From: Plazaster borealis
Lineage: Eukaryota > Echinodermata > Asteroidea > Forcipulatida > Labidiasteridae
DNA length: 64,000 nt
Assembly (NCBI GenBank): GCA_021014325.1
Contig: CM037472.1
Span: 33,070,234-33,134,233, forward strand
Direction of reading: 5' to 3'
Translations under genes and position numbers: made by a program
The notes under the pieces: model-generated
Seen by the model: only the letters and a program-made list of their open reading frames with translations
The model's database searches: none
Told to the model about the DNA's origin: nothing
In this document: positions 1 to 64,000 of the stretch, piece after piece
How positions within the stretch are numbered: position 1 is the stretch's first letter
How the letters are laid out: each line of letters opens with the position of its first letter

Positions 1-600
1 GCGGTTACCTAGTGCCACAAAGCCCTGTAAAAAACATGTCAGAAATGGAGCGGTAGATTGAGGTGATGTCCTACGGTTGGTATCCAGCTTTTGGATGTTG
101 ACTTTTGATATAACGGCCATAGAAACGCCTTTTGATGAGAGTAGTTCTTGTTCCACCTATATGATATTGAACACCACGACCTTTGCAAGATGAGATTCGT
201 GGTGGTGCAGGTGACATGACCCCTTTGCCTTATGGGCGGTACCACCGGTATGGCTGGTGAAGGAATCCGATTATCTGATGTGTTGTCTACAGACTATGCA
301 CTTGAAAGTGTTGGAACACCTAAAAGTTCCCTGTGGCACAGGGGGATTAATACTATTAGCGGGGGGGATTCTGACCGGACAATGAGATCCCTGCTTGCTG
401 AGACTGTGTGGGCGTCTTTATTGGCAACTATGTGCTCTTCATGCTTTTCGAGACCATTGGACATTGCCTTTAAGGCTGCTTTCACGGGTTGTTTTCTTAC
501 TTTCAATAGGATGTTCAATAAACTCAGAAGCAGGAAACATAGGAAGCACCCGGTATTGAGAAAATCCCCCAAAACCTCCCTCGAAACTTTAACTTAAAGG
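1..600 (-). pseudogene. Decayed GIY-YIG retroelement fragment, copy 1
   Basis: Minus-strand translation, moving between frames, gives a recognisable series: a Cys-rich stretch (RCSNTF, CIVC), then SDSFTSHTGGT, then GHVTCTTTNLI, then a GGTRTT/KRRFYG block and a VGHHLNLPLHF block. That order matches the C-terminal zinc-ribbon plus GIY-YIG-like endonuclease region of Penelope- or related reverse-transcriptase elements. No uninterrupted frame covers it, and stops and frame changes occur throughout. The reverse transcriptase itself is not visible. The fragment lies at the window edge and is better seen in copy 2 (19,460-20,163). Family assignment is from motif order only. Confidence 0.5.
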
Positions 601-3600
601 TATGCTACATAGTTAGTTGGGCATTATGGAGGACATTCATTCCAATCCTCTAGTTTACCATTAGAGGTAGGGTCATAGATTGTTTTTTTGTCAACGTATG
701 CTGATTTAGAGGCAAAAATTATTAAGAAAAATACAATAAAAGTCACCTGTAAAAGTTTCAGCTGACTACTGAGTGTCTACTTGTTGAGAAAACAGCAACA
801 ACTGTCACGATATATAGGCATATTTCCATCAAGAATGTTGAATCCATTCACATTTAGCGAGGTGTCGACAGCGGGTACCAACCCGCTTCTCTGGTTGCAG
901 TATTCACAAACGGACACCACGGAAATTTGAATCTCCCAAAATCGCCTTGAGGTGATTTTTTGGAAATTCAAATTTGTCGACATACTTTTATTGATTTATT
1001 ATCGGACGAAATAATTTCGCAGGATGTTATACCATCTTTTATGACAAGGAGGATTTCGGATAGAAATTACATACACAGTTTTCGGGGTCATTACCAAAGT
1101 ATTACCCTACCTTTAACACATAACAGCCAAAAGGTGACCATTAATTTGATTGTAAGTAGTCAGTTATTAGCTTTTGTTTTGTCAGAGTCTTTGCCGGTGT
1201 ATGTTCATGCATCATTTCGATGAAACAAATCGAATTACCAAATATTGATAGTTTTCTTGTAAACCTAGGGCCTATAAAAAAAATCAATGTTTGATGTCTT
1301 CATTGTTTCCATTTCAAATGTAAGGGGCGAGAGGATCACCCTATAGAACTCCAATGATGATGAAGAATGAATCAGATTCATTTTCTGGAGTAAGAACAAC
1401 AGGCTGACACTGGTCTTAAGCGGCCCGTCTCTCTCTAACACCGTGCTTGATATAGGGTCCGATGGGCACAACTCGTCAAGTCATCAAATGAATGAATCTA
1501 TTTCCGTATCATACCGGTATACCTTTAAAGTTGAGACAAGCGATGAAATATGATACGTAAATCATTCTGGTAACAGGAAAAAACACACTCATACAAAGGA
1601 CATATGGAAAAATCATTGAAGGTTCAAGAAAATGTCAGAACAATGCACTTTCCTGTCGGTGCTTAAGTTTATCAAGGTTCGATTAACTTTGACAAAGAAC
1701 GTTAAAGAAATAAAGAGGGAACTACTGGATGTTGTTTCACGGGGGCAACAATCCGCAACATTATGAACAAAATTGCCCCTGGAACATAGCAATAGCCTAC
1801 TGTGACTGTTTTGGGGGGACTACCGTGAGAAATGTCAGTCTGGCTCCGCGACAACTTTGCCCTTGTGACTTTGTATTCATGAGATGGGAATCAGACCATT
1901 TAAAAAAGTCGCCGCCCGCCCCCCCCCCCGAAAAAAAAGGTTTACCCCCCTTCTCCCAAAGAAAAAGAGTCGCCGAGTGTAGGTGTACAATGTCCATTAT
2001 TGTTAAGCTTTCAATGGATAATGGGGACAGTAGACTACCCAATATGTGGGAATGGGTGTTGCCGTGGGTGCCGTACACCCCACATTTAGTTTACTGTTTC
2101 ATAAATTCACCCTTACGTGAACGAACAAACTTTGAGGAAGTCAGAAGTGTAAACAAAAATTCGCCACCAATACAATTATTGTACAGTGTGAATTGTGATA
2201 ATAATATGCCAGTTATTCGTGTGTGCCCGGTGTGTGATAATATCATCCACCCCCCCCCCCACCACCGAAAAGGGAACATTATAGTCCTAATTGCAAAATA
2301 GTGGCTCCCCAAAAACCCAAAGTTTCGGGGGCCTGGATGTTCCATCCAGTGGGCTTTATTACACACATCATCTTTGCCTTTGTCACCTTCCATAAATCAA
2401 CTTATAAGCTTATAAGAATCTGAAATGAAGGCATGACTTTGTCTGCCAGTAAAGAACTCTTTAGCAAAATTGAAATAACAAATATTATACGCTAGAGCGG
2501 ATTCCAACACGGTGATAAAACCTCCCAACAATGACGGCAACAACAGATACAAAAAAACTAAACATTTTTTGGAATACTGTTTTATATCCACAGATGGCAA
2601 AACAAACACACAAACAATAGGGTTTCATCCAGGCACCCAGAATTCCTATAGGCCTTGCCCTATACTCCTGCATTTCCTTGGTGGGCAGGTTTGTCGTTCA
2701 ATGTTTACATGCGGTTTTGACTCGACATACATGTCGGATGGTGTAAATGCATTGCGCAAGTGTTGTGTGGTGTCCGGCTGAGGGCCTACTCTACGTCAGG
2801 TCGTTAATAATTGTTTTGCATTTATACCATTAGGTCCTATTGGTTGGTCAGTTTGCAACAGCTAATTTTATTTTCTCAAAAAGTTGTTGGTGCACAAAAT
2901 GACGATAAACTGAGATAGAAGATTGTCACACAGCACACCCCAATAATGTAAAAAGTATTTTCATTAGTAACATAACAACGTAAACAAAAACTAACTTTTG
3001 TTGTCTAATGAGAAATTAATAATGCTGCGATATGCTAATGTGGATAAGTAACATAGATTTCTCTATGGGTTTAATACATACGGCAATGTGGTTGTCCTCA
3101 TTTAAGGCACTGAACAATAATAACATATCTTGATACTATCAATAAAACTGTTACCTAAAAACACAAAGTTAATCAGTCAAAATACACTCACCCAATCCTG
3201 GATTCAACGTAAGACGTTTTTGTTGAAGCTTTGAAACAAACTTCCATTTCTACCTCGACAAGAACTGTACTATATTTACTTGATTTTAAGACACTAAACT
3301 TGAATAATAATGACAATAATAATGGATTATAGAGCGCCTTATGCAAGCCTCAAAGCGTTTTACAGTAAAACATTAAGTAAACAAGAAAAGAACAATGCAA
3401 ACATTAAATTAAAGTACATTAAGTGAAATGGGCGAATATAGGACAAATGCGAATGGTAATAGACACACTAAAATACCTAATATTATACATAAATTAAGTT
3501 ACAAAAATACAAAGACAAAAATGTCAAATGCGAAAAAGGGGATAAAAAGGGTGTAAAAAGGGGATACAAGAGGAGGATAACAAGAGAACTATACTCGTTT

Positions 3601-3960
3601 ACATACTTAACCGCCTAGATTAAATGGAGTAATTAATCTCTCATTTTACATAATCTAATATAGTTAACAAATACTTAAAAGTCGATGATAACAATGTAAC
3701 AATGGGATGTATGTATACGAATATTGAAGTAGTGTAGTAAAGATAGTACAAAAAGTCCCCTCGATCCACTAAGCGAAAGTAGAAGTCATCGATCTTATCC
3801 TACGACTCCGTGGTACCTGATACAGCTGGACAAGTTCTTATTAAAACTAAGTGGTCACTCGAGTTATCCGAATCTAATCCTTTGCAGTAGACAAATAGCC
3901 GAACATGAGTTCTAACAAGAACAATCTACACAGCAAAGTAGAAACTTCACGTGGTATTAC
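601..3960. other. Gene-free stretch of the duplicated unit
   Basis: I see no coding gene here, only short open frames with no family resemblance. It holds the 890-bp block (about 1,690-2,585) missing from copy 2 but present in copy 3, a C-rich tract near 1,920 and AT-rich DNA from 2,800 to 3,950. Parts of 1,030-2,780 recur in diverged form at 59,200-61,300. Confidence 0.6.
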
Positions 3961-4835
3961 TATGGTGGCCCTGAAGGGACATCGCATATCACAAATATTT
4001 GCGCATATGTCGTGGGGTGCACCCCACTAAATAAACTCCCATAGCATACAGTGCAAAATGCTAAATATTCAAAATTACAAAAAACATACTTAAAAGTCTC
4101 ACAGCTTTTTACAGTAAAGTAAAGGGAAATTTATCCATTGACTCTTGAACTGTTATCCTCTGCTCAATTTGATATGTGGAATCCCAAGGCCAGTCGAATT
4201 ATTCTCCCTCCAAATAATAACACCCCTACACCGGTGTAACTTTTCCAAACGTCCGAGCATCAATCTTGAAAAATGTCCCTACGCCTCTCGGCAAATAGGA
4301 CAATTTGTTTCAGGGCCTGTGTCATCCAAAATACCTCAAGTTGGAAGTCAACAAACCCCAGGTCACAATATTTGGCACATTTTTTACACTCTACCCTTTT
4401 ACTGAGCTCTCAAATCTGTCTAATATAGAATATTTCGAGGGCTTACCAAATATTAATGAAACTGACGCTCTGCTTTCTTCCGTAGTTGGGTGCACCCCGT
4501 GAAACTCATTGCAAATATGTGCGTAGACATGTGCGATGTCGTGAAATTAATTGCAAACATATTGTGCGTATTATGCGAATACATTTGCTATGTGAATTTT
4601 ATTGCATACCTTTGAATAAATATTCTAATAATCTGGGGAGTTTCTTGCGTCAAGTCGAGGTAAGTAGTAGTCATTGGGTATTCTGAGTGGCGAGACTTGG
4701 CCTGGTGCCAAGGTCCTAGGTACACATATTGTATAGTAATGCTTACAGGGGCCTGACTACTTTCCTGCTATGTGCCACGTCACTAACCAATTGTCCACAA
4801 CTATGACATCATCCCAAGGTATGCAACAAAGTATG

Positions 4836-5027
4836 CAATAACATTCACGACATCGCACATATTCGCACAAGTCTGCGCATGATTCGCGATTAATTTCACA
4901 ACATCGCACAAGTCTGCGCACATAATTTATTTGCGATTAATTTCACGACATCGCACACGTCTGCGCACATTATTTGCGATTAACTTCACGACATTGCATA
5001 CGTCTGCGCACATAATTAATATTTGCA
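4836..5027. repeat. Short tandem satellite of about 45 bp, four units
   Basis: Degenerate units built on TTTGCGATTAATTTCACGAC, then ATCGCACACGTCTGCGCACA, repeat about four times. The units contain TGCGCA and related short palindromes. The same array occurs at about 23,517-23,700 and, inverted and shorter, at 51,470-51,600. Confidence 0.75.
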
Positions 5028-5174
5028 ATAGACCCATTGCATATGACGTCACACTCTCAAAAAGGAGGCAGATGATTGGACGATAGCTGTTCTCTGTGCG
5101 TAAAAACGTGTGCGTGACCTCAGCGTATCTGTAGCGTTTCGCGTTATTCTTGGGGTATCTATTGATTTCTTTGG

Positions 5175-5285
5175 GCTTTTACGAAACGAAGGCTCAGGCT
5201 CAGGCTTAGGCTTCAGGCTCCGTTCTCTCGTCTGAATCCCTGAACGCATAGCACGCGTATAGTCAAAACAACTGAGGGCCTAGCT

Positions 5286-5320
<35 letters not shown>

Positions 5321-5335
5321 CCGTTTCGTAAACGC
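5175..5335. repeat. GAGCCT hexamer array with inverted partner
   Basis: A run of GCCTGA/GAGCCT hexamers at about 5,285-5,322 is followed by CCGTTTCGTAAACGCCC. Upstream at 5,175-5,222 the reverse complement of both elements occurs in the opposite order (TTTTACGAAACGAAGG then GGCTCAGGCTCAGG). The two arms would form a foldback of about 160 bp. Copy 2 has the same structure at 23,845-24,015. Confidence 0.75.
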
Positions 5336-5581
5336 CCTATAGACCTTTCTTTTGTTGATAAACAAACCGCGCTGGTTGGCATGGACGGCCGAATGTTAGC
5401 AAAACATTCAATCGTGTTAACAAAATGTTGTGTCCAAATTCAACATTTCTGTAAACTCAACCGAAAAAACATATGATTGGTTGCTTTGTTTCCAACAAAT
5501 TCAACACTATTTTTGAATATTTGTGTAACATTATTACAAACTGTGGCTATCTGCTTATGATTTGCATTTATGGCTTTCCAT

Positions 5582-5719
5582 ATAGACTGTGCAAGTCTCG
5601 CGCGTATCCGAACATTGGGACCCGTTAATTGCGCGAGTTTGTTTCCTTCACGCGTTAAGGCAATGTACGTGGGACGGTCCCAAAAAAGTTCGAATACGCG
5701 CGAGACTTGCACGGTCTAT
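5582..5719. mobile_element. Foldback MITE of 138 bp, copy 1
   Basis: Arms of about 43 bp are near-perfect inverted repeats. The left starts ATAGACTGTGCAAGTCTCGC and the right ends GCGAGACTTGCACGGTCTAT, with only a short loop between them. The element is nested in the larger TIR element. Copies lie at 24,256-24,393 and 51,312-51,454. No coding capacity. Confidence 0.8.
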
Positions 5720-5858
5720 TAGATTCACGACATTGCATACGTATGCACACAAAAATTTGCGATATGCGATGTCCCTTCAGGGCCACCATACACTTGCCCT
5801 ATGCCCCCTTAAATCACGTTGCGGATCCCATTGTTTTTGAGATACCTTGTTAGGCCTA

Positions 5859-6670
5859 TTATTTGCTGTTTCGAAAAATAAGTCTTTTAGCGATCTGTCT
5901 AAACGTTTTGTCTCTCCAGTAATAGAAACATGTGAAAATTGCCCGGTTGAATAATCAGTGGGTAAGCTATGATGGATGGGAACCAGGTAACTATTATAGT
6001 ACCAGTGATAATCAGAAATGTATTTAAAGATTTCGAGTTGGAACGACGAAGCTGGGCGTTTATATACGTCTGCTGCATTCAAACCCACTTCAGCAGCAGC
6101 TATACGCCGAGCCTGAAGTCGAGCTATCAATAGCAGTTTAACATACAAAGTTATGATAATCAAAGGTGGAATTGTGACAACAGCACACGCCAATATGACT
6201 GCAATTAACTGTGGTGTAATTGAGTGAGCTTCATTATCCCAGAATGTTGCAATTAAATAACAGCACACTGTGAAGCTAGGTATTGTTGCACAAAACAAAG
6301 TTATAAACACCCGTTTCTTTGTAACGATTGTATTGAGTCGCAGTGGTTGTGACACTGCTATATAGCGTACAACAGTTATCACTGATAATACATTAAGTCC
6401 AACCATCTGAAAGAAGATATACGTGGGTTTTAGCACAGGCCCACTATTAAATACCGGTAAGTTATCAAGAAAGCCAAATAAACCTACAGCCACGTCAGTG
6501 ATTGTTAATGACACCATGAGCTGTTTAGTAATATCATGCATGTCGTGTATACGATGTAGTACAATCAATGAGAAGATATTAATTACTATTATGAAGAAGC
6601 AAACACAGAGGAGTAGGCCTACATAGCTTGGTCCACCATCAGAATCGTTTGACTCGGTTGAGTTATCCAT
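5859..6670 (-). pseudogene. Rhodopsin-family GPCR, broken copy 1
   Basis: Class A seven-transmembrane receptor, intronless here. The start at 6,670 (MDNSTESNDSDGG) gives an extracellular N-terminus with an N-glycosylation site, then TM1 (FFIIVINIFSLIVL), TM2 with LTITDVAVG, TM3 ending in VVRYIAV in place of the usual DRY, TM4 and TM5. A 4-bp TATA-type insertion near 6,061-6,066, seen by comparison with copy 3, shifts the frame in intracellular loop 3 before TM6. About 52 bp covering the start of TM7, present in copy 2 (about 24,601-24,652), is missing near 5,925. The ligand is unknown; the closest general resemblance is to amine-type receptors. The gene is very probably non-functional. Confidence 0.8.
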
Positions 6671-9645
6671 TCTAAGAATGCAATAATATTCCAGTCCATG
6701 TATCATCAGTCGACAATGTCATATATTATCAATCGGAGGTTGCAAATCTTCAATTTAGCGTGGCTGACATGACAGAATCATTACTGAAGATTGATATTAT
6801 AAATGAGACAGGAGTGTCTCAATCAAGGTTGAGTATATACCAATTGTTGCCAAAAGGGTGAACAACAAATAATTGATATCCTCAGTGGCGGTTCCAGGAG
6901 ATAATTAGATGGACACGACAATGTGAACCAAGGTTTGCTGTCCTACTGATTTGGACAATTATTATCCTTCGTGCTCATGTTTCTGTGGACTCCTATAACA
7001 ACAATGATATAGTTTAGCCTTACTTCATGTGAAGCCTCAGTAAATTTCACCAAGGGTTACTTTGCAAGCGGTCGTCAGAGAATGTTAAAGTCGCACAACT
7101 CATTATTACCGTCTTCTCCGGTCCACATTCGTAAATATTATATTATCCACAGGCACGAGATACAACAGAACAGCTTTGCCTCATGCCTGATGAGCCGAGC
7201 TATAGCATAACACAATAGGTTAGTATAAGCAAGGGTGGTCCATGGCTGCCACACTAAACTTGACTGCGACACAAATTTCATGCAGATGAACGAAATGAAA
7301 AACTAACTCAGAACACGAACTGTACTGCGCGTATAATGAGCTCCTTTCATCTTTTAATTTCTGGAGATCTCGGTTGGCGTGGAAACCCCCATCTTTTCAA
7401 ACCGGTAAACTGTGGGCACACCAGATATCGCGTGATGGCCATGAAAAAATCTGATATTGCTAAGACTAGCCTATATATCAAAAATTGAAACCCATTAGTC
7501 TTTATTTAGGCCTACTTTTACTGTAAAGTCATTTCCACAGTGAACTCGGTATAATTCAATCAGACCAAAATTCGTTCAATGTATACAGATCTTCCTCGGG
7601 CATTGTTGCCATTGTCTCGTCTCGTAGCCCGTATACCCAATATTGCAGTAGCTATCTAGGTTTTTCTTCCACTCAACTCAATGTAACCACTCCTTCTAAG
7701 GATTGAAGGAAAAACAGGTTTTTAAAATAAATATATGAAGGTACAATTGTAACTTTTAATATCACAAAGTATGCATCAGTTAATAGAAATAACAGCGGCG
7801 TGCTTATCTTTAGATAATGCATTAAGCAGGACATTCTGCAAGAATTTACGCTGGACGCTAGAAAGTTCAGATCGCACGAATCTATTGCAAAGAAAATCAT
7901 TCAAAATGTGTTGGTTTTAATCATTTCTTTGAGATGTTATGTTTTCAATTCCAAATGGTGCTAGCTGGAATGTCGGTGTGGCAGGAGATTTTGTCCCCGG
8001 AGATTCTGTGTCCCCCCCCCCCCCATATACAAACTTCTTCTGATAGTGCCCTCTTTCGAATCATCCTCCTTCAGCCCATTTCCCAATTGGGGTCGCACGT
8101 CACACGCGGCGACTGGGGGGGGGGGTGCCATGCCACCGTTTTATAGGGCTATAAAGCGTGTAAACGTCGCGTAGCCTAAATTCGCACTGCACTTTATAAC
8201 ACACAGGGACATTGACTCCCCAAACTGGTGCAAATTTTTCCGTAACAGGGCGTTATAATGCCCAAACATTGAAGGAAACGACTCCCTATGAAGTAACGTA
8301 GTTTTTGAGAAAGAGGTAGTTTCTCACTAAAATAATAAAAACTTTTTGCAAGAAGTTTTTATTCCTATCTGAAAGCACACAAATGTGTACAACAAGGGTG
8401 TTTTTTCTTTCATCATTTTCTTGCAACTTCGATGACCAATTGAGCCCAAATTTTCACAGGCTTGTTATTTTATGCATATGTTGGGATACACCAAGTGATA
8501 ACACATGGTCTTTCACAATTTCCAAACGTGTTCAGTGCCTTTAAGGAGGTAATTAAGGTGGGTTCCATTATTGTATGTTAACCAGCAATGAAAGTGAGCT
8601 TTCCCGCCTTGCGTGAAGTAAACCGACGCTTTTGCCTGATCCAAATTCCAACCTGGGCCCAATTTCATGGTTCTGCTGACCGCCGAATTATGCACTTGCA
8701 ATCACCATTCTTTGCTCCAGGGCAAGCACCGAATTTCTGCGCTAGTTATGTGTAAGCGAAGAATACCTAGTGTGGAGTACGCACGCGCACAAGCAAACAT
8801 TCCCTGCTAACATGATTGTGTGAAATACGCCTGACGTAAGCGCGGAATTCCCTGCTTCCGTGAGCGACAGTTATTTGCTTACTGTAAGCAGAGCCATGAA
8901 ATTGGGCTCTCATTGGTCAAAGATTCACACGGGGTGAGGCAGAAGAGGTAGGCCCCCTTTTGCGCAATCATTTTGCAATCGCGTTTTTGGGACACTACAT
9001 TTTTAAAAGAGGTATTACGAAAAGAATAAGAAAGCCATTTACTATACAGCACTATAGGCTACGGTAGGTTTTACGAGCTTTTTTAAAAGATAGTTTTAGT
9101 TTCATATAAAAAAAAATGCGTACAAATATTACCGAACATTTTGCCTTGGTTTATTGCAGCGGCTAATGTGTGTGAAAGTGGGAATCAAAGAACAAAAAGT
9201 TTTCAATAAACACGTGCACCATCGAAGCAAGCTTGCGATAATATCAACAAAGTCACAAACAATTTATTTTGTTGTCAGTGGCTTACAACCAACATAAGCA
9301 CTGCTGTCGGCATTTAAGACGGATTTGTACAGGCATGAACTTCGTAACCAGTGAGCTTTCAGATTGAAACAATTTTATTTATTTTCGATTAACAACAAAT
9401 CATGATCCTCTTCATTACGATCAATGTTTAGACTAAAGACTCTTTACAGCACCCGCATGCATGGGAGAAACACGGCGTAAAAACAGCACTGTCAAGGTCA
9501 CGATGATAAATGATTTGAAAACAAAATCAAATGCTTTATACGTAGAGCCTTTTGGTAATTTACATATCGAGCAATATTCGTGTAATACTAGCAATAACAA
9601 AGAGGAAGTATAGAAAGTAACTGCAATGAGGTGATCCAAAAGTAG
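6671..9645. other. Intergenic stretch with repeat fragments
   Basis: No gene is recognised. It contains a partial copy of the GGTGTGGCAGGAGATT repeat (about 7,974-8,090, with a 13-C run), a truncated TTAA-type element (about 8,270-8,544) and otherwise AT-rich unique-looking sequence shared with copies 2 and 3. Confidence 0.6.
8270..8544. mobile_element. Truncated TTAA-type MITE (family A), copy 1
   Basis: Matches the right three quarters of the full 370-bp element at 14,510-14,884, including the internal palindrome AACTTTTTGCAAGAAGTTTT and the end CCTTTAA at 8,544. The first about 90 bp are absent or unrecognisable. The inverted copy at 48,111-48,482 is full length. Confidence 0.75.
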
Positions 9646-10136
9646 TTACACACTACAGACGGTGCATGTTATTTCACGGTATTGAACGTATGGGGGACAT
9701 GGGATTGAGCCACACTGAACTTCCATGATGTAAAGCAGAGCTGCGCTGCTACTGGCTTGACTACTAGGGATAACCTCGGGTGCTTCATCCACACACACAG
9801 CCTGAGCGCGCTGCTCACTTGTGTAATGTCCAGACATGAGGAACCCTTGGTATTCCTCGGTCCAGTTTGGCGGGCATTCTCTCTTAGCCGGAATCAGAAG
9901 ATGTGTTCCACGGTCTGTGAGACGGCACACTGCACACGGCACGTCACGCTGGTCGATAAACTCGGCATTTTCATGGGAGAATGGGTCAAATGACGCTACT
10001 TCGTACTCCATTCCATACAGGTAGGAGTGTGAGTTTGCTGCGTCGTTGAAAGTAGCAGCCCAGTCCGGAATAGAAGGAATGCACAAAAAGTCAGACGTTC
10101 CGCCCTTGTGTCCAGAATACGCTCCGGATCCAAAGC
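9646..10136 (-). CDS. Collagen gene exon 6: Cys-rich C-terminal domain
   Basis: The acceptor CCCAG precedes 10,136, and the exon enters with two bases completing a Gly codon from exon 5 (FVYQG|FGSG). It encodes about 163 residues ending CTVCSV and stop. Eleven Cys are visible, in patterns such as CAVCR, CGSIPCPP and CTVC, typical of the short-chain collagen C4-like C-terminal module. Copies of this exon lie at 28,369-28,859 (intact) and 46,717-47,147 (5'-truncated at the Polinton end). Confidence 0.85.
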
Positions 10137-13100
10137 CTGGGAAATAAGTATACCAACACATTTTAGGGCATAATGATCATTGTTTTCACTTCACACGACA
10201 GTAAAAGAAAGGCTTTATATTAAACCAGTTGTCTGTAGGCGGCCATTTATGGTGTTTTACAAAGGACACTTATCTGTTTTCTCGTGCCTGTGGAGAGTTC
10301 TCTCGTGCGTGTGAGTAAAACCCTCGTGCCTGTGAGCAAACCCTAGTGCGTGCAAAACCCTCGTGTGTGAGAGCAAAACCCTCGTGCCTGTGCCTTCATA
10401 TTCACTACCTCAAAAACTTTAATAAACGTAGCACTTATAATTATAATGCAGAGCAAAAATACGAAAACGCCGTACTGCGAGGAACTGTGATGTTCTGCGT
10501 ATTCATAAATTAACCCAAGCTATCATCGGTGGCGTGTATAGTTCACTTATTTAGGGTAAAACACTTGGGACACAATGTGTGAATTGGTGACGAGATGTAT
10601 ACAAACCTCACCTTGATACACAAACTCGGTGCCTTCGTGGTCTGGACAAGTAGTGCGCCCCCATCGGATGTAGGCAGGTCCCCCTGCTGGATTGGTGTCT
10701 ATGATAAATAAATTAATTATATAGCAGAAAATCTATGACTTTTGCGAGCCTAAAAATCAACACTGTCGTTGAAATCTTTTGTTGATAAAGTCAATGTTGT
10801 TGGGCAGCAGTCCTTCTCTTTGTAAAGTTATTGTTTTTATTACCAATTATTTTATCAAGCTGGCAGGGAGGGGAAGAATTGTCACTTTTGGTTGTTGAGG
10901 GTTATGCGACTTGATTTAAAGGGGTGTAATTTGTATGAAGTTGTTATTTTAGATAAAGATATTGAATATTATACGATAAAATAGAAACTTACTAATGGTG
11001 GGTGAACCGGTGTCACCCGGGTCTCCTTTCAGGCCCTGTGGTCCGGCTTCTCCCTGCAGGCCTCTCTCACCAGGACTCCCCTTACGAATGCGGAAATAAT
11101 CTCATGAATATCTTATTTTTTATTTCAATTGTATGGTTCTTTACATCTTGATTTATAATGTTTAAGATCACTGATTAGCATTTTTAAAGGCATCGTACAC
11201 GTTTGGTAATTACTCAAAATATGAATTAGCATAAAAACTGACTTGGTAACGAGCAACAGAGAGCTGTTGATATTATAAAACATTGTGAGAAACGACTCCC
11301 TCTGAAGTAACGTACTTTTTGAGAAAGAGGTAATTTCTCACTAAAATAATAAAAACTTCTTGCAAGAAGTTTTTATTCCTATCTGAAAGCACACAAATTT
11401 GTACAACAAGGGTGTTTTTTCTTTCATCATTTTCTTGCAACTTCGATGACCAATTGAGCCCAAATTTCCACAGGCTTGTTATTTTATGCATATGTTGGGA
11501 TACACCAAGTGAGGATACTGGTCTTTGACAATTTCCAAACGTGTACGATGCCTTTAAGCTTGGGAAACACTGTATAGCTCTATTGTTTCTCAGACACGCC
11601 GCGACCGAGGTATCGGCGTGTTTCTGGTAAAAATCTTGTCGCTGTTTTTCTGTTTTGAACAAAGTACATAGCGCACATACGACGATTCGCAGTCATAATT
11701 CTTGATATGCGGAAGTGGGTGACCTATTTACTGTTAATTGGCCTAACGTGGCCAGGCTATGACAAACAGTATATTGTATGCGTATATTAAAAAGGTAAAA
11801 TGTTATTAAGTCATAGAGGATTTTGTCCCCGGTGTTTGTGTCCCCCATCTTAACATGGGCTGAAGGAAGTTTATTCAAAAGAGGGCGCTATATCAGACAA
11901 AATTTCCACCCTGGGGGACAGAATCTCCTGCCACACTACACTTGGTTCCAGCGGCTTAGCTAGGAATTTTTCGGGGGGGCACAGGGGGGGGGGGCATTGC
12001 TTCCAAGTGTGGGGGCCCAGGGAGAATAGGTGCAGGGGCGGATCCAGGATTTTCCAAACGGGGGGGCGTGAAAATATTCCAAGCAGCAAAATGATAAATG
12101 AAGTTTGTTGCCCCATTTCTCCCTCCCCTTCTCTCTCTCTCCCTCTTTTTTTCTTTTCTCCCTCTTTTTTTAAATTTTTTTATATGAAAAAGGGGGGCGT
12201 GCGCCCCCACGCCCCCCCCCTGGATCCGCGCCTGAGGTGTGTCAGTGGTGGGGGTCATGTACTCCTAGCCCTAGAACTATGAGGTTTGTCCGCTATCGTC
12301 TCCACGAACCTCATAGAGTGGCATGTACAAAATCCTATTAGAAACTTGTTGCCCTTCACATTTAAATGCACCTGGAGTTCTCTTTTGAAACCGGATCTCG
12401 CGAAAATTAGGCTCTACGTGTTTTTTGTTCTCACAGTGAGCTCGGCGCGGGTCCAGAAAATCCACTCCTCAAAAAAAAGTTAAAATCTCACTGTTTTTCA
12501 GAATCCTCGCCTTCCGGTAGCAATATGGCCTCCGCCGTAATCGCTGGTAACGATAACCAATGGTTCATGTTCAAAACATTGGTTTATTTGGACCCTCGTT
12601 GCGCGTGTGCATAGCATGACTTTTTGGTCTCTCCGGCATGTAGGTAATCAATGGTTTGCAGCGCGCAACGCTGGCAAGTACCAACGGCTTATGTTTATAC
12701 ACGTGAACCGTTGGTTATCGTTTACCAGCGTAGCGTGCAGCACACCCACTGTTCATTCCGCTGCATTGCATTGATCAACACGTGGGCGCGCGCGCGCTTC
12801 CGGTGATGATAGCGACAATCCCCACAGCATAAGTTAAACAATAACTATTGGCTTTGAATACGACTAAAGTGGTTTTTTTACTTTATTGTAAATGAAGGCC
12901 TACAAATAGCAGATGTATTTTATTTTGTAATGTTTTGTTTTCATTCTTTTAACTTTCTTTTTGTGTGGGCACTATTGCAATTTTTTCATGGGGGGGGCAC
13001 CTGGGGGTGGGGCACTGGAAATTTGTGAGGGGGGCCCAGCCCCCCGTGGCTACGCCGCTGCTTGGTTCCAAGTCTGTGTTCGTGGTTTTTAGTCTACCTG

Positions 13101-16100
13101 ATAGCAAATACATTAATGCCTGAAATAGCTCCCTCTCTTGGATCAACATCCGTCAGAAGGTGTGATAGCCAATCTGCGGGGGAGTTTTGCGTGGCTGATG
13201 CAGAGAAATAACCGCGAACTCATACTGGAAATCAAGTCTACTGCCACACCGGTTCGTGGCGCGACTGACGAACTGTAATAGTACAATATTTACCTTCTCT
13301 CCCAGTGAACCTGGAGCTCCAGGCCTCCCGTCCCGTCCATCCATACCGTCTCTTCCATCTCGGCCATCTCGACAAGGTCTTGTCACGAGTGGTCGATCTG
13401 ATGGTCAGTTAAAACAAAAACAGTTTTTTCTATTGCCAACAAAAAAAGACAAAGAAGTTAGGCGGCCACGGCCTAAAAAAATTACAATTTGTAAATTCTT
13501 ATTTTACATTCATAAAATGCAGGGTATACCTTTTTATGTCCATAAAAACCTACTTGGTAAGAATTACTGCAGCTGTTGATAATGTATACAATTTTGAAAA
13601 ATGATTCCCTTCTATAAAGGAATATGATTTTAGAGAGAGTGATTCAAAATTTTAAATCTGAGAAACGTTTCATGCATGACACGTTTCTCAGATTGTGTAA
13701 TATTCGAATAACGATTATTCTTCCTCCGTGGACATAACCGATTTTCGGCAAAATCGCTACCACCTTTTGAAATGAAATTTGCACAGGTATAAAGTTTTAC
13801 TGTGGCCTTACAATTAAGATCGGGTCTGGAAAAAGTGGACCTAATGATAAAAAAGAAATTGCTGAAGAAAAAAACCCTACCCTCTGGAAGGAACTTCGGG
13901 TGTAAAAGCACTGACGAGGCGTTGTTCTCGACATCGAACGCGTAGTCCATGGACTTAATATCCAAGCTTCTTCTCTGTCTCGACAAGAGCTCATTGAGGG
14001 CGCCCGGCATTTCATTTTCGTTGTGGCTTGTTGGTAGAGAAATTCTTTCCAATAACGCCAGACGCTCTCCGTGAGATTCCATCTGGACCTGCATAAAGTC
14101 AACCGGTGAATAAGTTTTTAAGAAAACAAAGTGAAAATAGCCATATGTCACACATCGTAAACTGTAACCCACCTTTTTACCGACATGGACAATTATTATG
14201 TCCGACAAATAACGGTTTGTCGGCCAGAATAGACCGTGTAAATCTCACGACCATAAGGTCACCATTGAGCTTCCTGGGCACCTCTGAGCCATCCGCTTTG
14301 GGAGATTAACGTGGGTGCAATGTTGTGTGATTTTCATTTCTGTCACATCACTTTTTTCAACCCTCAAAACATATTGGTGGAATGATTACATTTAAAACTA
14401 ACATGTAGGCCTAATACATAAAATAAAAAAACAATCTGAACATTTAATAGAAAATGAAGAAACATCCGGCTCGAAGTGGCAATTGCCAATTATTTTACGC
14501 CGAGTGTGCTTAAAGGTATCGTACACGTTTGGTAATAACTCAAAATAAATATTAGCATAAAAACTTACTTGGTAACAAGCAACGGAGAGCTGTTGATAAT
14601 ATAAAACATTGTAAGAAACGACTCCCTCTGAAGTAACGTAGTTTTTGAGAAAGAGGTAATTTCTCACTGAAATAATAAAAACCTTGCAAGAAGTTTTTAT
14701 TCCTATCTGAAAGCACACAAATTTGTACAACAATGGTGTTTTTTTTTCTTTCATCATTTTCTTGCAACTTCAATGACCAATGGAGCCCAAATTTTCACAG
14801 GCTTGTTATTTTATGCATATGTTGGCATACACCAAGTGAGAACACTGGTTTTTGACCATTTCCAAACGTGTTCAGTGCCTTTAAATTTGGATATAAGTGC
14901 TTCGTTACTTAGTGCGAAAACAGACCTTGTATCGCGTGGATTTTACGTGATTTTGAATGGCGTCACCCGGGACAACGACGTCCTAGTTTCGCGCGGTTTG
15001 GGTACCGTTCTACTACTAAGCAGCTTGCTCTAATTTGCATGCGTGTACGTCAATGATCACGACGATTGTTTTTTTATTCCATGTTCTTTGTGGTCAAGCG
15101 TAAAGCGGAAATTACAGTCAGCCTTAAAAAAAACCAATGTGTTCCAAGATTTGCAAAAAGGTTTACAGTGTAAAATCTCTAAATAATTTAGGTTTTTTTT
15201 ATTCAAACCATATCTCAATACAAGTTCTTTTCAAAAACAAATGCCACAATACACGCAGTAGCTGCTATTCGAGGTGCCCGAAGTCCAGATTCTCGCAAAA
15301 GCTCTTACGCTCTGAGAACAACTAACACAGTCATATGGGTCGGTTGTAATGAATCCTTTGACACCATATAAGTCGGAAATTTGGACTATGTCGTACATAA
15401 TGGTCTATAACAACTGGTTAACATTAACAACTCATTCTTTTGACGAAGGAACATTTTTCTGTAGTGGTTCTAATTAGAAGATCAGTAAACTTGGATATTT
15501 TTAAAAATCAAGAGCACATTAAGAGAGGTCGAGGAAATTAGCCATATCTTTCTTAAATATTAAATAGACGATCTGTAAGTTTGGATACTTCTCAAAATCA
15601 AGAGCACATTTGGAGAGGTCGAGGAAATAAGCCCACAAGAACCTGGACTAAAATAGAGAAACTAATAAAACTGTAAAGGGACTCCAGGTGGACCGGAATG
15701 GCGTCTGATCTCAAAAAGAAAGAGGTCGAGGAAATAAGCCCACAAGAACCTGGACTAAAATAGAGAAACTAATAAAACTGTAAAGGGACTCCAGGTGGAC
15801 CGGAATGGCGTCTGATCTCAAAAAGAAAGATAAAGAAATTCAAAATGGTTACCGGTATACAGGTGTGGCGCTAAAGAGTGTGGATTGACGTAAGTCTGTT
15901 TAATGTTATTCTGCTGCCTAATCATAACTGAGTAGGCCTATTTATATTAGAGGTAGCCCAGCTTACATGCATACGTTGGGCCAACGTCGGAGTCACTTTT
16001 AAAACGTTGTACGAACGTTGGTAAACAGTATGAAATACAACAGTTAGAATTACAACGATGTCAAAACTTAGTAATGATAGGGGCAGCATAACGTCGGCTA

Positions 16101-18759
16101 ATTTAGGTTGTGCTAACGTCGGGAAATGTTGTGCAGTGAAACAGGTCGTTTATCAACGTTGGCTCAACGTAGTTATAATACGGGCAACCAAACGTCGGCT
16201 TTCATATATTGTGCCAACGTCGGGATATGTTGTGCAGTATAACAGGTCAATTTGCAACGTTGGCTCAGCGTTGGTAAAATACGGGCAACCTAACGTCTGC
16301 ATCCTTAGGTTATGCCAACGTGTGGAATTGTTGTGCCGTTTAACAGGTCGTTTTCCAACGTTGGCATAACGTAGTTATAATGTGGGCAACCTGACATAAG
16401 CGTCCTAAGGTTGTGCCAACGTCAGGAAGTGTTGTAAGAGGTCACTTTACAACCCAGATAACATTCATACGTTGGGTCAACGTTGGCCTAACGTTGAAAT
16501 AAATGCAAATTTGTGGGCGTGACTTAGAAGTGTGTAATTTTTCTTTGACAATACCTAAACAAATTAATTGTTGAGTTTAAGAATTTCCAAGGCAAGTTTT
16601 TGTACTTTTGTGGATAATTCGTCTGTAAGAAAATATGAACATCAAAAATGGAAAAAACCATTTGTCATTCCAATATGTGAATTAAGAAGTAAACAGTTTT
16701 AATTAAAAAAGGTGTAAACCATATGACTAGAAAGTCTGTGGATCCTGGACTATATAAATACAAGACATGCAGTGCACAAGGGTGTATAGGATTGTATTTA
16801 TAGGTTGTAGTTAAAATGTATATAGTTATTAATATAGACGATTACTTGTAAGTAACATAACTGATAATTATAAATTAATATACACTAATTACTTGAATTA
16901 ATTAAAAGAAAAATAACCTCTAAATAATTGTTTTAGATTATTCGTCCGTTGGCCCAACGTTGGGCCAATGTTGGAAATAAACGTCAATACGACGTCAGCT
17001 GCCGACGTTGTACCAACTAAAAATATTATGTTTTCCCGACGTTTAACTAAAACGTCTAACGAACGTAAGAGGTGCAGACGTCGCCAAAAAAAGTGCCGAC
17101 GTCATAACGGGGTTTTGCCAACGTTGGCCCAAAGTCCTCGACGTTTGCCTGATGGAAAAAACAACGTCACCACAACGTCACATGCCAACGGTTGCCCAAC
17201 CAAAAATGTGTACGTATGCCAACGTTGGGCCGACGTATACATGTTAGCTGGGAGGGTCATAGATTAGTAAATACTCAAAAAAATGGTAGCCATAAAAACT
17301 TACTTGGTGAAAAGCACGCACTGCAGCTGTTGATAATATAATCTGTTTTGAGAAAGGATTCACTTCGAAGTAATGGTTTAGATAATTTTTCACCCAAAAA
17401 CTTGTAATCTGAGAGTTGGTGTCCGTTCGCGAATGCTGCGGCCAGAGTGTCACCTCGCTAAACGCGGATAGGTTAGATGTTCTTGTGACCGAGACAGTTT
17501 TGTTGCTGCTTTCTCAGAAAGTAGACACTATTCAGATGAAAACTTTTATTTGTTAATTAGTGTGTATATTTCTTTATGACTGTGCCTATATAAATCAGCA
17601 TCTCGTTGACAAGAACCAATCTATGACACTACATTAGGCATACGTTGACCCCACGACAGACTTGAATGGCTACAGAAGGAAGAGCAAGAGTTGCTGAAGT
17701 CTCTTGTTTACACAAAAGAGACTATTTTGAGATGATGTAACGATCCATCTTATAAGTCTAAACCAGGCATGCCTGTCCAAACTCCTAACTGAGTTTATTT
17801 GGTCATCAAACAGATTAAGAATATAAGAACTTAGCAATAATACCTAATTAGGGTGTATAGGGCAAGTATTTATCGACATAGCATGTTTATCGGTAGGCCT
17901 GGACATCCATCACATTCACTTTTAACGTTAACAATAATTAAACTTTTAAAGTTTACAATCTGAGAAGTGCCTGAATTTGGCATTTTTCCTTTAGAAGACA
18001 ATAAAACGCATGTCTTTAGATTTGGATTGATTGGGGTCATAATTATATGTGATAATGAAATCAACAAGACTAAAATCAACATATAGGCTATATCAAATAT
18101 GTCAACATTTTAACTTTTTTGTTAACCGTGGGTAATCAAATGGTTAAAGGGTCTGTATACGTTTGGTGGTTTGAACCCATTGTTTATTTCAATCCTATAT
18201 ATAGTTGTAGATAATACCATAAAACTAACCTGTGGAAATTTCATTTCAAAAGGTGGTACCTTTTTTTTAAATATTGCGAACAATCCGGAGCGGTTATGTC
18301 CACGCAGGAAGAATAATCTGCAATTAGAATATACAACCTGAGAAACGTTATATGCAGTAACGCTTCTCAGATTCAAATTTTGGGGGATAACAAATTAAAA
18401 CCTTTTCCATAACCGCAGTACTTCGAAATGAAAAGTTTCTCAAAATGCACTATACTATCCAAAGCTGCTGTACTTCTTACCAAGTAAGTTTTTTATTGCC
18501 ATTCATTTTCAGAGTCATTACCAAACGTATACAGACCCTTTAAGTTTTCTTGATAAAACTAAATGTTTACCCTGACGGACTGCAACTCCGTGCGAAAGTA
18601 GAACGCCGTCAAGCCAACCAAAGCAGCGGTGATGCACAGGTTAAGCAGTGTTCCAGCAATAAACCACCGCCAAAGCTGTCCACTACGTCTTTCCGATGGA
18701 ATCAGCATTTCGCTACCACCAAGCGATGGAAATCCAGACAACTTCTTCATCGAAGTCAT
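9646..18759 (-). CDS. Membrane-anchored short-chain collagen (C4-like), six exons
   Basis: Exons on the minus strand: 18,571-18,759; 13,881-14,088; 13,294-13,397; 10,993-11,080; 10,612-10,698; 9,646-10,136. All junctions are GT-AG and phases agree, giving about 388 residues. Residues 1-31 are cytoplasmic. A TM helix follows (about 33-55, FIAGTLLNLCITAALVGL), so the protein is type II. Exon 2 is a charged stalk with RQRRS, a possible furin-type site. Exons 3-4 encode about 16 Gly-X-Y triplets, starting at CRDGRDGRDG. Exons 5-6 encode the Cys-rich C-terminal domain of sponge and echinoderm 'short-chain collagen C4-like' proteins (YIRWGRTTCP, DVPCAVCR, CGSIPCPPYV). Likely a trimeric cell-surface or shed matrix or recognition protein. 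Introns hold several mobile elements. A TATA box lies about 50 bp upstream of the start. Confidence 0.85.
10270..10398. repeat. Degenerate minisatellite
   Basis: Units close to CCCTCGTGCCTGTGAGCAAA repeat about five times with length variation. The corresponding stretch of copy 2 is replaced by a MITE plus A-rich sequence. It lies in the intron between exons 5 and 6. Confidence 0.65.
11184..11557. mobile_element. TTAA-flanked MITE (family A), full length
   Basis: Starts TTAAAGGCATCGTACACGTT and ends AACGTGTACGATGCCTTTAA, so the termini are inverted repeats next to TTAA. It has an internal perfect palindrome around ACTTCTTGCAAGAAGT and no coding capacity. Copy 2 has the uninterrupted site near 30,288 (ATTTTGAAGC, one base changed from TTAA). 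This is a piggyBac-type target preference; the autonomous partner is not in the window. It lies in intron 3 of the collagen gene. Confidence 0.85.
11811..11940. repeat. GGTGTGGCAGGAGATTCTG repeat (family C), partial
   Basis: Contains the family landmarks GAGGATTTTGTCCCCGG, GGGCGCTAT and GGGGACAGAATCTCCTGCCA. Other members lie at 7,974, 26,699, 30,561, 48,842, 61,616 and 62,334. Confidence 0.65.
11949..13060. mobile_element. hAT-type non-autonomous element with 8-bp target duplication
   Basis: Termini CAGCGGCTTAGC and GCTACGCCGCTG are inverted repeats. The 8-bp direct repeat CTTGGTTC flanks both sides (11,941-11,948 and 13,061-13,068). Copy 2 shows the uninterrupted site once (30,733-30,740). 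An 8-bp duplication plus a CAG terminus is the signature of hAT elements. G-rich and C-rich subterminal tracts are present and there is no transposase. A second element is nested at 12,033-12,234. It lies within collagen intron 3. Confidence 0.9.
12033..12234. mobile_element. Nested MITE with CAGGGGCGGATCCAGG termini
   Basis: Left end CAGGGGCGGATCCAGGATTT and right end CCTGGATCCGCGCCTG are inverted repeats. The 5-bp motif AGGTG occurs on both flanks. The interior has a CT-rich run and a G/C-rich palindromic segment. No coding capacity. Confidence 0.75.
13545..13800. mobile_element. Partial TTAA-type MITE (family B)
   Basis: Shares with 18,144-18,543 the CTACTTGGTAAGAATTACTGCAG-type arm, the foldback pair TCTGAGAAACGT/ACGTTTCTCAGA and the segment beginning CCACCTTTTGAAATGAAATT. 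Both TTAA ends are missing or eroded. Confidence 0.55.
14510..14884. mobile_element. TTAA-flanked MITE (family A), full length
   Basis: TTAAAGGTATCGTACACG begins it and CACGTGTT-like sequence then CCTTTAA ends it. The interior matches 11,184-11,557 closely, except for a few bases lost in the central palindrome. It lies in intron 1 of the collagen gene. Confidence 0.8.
15614..15838. repeat. 107-bp tandem duplication
   Basis: A unit starting AGAGGTCGAGGAAATAAGCC and ending in CTCAAAAAGAAAG is present twice without visible divergence (starts 15,614 and 15,721). A diverged partial unit precedes it near 15,524. It is intronic. Confidence 0.85.
15957..17252. mobile_element. ACGTTGG-array element with CCCAGCTAACA-type ends
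   Basis: Left end CCCAGCTTACATGCATACGT and right end (reverse complement) CCCAGCTAACATGTATACGT form imperfect inverted repeats of about 30 bp. Two interior blocks (15,980-16,500 and 16,945-17,250) consist of dozens of degenerate ACGTTGG / CCAACGT units in both orientations. They flank an AT-rich core with no gene. The element at 52,191-54,965 has the same architecture. Confidence 0.7.
17253..18143. other. Intron 1 sequence with a MITE remnant
   Basis: The first about 170 bp resemble a family-A/B arm (ACTTACTTGGT, GCAGCTGTTGATAATATAA). The rest is AT-rich with no recognisable feature. Confidence 0.5.
18144..18543. mobile_element. TTAA-flanked MITE (family B), full length
   Basis: TTAAAGGGTCTGTATACGTT begins it and AACGTATACAGACCCTTTAA ends it, a perfect 20-bp terminal inverted repeat. 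The interior holds a foldback around CTGAGAAACGTTATATGCAG. It sits only 28 bp from the exon 1 splice donor of the collagen gene. Related copies: 58,251-58,652 (full) and 13,545-13,800 (partial). Confidence 0.85.
18571..18759 (-). CDS. Collagen gene exon 1: cytoplasmic tail and TM anchor
   Basis: ATG at 18,759; the next in-frame ATG is three codons downstream, and an in-frame stop lies upstream. It encodes 63 residues: a basic cytoplasmic tail and one hydrophobic helix (WFIAGTLLNLCITAALVGL). The donor GTAAAC follows 18,571 in phase 0, matching exon 2. There is no cleavable signal peptide, so a type II membrane topology is inferred. Confidence 0.75.
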
Positions 18760-18810
18760 TTTCTGCGAGAACAGTCCCACAAATGTTGCATTTCACCGGC
18801 GAATAGGCCC

Positions 18811-18819
18811 TTATATATA
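18811..18819 (-). promoter_or_regulatory. TATA box of the collagen gene
   Basis: The minus strand reads CTATATATAAGGG here, about 50 bp before the ATG at 18,759. This allows a start site about 25-30 bp downstream and a 5' UTR of some 20-30 nt. Inferred from position and consensus only. Confidence 0.55.
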
Positions 18820-19459
18820 GACATGCCCGTGTTTAAAGGAAAGGTCTAACTGGCATGAGTCGGGCCCAAGCTTCCACCGAATCCGGAGCAACAAAAATAT
18901 GTTTCATACCTAATGTTTACATGCAGAAATAACTGGGAAATCGATGCCAAGTGACGTGTCTAAGGAGGGGGCGTGCCCCAAAAATAATTTCCGTATCCCC
19001 GAGTGCCCCCCCCCCCATTGAAAATGTGTGTACCTTTGAGATTAAAACATTACTGGAATAACATGTAACATTTTATAAGCGTGTATGTAGTATTTCCAAT
19101 GTTGTCTATTTACCTGCAGACACTGTTTTTAGCTTTAAAAAAAGTTAGTGGCCCGAAGCTCCGACCCAAGCAGAGTCTTTCTCGAAGGCTAAATGACAAC
19201 TCAACACACATAATATGTTTAGTTAACTGAAGAGGTCAAGTGGGAAGAAATGAAAAGAGGGAGAGACAGAAAGCACACAGAAAAGCAAGGGAAGAACAAT
19301 GAAGAAAGAGACAAAGGGGTATAGGGAAGGGGCTGGTTTAACCACAAGAGGTTGGAAACACAAAAGAAAAAAATCAAAGCTAGGAAGAAAAAGTAATTAA
19401 TTACTGAATGAGACAGGATATCTGTGGAAAAAGGAGAAGGCGAAGACAAAAAGTTGTTA
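18820..19459. other. Upstream flank, no gene seen
   Basis: Includes a C run at about 19,005 and a purine-rich stretch (19,230-19,450). Nothing coding is supported. Confidence 0.5.
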
Positions 19460-20163
19460 ATCATAATTTATACCTTCTTGAATGTTCAGACACATTGGGG
19501 TTGAATGGTCTGATGGAGGCGCCGTATCCACAGTTTCTCACTATACTATGACCAACGGTCTCTCTGCGGTTACCTAGTGCCACAAAGCCCTGTAAAAAAA
19601 ATGTCAGAAATGGAGCGGTAGATTGAGGTGATGTCCTACGGTTGGTATCCAGCTTTTGGATGTTGACTTTTGATATAACGGCCATAGAAACGCCTTTTGA
19701 TGAGAGTAGTTCTTGTTCCACCTACATGATATTGAACACCACGACCTTTGCAAGATGAGATTCGTGGTGGTGCAGGTGACATGACCCCTTTGCCTTATGG
19801 GCGGTACCACCGGTATGGCTGGTGAAGGAATCCGATTATCTGATGTGTTGTCTACAGACTATGCACTTGAAAGTGTTGGAACACCTAAAAGTTCCCTGTG
19901 GCATAGGGGGATTAATATTATTAGCGGGGGGATTCTGACCGGACAATGAGATCCCTGCTTGCTGAGACTGTGTGGGCGTCTTTATTGGCAACTATGTGCT
20001 CTTCATGCTTTTCGAGACCATTGGACATTGCCTTTAAGGCTGCTTTCACGGGTTGTTTTCTTACTTCCAACAGGATGTTCAATAAACTCAGAAGCAGGAA
20101 ACATAGGAAGCACCCGGGATTGAGAAAATCCCCCAAAACCTCCCTCGAAACTTTAACTTAAAG
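19460..20163 (-). pseudogene. Decayed GIY-YIG retroelement fragment, copy 2
   Basis: Longer than copy 1 at its 3' end. Beyond the TCTTTNLI and GGTRTT/KRRF blocks it continues with ALGNRRETVGHSIVRNC and SIRPFNPNVSE, resembling the closing helix of GIY-YIG nuclease domains in retroelements. Frames change several times (for example between 19,604 and 19,810), so no protein is expected. Family call is by motif order. Confidence 0.5.
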
Positions 20164-22624
20164 GTATGCTACATAGTTAGTTGGGCATTATGGAGGACAT
20201 TCATTCCAATCCTCTAGTTTACCATTAGAGGGTCATAGATTGTTGTTTTGTCAACGTATGCTGATTTAGAGGCAAAAATTATTAAGAAAAATACAATAAA
20301 AGTCACCTGTGAAAGTTTCAGCTGACTACTGAGTGTCTACTTGTTGAGAAAACAGCAACAACTGTCACGATATATAGGCATATTTCCATCAAGAATGTTG
20401 AATCCATTCACATTTAGCGAGGTGTCGACAGCGGGTACCAACCCGCTTCTCTGGTTGCAGTATTCACAAACGGACACCACGGAAATTTGAATCTCCCAAA
20501 ATCGCCTTGAGGTGATTTTTTGGAAATTCAAATTTGTCGACATACTTTTATTGATTTATTATCGGACGAAATAATTTCGCAGGATGTTATACCATCTTTT
20601 ATGACAAGGAGGATTTCGGATAGAAATTACATACACAGTTTTCGGGGTCATTACCAAAGTATTACCCTACCTTTAACACATAACAGCCAAAAGGTGACCA
20701 TTAATTTGATTGTAAGTAGTCAGTTATTAGCTTTTGTTTTGTCAGAGTCTTTGCCGGTGTATGTTCATGCATCATTTCGATGAAACAAATCGAATTACCA
20801 AATATTGATAGTTTTCTTGTAAACCTAGGGCCTATAAAAAAAATCAATGTTTGATGTCTTCATTGTTTCCATTTCAAATGTAAGGGGCGAGAGGATCACC
20901 CTATAGAACTCCAATGATGATGAAGAATGAATCAGATTCATTTTCTGGAGTAAGAACAACAGGCTGACACTGGTCTTAAGCGGCCCGTCTCTCTCTAACA
21001 CCGTGCTTGATATAGGGTCCGATGGGCACAACTCGTCAAGTCATCAAATGAATGAATCTATTTCCGTATCATACCGGTATACCTTTAAAGTTGAGACAAG
21101 CGATGAAATATGATACGTAAATCATTCTGGTAACAGGAAAAAACACACTCATACAAAGGACATATGGAAAAATCATTGAAGGTTCAAGAAAATGTCAGAA
21201 CAATGCACTTTCCTGTCGGTGCTTAAGTTTATCAAGGTTCGATTAACTTATCCACAGATGGCAAAACAAACACACAAACAATAGGGTTTCATCCAGGCAC
21301 CCAGAATTCCTATAGGCCTTGCCCTATACTCCTGCATTTCCTTGGTGGGCAGGTTTGTCGTTCAATGTTTACATGCGGTTTTGACTCGACATACATGTCG
21401 GATGGTGTAAATGCATTGCGCAAGTGTTGTGTGGTGTCCGGCTGAGGGCCTACTCTACGTCAGGTCGTTAATAATTGTTTTGCATTTATACCATTAGGTC
21501 CTATTGGTTGGTCAGTTTGCAACAGCTAATTTTATTTTCTCAAAAAGTTGTTGGTGCACAAAATGACGATAAACTGAGATAGAAGATTGTCACACAGCAC
21601 ACCCCAATAATGTAAAAAGTATTTTCATTAGTAACATAACAACGTAAACAAAAACTAACTTTTGTTGTCTAATGAGAAATTAATAATGCTGCGATATGCT
21701 AATGTGGATAAGTAACATAGATTTCTCTATGGGTTTAATACATACGGCAATGTGGTTGTCCTCATTTAAGGCACTGAACAATAATAACATATCTTGATAC
21801 TATCAATAAAACTGTTACCTAAAAACACAAAGTTAATCAGTCAAAATACACTCACCCAATCCTGGATTCAACGTAAGACGTTTTTGTTGAAGCTTTGAAA
21901 CAAACTTCCATTTCTACCCCGACAAGAACTGTACTATATTTACTTGATTTTAAGACACTAAACTTGAATAATAATGACAATAATAATGGATTATAGAGCG
22001 CCTTATGCAAGCCTCAAAGCGTTTTACAGTAAAACATTAAGTAAACAAGAAAAGAACAATGCAAACATTAAATTAAAGTACATTAAGTGAAATGGGCGAA
22101 TATAGGACAAATGCGAATGGTAATAGACACACTAAAATACCTAATATTATACATAAATTAAGTTACAAAAATACAAAGACAAAAATGTCAAATGCGAAAA
22201 AGGGGATAAAAAGGGTGTAAAAAGGGGATACAAGAGGAGGATAACAAGAGAACTATACTCGTTTACATACTTAACCGCCTAGATTAAATGGAGTAATTAA
22301 TCTCTCATTTTACATAATCTAATATAGTTAACAAATACTTAAAAGTCGATGATAACAATGTAACAATGGGATGTATGTATACGAATATTGAAGTAGTGTA
22401 GTAAAGATGGTACAAAAAGTCCCCTCGATCCACTAAGCGAAAGTAGAAGTCATCGATCTTATCCTACGACTCCGAGGTACCTGATACAGCTGGACAAGTT
22501 CTTATTAAAACTAAGTGGTCACTCGAGTTATCCGAATCTAATCCTTTGCAGTAGACAAATAGCCGAACATGAGTTCTAACAAGAACAATCTACACAGCAA
22601 AGTAGAAACTTCACGTGGTATTAC
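20164..22624. other. Gene-free stretch with an internal deletion
   Basis: Equivalent to 601-3,960 of copy 1 but with about 890 bp removed at 21,249/21,250 (GATTAACTTA joined to TCCACAGATGG). Copies 1, 3 and 4 keep the sequence, so it was lost here. No coding sequence is seen. Confidence 0.7.
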
Positions 22625-23959
22625 TATGGTGGCCCTGAAGGGAAATCGCATATCACAAATATTTGCGCATACGTATGCAATGTCGTGGGGTGCACCCCAC
22701 TAAATAAACTCCCATAGCATACAGTGCAAAATGCTAAATATTCAAAATTACAAAAAACATACTTAAAAGTCTCACAGCTTTTTACAGTAAAGTAAAGGGA
22801 AATTTATCCATTGACTCTTGAACTGTTATCCTCTGCTCAATTTGATATGTGGAATCCCAAGGCCAGTCGAATTATTCTCCCTCCAAATAATAACACCCCT
22901 ACACCGGTGTAACTTTTCCAAACGTCCGAGCATCAATCTTGAAAAATGTCCCTACGCCTCTCGGCAAATAGGACAATTTGTTTCAGGGCCTGTGTCATCC
23001 AAAATACCTCAAGTTGGAAGTCAACAACCCCCAGGTCACAATATTTGGCACATTTTTTACACTCTACCCTTTTACTGAGCTCTCAAATCTGTCTAATATA
23101 GAATATTTCGAGGGCTTACCAAATATTAATGAAACTGACGCTCTGCTTTCTTCCGTAGTTGGGTGCACCCCGTGAAACTCATTGCAAATATGTGCGTAGA
23201 CATGTGCGATGTCGTGAAATTAATCGCAAACATATTGTGCGTATTATGCGAATACATTTGCTATGTGAATTTTATTGCATACCTTTGAATAAATATTCTA
23301 ATAATCTGGGGAGTTTCTTGCGTCAAGTCGAGGTAAGTAGTAGTCATTGGGTATTCTGAGTGGCGAGACTTGGCCTGGTGCCAAGGTCCTAGGTACACAT
23401 ATTGTATAGTAATGCTTACAGGGGCCTGACTACTTTCCTGCTATGTGCCACGTCACTAACCAATTGTCCACAACTATGACATCATCCCAAGGTATGCAAC
23501 AAAGTATGCAATAACATTCACGACATCGCACATATTCGCACAAGTCTGCGCATGATTCGCGATTAATTTCACAACATCGCACAAGTCTGCGCACTTAATT
23601 TATTTGCGATTAATTTCACGACATCGCACACGTCTGCGCACATTATTTGCGATTAACTTCACGACATTGCATACGTCTGCGCACATAATTAATATTTGCA
23701 ATAGACCCATTGCATATGACGTCACACTCTCAAAAAGGAGGCAGATGATTGGACGATAGCTGTTCTCTGTGCGTAAAAACGTGTGCGTGACCTCAGCGTA
23801 TCTGTAGCGTTTCGCGTTATGCAAGGGGGATCTATTGATTTCTATGGGCGTTTACGAAACGAAGGCTCAGGCTCAGGCTTAGGCTTCAGGCTCCGTTCTC
23901 TCGTCTGAATCCCTGAACGCATAGCACGCGTATAGTCAAAACAACTGAGGGGCCTAGCT

Positions 23960-23994
<35 letters not shown>

Positions 23995-24464
23995 CCGTTT
24001 CGTAAACGCCCTATAGACCTTTCTTTTGTTGATAAACAAACCGCGCTGGTTGGCATGGACGGCCGAATGTTAGCAAAACATTCAATCGTGTTAACAAAAT
24101 GTTGTGTCCAAATTCAACATTTCTGTAAACTCAACCGAAAAAACATATGATTGGTTGCTTTGTTTCCAACAAATTCAACACTATTTTTGAATATTTGTGT
24201 AACATTATTACAAACTGTGGCTATCTGCTTATGATTTGCATTTATGGCTTTCCATATAGACTGTGCAAGTCTCGCGCGTATCCGAACATTGGGACCCGTT
24301 AATTGCGCGAGTTTGTTTCCTTCACGCGTTAAGGCAATGTACGTGGGACGGTCCCAAAAAAGTTCGAATACGCGCGAGACTTGCACGGTCTATTAGATTC
24401 ACGACATTGCATACGTATGCACACAAAAGTTTGCGATATGCGATGTCCCTTCAGGGCCACCATA
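22625..24464. mobile_element. TIR element, copy 2
   Basis: Same element as 3,961-5,790, with a more complete left TIR that includes GCATACGTATGCAATGTCG. Contains the 45-bp satellite (about 23,517-23,700), the GAGCCT foldback (about 23,845-24,015) and the 138-bp foldback MITE. Confidence 0.7.
24256..24393. mobile_element. Foldback MITE of 138 bp, copy 2
   Basis: Identical in structure to 5,582-5,719, with ATAGACTGTGCAAG and CTTGCACGGTCTAT ends. Confidence 0.8.
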
Positions 24465-24532
24465 CACTTGCCCTATGCCCCCTTAAACCACGTTGCGGAT
24501 CCCATTGTTTTTGAGATACCTTGTTAGGCCTA

Positions 24533-25394
24533 TTATTTGCTGTTTCGAAAAATAAGTCTTTTAGCGATCTGTCTAAACGTTTTGTCTCTCCAGTAATAGA
24601 TCAACGTATTAAGCCATGAGTTGCTGAATCTCAGTGTATCAAAATATACAAACATGTGAAAATTGCCCGGTTGAATAATCAGTGGGTAAGCTATGATGGA
24701 TGGGAACCAGGTAACTATTATAGTACCAGTGATAATCAGAAATGTATTTAAAGATTTCGAGTTGGAACGACGAAGCTGGGCGTTTATATACGTCTGCTGC
24801 ATTCAAACCCACTTCAGCAGCAGCTATACGCCGAGCCTGAAGTCGAGCTATCAATAGCAGTTTAACATACAAAGTTATGATAATCAAAGGTGGAATTGTG
24901 ACAACAGCACACGCCAATATGACTGCAATTAACTGTGGTGTAATTGAGTGAGCTTCATTATCCCAGAATGTTGCAATTAAATAACAGCACACTGTGAAGC
25001 TAGGTATTGTTGCACAAAACAAAGTTATAAACACCCGTTTCTTTGTAACGATTGTATTGAGTCGCAGTGGTTGTGACACTGCTATATAGCGTACAACAGT
25101 TATCACTGATAATACATTAAGTCCAACCATCTGAAAGAAGATATACGTGGGTTTTAGCACAGGCCCACTATTAAATACCGGTAAGTTATCAAGAAAGCCA
25201 AATAAACCTACAGCCACGTCAGTGATTGTTAATGACACCATGAGCTGTTTAGTAATATCATGCATGTCGTGTATACGATGTAGTACAATCAATGAGAAGA
25301 TATTAATTACTATTATGAAGAAGCAAACACAGAGGAGTAGGCCTACATAGCTTGGTCCACCATCAGAATCGTTTGACTCGGTTGAGTTATCCAT
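24533..25394 (-). pseudogene. Rhodopsin-family GPCR, broken copy 2
   Basis: Start at 25,394. It is open through TM5 and then carries the same 4-bp insertion as copy 1 in loop 3, which changes the frame. The downstream frame (from about 24,790) still encodes a normal TM6 (FLIITGTIIVTWFPSII), TM7 with the NSWLNTLIYYW variant of NPxxY and a C-tail KRLIFRNSK, so only this one lesion is visible. A one-lesion pseudogene or a sequencing artefact are both possible. The lesion is shared with copy 1, so a real mutation predating the duplication is favoured. Confidence 0.8.
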
Positions 25395-28368
25395 TCTAAG
25401 AATGCAATAATATTCCAGTCCATGTATCATCAGTCGACAATGTCATATATTATCAATCGGAGGTTGCAAATCTTCAATTTAGCGTGGCTGACATGACAGA
25501 ATCATTACTGAAGATTGATATTATAAATGAGACAGGAGTGTCTCAATCAAGGTTGAGTATATACCAATTGTTGCCAAAAGGGTGAACAACAAATAATTGA
25601 TATCCTCAGTGGCGGTTCCAGGAGATAATTAGATGGACACGACAATGTGAACCAAGGTTTGCTGTCCTACTGATTTGGACAATTATTATCCTTCGTGCTC
25701 ATGTTTCTGTGGACTCCTATAACAACAATGATATAGTTTAGCCTTACTTCATGTGAAGCCTCAGTAAATTTCACCAAGGGTTACTTTGCAAGCGGTCGTC
25801 AGAGAATGTTAAAAGTCGCACAACTCATTATTACCGTCTTCTCCGGTCCACATTCGTAAATATTATATTATCCACAGGCACGAGATACAACAGAACAGCT
25901 TTGCCTCATGCCTGATGAGCCGAGCTATAGCATAACACAATAGGTTAGTATAAGCAAGGGTGGTCCATGGCTGCCACACTAAACTTGACTGCGACACAAA
26001 TTTCATGCAGATGAACGAAATGAAAAACTAACTCAGAACACGAACTGTACTGCGCGTATAATGAGCTCCTTTCATCTTTTAATTTCTGGAGATCTCGGTT
26101 GGCGTGGAAACCCCCATCTTTTCAAACCGGTAAACTGTGGGCACACCAGATATCGCGTGATGGCCATGAAAAAATCTGATATTGCTAAGACTAGCCTATA
26201 TATCAAAAATTGAAACCCATTAGTCTTTATTTAGGCCTACTTTTACTGTAAAGTCATTTCCACAGTGAACTCGGTATAATTCAATCAGACCAAAATTCGT
26301 TCAATGTATACAGATCTTCCTCGGGCATTGTTGCCATTGTCTCGTCTCGTAGCCCGTATACCCAATATTGCAGTAGCTATCTAGGTTTTTCTTCCACTCA
26401 ACTCAATGTAACCACTCCTTCTAAGGATTGAAGGAAAAACAGGTTTTTAAAATAAATATATGAAGGTACAATTGTAACTTTTAATATCACAAAGTATGCA
26501 TCAGTTAATAGAAATAACAGCGGCGTGCTTATCTTTAGATAATGCATTAAGCAGGACATTCTGCAAGAATTTACGCTGGACGCTAGAAAGTTCAGATCGC
26601 ACGAATCTATTGCAAAGAAAATCATTCAAAATGTGTTGGTTTTAATCATTTCTTTGAGATGTTATGTTTTCAATTCCAAATGGTGCTAGCTGGAATGTCG
26701 GTGTGGCAGGAGATTTTGTCCCCGGAGATTCTGTGTCCCCCCCCCCATATACAAACTTCTTCTGATAGTGCCCTCTTTCGAATCATCCTCCTTCAGCCCA
26801 TTTCCCAATTGGGGTCGCACGTCACACGCGGCGACTGGGGGGGGGGGGTGCCATGCCATCGTTTTATAGGGCTATAAAGCGTGTAAACGTCGCGTAGCCT
26901 AAATTCGCACTGCACTTTATAACACACAGGGACATTGACTCCCCAAACTGGTGCAAATTTTTCCGTAACAGGGCGTTATAATGCCCAAACATTGAAGGAA
27001 ACGACTCCCTATGAAGTAACGTAGTTTTTGAGAAAGAGGTAGTTTCTCACTAAAATAATAAAAACTTTTTGCAAGAAGTTTTTATTCCTATCTGAAAGCA
27101 CACAAATGTGTACAACAAGGGTGTTTTTTCTTTCATCATTTTCTTGCAACTTCGATGACCAATTGAGCCCAAATTTTCACAGGCTTGTTATTTTATGCAT
27201 ATGTTGGGATACACCAAGTGATAACACATGGTCTTTCACAATTTCCAAACGTGTTCAGTGCCTTTAAGGAGGTAATTAAGGTGGGTTCCATTATTGTATG
27301 TTAACCAGCAATGAAAGTGAGCTTTCCCGCCTTGCGTGAAGTAAACCGACGCTTTTGCCTGATCCAAATTCCAACCTGGGCCCAATTTCATGGTTCTGCT
27401 GACCGCCGAATTATGCACTTGCAATCACCATTCTTTGCTTCAGGGCAAGCACCGAATTTCTGCGCTAGTTATGTGTAAGCGAAGAATACCTAGTGTGGAG
27501 TACGCACGCGCACAAGCAAACATTCCCTGCTAACATGATTGTGTGAAATACGCCTGACGTAAGCGCGGAATTCCCTGCTTCCGTGAGCGACAGTTATTTG
27601 CTTACTGTAAGCAGAGCCATGAAATTGGGCTCTCATTGGTCAAAGATTCACACGGGGTGAGGCAGAAGAGGTAGGCCCCCTTTTGCGCAATCATTTTGCA
27701 ATCGCGTTTTTGGGACACTACATTTTTAAAAGAGGTATTACGAAAAGAATAAGAAAGCCATTTACTATACAGCACTATAGGCTACGGTAGGTTTTACGAG
27801 CTTTTTTAAAAGATAGTTTTAGTTTCATATAAAAAAAAATGCGTACAAATATTACCGAACATTTTGCCTTGGTTTATTGCAGCGGCTAATGTGTGTGAAA
27901 GTGGGAATCAAAGAACAAAAAGTTTTCAATAAACACGTGCACCATCGAAGCAAGCTTGCGATAATATCAACAAAGTCACAAACAATTTATTTTGTTGTCA
28001 GTGGCTTACAACCAACATAAGCACTGCTGTCGGCATTTAAGACGGATTTGTACAGGCATGAACTTCGTAACCAGTGAGCTTTCAGATTGAAACAATTTTA
28101 TTTATTTTCGATTAACAACAAATCATGATCCTCTTCATTACGATCAATGTTTAGACTAAAGACTCTTTACAGCACCCGCATGCATGGGAGAAACACGGCG
28201 TAAAAACAGCACTGTCAAGGTCACGATGATAAATGATTTGAAAACAAAATCAAATGCTTTATACGTAGAGCCTTTTGGTAATTTACATATCGAGCAATAT
28301 TCGTGTAATACTAGCAATAACAAAGAGGAAGTATAGAAAGTAACTGCAATGAGGTGAACCAAAAGTAG
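25395..28368. other. Intergenic stretch, copy 2
   Basis: Counterpart of 6,671-9,645. Holds a family-C repeat fragment (about 26,699-26,815, with 10 C where copy 1 has 13) and a truncated family-A MITE (about 26,995-27,267). No gene is recognised. Confidence 0.6.
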
Positions 28369-28975
28369 TTACACACTACAGACGGTGCATGTTATTTCAC
28401 GGGTTTGAACGTATGGGGGACATGGGATTGAGCCACACTGAACTTCCATGATGTAAAGCAGAGCTGCGCTGCTACTGGCTTGACTACTAGGGATAACCTC
28501 GGGTGCTTCATCCACACACACAGCCTGAGCGCGCTGCTCACTTGTGTAATGTCCAGACATGAGGAACCCTTGGTATTCCTCGGTCCAGTTTGGCGGGCAT
28601 TCTCTCTTAGCCGGAATCAGAAGATGTGTTCCACGGTCTGTGAGACGGCACACTGCACACGGCACGTCACGCTGGTCGATAAACTCGGCATTTTCATGGG
28701 AGAATGGGTCAAATGACGCTACTTCGTACTCCATTCCATACAGGTAGGAGTGTGAGTTTGCTGCGTCGCTATAAGTAGCAGCCCAGTCCGGAATAGCAGG
28801 AATGCACAAAAAGTCAGACGTTCCGCCCTTGTGTCCAGAATGTGCTCCGGATCCAAAGCCTGGGAAATAAGTATTACAGCAACACATTTTAGGGCGTATG
28901 ATCATTGTTTTCACTTCACATGACAGTAAAAGAAAGGCTTTATATTAAACCAGTTGTCTGTAGGTGGCCATTGGT

Positions 28976-29104
28976 CAGTGTTGTAGGTCTCGAGACCGTC
29001 TGGTCCCCCACCCCCCCCCCCCCCCCCATCGGTCTCCCCTCGAGCCTTCAGAGGTCTCGGTCTCGGTCTTGGTCTCGGACTATCAGGTCTCGACTACAAC
29101 ACTG
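28976..29104. mobile_element. hAT-type MITE of 129 bp with 8-bp target duplication
   Basis: Ends CAGTGTTGTAGGTCTCGAGA and its partner TCTCGACTACAACACTG are inverted repeats. The flanks CCATTGGT (28,968-28,975) and CCATTGGG (29,105-29,112) match at 7 of 8 bases. The interior has a long C run and GGTCTC hexamer repeats. Copy 1 lacks it near 10,248. Confidence 0.85.
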
Positions 29105-29112
29105 CCATTGGG

Positions 29113-29510
29113 GCAAAAAACACAAAATACTAAACAAAACAAAAGCAAACAAAAAACAAACACCACATCACCCCACAACAAAAATAACAAAAACAAAAAC
29201 ATACATTTAATCCCACAAATTTAAAGAATTTACACAAACATAAAGATTAAAATCTAAAAACAAAATACGCACAAATATGAAATACATAGAAGCCAAAACA
29301 AATATTGTTTTCAAAGGTCTATCTAAAATAAAATAAAAACAAGCCAATATTAAAAACAAGTAATTCCTAAAAACAAATCGCAATGTAATAAGTAAATGTA
29401 TAGAAGATAATTTGTAGTAGACGTAATAGTAGAAGTAACTCGCCAGTTAACAAGTATTTCACACACACAAAATTATTAATGCTGCGTGTAGAAACTATTC
29501 AAAAATAATA
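29113..29510. repeat. A-rich low-complexity replacement
   Basis: The plus strand is dominated by A and C (AAACAAAAGCAAACAAAAAA type) for about 400 bp and has no counterpart in copy 1. It could be a decayed poly-A-rich retrocopy tail; nothing coding is recognised. Confidence 0.55.
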
Positions 29511-30560
29511 GTTGAAAAACTTTAATAAACGTAGCGCTTATAATTATAATGCAGAGCAAAAATACGAAAACTCCGCACTGCGAGGAACTGTGATGTTCTG
29601 CGTATTCATATATTAACCCAAGCTATCATCGGTGGCGTGTATAGTTCACTTATTTAGGGTAAAACATTTAAGACACAGTGTGTGAATTGGTAACGAGATG
29701 TATACAAACCTCACCTTGATACACAAACTCGGTGCCTTCGTGGTCTGGACAAGTAGTGCGCCCCCATCGGATGTAGGCAGGTCCCCCTGCTGGATTGGTG
29801 TCTATGATAAATAAATTAATTATATAGCAGAAAATCTATGACTTTTGCGAGCCTAAAAATCAACACTGTCGTTGAAATCTTTTGTTGATAAAGTCAATGT
29901 TGTTGGGCAGCGGATCCTTCTCTTTGTAAAGTTGTATTGTTTTTATTACCAATTATTTTATCAAGCTGGCAGGGAGGGGATTGTCACTTTTGGTTGTTGA
30001 GAGTTATGCGACTTGCTTTATAGGGGTGTAAATTGTATGAAGTTGTTATTTTAGATAAAGATATTGAATAATTATACGATAAAATAGAAACTTACTAATA
30101 GCGGGTGAACCAATGTCACCCGGGTCTCCTTTCATGCCCTGTGGTCCGGCTTCTCCCTGCAGGCCTCTCTCACCAGGACTCCCCTTACAAATGTGGGAAA
30201 AAATCTTATGAATATCTTATTTTCTATTTCAATTTTATTATTCTTTTATATTTATTATTTATAATGTTTGAAATCACTGATTAGCATTTTGAAGCTTGGA
30301 GAAACACTGTAGCTCTATTGTTTGTCAGACGCGCCACGACCGACGTATCTTGTTTCGGGTAAGGATCTTGTCAGTGTGTTTCTGTTTTGTACAAAGTGCA
30401 TGCGTAGCGCACACGGTACGTATTCATACGCGGAAGTGGGTGAACTATCCACAGCTTTTCTGCTAATTGGCCTAATTAATTAAGTATAACTCGGCCAAGC
30501 TTATATGACAAACAGTATATTTTACGCACTTATTAAAAAAGGTAAAAATGTAATCATGTC

Positions 30561-30720
30561 ATAGAGGATTTTGTCCCTAGTGTTTGTGTAACCCATACGG
30601 TAAAATTAACAAGGGTTGAAGGAAGTGGTTCAAAAGAGGGCGCTATCAGACGAAATTTCTGCACAATTCGCCGTATTGGGACAGAGAATCTCCGGGGGAC
30701 AGAATCTCCTGCCACACCGG
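30561..30720. repeat. GGTGTGGCAGGAGATTCTG repeat (family C)
   Basis: Contains AGAGGGCGCTATCAGAC, ACAGAATCTCCTGCC and the end CACACCGG. Counterpart of 11,811-11,940. Confidence 0.65.
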
Positions 30721-30745
30721 TTCGTGGATAGTCTTGGTTCCAAGA

Positions 30746-31345
30746 CGGTCCAGCTGTGTAGTCACGAAAACCTAATCGCTATCTAAACCGCTATCACACC
30801 CCACAAACCACTCGCCACTAGAGGGCGCTATCATTCATGTAACTGCAGAGCTGTGTATTGTGTGTAACTGCTATCACACCACGTACCAACCTCGTCCCCA
30901 TGGTTTACTTTATTTCCAACCATGGGGAGGAGGTTGACCACGAACCGCTGCTCAACTAGCCTTGATCAAGGCGTTGGAGTTTTTTCTCAATTTTATTTTA
31001 TTGTTTTCATTTTTATTTTATTTGCGCCGCGCTACACACGCGAGCTACCAACCCGAGCTACCAACCCGCCCGAGCTGTGTGCATGGTGTCTGTGCGTGCA
31101 GTATACGGTGCGCGCGTGCTCGTGTGAGCTGTATGCGCCACTCACCGATCAACGCCTTGACGTTTCTGTCTCCCCGCCGATGACTCATTACTATAATGCG
31201 CGCGAAAGGCGAGACCCCATTGGTCAGTGGCGGAAGTCTTGTTTACTCATTCTTATGAATATGCATGCGGAATCCAGATGTGGCTACACTGGCGCGCCGG
31301 TTTGAATTTGGGAATACTTTGTTATAATAATATAAAATAATAATA
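30746..31345. other. Left flank of the Polinton
   Basis: Unrelated to the collagen exon found at the right flank. Contains a hairpin at 30,887-30,936 (arms CAACCTCGTCCCCATGGTT and AACCATGGGGAGGAGGTTG around an 11-12 nt loop). The 6 bp before the TIR (ATAATA) do not match the 6 bp after the right TIR (CTGCTA). No gene is seen. Confidence 0.65.
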
Positions 31346-31615
31346 AGTAGTAGGAACAATGGGGGTTCTGGACCACCTTGCTTTGGGGTATATACAAATA
31401 GAGCACATGGGGTTTGCTCCCAGCTTTTTTGATAGGGCTCGCCCCGCTCTCTTGGTGGGCTGCTGGTTCTAGACCACTTTTGGGTTGGGGTATATATACA
31501 AATAGAGCACATGGGGTTCTACTAAATTTTCGTATACGAAAATTAGGTTTTAATAGGGCTCGCCCCGCTCTCTTGGCGGGCTCGACCCACAGCCAGTGAC
31601 TTTCAACCTTAACGC
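31346..31615 (+). repeat. Polinton left terminal inverted repeat
   Basis: 270 bp matching the reverse complement of 46,448-46,716. Internally it is a two-unit tandem: TATACAAATAGAGCACATGG and GGGCTCGCCCCGCTCTCTTG each occur twice, about 100-120 bp apart. Only the second unit carries the palindrome AATTTTCGTATACGAAAATT (31,525-31,544). A short TIR-like match (CACGATGGAGTG) resumes at 31,660 after a 44-bp gap. Confidence 0.95.
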
Positions 31616-31662
31616 CTCATTTGTATATACAATTAGACATATACACTGCACCTGTATACACG

Positions 31663-31863
31663 ATGGAGTGTGATAAGTGCCACAAATTTTTTAAGAGGTA
31701 CTACAACCTGAAGAGACACCTGGAGAACCGTAAGACACCTTGCTTACAAGAACCGCGGCAATACATATGTATGGATTGTGGTGGGGAGCTGAGCTGTAGC
31801 TCCTCCTTGTGGAGGCACAAGAAGATTTGCCCGGCACACCGCAGGACAAAAATTGTGATATAA
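31663..31863 (+). CDS. Small two-finger zinc protein
   Basis: Sixty-six residues from the ATG at 31,663, just inside the left TIR. The first finger is CDKC-x12-H followed after five residues by C. The second is CMDC-x13-H-x3-C. Both are C2HC-like variants of the classical zinc finger, and the C-terminus is basic. Small zinc-finger genes of this sort are common near Polinton ends; a role in DNA binding or gene regulation is inferred. It is followed immediately by palindromic repeats (31,865-31,901) and a convergent gene. Confidence 0.65.
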   Translation: MECDKCHKFFKRYYNLKRHLENRKTPCLQEPRQYICMDCGGELSCSSSLWRHKKICPAHRRTKIVI

Positions 31864-31864
31864 C

Positions 31865-31901
31865 AAACTTTTGCAGGCAAAGTTTTCGTCTACGAAAGTT
31901 G
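31865..31901. repeat. Two overlapping palindromes between convergent genes
   Basis: AAACTTTTGCAGGCAAAGTT and TTTTCGTCTACGAAAGTT share an arm. They sit 2 bp after the stop of the zinc-finger gene and before the 3' end of the minus-strand gene, so they could act as a shared 3' end signal. Confidence 0.75.
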
Positions 31902-31944
31902 AACACGAGCTAAGAGCTGTGACAACACCAACGAAAACTGTTGT

Positions 31945-32229
31945 TTAGCTTTTTTCTTGAGATATGTTCCTATGTCTTATTTTATCTCGGCCACAGTCTC
32001 GGCATAGCTGTATTTCACTCTGAACCCCAATACCACAGGATTTACAGGGTATTGAAATATTTCTGCCTTTACGGATCTTTACTAAGTGGTACTTACAATA
32101 TTTACCGCAGCAGCTCCTATTACAAAGATCAACTTCACCAACTTTAACCCAAGCACAAACATTGTGTCCTTTCATTTCGCAGATTGAATATCTCAGGTAT
32201 ACATTTATGTCTAAATGGTTTTTTATCAT
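31945..32229 (-). CDS. Cys-rich putative zinc-binding protein
   Basis: Ninety-four residues, with Cys pairs CCGKYCKYH, PCKSCG and LCRDCG spaced like two zinc-ribbon or treble-clef knuckles in the C-terminal half. The frame is open with no lesions. It is convergent with the zinc-finger gene and divergent from POLB. I know of similar small Cys-rich genes in Polintons but cannot name a function. The start at 32,229 is the only upstream ATG before the cysteines; a later start is possible. Confidence 0.55.
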   Translation of the reverse strand: MIKNHLDINVYLRYSICEMKGHNVCAWVKVGEVDLCNRSCCGKYCKYHLVKIRKGRNISIPCKSCGIGVQSEIQLCRDCGRDKIRHRNISQEKS

Positions 32230-32415
32230 TAGGGAATCCCCAATTTATTGCGCAATGTGCATGGGAAATTCCTAAGTTTTGTAAAATGAACACTTCAATT
32301 AGAGATATGTGTGTTGTAGGTTATGCTATCACCAGCAAACCCCATGCCCTCTACTGTTGGGTTTTGTGTGTTAATGACTCTCTATTAGAGAAATACGTCG
32401 TAGCTTATACTATAA

Positions 32416-35400
32416 ATGACGAGTACTTCAAAAACGTTTAGAACGGTACAAGACTACCAAAATGAGATTCTAGAGCAGTTTGAATATAAAGAGACGGATG
32501 AGCTAGTCTTTAGGCAGACCCCACGGGTGATCGGGAAATATCTGCGGGGTTGGCAGATGGTTGTGCCCAAAGGGCATCTCCTTAGCGCAGACCCCAGAGC
32601 CTTTCTGGACGACGTGCGCTCTCAGATTTACCAAAAACTTGAGGAAGAGCTTAAAGCTTTTAACGGTATTAAGTTTCAGCTGGCTCTCAAGCTTCAACTT
32701 CGAAAAGACAACCCTGATGGGAGTGAGGAATACACTGATCCCGTGCTCCGCCACAAACAAGAGTCTGTTTTGCAGGCTAACGATATTAATGATGCACTAG
32801 ACAGGGCCTTTCCCCGCATCCAGGAGACGCTTGAAAAATTTACTCAAAGAGGCTCGGGGTGGACGGTTGACCACGTAGAGATGCTGTGGCTTGACATTGC
32901 TCGGTACCAGCCCTTGAGAGGCGGCTCATACATTCCACTACCCGCAGCGGTGAAAAGCAAGAAGGCGGTCATCAACGTGAAGAACAATGATGATCACTGC
33001 CTGAGATGGTCCTTACGGTCTGCTCTCTTCCCCGCCAGAGCCCACACGGATAGGCCTTCCCAATATCCCACTGATGATGGCCTAGACTTCACGGGGATCG
33101 AGGCTCCTACTCCCTACTCTCAGATCCTGAAGGTTGAAAAACAAAACAACCTAGCTATCAACATATTTGGCTGGGATAAGGGTGTTATCGTTCACGGGCT
33201 AAGCAACAAGCCCATGGACATGCCCAGGATTAACCTCTTGCTGATCGAGAAGGCAGGCAAGTTTCACTACACCTGGGTCAAAAACCTAAACCGTCTTCTC
33301 TACCAAGAAAACAAGCACCGGGAGCGTACGCACTTTTGTGAGAGATGTCTCCATGGGTACTCGAGAGAAGACCTCCTAGAAGCTCACAAGCCTGAATGTT
33401 GTGGGATCGGTCAGACGGCGGTGAGGGTAGAGATGCCAGAAGAGGGAAAAATAAGCTGACCTTTCAAAACCACCACAAGCAGTTTCCCGCCCCTTTCATC
33501 ATCTACGCCGACTTTGAGGCTCTAACTACAAAGGTAGAGGGGCCCGAGCTGGACCCCACGAAGAGCAACACTCGGAAGACGCAGCACCACGAGACTTGTG
33601 GCTATTGCTATGTAGTCGTTCGCTGCGATGGACGGACAAAAACACCTGTAGAATACCGTGGACACGACGCGGCGGAGCACTTCTTAAAAGCGATCCAGTA
33701 TGAGGAGCGAAAGATCAAGGAGGTGCTAGCCAACCCTAAAGCAATGAAGATGACCGCTAATGACCGGCGAGCCTTTAAGGCAGCCACCACCTGCCACGTG
33801 TGTGAGAAGCCACTTGAGGGAGATACTGTCCGCGACCACTGTCATATCACTGGAAAATTCAGAGGTGCTGCACACAACGCTTGCAACTTGAAGCTGCGCC
33901 TGAGCCCTAAAACCACAACCATACCTGTGGTCTTCCACAATTTGCGGGGCTACGATTCTCACCTCCTGATGCAGGCTATTTCCAAGGTAGAGGGTAAGAT
34001 TTCTTGCATCCCGAACAACACCGAGAAATACATTAGCTTCTCCCTCGGTCAGCTCCGATTTATCGACAGCGTCCAGTTCTTGCCGTCCTCTCTTGACGAG
34101 TTAGTAGCAGCCAACCTGCCCGAGGCTTTCCAAATAACGGGCCAGTACGAGCCATGTAAAGAAAGGCGCAATCTTTTGTTGCGCAAGGGCGTCTACCCGT
34201 ACGAGTACATGGACTCTTGGGAAAGGTTTGCAGAGCCAGGTCTCCTCCGAAGGAAGCCTTCTACAGCAAGCTGAAAGACGAGTACATTAGCGAGGCCGAC
34301 TACGTTCATGCACAAAAGGTGTGGGAGACCTTTAGATGCCACACTATGGGAGACTACCACGACCTCTACAACCGCACAGATGTGCTCCTTTTGGCAGATG
34401 TCTTCGAGACTTTCCGGAAGACCTGCATGCGGCAGTACGGCTTGGACCCCGCACATTACTACACCAGTCCTGGCCTCTCTTGGGACGCGTTGCTCAAAAA
34501 GACGGGTGTAGAACTCAAACTGCTCACAGACTATGACCAGCACCTTTTCATCGAGAAGGGGATGCGAGGTGGTATCTCCATGGTATCTAAGCGCTTTGCG
34601 AGAGCTAACAACCCTTTGGTTAAGGGCTTTAACCCTCCGAGCCGAACAGGTACATTTCTTACCTGGATGCTAACAACCTATATGGGTGGGCAATGAGCCA
34701 GTCGCTGCCTACAGGCGGCTTTGAGTGGGTGGAGGAGCTGTTGTCTACAAAAGTTTTAACGGAGCATCCGGCAGACAGCCCAGAGGGCTACATCTTGGAG
34801 GTAGACTTAGAGTACCCTGTAGAGCTCCACGACGCACACAACGCCTATCCGTTAGCGCCAGAGCGCATGGTCGTTCAGAGAGAGTGGATGTCCGAGTATC
34901 AGCACAACCTAATCTTTTGCAAGCAAAAGATTATTTCTACAGAAAAGTTTTCAGGCAAAAGATTAGTTTCAACAGAGGTTGAAAAGCTGGTACCCAATCT
35001 CCGTGATAAAGAACGATATGTGCTACACTATCGCAACCTACAGCTGTACCTCTCTCTCGGCATGCGCTTGAAGAAGATCCACCGGGCTCTTCGCTTTGAG
35101 CAGAGCCCTTGGATGGAACCCTACATCCGGATGAACACGGAGTACCGGAAGGAGGCAACCAGCGACTTCGAAAAGAACCTCTACAAACTCATGAACAATA
35201 GTGTATTTGGGAAAACAATGGAGAACCTACGCAAGCGGGTCGACGTTAAGCTGGTGCGCAGTGATGAAGAAGATAAGCTAAGGAGACTTATTGCCAGCCC
35301 GGCCTTTGCTCGGGCAAACATCTTTGATGACAACCTCGCGGCGATCCAGGTTCATAAGAGCCGCCTGGTACTCAACCGGCCCGCCTACGTGGGTATGAGC

Positions 35401-35967
35401 ATACTCGACCTTTCGAAGCACCTTATGTACGACTTCTACTATAATCAGATAAAGGCTCGGTATGGTGATCGGTGTCAGCTCCTTTACACAGACACAGACT
35501 CTCTCCTCCTTGATATCCAAACCGAGGATGTGTACAAAGACATAGCCGAAGACCAGAACCTCTACGACACATCTGACTACCCCAAAGAGCACTACCTCCA
35601 CAACACGGTAAACAAGAAGGTATTGGGAAAGATGAAGAACGAGTGCGCCGGGCGCCCCATCGCCGAGTATGTGGGGCTGCGGCCTAAGATGTACTCTATC
35701 TTCGAGGCTGGCGGGAATAACATCAAAAAAGCCAAAGGTGTGAAAAAGTCTGTTGTGAAGAAACAAATTCGACATGAGCAGTATAAAGAGGCTCTATCAC
35801 AAAAAGACCTTCCGCCACGGGATGGATGTGCTGCGTTCTGAGAGACATAGAATTTACGGTCAGCGTCTGAACAAGGTATCACTCTCCCCTTGGACACAAA
35901 GAGGTGGATAGCTGAAGACGGTGTCACCACACTAGCCTATGGGCACAAAGATATTATGCCTGCATAA
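32416..35967 (+). pseudogene. POLB: Protein-primed DNA polymerase B, frame broken
   Basis: Replicates the element by protein priming. Seen in order: an N-terminal region with RGGSYIPLP; exonuclease motif I IIYADFEAL (about 33,500); a Cys/His cluster CHVCEKP...DHCH (about 33,790-33,850); Exo II HNLRGYDSHL (about 33,940); Exo III YNRTDVLLLADVF (about 34,370); polymerase motif A LDANNLYGW (about 34,665); motif B KLMNNSVFGKTMEN (about 35,190); motif C YTDTDS (35,485). The reading frame changes near 33,450, 34,240, 34,635, 35,803 and 35,888, each in a short A or C run. Palindromic repeats lie in frame at 34,910-34,971, between motifs A and B. The C-terminal frame ends at 35,967. Catalytic residues are present, so decay is recent or the breaks are assembly errors. 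Confidence 0.9.
34910..34971. repeat. In-frame palindrome cluster inside POLB
   Basis: AATCTTTTGCAAGCAAAAGA (34,911-) is followed by a half unit CTACAGAAAAGTTTT and a second half CAGGCAAAAGATTAG. The stretch is translated as NLIFCKQKIISTEKF then SGKRLVST without a stop. It lies between motifs A and B, in the region where family members have a variable linker. Confidence 0.85.
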
Positions 35968-35969
35968 AA

Positions 35970-36093
35970 CTAATCTTTTGCCTGCAAAGATTATCTTTTG
36001 CTTGCAAACTTTTCTGTAGAAAAGTTTGATTAGTTTAGTTTATCAACGAGATTGTCGCCTAAACTTTCGTAGACGAAAGTTTAAGCAAAAGTT
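35970..36093. repeat. Palindrome array between POLB and INT 3' ends
   Basis: At least four units: TAATCTTTTGCCTGCAAAGA (35,971), TTTTGCTTGCAAA (about 35,997), a 22-bp palindrome centred on TTCTGTAGAA (36,006-36,027) and one centred on TCGTAGACGA (36,061-36,082). Transcripts from both convergent genes would run into the array. The last unit supplies the final INT codons and stop. Confidence 0.85.
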
Positions 36094-37086
36094 TAACAGG
36101 TGGCACCTGGGTGTTGGGAGGCACCACAAGTAGCTCTTCTCGTACAAACCCACGAGCTGGTACCCCACGATCTTTCATAAGATAATAAAGAACAGGCTCT
36201 CCGGGTTTAGTGACTGAACGCCCAAGCCGGTGCACCCGGAGGGACCATACTGGGTCAGTTGCGCGACGACGCCCACCTTCTAGCTCACCTGGCTGGTAGA
36301 GGTACCGAACGCCCACGCCCGAGGGGAGCTTTTGCTCGTTGAGACCAACAGGGCGGTCTGCAATGGTAGAGGGCTTTTGTTTTACCGATTTTGCCTTGAT
36401 GGCTTCTGAGGGCTTTTTTCCGTCAATCTGGTAACCTCTGTGTTCAGAGCTAAGACAACGGCGGGAAGTCGTGCTACCCACTCAGTTGACCTCTCATCAT
36501 CTGGGAGACGCAGCTCTACCGCATACTGATGCCCAAAGAGCTTTTCTGCTAGAGTTCGGTTGAATCTTTCCACGATGCCCTGCGCTCGATGCAAATCTTT
36601 TTCACCCCGTCGGACTTTGACACCATGTTTCTCCAGAGTTTGGGATACGGAGCCCATAAACTCACGCCCAGGGTCAACCTGCAGCACCTTCGGCCACTTT
36701 AAAGGTCCCCGCTTGTAAATGCGGGACAAAGCAGTAGCCACCTCGGTGGATTCCTTTGAAGTCAGTGGTTCAGCTTCTTTGTAGCGGCTGGCAACATCAA
36801 CCACAGTCAGGGCGTATTTGTAAATCTTTCGGCCCCTGGGCAGGCGATCGTGTGGAAGAAACAATAGGTCAGCTTGGTGGACTTCATTAGGCACTGAAAT
36901 ATCAAATTTTGGGCGAGGCACATGGCGAGGGGCTGGGAGATATATCTGCCATATAGCTTGTCTCTTGAGCCAATCTTTACTCACATCTTGAGTGACTTTT
37001 GCAGCCTCGGCTAGTTTTTGTATGGCCGCAAGTCCCTTCCAGTATCCTTGGGGGCTGTAGTACAATGCAGACAGTTTAGTATCCAT
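36059..37086 (-). pseudogene. INT: Retroviral-type integrase, one frame break
   Basis: Inserts the element into host DNA. From 37,086: an N-terminal helical region, then the catalytic core with D73 (HQADLLFLP), D138 (LQVDPGREF) and E173 (GIVERFNRTL), the last two separated by 34 residues. This is the D,D,E triad of retroviral and Polinton integrases. The frame changes near 36,420-36,430 at a G/A run. The C-terminal part (36,059-36,420) is basic, with SLRVHRLGRS and YYLMKDRGVPARGFVREE, an SH3- or chromodomain-like tail. The last residues KLSSTKV and the stop come from a palindrome. It is convergent with POLB. Confidence 0.9.
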
Positions 37087-37100
37087 ATAAGTTTACGCCT

Positions 37101-37320
37101 GCAAAAGTCTAACTAAACTTTTCTGAAGAAAAGTTTTTTTTACAATCAAAAGATTATCTGTAGAAAAAAAAAATCTTTTGCCTGCAAAGATTAGTTTGTG
37201 ATTGCAAAAAATAACTAAACTAAACCTAATCAAACTTTTCTGTGCAAGCAAAAGATAATCTTTTGCAGGCAAAAGATTAGTTTACTTAACAATCCAAACT
37301 TTCGTCTACGAAAGTTTATA
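37101..37320. repeat. Large palindrome array upstream of INT
   Basis: At least five units in 220 bp: centred on TTCTGAAGAA (37,115-37,136), AATCTTTTGCCTGCAAAGAT (37,172), TAATCTTTTGCAGGCAAAAG (37,256-37,278), a 22-bp unit centred on TCGTCTACGA (37,296-37,317), and half units between. It separates INT from the next minus-strand gene, whose stop codon lies inside the last unit. Strong cruciform or hairpin potential. Confidence 0.85.
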
Positions 37321-37751
37321 GGCTGCGAAGGAAGTAACTCCAAGCCCCATGATAACGAAAGCAATTTCGCGATCACGTTGCTCTGGGGACGGCAAGTAGA
37401 AATCTGAGAGTTTGGGTTTTGGTTCTTCTAGCGTGGGGCCATTGAATCACTGCCAAACTTTTCTGTAGAAAAGTTTATAAGATTGTACTGGCGAATAGCT
37501 TCATCAACATTGCGGAAAGTGTGCACGGCATGTCCTTGGCGGCGAAGCTCTTCATTAATCCAGTCTAGGCGTTTGGCCCTCTTGCGTGACCATTCAGACT
37601 GCGCAGCTTGAAGTTGTTCTACAGCCTTGTCATGTCGTTTTCGCTCTTCATCGGCACCTGGATCACGCATCATCGAGAACAGAAAATTTGACCCAGAGAA
37701 CGCAAGTGCGTTCACGACCGCTCCGCCAACAAGCATTACAATAGAAGCCAT
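37306..37751 (-). pseudogene. Conserved Polinton small protein, one frame break
   Basis: Starts MASIVMLVGGAVVNALAF with a hydrophobic N-terminal segment, then a charged, probably coiled-coil stretch (EERKRHDKAVEQLQ...SRKRAKRLDWINEELRRQGH). This N-terminal TM plus coiled-coil pattern recurs in a small gene of many Polintons; its function is not known to me. A palindrome at 37,455-37,476 is translated in frame as NFSTEKF. Just after it the frame changes (about 37,427, G run), and the other frame continues with KLSDFYLPSPEQRDREIAF and a second hydrophobic segment to a stop at 37,306 that lies inside another palindrome. Confidence 0.65.
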
Positions 37752-37852
37752 CAAACTTAAACTTTTGTAGACAAAAGTTATTGTAGACAAAAGATTAGTT
37801 TAACTTATATTTGTATAATCTTTTGTATTCAAAAGAGAAAACTTATACATCT

Positions 37853-38092
37853 TTACTTTAATATGTCTGCAGGGAGTATCCCCTGCTTGACAAGCATGTC
37901 TTTAGTGGCCATAGCTAGGCCAACATCTAGTATGACCATGCCAACATCATACGGCGCAAAGTCTAACTTTGGCGTAACACCTTTTATGATTTTTTTACCA
38001 AGAGTAGCGTATCCCACGGCAAGTCCACTTACTACGGCGGAGTGGTACACCAAATTAGCAAGCTGTTTACCATCAGTACTGGGGGTAGTCAT
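37853..38092 (-). CDS. Conserved small membrane protein
   Basis: Seventy-nine residues, intact. Two hydrophobic stretches (YHSAVVSGLAVGYATLG and DVGMVILDVGLAMATKD) suggest two membrane helices, with PKLDFAPYDVG between. It belongs to the block of small minus-strand genes next to the ATPase and is a recurrent small gene in this class of elements. A virion membrane or assembly role is possible but unproven. Palindromes lie on its 5' side at 37,759-37,795 of the neighbouring spacer. Confidence 0.65.
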   Translation of the reverse strand: MTTPSTDGKQLANLVYHSAVVSGLAVGYATLGKKIIKGVTPKLDFAPYDVGMVILDVGLAMATKDMLVKQGILPADILK

Positions 38093-38116
38093 TTTTGTTA
38101 TGCAAGAAGGAGATTA

Positions 38117-38614
38117 TTATTGCATATAATGAGGATTAGTTTGTTTGTCTAATATGTTTGTCTTTGATTTTTGAGATACATTTGGTAATTGTTTTGCAGG
38201 CGTATACGAAAACTTAGCATATACCACAGCTCCAACAGCTATAACAGCCCCTGCAAGGAGCAAACAATCTTTTGCCTGCAAAAGATTATCTTTTGCAGGC
38301 AAAAGATTAGTTTCTGATTGCGATGAGATTTCACTTTTATGTTTGCGGTCTTTTGTAGATGAAGGATTAAGATTATCTTCAGACTTGAGACTCTGTTTGG
38401 CCTTTCGCAGCTGCTCTTTCAGCGCTTCTTGTTTTGCTTTTCTAGCTGCTGCACCTTTGCGGCCAGCCTCAACTTTTTGTGGATCTTTATTAGTCACTCT
38501 CTTGACTTTTAACTGCGTCGATGTCGTCTCTAGGTCTTGCGCTGCTGTCATCTCCAGAGCTTGTGCTGCTTCTGTCGATGTCGTTTCTGATGGCTTTGCC
38601 ATCTCTTCTGTCAT
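38117..38614 (-). CDS. Basic core-like protein with TM segment
   Basis: 165 residues, intact. The N-terminal third is Ser/Thr/Ala-rich. The middle is strongly basic (RVTNKDPQKVEAGRKG, ARKAKQEALKEQLRKAK), like a DNA-condensing core protein of adenovirus type. One hydrophobic helix follows (CLLLAGAVIAVGAVVYA). Two palindromes (38,266-38,308) are translated in frame as NLLPAKDNLLQAKD just before that helix. The 5' end overlaps the 3' end of the upstream gene in another frame. The core-protein role is inferred from composition. Confidence 0.6.
   Translation of the reverse strand: MTEEMAKPSETTSTEAAQALEMTAAQDLETTSTQLKVKRVTNKDPQKVEAGRKGAAARKAKQEALKEQLRKAKQSLKSEDNLNPSSTKDRKHKSEISSQSETNLLPAKDNLLQAKDCLLLAGAVIAVGAVVYAKFSYTPAKQLPNVSQKSKTNILDKQTNPHYMQ
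38262..38312. repeat. Double palindrome, in frame in the core-like gene
   Basis: AATCTTTTGCCTGCAAAAGA (38,266-) and its variant with centre CAGG (ending 38,308) are directly adjacent. They add the residues NLLPAKD and NLLQAKD. Confidence 0.85.
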
Positions 38615-38615
38615 C

Positions 38616-38660
38616 TAAACTTTCGTGTACGAAAGTTTTACTTATACTCGTATAAGTTTT
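38616..38660. repeat. Two different palindromes side by side
   Basis: A unit centred on TCGTGTACGA (38,617-38,638) and ACTTATACTCGTATAAGT (38,640-38,657) abut. They are translated as KTYTSISKTFVHESL at the 3' end of the upstream gene and lie directly before the start of the core-like gene. Confidence 0.85.
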
Positions 38661-39054
38661 GTCTTTAAATTGACAGTGCTTAGCAGTTGTCATCGCTGCT
38701 GTAAGCGGGGCTAAGTACATACCATAGCGATAATACAGCTCGCAGCAGGCTGTCGTCAGCGCATGTCCGACAAAGGGGTCCTCCTCGAGGTCTATGACGA
38801 GCTGAGGCTTATTTTCGGGTGGAATTGGTAGAAATGTGCTAGCCGCTAGTGCATACATCTGCAGCGCAGACGCCCCGAGTTTTTGTCATTGAGGCCCCTA
38901 GTCGTGCCTCATAGCGGCTATAGTGCTTAGAAATCTCGTCATCACTCATCACATCAAGTTGTGCAAGGGTTAGTCGGGTTCCTATGTATTTTTGGGCTGT
39001 GCCGCCAGCCACAATTGCCGCCAGCCGGGTCCGTTTTTGTTCTTGCAAACGATC

Positions 39055-39135
39055 CAAACTTTTGTAATCTTTTGCTGGCAAATCTTTTGTAGACGAGGTG
39101 CAGCTCAAACTTTTGTCTACAAAAGTTTTGTTTAG
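39055..39135. repeat. Palindromes inside the 38,490-39,210 gene
   Basis: AATCTTTTGCTGGCAAATCT (about 39,066) and AACTTTTGTCTACAAAAGTT (39,108-39,127). Both are in frame and add KDLPAKD and KTFVDKSL. Confidence 0.8.
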
Positions 39136-39205
39136 CGTCGAGACGGTGGTATCGGTGCTTTCATCGGGAACCTCTTGCAACAATTGGTTGATCAAATCAT
39201 CACAA

Positions 39206-39383
39206 TCCATAATCTTCTGTGAGCAAAAGATTACTTTTGAGATCAAACTTATACTCTGTATAAGTTTATGCGCATGAGTCTAACATACTTGACAAACATC
39301 ACAAGAACTACTGCCAGATGTATAGTTTGTATGGCTAGCTGTGTTTGCTCCCACATAGAACTTTAGTTTAGCAAGCTATTAAG
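39206..39383. other. Spacer between ATPase and next gene, with two palindromes
   Basis: AATCTTCTGTGAGCAAAAGA (39,211-) and AACTTATACTCTGTATAAGT (39,246-) lie upstream of the ATG at 39,210. The rest (to 39,383) has no gene. Confidence 0.7.
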
Positions 39384-40111
39384 CTATGTTAACAACTGAT
39401 AAGCAACCGGCTGAGCAGTCTTTAGTATAAGCTTAGCGTGTTTAGCTTTAGATAGCTGCTGTCTAAGCGCATCTCGCTCCTCTCTCGTCGGGACAACGTC
39501 GTTTTCTCGCAGGCAATCTTCAAAAGAGTCCCTGTCCTTGCAGTGGAAGAGCCCTATCCACTTAGTCTGCTCGCGGAGATCTTTAAGAACCGAGTTATAC
39601 TTTTGCGTCAAAACCCACACAGATTGAGAGGCGTGGCGCCCCGAGAACGCAAGCTCAGACAGCATGTCTTTCTTTTGGTCAGAGCTTTACTAGCTGAGCA
39701 GTCGTCGATGATGTACAATGTCGGCTCGCCAGCAAAAATCGAGTAAAAAGCTCGCAACCACTTTTGAAGCTGATCGCCAGGGTCGACGATATAGACCTCT
39801 GGGTCTGTCCACACCCAGGATCGCTCGTGGTACGTTTTGTTCCAACGAATTGTGGGGCAGAGTATAACGATGTGCGAAAATTCGCCGCAGTAGTGATCTT
39901 CGAGAAGGTTTAAGATAAAGACTGTTTTCCCACAGCCAGTCTGGCCACAGATGATGGCCGAGTGGGGTAAAAACTTATCCTCGTATAAGTTTTTACTTTT
40001 GTCTAAACTTTCGTGTACGAAAGTTTTACTTTGAACTTTCGTTGACGAAAACAATCTTTTGCCTGCAAAAGATAAGTTTGGTTTAGTAGAGCGCACTGAT
40101 ATATCGACCAT
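39384..40111 (-). pseudogene. ATP: FtsK/HerA-like packaging ATPase, one frame break
   Basis: Pumps the genome into capsids in related viruses. Start at 40,111 (MVDISVRSTK), 29 nt inside the 3' end of the MCP gene. Walker A is ICGQTGCGKTVF (about 39,945), Walker B is TLYIIDDCSA (about 39,705), and a downstream WVLTQKYNSVLKDLREQ sensor-like block follows. The frame changes near 39,673 in an A run. Between the short N-terminal segment and FLPHS just before Walker A lie about 30 residues made entirely from four palindromic repeats (39,970-40,078). Mechanistic residues are present. The insertion sits at the N-terminal edge of the ATPase fold, where it may be tolerated. Confidence 0.85.
39970..40078. 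repeat. Four-palindrome cluster inside the ATPase gene
   Basis: AACTTATCCTCGTATAAGTT (39,972-), a unit centred on TCGTGTACGA (40,005-40,026), AACTTTCGTTGACGAAAA (about 40,034) and AATCTTTTGCCTGCAAAAGA (40,053-). All three sequence subtypes occur together and the whole cluster is open in the ATPase frame. Confidence 0.9.
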
Positions 40112-41388
40112 TTTCGATGTTGAGCTGAGCATCCATGATAACATACAAATACATGTTCAATGTGCCCGCCGTTTCTGCCTTTTTGGTGATCTGGACTGTG
40201 ACCCCCTCACTTGCATTTTCTATGCGCCTGCCGCTGCCGTGCAGTGAGTCATCATCGTTGCTTCTCAAGTCCAGCCATAGGCCGTACTTTGTTGTCAAAT
40301 ACTCTCCTACCGTTACATCAGCTAATGCTAAGTCTTTGGTGACCATTGCAGACGTGGGGTGGCGCTTGGTTGAAGGGCTGCTAGCGAAGTACTTTCGAAC
40401 TTCATCCCACTGTTGGTACCCGCGCATACCCTGGGCATACAACTGGTTTGGCTTCCTCGACTATGACCTCAACTTTTTCGATCTTGGGGTTATAGAACGA
40501 TTCTGTATTTCGGTTAAACGCGGTCGCCGCTCCAGCATCCTCGAAGAGCATGAGTATTCCCTTAAAGCTTCGGGCTGGAATATTAAGATTGACGTTCCAC
40601 AGCGTATCACTCTTGTTGAGGGTGACCTTTCGGTGGCGCAAAATGCGGTCATACAAGATGGCAACTCGCGCAGTATACTGGTTGCGAATCATTCGAGCTA
40701 AGTTTGGCTCGCTCATAATTTCAAACTCGAGAGAGATGTTGTCGATGACGTAGCTAGCATCTGTATCACCTGTTGCCATTATAACGCGGCTGTAGTCATT
40801 AAAGGTAAGCTCGTACTCCAATCGGTCACCAAGGCCTGACTGGAAGAACGGCATGTGGCTCTCCAACAGTTCAAAGTCTAGTGGAATGCTAAATCTGTTG
40901 CTGTATGCATCTGCAACAGCCTTGTCTTGCGCCGTAGAACTATCACCATCTCCGGCGCCCACCCTCAGTTTAAGCATGTTAGCGTCTTCCGCCACATCAA
41001 TACCCTGGTAGACCTGAGACCGGCGCTCTCCCAACGTTTTCCAAAGGTCGGTGTAGCAGCCGATAACATCGCTGTCATCTATAGACATGACCTCATTACC
41101 ACTGATCCTGATTGTCTTTTTCTTCACAACGGCTTGGCCAAGGTTTTGAACCACTGTTCGATTGTCGTCGGTCGAGGTGAGGGCGATGGTAAATGCGAGG
41201 CGGGCTGTTCCAGGAACAATCACATCCTGGGCGCCAAGGTTGGGAAAGCGGACCAAGAGCTGCTGATTTTGGTCGATAGTGGAGGGGTTGTTGGTTACAA
41301 CCACGCTCTGCCGTATGCCTTTGATCCCGAGTGGATCCCGCAGGCTTCTAAGAGGATTCAGTTTGCGTCCGTACTTTGACGATGCCAT
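40083..41388 (-). pseudogene. MCP: Major capsid protein (double jelly-roll), one frame break
   Basis: Forms the hexameric capsomers. About 435 residues from the ATG at 41,388 (MASSKYGRKLNPLRS), matching Polinton and adintovirus major capsid proteins in length and composition: a basic N-terminus, beta-rich jelly-roll segments, a PLDFELLESHMPFF landmark between the two rolls and DILRH-like YDRILRHRKVT later. The frame changes near 40,455 (at GCC/AAA runs), after which QGMRGYQQWDEVRKYF and a final beta-rich segment reach the stop at 40,083. No palindromes interrupt it, unlike its neighbours. The divergent gene at 41,467 shares its 5' spacer. Confidence 0.8.
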
Positions 41389-41466
41389 TCAAACCAAACT
41401 TTATCTTTTGTCTATTAAACCTTGGCGAGTGTTCAATATAAGTAAAGCCAACCTTTGTATTCAATA
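41389..41466. promoter_or_regulatory. Divergent promoter region between MCP and coiled-coil gene
   Basis: The only 78 bp available to drive both genes. It contains ACCAAACTTTATCTTTTGTC, which looks like eroded palindrome arms, and an AT-rich TCAATATAAG. The promoter role is inferred from gene orientation. Confidence 0.4.
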
Positions 41467-42759
41467 TGGCAGAAGGTGGCTTTGAAATGAATGATTTTGA
41501 TGCACCCGAAAAACAACCAGAAGTCGAAGAAGACACCAGTTTTATTTCCCTGAACCTCCTATCGGGGCACCCTTAGATGGGCTATCGGCTAATGAATACG
41601 GCGACCGCATCAACCAAGCGCGCGACGACATCCGTACAGACGAGTTGCGAGAACAGCGAGACCGTTTAGTAAATGCTTTCTATGAGGAGATAGGTCTAAA
41701 CAATGGCCCTCGACCTACGATCATAGAATACAAACGGTTTCAGGTCGGCGAAGATGGTAAAACACTTTACTGGGTAGAAGGTGATAAAAAGGTTCGGATG
41801 AGCGCTACTAAAGGCCCTAAAAGTTTTTAGGATTGGGTACTATTGCCCAAAGTTTTGGCTCTGGGGGCTCCAGAGCTATTCGAGATTTTCTCAACCTGCC
41901 TGGGTACGACAGTACACTGCGTCGTCATTCTCGACCTACCCTTCGCGAGTTAGAAAAGGTTGCTGATAAAGCACAAAATGCAACACAAGCAGATGGTGAT
42001 GTACTAGATCAGACAGTTAATGTTTTAGATGATTTAGTTATTAGTATGTCATCTAAGCCGCCTACTGAGGAAGAAAATCTTTTGCCTATGAGAGAGATTC
42101 TAGGGCTTGACAAAGCCCTGAAAACTTTGCGTGCCACAAAAGCGGTGCAAGAGAGCAAAGTAGTTTCTCTCCAGCAGCTAATCGAGGGCTATCGCGAAGA
42201 GCTTAAGCAACCCGGGACAACTGAGCGAGCGGACCAAATCGAACGTGAAATTACAAAAGCCGAAGATGATCTCGCAGCGGCTCGAGACAGCGTTGATGTC
42301 CTCAACCAACAACTTCGGTCACAGTTCCGCCAAATTCGTGAGACCATATCTAGCGTTCTAGATAAAAACAAATCTCTGGCCGATCGGCTACGGACCCTGT
42401 TCCGCGAGCAGGGTGTGACCATAGCCATCATTATCACTGCACTGGGCTTTGCCATCAGCACTCTGGTTCTTGCCTTGACTGGTGGGCCAGCTGGCGGGGT
42501 TACACCGCCAACACCTCCCACGCCCCCCGCAAGTAAAGATGGGGTAAAAGAGTGGGCGAAAAAACATTTGCAAGCTCTCGGGCGCCTTCTAGCCCAATTA
42601 GCTGGAAAGGCTGCAGCCGCACTACCGGGCATCGTCGGAGGCATTATATCGTGGCTCCTCAACCTCTTGAGTAAAACTGCTGGCTGGCTCGCGGGAAACC
42701 TATGGGCAATAATTGTTGCCATCGGCGGTGTACTGTTAACTTTAATCTTTTATAAATAA
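41467..42759 (+). pseudogene. Coiled-coil protein with C-terminal membrane region, two frame breaks
   Basis: Start MAEGGFEMNDFDAP at 41,467. It is acidic at the N-terminus, followed by QARDDIRTDELREQRDRLVNAFY, a WVEGDKKVRMSATKGP block, a long heptad-type coiled coil (about 41,930-42,370) and a hydrophobic C-terminal region with a Pro/Gly hinge and glycine-zipper helices (AAALPGIVGGIISWLL, LWAIIVAIGGVLL). Frame changes lie near 41,552 and 41,826, in C/T and T runs. I recognise it as a conserved large protein of Polintons and adintoviruses; a membrane-active or structural role fits but is unproven. It is followed at once by a palindrome array. Confidence 0.7.
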
Positions 42760-42817
42760 TAAACTTTTGTAGACAAAAGTTTTTTGTAGACAAAAGTTTT
42801 TTGTAGACAAAAGTTTT
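42760..42817. repeat. Tandem palindrome array between convergent genes
   Basis: Three overlapping units of the ACTTTTGTAGACAAAAGT type in 57 bp occupy the whole gap between the stop at 42,759 and the stop at 42,816. Each unit forms a hairpin on either strand, as a bidirectional 3' end signal would. Confidence 0.9.
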
Positions 42818-43517
42818 AGCGTAGAGCGAGCCAACCGAGACCAAGAGCAACGCCACCAACAACAAGTGCAGTTCGCCCATCATAGTGCGCTAAACTTTCG
42901 TCTACGAAAGTTTGTCTTTCATCTACGTCGATATCAGGCTGTGCCAAAACCGGTCCCATCAAACTAACTTCCGGAGTTTGAGCTAGGTGTGCTGGCCTTG
43001 CAGGAGGCCCCTCCATATCCTTTACAGGTAACAAATTCTCGACAACTGCATTTATACCGTTGTTAAAGCCCAAATTTTGCCCCTGCTCCGCGATCACAAT
43101 CTCGTTGTTGTAGTCCTGAATAGTTCCAATCTGCAACTCCATGTTGCTGGGAGCCATATACAAACCAATTCCGAATACATAGTCAACCTTAGAGCGGGCG
43201 TATCGAAGCATGTCTTGGTAGCGTGCCACCGCACTCGGGAGATCTACAGGGCTTGAGACTGCATCCTCAACATTCGCTAAGAACTGTTTCTGGGTGTCAA
43301 ATGCGGCACCGGTGCCAATAATACTCGAGCGAATCTGCGCCTGTGCGCCTAGGATAGCCCACACGTATGTTCGGATAGAGTCGTTGATTCTTTCAACCCC
43401 AGGTTGGGTAAAGCCCTCCGACTTGTCGAGAACAAATGTTGTCCATGCTTGGTCTCCTTCTGGCCCCTGACCGATGTAGTCGACGCTGAACGTGGCTGGT
43501 CTATCACCAAAGCTCAT
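42816..43517 (-). CDS. Conserved Polinton protein with C-terminal TM anchor
   Basis: 233 residues, intact. It begins MSFGDRPATFSVDYIGQG and continues beta-rich (GDQAWTTFVLDKSEGFTQPG), with a hydrophobic tail helix ALVVGGVALGLGWLALR. A palindrome (42,892-42,913) is translated in frame as QTFVDESLAH just before the TM helix. The start overlaps the stop of the upstream gene in an ATGA, so translation may be coupled. I recognise it as a recurrent Polinton gene but know no function. A virion surface or membrane protein is plausible. Confidence 0.65.
   Translation of the reverse strand: MSFGDRPATFSVDYIGQGPEGDQAWTTFVLDKSEGFTQPGVERINDSIRTYVWAILGAQAQIRSSIIGTGAAFDTQKQFLANVEDAVSSPVDLPSAVARYQDMLRYARSKVDYVFGIGLYMAPSNMELQIGTIQDYNNEIVIAEQGQNLGFNNGINAVVENLLPVKDMEGPPARPAHLAQTPEVSLMGPVLAQPDIDVDERQTFVDESLAHYDGRTALVVGGVALGLGWLALR
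42891..42913. repeat. Palindrome in frame in the 42,816-43,517 gene
   Basis: AACTTTCGTCTACGAAAGTT core; translated without a stop. Confidence 0.85.
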
Positions 43518-44161
43518 GCGGTCTTTTCTATAGTCGTTCGACGAAACACCGAAGCTGGGGTTAAGACCCCACTAGCAACCAAATCGTTGCTCACTTCTTT
43601 AATAGAGAGCACTGAACCTTTCCACCAATGATACGGCGTTCCAAGACCACTATTTTGGTCGATGCTCTGCCGCCAGTCGGTGTGCGGTGAGACACCAAAC
43701 TCCGCGCAAATTTGCTCATATACCCTCTGGTTGTATGGGGTATCAAAGGCATCCCAAGTGTCATCCTGTGGGAGTGGCACCTGCATCCCTTCAAGAATCC
43801 TTCGCACCTGGTAGTATACGTGAAAGCGGTAGACTGATCGCACCATCGGGACTTTAGAGCTAAGATGGTCTTCTGCAGAGACACCGCAACCTGTGGTAGC
43901 ACACCACACTGCAAAGTTAATCTTATTTTGCCAAAATTTCATCGGGTTTGAGCTCCACGTGTCCACTACATCATCACTTTGTACGTGTGGCAGCCTATAC
44001 CGCTCCGCCGACAATATATCCGGAAAGACGGTGTCAAAGCTCGCCGACACCTTATCAACCTGTATTGTAACATTTTGCAATACGAGTTGAGATTTTGCGG
44101 AGTATACCCCACCTGTTTGGTAAGATGCATCTGTGTTAAAGCTATAAGCTTGGTTAGACAT
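43514..44161 (-). CDS. Conserved Polinton virion-type protein
   Basis: 215 residues from ATG 44,161 (MSNQAYSFNTDASYQTGG); an upstream extension exists but runs through palindromes. Beta-rich with DKVSASFDTVFPDILSAERYRLPH, NFAVWCATTGCGVS and a WWKGSVLSI block. The frame has no lesions. It overlaps the next gene by 4 bp (ATGA). Function unknown; its place in the capsid half of the element suggests a structural component. A partial duplicate of its 5' end lies at 44,921-44,970. Confidence 0.65.
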   Translation of the reverse strand: MSNQAYSFNTDASYQTGGVYSAKSQLVLQNVTIQVDKVSASFDTVFPDILSAERYRLPHVQSDDVVDTWSSNPMKFWQNKINFAVWCATTGCGVSAEDHLSSKVPMVRSVYRFHVYYQVRRILEGMQVPLPQDDTWDAFDTPYNQRVYEQICAEFGVSPHTDWRQSIDQNSGLGTPYHWWKGSVLSIKEVSNDLVASGVLTPASVFRRTTIEKTA

Positions 44162-44234
44162 AACTGCACAAACTTTGCTTGCAAAGTTTAAGTTATACTC
44201 GTATAAGTTCAAAAGATTATTTGCAAAGTTCGCT
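44162..44234. repeat. Palindromic divergent spacer (unit 1)
   Basis: AACTTTGCTTGCAAAGTT (44,171-44,188), AGTTATACTCGTATAAGT (44,191-) and an AAAGATTATTTGCAAAG remnant fill the gap between the divergent starts at 44,161 and 44,235. Confidence 0.8.
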
Positions 44235-44921
44235 ATGTTTGTTACACAAACCAATATTCAAAAGAGAGAAGCGCCGCTCCTCCAACCCGCAATTAACAAT
44301 GTAAATGGTAAACTCTGTGTTGCCCTAAGAGAGTTGCATTTTTAAAAAACTAACACTCTTGATGTTGACTCTACTGTTGATCTTAAGTTTGACAGTAATA
44401 ATAATCTTAGTTATACCTCGATTAAAGTTGTTCGAGGAATGTACACCTTTGAAGATATACAACAGTTTTTCAAAGCAAATATACCCCAAATAGGACTCCA
44501 AATGAACAAAACAACGGGGTTTGTCAGTGTCAATGTCAGGAGTGTTTCTATGTTTTTAAATTTGATGATACAATGTGTTCACTATTGGGCATTCTCTCTA
44601 ATCTTTTGACGGTCATTGGTTCCAAGGAAGAGTAGATGGAATTAGACCCTCAAGGTTCCATACCCCTAACCTGGTTTCTATACACCTCAATCAACTTTAT
44701 GCGGCTTCTAATATTATTGATAGCGCCCCTCGTCGCTGCTAACCATAACCCCGTTCAAATCTGAAAGCAGTGTAAACGTTAACCTTGCTTACCCTATGTA
44801 CAAAAAACTTAAAGCAGGACATATATATAAACTAAACTTTCTCGTGTTAGATGAATATGGTGAAGATATGCGTGACAATCCTATCTCTATGACTGCAGTA
44901 CTTGAGATTAAGCCTGTCTAG
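44235..44921 (+). pseudogene. Diverged penton-like paralogue, several breaks
   Basis: Starts MFVTQTNIQKREAPLLQP, parallel to the intact-start paralogue at 45,000. Later segments in shifting frames include KVVRGMYTFEDIQQFF, SIHLNQLYAASNIIDSAP and AVLEIKPV at the end, in the same order as in the paralogue. Breaks occur near 44,340 (T/A run), 44,540-44,620 and further on. The gene plus its 5' spacer was tandemly duplicated to give 44,921-45,659. It may be a dead copy, or a second structural gene damaged by the same kind of base losses seen elsewhere. Confidence 0.6.
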
Positions 44922-44999
44922 TAGATGCGTCTGTGTTGAAGCTATAAGCTTTGTTTGGTATAACTGCATTAACAATCTTTCGTAGACAAAAGATTAGTT
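44921..44999. repeat. Duplicated spacer with a different palindrome (unit 2)
   Basis: GATGCGTCTGTGTTGAAGCT to TAACTGCA repeats 44,124-44,169 (the 5' coding end of the minus-strand gene). The following palindrome is instead AATCTTTCGTAGACAAAAGA (44,973-), directly before the ATG at 45,000. Confidence 0.8.
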
Positions 45000-45659
45000 A
45001 TGTTTGTGACACTAACCGATATTCAAAATGAAGAAGCGTCGCATCTCCAGACTGTAATCGATAATACAGATGGCAAGCTCTATGCTGCCCTCAGAGGTTT
45101 GCATTATGAGGTTAGCCATCGAAATATTGGGCATTCAGCTGGAATTTTGTGGCGTTCTAACTTGGATGATAAACCTCGAAAGATTATGATCCCTGCTGGA
45201 TTATATACCTTTGAATACCTACAAAATCTGTTCACAAAAGAGCTGCCCCAAGTATCGGTCGAGATAGATAAAGCAACAAATCTAGTCATGTTCAGCATTC
45301 CAACGGGCGGAGCCTTAAAAATACCCTCTGATATACGCCGCCTGTTGGGTATCAGCGATAAAGGTTGGATTGATGGGAAATACGAGGAGACAGACCCTCT
45401 AACTTCGATATTCACAAGTGGGTATACATACACCTCGATCAACTTTCTACAACCTCCAACATCGTTGATGGCGCTCCTTCAACACTACTAGCCATAACCC
45501 CAGCCGCACCCAAAGGTGTTATAAACATTAATCCTATTTGTCCTTGAAGTTGGGCACATACATCAATTGAACCTTCGCGCGTTAGATAAACATAACCTGT
45601 TGCTACAAAACCATAGCAAACCCATAACTGTTGTGCTTGAAATTCGAGAAAATGCCTAA
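45000..45659 (+). pseudogene. Penton-like minor capsid protein, two frame breaks
   Basis: About 215 residues from ATG 45,000 (MFVTLTDIQNEEASHLQ). The first half has RKIMIPAGLYTFEYLQNLFTK and DIRRLLGISDKGW. After a frame change in a G run near 45,421 the second half reads IHLDQLSTTSNIVDGAPSTL. After another near 45,540 it ends HIHQLNLRALDKHN...ITVVLEI at 45,659. A beta-rich small capsid-type protein with a terminal VLEI is characteristic of the penton or minor capsid gene of Polintons; this assignment is from family resemblance and is moderate. It overlaps the next gene by 8 bp. Confidence 0.6.
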
Positions 45660-46290
45660 GATACCAACAGCTCCTACCATCGAAACAACTGAGCGATTGT
45701 ATCCCGTTCTTCAGCCCGAGGACAACAACACAGGCTCTAATTATCGCCTGACTGAAATCCGCAACCTCGAACGCAAACTTGAAAAAGAGATAGAAGACAG
45801 AAGTAAGCTGTACAACAAGTACCGTAGATCTATCAATATCGTTGATGGTATTGACACAGTGTTGATTCTATCATGCCTTGGAATGGGAGCTACTGGTGTA
45901 GGATTGCTCTCCACAATTATAGCTGCGCCTATTGTCATTGCACTTGAAGCAGCTGCAGGTGTTTGTGGTCTTGCCGGTATTGCCGGCAAGTTCGTCTCTC
46001 GGCGGCTCCTTGTAAAAGCTAAAAACACGATGAGATTCGTGTTCTCGCTCTATCTAAGCTCAACAGCGTTTCAGATGTGATCTCACAAGCGCTACAAGAT
46101 GGGCACATCTCCCTGAAGAGTTCAAGCTCGTAATAAACGAAATAAATAAATATCGACAAATAAAAGCTGATATTCAGAAAAAAGCCGCAAAGTATACGCA
46201 GCTCAAACCAACGAAGTAGCAAAAACGAGCTGATGGCCGAAGCCCGAGCTTCAATAATGAAAGAGCTTGCGGCAACGACACTGAAATAAA
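45652..46290 (+). pseudogene. Conserved TM/coiled-coil Polinton protein, four frame breaks
   Basis: Starts MPKIPTAPTIETTERLYP. It continues with a coiled-coil segment (RNLERKLEKEIEDRSKLYNKYRR), then two glycine-rich membrane helices (SCLGMGATGVGLLSTIIAAP and ALEAAAGVCGLAGIAG), then a basic KFVSRRLLVKAK. Frame changes follow near 46,023, 46,110, 46,207 and 46,218, three in A runs and one in a C run. The last frame ends MKELAATTLK at 46,290. This is one of the most recurrent genes of animal Polintons; its function is not known to me. No palindromes lie inside it. Confidence 0.7.
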
Positions 46291-46447
46291 GTGCGGTTGC
46301 TTTGCCAGTTTTAAATTCAGCCGTGGTAGCAAACTTAACGAACCTCCACCCAGTTATTCACAAACGTAAACGTCTACAGTTGGGTTCACTCATTGTGTAT
46401 ACCGTGCTACACTCCATCGTGTTCAACTTTCGTAGACGAAAGTTGAA
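46291..46447. other. Right subterminal spacer with TIR-edge palindrome
   Basis: Contains ACTCCATCGTGT (46,411-46,422), matching the left subterminal CACGATGGAGT, and then CAACTTTCGTAGACGAAAGT (46,424-46,445) immediately next to the TIR. The left end has unrelated sequence in place of the palindrome. Confidence 0.75.
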
Positions 46448-46716
46448 GCGTTAAGGTTGAAAGTCGCTGGCTGTGGGTCGAGCCCGCCAAGAGAGCGGGG
46501 CGAGCCCTATTAAAACCTAATTTTCGTATACGAAAATTTAGTAGAACCCCATGTGCTCTATTTGTATATATACCCCAACCCAAAAGTGGTCTAGAACCAG
46601 CAGCCCACCAAGAGAGCGGGGCGAGCCCTATCAAAAAAGCTGGGAGCAAACCCCATGTGCTCTATTTGTATATACCCCAAGCAAGGTGGTCCAGAACCCC
46701 CATTGTTCCTACTACT
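46448..46716 (-). repeat. Polinton right terminal inverted repeat
   Basis: 269 bp, reverse complement of 31,346-31,615, including the duplicated internal units and the palindrome at 46,519-46,538. The outermost bases are ACTACT; the very next bases (CTGCTATTCCGGACTGGG) are collagen exon 6. Confidence 0.95.
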
Positions 46717-47147
46717 CTGCTATTCCGGACTGGGCTGCTACTTATAGCGACGCAGCAAACTCACAGTCCTACCTGTATGGAATGGAGTACGAAGTAGCGT
46801 CATTTGACCCATTCTCCCATGAAAATGCCGAGTTTATCAACCAGCGTGACGTGCCGTGTGCAGTGTGCCGTCTCACAGACCGTGGAACACATCTTCTGAT
46901 TCCGGCTAAGAGAGAATGCCCGCAGAACTGGACACAGGAATACCAAGGGTTCCTCATGTCTGGACTTTACACAAGTGAGCAGCGCGCTCAGGCTGTGTGT
47001 GTGGATGAAGCACCCGAGGTTATCCCTAGTAGTCAAACCAGTACCAGCGCAGCTCTGCTTTACATCATGGAAGTTCAGTGTGGCTCAATCCCATGTCCCC
47101 CATACGTTCAAACCCGTGAAATAACATGCACCGTCTGTAGTGTGTAA
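46717..47147 (+). pseudogene. Collagen exon 6 fragment fused to Polinton end
   Basis: Reads AIPDWAATYSDAANSQSYLY through CTVCSV and stop without a lesion. The first about 70 bp of exon 6 and all upstream exons are missing, because the Polinton TIR abuts codon sequence. Upstream exons are not found beyond the left end of the Polinton. The open frame continues back into the TIR, but this is chance. Confidence 0.85.
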
Positions 47148-48110
47148 CTACTTTTGGATCACCTCGTTGCAGTTACTTTCTATACTTCCTCTTTGTTATT
47201 GCTAGTATTACACGAATATTGCTCGATATGTAAATTACCAAAAGGCTCTACTTACAAAGCAGTTGATTTTGTTATAAAATCATTTCTCGTCTTGACCTTC
47301 ACAGTGCTGTTTTAACGCCGTGTTTCTCCTATGCATGCGGCTGCTGTAAAGCGTCTTTACTAAATATTGATCGTAATGAAGAGGATCATGATTTGTTGTT
47401 CAGCTCACTGGTTACGAAGTTCATCCCTGTAACAATCCGTCTTAAATGCCGACAGCAGTGCTTATGTTGATTGCGGCAATGGGGATAAGCACGTAAGCCA
47501 CTGACAAAAAATAAATTGTTTGTGACTTTGTTGATATTATCGCAAGCTTGCTTCGATGGTGCACGTTATTGGAAACGTTTTGTTCTTTGATTCCCCCTTT
47601 CACACACATTAGCCGTTGCAATAAACCAACGCAAAATGTTCGGTAATATTTGTACGCATTTTTTTTATATGAAACTAAAACCAACCTTTTAACAAAAGCG
47701 TAAAGCCTATCGTAGCCTATAGTGCTGTATAGTGAATGGCTTTCTTATTCTTTTCGTAATACCTCTTTTAAAAATGGAGTGTCCCAAAAACGCGATTGCA
47801 AAATGATTGCGCAATAGGGGGCCTACCTCTTCCTTCTCACCCCCGTGTGAATCTTATGTTTGCTTGTGCGCGTGCGTACTCCACACTAGGCATTCTTCGC
47901 TTCGTATAACTAGCACAGCAATTCGGTGCTTGCCCTGAAGCAAAGAATGGTGATTGCAAGTGCATTATTCGGCGGTAAGCAGAACCATGAAATTGGGCCC
48001 AGGTTGGAATTTGGATCAGGCAAAAGCGTCGGTTTACTTTACGCAAGGCGGGAAAGCTCACTTTCATTGCTGGTTAACATACAATAATGGAACCCACCTT
48101 AATTACCTCC

Positions 48111-48482
48111 TTAAAGGCACTGAACACGTTTGGAAATTGTCAAAGACCAGTGTTCTCACTTGGTGTATCCCAACATATGCATAAAATAACAAGCCTGTGA
48201 ACATTTGGGCTCAATTGGTCATCGAAGTTGCAAGAAAATGATGAAAGAAAACACACCCTTGTTGTACAAATTTGTGTGCTTTCAGATAGGAATAAAAACT
48301 TCTTGCAAGAAGTTTTTATTATTATAGCGAGTCCTCTTTCTCAAAAACTACGTTTCTTCGGAGGGAGTCGTTTCCTACAATGTTTTATACTATCAACAGC
48401 TCTCCGTTGCTTGTTACCAAGTAAGTTTTTATGCTAATATTTGTTTTGAGTCATTAATACTAAACGTGTACGATACCTTTAA
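48111..48482. mobile_element. TTAA-flanked MITE (family A), full length
   Basis: TTAAAGGCACTGAACACGTT to TACGATACCTTTAA. Copies 1 and 2 keep only part of the same insertion, so it predates the duplication. Confidence 0.8.
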
Positions 48483-48841
48483 ACAGTGGTTTTAACGTGA
48501 CTGATTTCTACAGTGTTGTTGATTTCCACCACCAACAAAACAATATTTCAGTATGTCGTGAACGGAGTTAACGCCCTAATTTTACGGCGTTTTAACGCCT
48601 TAATGCGTTATAACTCTCTCAATTTACGGTGTAACAACGCCCTAATTTTGGGCATTATAACGCCATGTTACGGGAAAATTTGCACCAGTTTGGGGAGTCA
48701 ATGTCCCTGTGTGTTATAAAGTGCGGTGCAAATTTAGGCTACGCGACGTTTACACGCTTTATAGCCTTATAAAACGATGGCTTGGCCGCACCCCAGTCGC
48801 CGGGTATGACGTGCGTGCAAGGGGTCAATAGGTTGTGCTCG

Positions 48842-48994
48842 CCGGTGTCATAGGGAAATCTGTCCCCCCGGAGATTCTGTCCCCCATTTGGGAAATGGGC
48901 TGAAGGAGGATGATTCGAAAGAGGGCACTATCAGAAGAAGTTTGTATATGGGGGGGGGCAGAATCTCCGGGGGACAAAATCTCCTGCCACACCG
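48842..48994. repeat. GGTGTGGCAGGAGATTCTG repeat (family C), full length
   Basis: CCGGTGTCATAGGGAAATCT at one side and ATCTCCTGCCACACCG at the other, with GGAGATTCTGTCCCCC and CAGAATCTCCGGGGGAC arms. An inverted-repeat element of about 155 bp. Confidence 0.7.
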
Positions 48995-50320
48995 ACATTC
49001 CAGCTAGCATTTGGAATTGAAAACATAACTTCTCAAAGAAATGATTAAAACCAACAAATTTTGAAGTCCAACAATGATTTTCTTTGCAATAGATTCGTGC
49101 GATCTGAACTTTCTAGCGTCCAGCGTAAATTCTTGCAGAATGTCCTGCTTAATGCATCATCTAAAGATTGGCACGCCGCTGTCATTTATACTGATGCATA
49201 CTTTGTGATATTGAAAGTTACAATTGTAACTTCATATATTTATTTTTAAAACCTGTTTTTCCTTCAATCTTTAGAAGAAGTGGTAACATTGAGTTGAGTG
49301 GAAGAAAAACCTAGATAGCTACTGCAATATTGGGTATACGGACTTCGAGACGAGACAATGGCAACAATGCCCGAGGAAGATCTGTATACATTGAACGAAT
49401 TTTGGTCTGATTGAATTATACCGAGCTCACTGTGGAAATGACTTTACAGTAAAAGTAGGCCTAAATAAAGACTACTGGGTTTCAATTTTTGATATATAGG
49501 CTAGTCTTAGCAATATCAGTATTTTTCATGGCCATCACGCGATATTTGGTGTGCCCACAGTTTACCGGTTTGAAAAGATGGGGGTTTCCACGCCAACCGA
49601 GATCTCCAGAAATTAAAAGATGAAAGGAGCTCATTATGCGCAGTACAGTTCGTGTTCTGAGTTAGTTTTTCATTTCGTTCATCTGCATGAAATTTGTGTC
49701 GCAGTCAAGTTTAGTGTGGCAGCCATGGACCACCCTTGCTTATACTAACCTGTTGTTTTCTGCTATAGCTTGGCTCAGGCATAATGAGGCAAAGCTGTTC
49801 TGTTGTATCTCGTGCCTGTAGATAATATAACATTTACGAATCTGGACCGAAGAAGACGGTAATAATGAGTTGTGCGACTTTTAACATTCTCTGACGACCG
49901 CTTGCTAAAGTAACCCTTGTGAGAATTAATGAGGCTTCACATGAAGTAAGGCTAAACTATATCATTGTTGTTATATAGGAGTCCAGAGAAACATGAGCAC
50001 GAAGGATAATTTTTTCACTGAGACAATAATGTCCAAATCAGTAGGACAGCCAACCTTGGTTCACATTGTCGTTTCCATCTAATTATGATCTCCTGGAACC
50101 GTCACTGAGGATATCAATTATTTGTTGTTCACCCTTTTGGCAACAATTGGTATATACTCAACCTTGATTGATACATTCCTGTCTCATTCATAATATCAAT
50201 CTTCAGTGATGATTCTGTCATGTCAGCCACGCTAAATTGAAGATTTGCAACCTTTATCTCCGATTGATATGACATTGTCGACTGATGATACATGGACCGG
50301 GATATTATTGCATTCTTAGA

Positions 50321-51172
50321 ATGGATAACTCAAACGAGTCAAATGATTCTGATGGTGGACCAAGCTATGTACTCCTCGGTGTTTGCTTCTTCATAATAGT
50401 CAGTAATATCTTCTCATTGATTGTACTACATCGTATACACGACATGCATGATATTACTAAACAGCTCATGGTGTCATTAACAATCACTGACGTGGCTGTA
50501 GGTTTATTTGGCTTTCTTGATAACTTACCGGTATTTAATAGTGGGCCTGTGCTAAAACCCACGTATATCTTCTTTCAGATGGTTGGACTTAATGTATTAT
50601 CAGTGATAACTGTTGTACGCTATATAGCAGTGTCACAACCACTGCGACTCAATACAATCGTTACAAAGAAACGGGCGTTTATAACTTTGTTTTGTGCAAC
50701 AATACCTAGCTTCACAGTGTGCTGTTATTTAATTGCAACATTCTGGGATAATGAAGCTCACTTAACACCACAGTTAATTGCAGTCATATTGGCGTGTGCT
50801 GTTGTCACAATTCCACCTTTGATTATCATAACTTTGTATGTTAAACTGCTATTGACGGCTCGACTTCAGGCTCGGCGTATAGCTGCGGCTGAGGTGGGTT
50901 TCAATGCAGCAGACGCAAACGCTCAGCTTCGTCGTTCCTACTCGAAATCTTTAAATACATTTCTGATTGTCACTGGTACTATAATAATGACCCAGTTCCC
51001 ATCCATCATAGCTTACCCACTGATTATTCAACCTGGCAATTTTCAGATGTTTGTACATTTTGATATACTGAGATTCAGCAACTAATGGCTTAATACGTTG
51101 ATCTATTACTGGAGAGACAAAACGTTTAGTCGACAGATCGCTAAAGGACTTATTTTTCAAAACAGCGAATAA
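50321..51172 (+). pseudogene. Rhodopsin-family GPCR, broken copy 3
   Basis: Start MDNSNESNDSDGG. Unlike copies 1 and 2, loop 3 reads straight through (AADANAQLRRSYSKSLN) into TM6. TM7 is cut by a nonsense codon (RFSN then TAA at about 51,083), where copy 2 has a serine codon. Past the stop the frame still encodes YYWRDKTF. Copy 3 also has a shorter loop at EAHLTPQ. The intact loop shows the ancestral state, so each of the three copies is disabled, with copy 3 disabled independently. Confidence 0.8.
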
Positions 51173-51311
51173 TAGGCCTAGCAAGGTATCTCAAAAACAA
51201 TGGGATCAGCGGCGTGATTTAAGGGGGCATAGGGCAAGTGTATGATGGCCCTGAAGGGACAGCGCATATCGCAAATTTTTGTGTGCATACGTATGCAATG
51301 TCGTGAATCTA

Positions 51312-51454
51312 ATAGACCGTGCAAGTCTCGCGCGTATTCGAACTTTTTTGGGACACTCTGGTCCCACGTACATTGCCTTAACGCGTGAAGGAAACAAACT
51401 CTCGCAATTAACGGGTCCCAATGTTCGGATACGCGCGAGACTTGCACAGTCTAT
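51312..51454. mobile_element. Foldback MITE, copy 3
   Basis: ATAGACCGTGCAAGTCTCGC to CTTGCACAGTCTAT; a few bases longer in the loop than copies 1 and 2. Confidence 0.8.
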
Positions 51455-52190
51455 TGCAAATATTAATTATGTGCGCAGACGTATGCGATGTCGTGAAATT
51501 AATCGCAAATAAATTATATGCGCAGACTTGTGCGATGTCGTGAAATTAATTGTGAATGTGTGCGCAGACTTGTGCGAATATGTGCGATGTCGTGAATTTT
51601 ATTACATACTTTGTTGCATACCTTTGGGATGATGTCATAGTTGTGGACAATTGGTTAGAGACGTGGCACGTAACAGGAAAGTAGTCAGGCCCCTGTAAGC
51701 ATTACTAAACAATTGTGTACCTAGGAACTTGGCATCAGACCAAGTCTCGCCACTCAGAATACCCAATGACTACTGCTTACCTCGACTTGACGCAAGAAAC
51801 TCCCCAGATTATTAGAATGTTTATTCAAAGGTATGCAATAATAATCACATCGCAAATGTATTCGCATATTGTATACGCACAATATGTTTGCGATTAATTT
51901 CACGACATCGCACATGTCTGCGCACATATTTGCGATGAGTTTCACGGGGTGCACCCCACTAAGGAAGAAAACAGAGCGTCAGTTTTCATTATTATAGCCC
52001 TCGAAATATTCTATATTAGACAGATTTGGGAGCCGAGTAAAACGGGTAGAGTGTAAAAAATGTGCCAAATAATAATTGTGACCTGGGGGTTGTTCACTTC
52101 CAACTTGAGGTATTTTGGATGACACAGGCCCTGAAAAAAATTGTCCCATTTGCCGAGAGGCGTAGGGACATTTTTCAAGATTGATGCTCG

Positions 52191-54965
52191 CCCAGCTAAC
52201 AATTTGACGTTCTCACAACGTTGTAATGAAGTCAAACTTTGGTGTAAGTAACGTTATTAATAGAACGTTATCACAACGACACTTTGTCGACTCCCATATC
52301 CGAACGTAAGGACACAATGTAACAACTACGTTGTTTGTACGCTTAGGACACGTTTTCAGTGACCTTATGACAACTTATATAAACGTTATAACAACGTTGC
52401 CAGAGTGTGCTTGTTGGGTATAACGTTATCTAAGTAACGTTGTAGCAAAGAATCTTCGTCGACTCCCCTGTACGTCTTTAGAACGTAATTAAGCAACGAA
52501 ACAGCCACGTTGTTGGCACGTATACACAACGTTGCCATGTTGTAAATAATCGTTTTCAAAAGACTTTCGTTTTCAACAACGTATTTTTTCAAAGTACCCT
52601 GAACGTTGTCACAACGTCAGCCCAATAGTTTCATTAATACTGTTAATTGATATGTCATCATGAACAACGAATACGTTCAACAATACAAACTTACCAATGG
52701 GCCCCTACTGCACGTTGCCGTTACATGACTTCACTGCACATGGGATTGCATACCATACATCGTACAGCATGTACTACTTATACAAACCGATTTCTTGAAT
52801 TTGGCAGTCATGGGTGTATTTTATTTTTTTCAAGTTTTCCATGGTCATAATATTTTTGAAAGTAAAATTGCATGTTTAGTTACTGCATTTAATTCATTCA
52901 TAAATCCACTGATAGTTTAGACAAATACAAGAAGAAATCAGTACACCTAGTTCATAAATTTTGTAATTTTCTTGAAATATTATTTAGGTATTTTACAACT
53001 TCTAAGCCCAATCTACTAATTTGCATATGTTATATTTACGTTGTCATGACGTTGTCATATTAATTTTTAATAGACCTGCAGCATTCCGCACGCTACTCAA
53101 TGCGGCAAGATGGGCGTATGATACCTAAACGGAAACGTATGTTTTTCTTCTTCAAAACTGAAACAAACACATTTAGTAGTACCCGAAAGTACTTCAAACT
53201 TTGAAAGTGTCTTTGTTAAGGAACAAATTTTGGTTTTAGATTAAGTTTTTAGCGGTGGACAGAACGGCCTAAGTGGAGTAGAAAAATCCTATGGGGAAAA
53301 TGTTTCTCTTTAAGATTCGAAAGCCGCTGCAGCGCGCTGTACAGGGGGAGGGGTTAAAATCTCTCCGCACACCGCGCACTGCTGCTTGACACATTAAGCT
53401 AGATTAAATGCAATTAATGACTAGTACTGATCAGATTAATCATTAAATTCCCATGTGATAGGACGCTCCTCAATTGCATATTTTATCTATGACAACCGAT
53501 ACAAAAAACTAAATCGAACAAACATTGTTTCTGATGTCAAACATTACGCCTAGTTGTTAGCTAATAAATGTCCTCCAAAACCATCCCAGCGAACTGCTTG
53601 AACCATTCAAAATGATTAGTGAGTCTCTCCCCACACCGCGCACTGCTGCTTGACACAATAAGCTAGATTAAATGCAATTAATGATTAGTACTGATCAGAT
53701 TAATCATTAAATTCCCATGTGATAGGACGCTCCTCAATTGCATATTTTATCTACGACAACCGATACAAAAAACTAAATCGAACAAACATTGTTTCTGATG
53801 TCAAACATTACGCCTAGTTGTTAGCTAATAAATATCCTCCAAAACCATCCCAGCGAACTGCTTGAACCATTCAAAATGATTAGTGAGTCTCTCCCCACAC
53901 CGCGCACTGCTGCTTGACACAATAAGCTAGATTAAATGCAATTAATGATTAGTACTTTTCAGATTAATCATTAAATTCCCATGTGATAGGACGCTCCTCA
54001 ATTGCATATTTTATCTATGACAACCGATTCTAAAAACTAAATAGAACAAACATTGTTTCTGATGTCAAACATCAGGCCTACTTATAGTTATTAATGTCCT
54101 CCAAAACCATCCCAACGAGCTGCTTGAACTATTCAACATGATGGTCTAAACATCACTAGTATATACAAACTAAAAAATACAACGTTTACGATGTTATGGT
54201 CAAAACATAAATACTATTATTTGTTCATTGTATTTAAAATACAAATTTTAAAAAATAACTAAAGTACATTGTCACAACGTAATGATTGTGATAAAACTAA
54301 GAGGCCTATACAACAAAATGGTCACAATATATACGTTTGAAGGTTGAGACAACGTGGCTGTCACAACTTGAACACTACATTTTTGTACAATACCAAAATA
54401 CAACGTGATGACAACGTGATCACCAAAAAATTTAATATTACGTTTTGACAATACCAAGGTACAACGTGTAGACAACGTGCTCGTCAAATCATAATTGCTA
54501 CGTTTTAATGGTCTCAAAATACAACGTATAGACAACGGGACTGCCACAACGCAAATACTACGTTTTAATAATACTAAAATACAGCGTCAAGACAACGTGA
54601 CCGCGACAATTTAAATATGACGTTTTGATAAATCCGAAATACAACGTGCAGACTACGTGCTCGTCGCAACATAATTACTATGTTTTAAGGATACCAAAAT
54701 ATAACTTATCCACAACGTTGTTGCCTTTACTTAAATACTACTTTGTAATAATACCAAAATACAATGTTGTGAAAACGTTATAGGCCTACGTATAACAAAA
54801 ATTCAGTAACGTTGCATAAATAACCAACACGCAACCAATTAACAACATTGGTTGAAAATCATGTTAAGATCTGACGTTCATGCAACGTAGTCAAAACGTT
54901 GTCACCCCATTGACCAAATTGCGTTGTGCAATGTTGTAATGTAACAGCGTATTGTGTTAGCTGGG
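52191..54965. mobile_element. ACGTTGT-array element with CCCAGCTAACA ends
   Basis: Inserted within copy 3; copies 1 and 2 show the uninterrupted site (GATGCTCGGACGT in inverse orientation at about 4,250). Ends CCCAGCTAACAA and TTGTTAGCTGGG-type are inverted repeats, and the dinucleotide CG appears on both sides. Outer blocks (52,200-52,620 and 54,270-54,960) are arrays of degenerate ACAACGTTGT / ACGTTG units. The middle holds AT-rich DNA and a 264-bp tandem repeat. No transposase. Confidence 0.8.
53365..54130. repeat. 264-bp tandem repeat, about three units
   Basis: CACCGCGCACTGCTGCTTGA recurs at 264-bp spacing (ACCGCG at 53,371, 53,635 and 53,899), each followed by the ATTAATGATTAGTAC and CCTCAATTGCATATTTTATC segments. 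The third unit is more diverged at its end. Confidence 0.85.
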
Positions 54966-55256
54966 CGGACGTTTGGAAAAGTTACACCGGTGTGGGGGTG
55001 TTATTATTTGGAGGGAGAATAACTCGACTGGCCTTGGGATTCCACATATCAAATTGAGCAGAGGATAAAAGTTCAAGAGTCAATGGATAAATTTCCCTTT
55101 ACTTTACTGTAAAAAGTTGTGGGTTTTTTGTGATTTTGAATATTTAGCTTTTTGCAGTGGATGCCATGGGAGTTTATTTGGTGGGGTGCACCCCCCGACA
55201 TTGCGTACGTATGCGCAAATGTTTGTTATATGCGATCTCCCTTCAGGGCCACCATA

Positions 55257-57262
55257 GTAATACCGTGAAGTTTCTACTTTGCTGTGTAGATTGTTCTTGA
55301 AAGAACTCATGTTCGGATATTTGTCTACTGCCAAGGAGTAGATTCGGAAAACTCGAGTGACTACTTAGTTTTGATAAGAACTTGTCCAGCTGTATCAGGT
55401 ACCTCGGAGTCGTAGGATAAAATCGATGACTTCTACTTTCGCTTAGTGAATCGAGGGGACTTCTCGTATATCTTTACTATAATACTTCAATATTCGGTAC
55501 ATAAATCCTATTCTTACATTGTTATCATCGACTTTTAAGTATACTATATTAGATTATGTAAAATGTGAGATTAATTACTCCATTTAATCTAGGCGGTTAA
55601 GTATGTAAACCAGTATAGTTCAAGTCTAGTGTCTGCAAATCAAGTAAATGTCTTATGTTAAATCCAGGATTGGGTGAGTGTTTTTTGATTGATTAACTTT
55701 GTGTTTTTAGGTAACAGTTTTATTGATAGTATCAAGATATGTATTTATTGTTGAGTGCCTTATATCAGGACCACATTGCCGTATGCCCATAGAGAAATCT
55801 ATGTTACTTATTCACATCAGTATATTACAGCCTTATTAATTTGTCATTAGACAACCAAAGTTAGTTTTGGTTATCGTTGTTATGCTGCTAATGAAATAAA
55901 TACTTTTTACGTTATTGGGGTGTGTTGTGTGACAATCTTCTTTCTAAGTGTATCGTCATTTTGTGCGCCAACAACTTTTTGAGAAAATAATATTATTATT
56001 AGCTGTTGCAAACTGTCCAACCAATAGGACCTAATGGTATAAATGCAAAACAATTGTTAACGACCTGACGTAGAGTAAGCCCTCAGCATGACACCACACA
56101 ACACTTGCGCAATGCATTCAAACCCTGAGACACAATGTCGAGTAAAACCGCATGTAAACCTTGAACGACAAACCTGCCCACCAAGGAAATGCAGGAGTAT
56201 AGGGCAAGGCCTATAGGGATTCTGGGTGCCTGGATGAAACCCTACTGTTTGTGTGTTTGTTTTGCCATCTGTGGCTATAAAACAGTATTCCAAAAAATGT
56301 ATAGTTTTTTGTCGTATCTGTCGTTATCGTCATTGTTGGAACGCTTTATCACCGTATTGGAGTCCGCTCTAGCGTATAATATTTGTTATTTCAATTTTGC
56401 TAAAGATTGTTCTTTACCGGCAGACAGAGTCATGTCTTCATTTCAAATTCAGCATTTCCTCTTTAAAACAGTCCCCGAAACCGCAAGTTATACACTTTGC
56501 AGTCTACGGCTTATAAGTTGATTTATGGAAGGTGACAAAGGCAAAGATGGGTGTGTAATAAAGCCCGCTGGATGGAACATCCAGGCCCCGAAACTTTGGG
56601 CTTTTGGGGCCACTATTTTGCACTTAGGACTATATGTCCCTTTTTCAGGGGGGTGGGGGTGGTGGGGGGTGGTGGATGATATTATCACACACCGGGCACA
56701 CACGAATAATTTGCATATTATTATTACAATTCACACTGTACAATAATGTTATTGGTGGCGCCTTTCTTTTTACATTTCTGACTTTGTCAAAGTTTGTTCG
56801 TTCACGTAAGGGTGAATTTATGAAACAGTAAACTAAATGCGGGTACTTTGTATTCCAGCACCCTGAGCACTACGGCACCCACAGCAACCCCCATTCCCAC
56901 ATATTGGGTATGTCTACTGTCCCCATTATCCACTGAAAGCTTAACAATAATGGACACCTATACTCAGCGACTTTTTTCTTTGGGAGGAGGGGGTAGACTT
57001 TGGGGGGGGCGGGCGGCGAATTTTTTTAAATGGTCTGATTCCCATCTCATGAATACAAAGTCACAAGGGCAAAGTTGTCGCGGAGCCAGACTAACATTAC
57101 TCACGGTAGTCCCCCAAGAACAGTCACAGTAGGCTTCTGCTATGTTCCAGGGGCAATTTTGTTCATAATGTTGCGGATTGTTGCCCCCGTGAAACAACAT
57201 CCAGTAGTCGCCTCTTTATTTCGTTAACGTTCTTTCCATTGTCAAAGTTAATCGAACCTTGA
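55257..57262. other. Gene-free stretch of copy 3
   Basis: Inverted counterpart of about 1,667-3,960, including the 890-bp block absent from copy 2. G- and C-rich runs near 56,650 and 57,000. No coding sequence is supported. Confidence 0.6.
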
Positions 57263-58250
57263 TAAACTTAAAGGAGCATTACAGAATTGGTAAGAACGAA
57301 TCTACTGTAAGATCACAGATTTACATAAAACTTACACGGTCTAATGATGATGATAGTAGAAAACATCCCTTGAAATATTTCTGTCTGAAATGCCATATTT
57401 GATGAGAAATGAATAAAACAAATTTCCGATTGGAGTTTATCGCTCAGTGAGCGTTTTATTCATTTTTTGAATCGATTTCGTAGATACGGCCCTCACACGA
57501 CCAATAATAGTTATTTTTTCTCTCAATTCGGCACAGGCAAATAATTCGCGAACGGTCAGTTTCTATGTTTCCAGCAAACGTCGTTCTGAAGGGTGATCGA
57601 TATCGCCGCGCCCATCTGGTATGGTTGAACTCAAATTAACCCGCCGTGGAGATGAGCCAAGCAACGAGGTTGTGTACTTCAACGTAGTCTGGCTACCAGA
57701 TCCCAAAATCTCCGACTTATATTTCCATTGAGAGATGAATGGAATATTTGGTCAGGGAACTACCATCAGCAAAAATTGAAGAACGTAAACAAACAAAAGG
57801 GCGTCCTAAACAGTCCGAAAGTGCAAAAAACAGATCAAAAGCAAAGTACAACAGAGAACACAGAAATACGCTACCTCTGTTAATGTTATCCACGTCGATG
57901 AAACTACCACCAGTATCCGATGCACACACACATACGTCGAGCACAACAACAAGAAGCAGCACCAAAGTCTTACCTGAGACCAGTACTATGGCCAGTTCAA
58001 GCCCAATGAATGAAGTGAGTATTTTGTTTATTTTAGAAACCAACAAACTTGCCATATCATCATCCACATCACCATCAATCATGATCATATCATCATTTTT
58101 GTTTGGGTTTTTTTCAATAAGAAAATCTTCACCGTCAAAAGCACTCTGAAATGTTTGTGAATTCAGGATTATGACAGTTTTATGAAATTATTTTCTAGAA
58201 CCACTCTTTAACTACAGGGCCCGGACACCACGCCGTAATGGCTTTGCTCT
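57263..58250. other. Unassigned sequence beyond the duplication
   Basis: Begins with AAAGGAGCATTACAGAATTGG, which looks like the end of another dispersed repeat. The rest holds the open frame at 57,739-58,149 and no recognised feature. Confidence 0.4.
57739..58149 (+). CDS. Hypothetical open frame, possible exon
   Basis: 136 residues starting MEYLVRELPSAKIEERKQ. The part to about residue 45 is basic (KGRPKQSESAKNRSKAKYNR) and resembles the charged GRPK...S..K linker of uncharacterised invertebrate multi-exon proteins. The remainder is Ser/Thr-rich and low in complexity. No domain is recognised and no splice context is convincing, so it may be noise. Confidence 0.25.
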   Translation: MEYLVRELPSAKIEERKQTKGRPKQSESAKNRSKAKYNREHRNTLPLLMLSTSMKLPPVSDAHTHTSSTTTRSSTKVLPETSTMASSSPMNEVSILFILETNKLAISSSTSPSIMIISSFLFGFFSIRKSSPSKAL

Positions 58251-58652
58251 TTAAAGGGTAGGTACAACGTTTGGTAATTGGAACCCACTGTTTGTTTCAA
58301 TCCTATATAGTTGTAGATATATACCATAAAACTAACCTGCGAAAATTTCATTTCAAAAGGTCACGCGTTTTTGAGATATTGCCAAAAATCTGGAGTGGTT
58401 ATGTCCACGCGTGAAGAATAATCTGCAATTGGAATACACAACCTGAGAAGCGTTAAGGCCGGGCCGTAACGCTTCTCAGATTCAAATTTTCTGGGATAAA
58501 AAGTGATATCTTTTTGCATAACCGCAGTACTTCGAAGAGAAAAGTTTGAAAAAATGCATTATACTATCCAAAGCTGCTGTACTTCTTACCAAGTAAGTTG
58601 TATTGCCATTAATTGTTAGAGTCATTACCAAACGTATATACAGACCCTCTAA
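58251..58652. mobile_element. MITE (family B), near full length
   Basis: TTAAAGGGTAGGTACAACGT at the left and AACGTATATACAGACCCTCT at the right. Central foldback CTGAGAAGCGTTA / TAACGCTTCTCAG. Matches 18,144-18,543. Confidence 0.8.
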
Positions 58653-58669
58653 GCTCGCCAATTGTCTTT

Positions 58670-61300
58670 GAAAACCCAACATCCTCTTGGCTGCATGGCA
58701 ATAATGTGTTCCATCCAGCGGGCTTTACACACCCCATCTTTGCCTTTGTCGCCTTCCGTAAATCAACTTATATGCCGTAGACTGCAAAGTGTAACTTGCA
58801 GTTTTGGGGACTGTTTTAAAGGTATCGTACACGGTTGGTAATGACTCAAAACAAATATTAGCATCAAAAATTACTTGGTAACAAGCAACGGAGAGCTGTT
58901 GATAGTATAAAACATTGTAGAAAACGACTCCCTCTGAAGTAACGTAGTTTTTGAGAAAGAGGTCTCACTAGAATAATAAAAACTTCTTGCAAGAAGTTTT
59001 TATTCCTATCTGAAAGCACACAAATTTGTACAACAAGGGTATTTTTTCTTTCATCATTTTCTTGCAACTTCGATGACCAATTGAGCCCAAATGTTCACAG
59101 GCTTGTTATTTTACGCATGTTGGGATACACCAAGTGAGAACACTGGTCTTTGACAACTTTGACAATTTCTAAATGTGTTCAGTGCCTTTAAAGAAGAAAT
59201 GTTAAATTTGAAATATAAAGACATGACTCTGTCTGCCGGTAAAGAAAACCTTAGCAAAATTGAAATAATAATTATACGCTAGCGCTTAGCGGACTCTGCT
59301 TACCATATCTTTATAACAAGGAGAATTTCGGATAAAAATTACATACAAATAATGTTCTGGGGTTATTATCAAAGTATGGCCCCACCTTTAACAAAAAACA
59401 GCCAAAGTGTGACCATTAATTTGATTGTAAGTATATGCCTACTATAGTCAGTTAATAGCTTCTGTTTTGTCAGAGACTTTGCCGGTGTTCATGCGTCATT
59501 TCGATGAAACAAGTCGAAGATTTCATAGTTTTCTTGCAAACCTAGATCATTAAATTATTAATTTGTTCAACTATGTTTGATCTCTCCATTCCTCCCCTTT
59601 TCTAAGTGTAAATTTTTAATGTTTTTAAAACGTGCAATTATTGTTGTAATTCGACCTTTGTGCTGCGAAGACAGTTTTTTAATAAGCCATTTTATCTACT
59701 ATAGGTAAGGGGCGAGAGAATCACCCTATAGAACTCCAATGTTGATGGAGAATGAATCAGATTCACTTTCTGGAGTAAGAACAACAGGTCTTAAGCGGCC
59801 CATCTCTCTCTAACACTGTGCTTGATAGGGTCAGATGGGCACAACTCGTCAAGTCATCACGGTATACAACAAATGAATGAATCTATCTTTTTCCCTCTGT
59901 TTGTAATATACCTTTAGTAAGTTGAAACAAGCAATGATACGTAAATTAATCTGGTAACAGGAAAAAACACACACTCAAACAAAGGACACTGAATCATGCC
60001 AGAATCAAGAAAATGCCAGAACAAAACACTTTCCCAGATGTCGGTACTAAGGTTTATCAAGGTTCGATTACCTTTGACAATGGAAAGAATGTTTAAAATG
60101 AAGAACGAAAGAGGCAACTACTGAATGTTGTATCACCGGGGGAAACATTATTAAAGAAAAGTCCCTGGTACATAGCAGTAGGCCCTATAGGCCCCCTACG
60201 GGGGGAAGGACTTTACCGTGAGAAATGTTAGTCTGGTTTCGCGCCAACATTGTCGTTGTGACTTTGTATTCATGAGATGGAAATCAGACCATTTCTGGGG
60301 GGAAAAAATCAATCCCACCCCCATGAAAAAACAAGTTGACGTGTGAAGAAAGGTCGATGCGGTAGGTGTCTATTATTGTGTATAGGTGTCCATCATTGGT
60401 TAATGGGGAGAGTAGGCACACCCAATCCGTGGGAACGGGTGCTGTGGGGGCCTTAGCACATGGGATTGGGGTGCTGGAAAAGCACCCCCACATTTAGTTG
60501 ATGTTCATAAATTCACCCTTACGTCAACAAAAACAACTTTGACAAAGTCAGAAAAAAATGTGAAAATAACTAATAATATTATTGCACACTGTGAATTGTA
60601 ATAATGCCCTCTGTTCGTGTGTGCCCAGTGTGTGATAGGTCCTTATCACCTCATTGTATGCCTCATTAGTGCCTCATTGTATACCACAGAACATCTAGGA
60701 CCCCATAATTGTCTTTGAAAAACATCCTCCTGGCTGCAGTGTATTCCATCCAGCGGGCTTTATAAACACCCCCATCCTTGCCGTTGTCGCCTTCCGTATT
60801 AAAATCAGCTTATATGCCGTAGACTGCATAATATGCAAAGTGTAACTTGCAGTTTTGGGGACTGTTTTAAAGAAGAAATTTTGAATTTGAAATAATTATA
60901 AAGACATGACTCTGTCTGCTGCCGGTAAAGAAAACTTTAGCAACATTGAAATAATAATTATACGCTAGCGGACTCTAACACGGTGACAAAACGTTCCAAC
61001 CATTGACGGCAACGACAGATACAAAACCGAAACATTAATTTTGAAATACTGTTTTAGCCGCAGATGGCAACACAAACAAACAATCAAACAAACAACAGGG
61101 TTTCATCCAGGCACCCAGAATTCTTAGGCCTTGCCCTATACTCCTGCATTTCCTGGATCTATGGGCAAGTTTGTGTTTCAATGTTTACAAGCGGTTTTAA
61201 CTCGACATGTCGGATGGTGTGAGTGCGCGTGCGCAAGTGGTTTTGCACTATACTGCCAGATCCTTAGTAATGCAAGTGTTGTGTGTTATGCTTACTCTAA
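58670..61300. repeat. Diverged direct fragments of the duplicated unit
   Basis: 59,296-61,300 follows copy 1 from about 1,030 to 2,780 in order but with many differences. 58,670-59,290 (minus the MITE) repeats the part equivalent to 2,300-2,510, which also occurs at 60,700-60,990. This is therefore a partial, internally tandem, older copy. No gene is seen in it. Confidence 0.7.
58816..59191. mobile_element. TTAA-flanked MITE (family A) with empty-site proof
   Basis: GACTGTT-TTAA-AGGTATCG at the left and AGTGCCT-TTAA-AGAAG at the right. The duplicate at 60,861-60,875 reads GACTGTTTTAAAGAAG with one TTAA, so insertion duplicated exactly TTAA. Confidence 0.9.
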
Positions 61301-61615
61301 TAATTACAGGATCGACATACTATTAAACTATCTCCTGACTATAGGCCTACAAGAACTACAATGTGTGGGGGAAAAATCAAGCATTTCGCGGGCAACTCCC
61401 TCCTCGGTCGGCCATACTAATCCCGGAGGGGGCTCATCTATACGGATAAAACACAAGAAGGCCGAATCTTTAAGTAGCGTGACATGTGACCTATTTTGGG
61501 TGAGTTTGAGGTCCGAGCATCTTGAAAAATGGCCCTATACGCCTCTCGGCAAACAGGTCAATTTTTTCAGGGCCTATAGGTCATCCAAAATACCTCAGAT
61601 TGGAAGTCAACAACC

Positions 61616-61784
61616 CCGGTGTGGCAGGAGATTCTGTCCCCCCGGAGATTCTGTCCCCCCATACGGCGAACTGTGTACAAACCTCTTTTGATAGCGCCCT
61701 TTTTTGAATCATCCTCCTCCAGCCCATGTTAATTTCCCGTATGAGGACAGAATCTCCGGGGGACAGATTTCCCTGGGACACTGG
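61616..61784. repeat. Family-C inverted-repeat element
   Basis: CCGGTGTGGCAGGAGATTCT at the left and AGATTTCCCTGGGACACTGG at the right, with inner arms GGAGATTCTGTCCCCC and GACAGAATCTCCGGGGG. Confidence 0.75.
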
Positions 61785-62333
61785 CCCCATGTCACATATT
61801 TCTCCATATTTAGTGGGGTACACCCCTGAGGCTGATGATGTGATTGCAAAGTGGAATTTGCACAAATAATAAAGTAGGAGCGTCCCCGCCTGTGATGAAC
61901 AGTTTAGGATCACAACCAGCCCATGCAGCTCAGCGAGTCACACTGGTGTAGTCTTTGGCCGGCCGCTGGGGCCGAGCGAACATGTAGTCTTGACTGGCGA
62001 CGCTGTTTTTTGTATTAGTCACCGGTAGAGGGCGCAATTCGACTGTTTGGGGAGGCTGACTCAGAAGTACTGGGCAAGTTTATAAATCTAGATCGAAACA
62101 GCGTTCGTTTTGATCCAGATGTTTGTGTGATACAGATATCTCTTCTCCAATAATTCGTGTTGCGGACAGTATTAATTTTCGTGTTGCGAGATCGGCGACT
62201 ACGTTAACAAAATAAAAGTCGCCAATCAAGACTAGTCACTGTGCTGTGATGATTAGCCTGAACATCTGATGTCATGTCACACTTCGAGGCTCGTGAGTAC
62301 GCCAGACACCTCAGGTGCCTTTTGAGCGCCTGG

Positions 62334-62507
62334 CCGGTGTCCCAGGGAAATCTGTCCCCCCGGAGATTCTGTCCCCATACGGGAAATTAACATGGGCAGG
62401 AGGAGGAGGATTCAAAAGAGGGCGCTATCAAAAGAAGTTTGTACACGGTTCGCCGTATGGATGGGGGGACAGAATCTCCGGGGGGACAGAATCTCCTGCC
62501 ACACCGG
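62334..62507. repeat. Family-C inverted-repeat element, opposite orientation
   Basis: CCGGTGTCCCAGGGAAATCT to AATCTCCTGCCACACCGG. Mirror orientation of 61,616-61,784. Confidence 0.75.
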
Positions 62508-62812
62508 ATCCTGCCAGATGTAGAATAATTTGATGCTGAAACAATAAACAATCAAGTTGGCCAAATAAAAAAGTTTGAAGATACAATTTATTATGCTAAA
62601 GCAGTCGAACCTATAGCTGTCCGAAGTGTGACGTCAGATGTTCTGGCTATCGAACCCCTTATGGCCATAACCTCTTCCTCCCAAAATAATGTTTTTTAAG
62701 TGTAGCGCTGTATAGCGCCACCTCGCGATGAAATTGATTCCGGATATCTAATCCGTGACCTCGCATGACAGGTCAACTTAAACTTCCGTCATCGGTGTGG
62801 CGATAATGTGAA

Positions 62813-63160
62813 ATGGCTGCCCCATCGTCCGCCGGGAGATCGAAAGATACTTGGATTCGAAGCTTTCTGGTCACAGATCCTACCAGACACGAAAAGGGGT
62901 TTACAGTTTACAAAGTGGCCTACAGGGTTTGTGTGCAGTTTTTGCGATTTTACATGAATTGACTGTGGTAACTCATGATTGTTTAAAATAAAATGTTATT
63001 TTTCAGCATTGGATTGATACACTTCGTTCGCCCCCCCCCCCCACCCCTTGCATAGTTTTTCATGTGAATTATAATTATTTATATTAATAAAATGAAGTTT
63101 TTTGCCTCCATTTTTGTTGATCAGGCTTTCTCCCTGAACAAACCAGAAGATGTGACCGAG
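62813..63160 (+). CDS. PX-domain protein, first two coding exons (partial)
   Basis: Exon 1 is 62,813-62,926, 38 codons, starting MAAPSSAGRSKDTW and continuing FLVTDPTRHEKGFTVYKVAY. Exon 2 is 63,125-63,160, 12 codons (AFSLNKPEDVTE), bounded by TTGATCAG and GTGAGTAC. Both are phase 0. Together they match the N-terminal beta strands of a phosphoinositide-binding PX domain, in the subgroup with a TDP..H..G(F/Y)T.YKV start (SNX15 / RPS6KC1-like), so an endosomal sorting or kinase-like protein is likely. The exon 1 donor (AGG|GTTTGT) is weak. The rest of the gene lies beyond the window or in long introns. Confidence 0.65.
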
Positions 63161-64000
63161 GTGAGTACGGTAGTAGTATATTGAAAATTGTCTGTATTGG
63201 ACTGCCACTTTTTCACTCAGCTCAGTGAGTCATACTCATTGTTGTTCATGAATCATGTTGAATGTTGTAGAAATAGATCAAAAACGATCTCACTCATTGA
63301 GTAAATAAGATTCTATTTATTTTATAATGAATGAAAACGTGGCAATCGGATATGGACATTTTACAGACTATCGCATATGATTTAGTTTGTGTTACATTTT
63401 CATGTAAAACTGAAACTTGGAAAAGTTATCTTTAAAGATGACATGAATAGAAAATGATTTGCCAGATGCTTTATAAATCGACATGATCAACAACGGTCGG
63501 TGTCCTGTTCATGCGGCGACGAATGACCCAATGTCAATAGTCTGTAATAAAACAAGATCTGAATATGACTGGACATCACTGGCAGGTCGTACTGCTAATC
63601 AAGATTTTAGCCAGGATTTGGTAAAAGGGTATCCAAATTTGCTGGAAATTTAAAAACTGGGTGTCCAAATTGTTCACTTAGAATACATTTACATGTAAAT
63701 GACAGATAAAACAGGGTGTCCAAATTTAAAACAGGGTGTCCAAAAGACACCCAGACACCCCTCTGGCTAACACTATGCTGCTATTCTAGCGCATAAGCAC
63801 ATCAGTAAACACCATGGCTGCTGGTTGAAAGGGTTTGAAAGCATTGAGTGTCTTCTTGGAAGCTTGGAGACTCTGAGTCTGAACAATGTTTTAAATTATT
63901 TGTAAAGTCATGTGACACCCTGAGCCGAGTAAACTTCAGGGTCAAGAATCGGAGTCAGTCCGGAGTATCGTGGCGTGTTGTGGCCAAAAGTGCATCGGCA
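63161..64000. other. Intron of the PX gene
   Basis: No further PX exon is recognised. 63,606-63,772 looks like a small inverted-repeat element (TTAGCCAGGATTTGG and CCTCTGGCTAA ends) with several AGGGTGTCCAAA repeats inside. Confidence 0.4.

Follow-up and report, generated by a model that had tools for sequence, protein, structure and literature searches.

The Polinton described here, from the sea star Plazaster borealis, carries a family of short palindromes. Near-identical copies of the element differ through gain, loss, nesting and exchange of these units, and what moves is a unit of about 22 bp. We consider it probable that these palindromes are ultra-short invasive units living in one Polinton lineage, and that they spread by short templated copying during replication of the element, a mechanism that we infer from the arrangements reported below.

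The host Polinton and its relatives

The window, i.e., the whole 64,000-nucleotide stretch of DNA that was analysed, contains one 15,371-bp Polinton, its two flanks together making up 48.6 kb:

31346..46716, Polinton copy, host of the palindrome family, recognised by its TIRs and domains
36086..37086, minus strand, integrase gene with a frame broken in the window copy; its end at 36086 is defined by homology

The TIR arms of this element (31383-31619 and 46444-46680) are complementary at 99%, and its domains comprise an rve integrase, a Pox_A32 ATPase, an Endonuclease_7 and a phage-type DNA polymerase; Pfam and PHROGs gave no name for the 430-aa and 328-aa genes. The 560-Mb genome yielded 93 matches to a 40-base piece of the ATPase gene, and 25 of 37 copies aligned over at least 1 kb are 96–99.5% identical to the window copy.

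Among viral contigs, a pattern scan produced no matches, and scans with the integrase and the 430-aa protein produced no relatives. Scanning bacterial genome contigs returned two loci, L047 (a 30% match) and L046, a clear relative: a 5.1-kb fragment of a related Polinton, whose integrase is 76% identical and which we infer is probably eukaryotic DNA within a MAG. This 5.1-kb fragment contains no palindromes with arms of at least 8.

Palindrome excess and unit families

We searched for palindromes with arms of at least 8 and a loop of at most 6, using 40 dinucleotide shuffles as the control. The Polinton contains 26, against a shuffle mean of 1.6 and maximum of 4, so that the comparison with shuffles and flanks proposed in the preliminary description revealed a clear excess; the density is 1.69 per kb, versus 0.38 and 0.46 in the flanks. 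Requiring arms of at least 9 and a 2-nt centre leaves 18 in the Polinton and none in either flank. The flanks hold 12 and 8 palindromes with arms of at least 8, numbers above the means of their own shuffles (mean 4.5, maximum 11, and mean 2.5, maximum 8, respectively), although these have sequences other than those of the Polinton family.

Five related 22-bp families were distinguished: A AAACTTTCGTnnACGAAAGTTT, B AATCTTTTGCnnGCAAAAGATT, C AAACTTTTCTnnAGAAAAGTTT, D AAACTTTTGTnnACAAAAGTTT and E AAACTTATACnnGTATAAGTTT. Exact matches to these number 14 in the Polinton and none in the flanks; the corresponding counts are 32 and 0 at up to three mismatches, 39 and 4 at up to four, and 43 and 22 at up to five. 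The initial estimate of over thirty copies is thus borne out at up to three mismatches, and at that threshold the flanking DNA is, as had been claimed, free of family units, but not of palindromes, as 20 others are present there. The outer arms are almost constant (AAACTTT or AATCTTT), and the variable part consists of a 2-nt centre with the inner 3–4 bp of either arm, rather than the 4-bp variable centre originally described. Centres, which were entered by hand, are self-complementary in one of 21 cases. As RNA, the units are predicted to form hairpins of -4.7 to -7.7 kcal/mol. All 80 of the unit places examined lie either in Polinton copies (79) or in L006 (one), an element described below.

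Distribution of units along the element

The units of the window copy, and the states of the same places in other copies, are as follows:

31524..31545, A-like unit, 3 mismatches, left TIR
31865..31901, overlapping H/B-like and A-like units adjoining the TIR; L048 has a full H unit at the corresponding position
34735..34756, D-like unit in the polymerase frame, with 3 mismatches; L010 lacks 13 bp of it
34911..34964, B unit, half C and half B in the DNA polymerase reading frame; plain B in L011, C within B in L007 and L010; frame intact in L007, L010, L011 and L012
35972..36027, B, half B and C units in a convergent gap; the C is an insertion into a B unit, in 7/14 copies
36061..36082, A unit just past the integrase gene end (36086)
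37115..37136, C unit 29 bp upstream of the integrase start
37172..37192, B unit, one base short
37257..37278, B unit preceded by half C and half B; C whole in 2/13 copies (L013, L024)
37296..37317, A unit, centre identical in 13/13 copies
37428..37751, minus strand, small reading frame with an in-frame C unit near the C terminus
37455..37476, C unit translated NFSTEKF, in 13/15 copies; missing in L011 and L023
37759..37859, D, D, E-like, B-like and half E units; an E-like palindrome replaces the D pair in L007, L016 and L035
38266..38308, two B units forming one 43-bp palindrome; C inserted in B in L011
38385, polymorphic site, empty in the window copy; of 35 copies, A unit in 9, B unit in 3 (L033, L039, L043), remnant in 2, truly empty in 20; the alignment shows a 29-bp deletion in L044
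38495, polymorphic site, empty in the window copy; H unit in 9/36 copies (mixed form in L033), partial in L023
38617..38659, A unit and E unit immediately upstream of the ORF at 38117-38614; in L023 an E unit takes the position of the A
39066..39128, degenerate B and D units; different palindromes there in L011/L022, L015 and L023
39211..39267, degenerate B unit and E unit; C-in-B in L032/L036
39385, polymorphic site, empty in the window copy; G unit ATCTTTTGTCTACAAAAGAT, flanked by TA and TA, in 6/36 copies
39971..40074, E, A, half A and B units near the ATPase frame start; A in 7/16 copies
42761..42816, overlapping D units in an array set precisely between a pair of convergent stop codons; copies have 1 to 4 repeats
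42892..42913, A unit in the C-terminal linker of the 430-aa gene, translated QTFVDESL; centre the same in 12/12 copies
44170..44210, AAACTTTGCTTGCAAAGTTT and an E-like unit shortly before the start (44161) of the 430-aa gene
44974..44995, unit with one altered arm; perfect AATCTTTCGTAGACGAAAGATT in diverged L051
46424..46445, A-like unit, inner edge of the right TIR
46518..46539, A-like unit, right TIR

Of the locations first reported, the TIRs (31524 and 46518), convergent gaps and genes were confirmed, and tandem gaps can be added to them. Units are scarce within reading frames: six of 32 lie in coding sequence, where 62% would be expected, and unit density is four to seven times higher outside frames than inside. 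Three coding regions, those of the polymerase, the small ORF and the 430-aa protein, contain units that stand in frame. C insertions in two genes preserve the frame and add an identical peptide, NFSTEKF, and both insertions are absent in diverged copies. Several further units closely adjoin genes, a few bases from the end (36061, 42761) or immediately ahead of the start (38617, 37759, 44170).

Gain, loss and exchange between copies

Of the indels of at least 6 bp that distinguish the window copy from 14 near copies, 22 of 33 fall at units, against an expectation of 8%, the share of random contexts marked by units (p = 6e-17). Since frames are poor in indels, a fair expectation is higher than 8%; a test at 35%, which allows for this, gives p = 2e-4. 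Some of the 33 represent one event placed twice, and merging these by hand leaves 18 of 27 at units.

Presence and absence at homologous positions was scored at seven sites. Two gains can be polarised by diverged copies: 39385 is filled in 6/36 copies and empty in L011, L022, L023, L033 and L036, while 37458 is filled in 13/15 and empty in L011 and L023. A single site (38385) is variously empty or occupied by an A unit, a B unit or a remnant. Units have also entered units, as C is nested within B at the AATC^TTT junction at 34911, 35977, 36006 and 37243, with further C-in-B variants at 38266 in L011 and at 39215 in L032/L036. Together with the unit in L006, these exact-site differences lend good support to the mobility that had been suggested for the palindromes.

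No constant target duplication was seen across the insertions examined. The flanks differ from case to case: TA on both sides at 39385, AG at the B form of 38385, five bases (TTAGT) at 38495 and none in L006, while the insertion at 37458 replaces bases and C-in-B has only TTT in common.

Not all of the polymorphism is fresh insertion, as some of it stems from old units being lost or from reassortment between copies. At 38495 the filled state, seen in diverged L033 and in part in L023, looks ancestral, with later loss; the ends of the deletion have TTAGT repeats. Moreover, three site pairs show all four allele combinations, unclear states having been left out; recombination or recurrence therefore moves units between copies, and alleles in common need not be separate insertions. 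The preliminary description had named units fixed at orthologous positions in all related elements as an argument for conserved signals; the outcome is mixed, because several sites are occupied in every copy covering them, whereas others vary. The E unit at 39245, which has a 3-nt centre, keeps that centre in 33 of 36 copies. Such retention of sites speaks against invasive units.

L006 is a gene-less element having the same ends as the Polinton, and contains an exact 22-bp A unit in otherwise unrelated DNA. Compared with the flanks of site 38617, its left flank has six of nine bases in common and its right flank one of nine, and the left boundary is therefore not perfectly clean. Genes common to L006 and the Polinton received no tblastn support with six window proteins as queries.

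Proposed mode of spread and alternative explanations

Polintons encode a protein-primed polymerase, and displaced single strands would therefore expose the units as hairpins. During replication of the element, a growing strand might pause at such a hairpin or at an AAA/TTT run, pair briefly with an arm of another unit, copy that unit and return; an entire palindrome would thereby be inserted, its ends overlapping by a few bases and the target being duplicated slightly or not at all. Sites that already contain a unit would be preferred, since the arms there offer something to pair with, and loss would proceed by slippage between short direct repeats flanking a unit. What would maintain the units is their own copying, together with tolerance of them in gaps, in linkers and where the frame is kept, and not a job performed by each. 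Neither an enzyme, nor an intermediate, nor live movement is in view for this copying.

The chief rival is that the palindromes are selected signals, either hairpins in transcripts, at which messages are terminated or processed as they are in giant viruses, or inverted sites bound by a dimeric protein and acting as an enhancer or replication signal. Avoidance of frames and closeness to starts and stops are what functional signals would show, and are points against invasive units; sites that persist while the resident unit is exchanged, with palindromy retained, and the predicted RNA hairpins fit this rival as well, and Mimivirus messages are described, in the available part of the report, as ending at palindromes of non-conserved sequence (PMC4402537). 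We nevertheless regard it as rather unlikely, given the in-frame units in three genes, the many gaps that vary in presence or absence among copies of the same family, the related fragment L046 that is devoid of units, and the tight set of common sequences, which a structural signal does not need. It is more doubtful still that most of the polymorphism reflects ancestral units being lost through slippage and carried from copy to copy by ordinary recombination: site 38495, the B state of 38385 in L033, L039 and L043, and the four-gamete patterns at three site pairs fit this reading, but the diverged copies that are informative lack a unit at 39385 and 37458, C lies in B at several sites, and the L006 unit is found in DNA whose only other similarity to the Polinton is the six of nine bases on one side.

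Local correction, in which within-site template switching perfects chance imperfect repeats, is a known process, according to the portion of the source available (PMC8794818), and could account for some one-base changes in the 38266 double unit that are matched between its two arms. It is largely excluded, and very improbable, because the unit sequence is common to unrelated sites, and the process cannot put the same 22-mers at dozens of these; single-arm mutations, moreover, stay uncorrected in copies such as L015 at 38266. Template switching at hairpins predicts inverted centres, and none was found among the readable centres at 15 sites, an observation that counts against local correction and also against invasive units. 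Hardly credible is a minimal MITE, moved by a transposase, with AAACTTT terminal repeats and a two-base target duplication: TA on both sides of the 39385 insertion and AG flanking the B form at 38385 would suit it, but duplication is inconsistent at 37458, C-in-B, 38495 and L006, and the Polinton integrase is the sole transposase-type domain that Pfam identified in 16 window frames and frame pieces.

Relation to known palindromic elements

Ultra-short invasive elements have reportedly been found in Podospora. The palindromes of baculovirus homologous regions are bound by a viral dimer and act as an enhancer or origin. Overall, ultra-short mobile palindromes are known from organelles and from Rickettsia, their mechanism being left open in the available parts of those accounts. 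Among the titles listed in searches of an open-access paper library, none concerned such palindromes in Polintons. It is an evenly balanced question whether a 22-bp palindrome, too small for coding, spreads as an independent selfish unit in a nuclear virus-like element, one that uses the replication of the element, targets its own kind, changes type at a given site and is able to reach unrelated elements with the same ends. Such a palindrome would rank with the smallest DNA units that spread themselves and, so far as those searches show, would be the first of its sort in a Polinton. The approximately 93 copies of one element, most of those examined being near-identical, constitute a dense natural record of gains, losses and swaps, and because this record comes with outgroups in the same genome, the mechanism is testable by counting. 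In-frame units in a virus-like element would connect replication errors driven by hairpins with changes in Polinton genes and their proteins.

Rickettsia palindromic elements, as covered in the accessible text, occur both in gaps and in frame in protein genes, one such enzyme remaining active (PMC2229807). The Polinton units likewise occupy gaps and in-frame positions, and the two in-frame insertions with an identical peptide make this early comparison apt in behaviour; however, the Rickettsia elements are 105–146 bp and bacterial, whereas the units described here are about 22 bp, belong to a nuclear virus-like transposon and have several interchangeable core types. The GC clusters of yeast mitochondria (GC42) are, in the part of the report at hand, very short mobile palindromes that show presence or absence at homologous positions, merger and shuffling, with an unsettled mechanism (PMC4478555). 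They resemble the Polinton units, with seven such sites scored, but are GC-rich, 42 bp long and mitochondrial with a putative AG target duplication, while ours are AT-rich, 22 bp long and lack a consistent duplication.

Short AT-rich palindromes that are optional between relatives are described from Fusarium mitochondria (PMC7218506), but these have homopolymer arms, and the available sections of that report describe neither a core family nor coding insertion. Within the mitochondrial genes of Nematomorpha, perfect inverted repeats are gained and lost between species (PMC6649704); their mean is 43 bp, ranging up to 142, and that source, as far as its available text extends, does not describe them as one common repeat family. 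The hairpin-forming palindromes at message ends in Mimiviridae, whose sequence is not conserved in the account available (PMC4402537), are structural message-end signals, whereas the Polinton units have common sequence families and also occur in frames and upstream of starts. When gene ends were compared with the unit map, some Polinton gene ends were found to adjoin units, while other units lie upstream of starts or inside frames.

Host element and its copies

Window 31346–46716 is a copy of a Polinton, with 237-bp terminal inverted repeats (99% match) and rve integrase, Pox_A32-type ATPase, Endonuclease_7 and phage-type DNA polymerase domains. Two genes, whose frames are broken in the window copy, were placed by their homologues:

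37086 to 36086, minus strand: integrase gene
44161 to 42822, minus strand: second gene, about 430 aa

Allowing up to 3 mismatches, a 40-base stretch of the ATPase gene is matched 93 times in the genome (560.6 Mb, 717 contigs), and 85 of these matches are exact. The comparison used pieces fetched from 13 sister copies and from locus L006, together with 29 shorter pieces. For the 37 copies that align over at least 1 kb, identity to the window is 96.2–99.5% for 25, 93.9–95.7% for six, and 78–88% for the six diverged copies (L011, L022, L023, L032, L033 and L036). Some copies carry internal deletions or insertions (L014, L036, L009, L016); window 38755–42502 is missing from L014. Direct and palindromic repeats (73–87% pieces) also occur inside the terminal repeat itself (window 31346–31619). 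The Polinton is bracketed by inverted copies of a ~3-kb stretch (25718–28799 and 46717–49975; pieces 91–99% complementary), which looks as though it had entered a large fold-back arrangement or landed next to one.

Palindromic units and their distribution

Contrary to the equal density in shuffled sequence that the preliminary description named as a refuting outcome, the element contains 26 palindromes with arms of at least 8, versus a mean of 1.6 (maximum 4) in 40 shuffles. Five families of ~22-bp units (A–E) have common outer arms and vary in the inner 3–4 bp and the 2-nt centre; as had been described, some units stand alone or back to back, others overlap (as in the D array at 42761–42816) or are present as halves. 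Exact family members number 14 in the element and none in the 48.6 kb of flanks, and matches at up to 3 mismatches number 32 versus none, while at 5 mismatches the contrast fades (43 versus 22). The earlier remark that no such palindromes were seen in the flanks holds for these families at up to 3 mismatches. Palindromes of other sequences do occur there, 12 and 8 with arms of at least 8, exceeding the shuffle means (4.5 and 2.5). Host DNA also has several occurrences of one perfect 30-bp palindrome, AATAAAAACTTCTTGCAAGAAGTTTTTATT (window 11348–11377, 48291–48320 and 58975–59004; L019:867–896), which is probably part of another repeat. Recognised frames, which make up 62–65% of the bases, hold 6 of the 32 units (10 of 32 counting ORF 38839–39279).

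Genome-wide, the A pattern occurs at 378 places (reversed control: none), unit H (AAACTTTTGCnnGCAAAAGTTT) at 25 and unit I (AATCTTTCGTnnACGAAAGATT) at five. Eighty places were assigned to a context: every H and I place, and the 50 A places that were listed out of 378. By distance, 71 of the 80 (45 A, 22 H, 4 I) lie inside ATPase-bearing copies, including C4:262031, which lies beyond an insertion and was read as Polinton sequence. The rest comprise four A units in the internally deleted copy L014, four places that were fetched and lie in Polinton sequence, and one in L006; none of these 80 places was found in plain host DNA.

Unit turnover between copies

Comparison of the window with 14 near copies gave 33 indels of at least 6 bp, and 22 of them fall at a unit, as do 8% of random contexts; since some of the 33 are one event placed a few bases apart, we merged them by hand, which gave 18 of 27.

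Unit states at variable sites (window coordinates) in the fetched copies covering each site, window excluded
34911: plain B 1, C-in-B 2, B plus C 6, unclassified 1 (n = 10)
36006: C in 7 of 14
37458: C in 13 of 15
38385: A 9, B 3, remnant 2, empty 20, deleted 1 (n = 35)
38495: H full 9, partial 1 (n = 36)
39385: G in 6 of 36; L032 has a second G nearby
40005: A in 7 of 16

Whole units are also replaced: an E-like palindrome stands in place of two D units at 37770 (L007, L016, L035), and E in place of A at 38617 (L023). Fixation, which the preliminary description took to favour conserved signals if it extended to all related elements, was found among the copies covering the site at 37257 and 37296 (13/13 each) and at 42892 (12/12), whereas 36006, 38385, 39385 and others vary.

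The polarity of changes was taken from the six diverged copies. Site 39385 is empty in L011, L022, L023, L033 and L036, and 37458 in L011 and L023, so that a unit was gained at each, the gain at 37458 replacing one or two bases. Conversely, 38495 is filled in L033 and partly in L023, has TTAGT repeats at its ends, and looks like an old unit since lost. The B unit of L033 at 38385 suggests an old unit that has since disappeared, survived as a remnant, or given way to an A unit. At 38385, 38495 and 39385, about 1 kb apart or less, unit alleles occur pairwise in all four combinations; recombination or recurrence is therefore at work, and the pattern suggests recombination between Polinton copies.

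Units within genes and within other units

ORF 37428–37799 reads QYNLI-A-DSDSM in L011 and QYNLI-V-GSDSM in L023, and becomes QYNLI-NFSTEKF-GSDSM with the C unit. Likewise, HNLQS-FAGKRLA in the L011 polymerase becomes HKLQS-NFSTEKF-SGKRLV in L007 and L010, NFSTEKF deriving in both genes from a C unit in identical orientation and frame. At this place in the polymerase the window has an additional B unit, and a one-base difference breaks the frame in L005 and L015. The polymerase of L046, a related Polinton fragment from a scan of bacterial genome contigs, is shorter at this place, which lends weak support, since its own frame breaks there.

The C unit, AAACTTTTCTACAGAAAAGTTT, is also found inside B units at the junction AATC^TTT:

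34911: L007, L010
35977: L015
36006: 7 of 14 copies and the window
37243: complete in L013 and L024, a half unit in the remaining 11 of 13

A nested C at 38266 in L011 has a different junction, and one at 39215 in L032 and L036 the opposite orientation. The C-in-B junctions have no target duplication, just a common TTT, and the composites may have arisen by independent insertions or by copying of a single composite from site to site.

A unit in a second element

L006:1080–9501 and L020:1–2970 form an element of 11.4 kb that has the two ends of the Polinton (about 99%), many repeats and an 870-aa frame. None of the six window proteins tried has a detectable match in it, its 870-aa frame has no Pfam match, and it is likely a passenger of the Polinton machinery. 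L006 contains one exact A unit, matching over 22 bp in DNA otherwise dissimilar. Compared with site 38617, the best left match among 174 A-unit contexts, 6 of 9 bases agree on the left and 1 of 9 on the right. With this unit, L006 has eight palindromes in 8.2 kb, versus 0.7 in shuffles; the others lie around a GATAC motif and could belong to a second family or to the tandem repeats of L006.

Mode of movement

Movement of the units as ~22-bp pieces within this Polinton family is well supported. The mobile mini-repeat of the preliminary description is upheld to this extent by the gains at 39385 and 37458 and by the L006 unit, while the apparent loss at 38495 runs against it. Also against this reading, units cluster near starts and stops, some sites are fixed in all copies covering them, alleles occur in four combinations, and no centre is inverted between copies (0 at 15 sites). 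The last result does not favour simple hairpin switching in place. From the short overlaps and the lack of a constant duplication, we infer that the units spread through templated copying while the element replicates. They fail to qualify as members of the organelle or Rickettsia palindrome families on size, sequence or target duplication, yet these are the nearest kinds.
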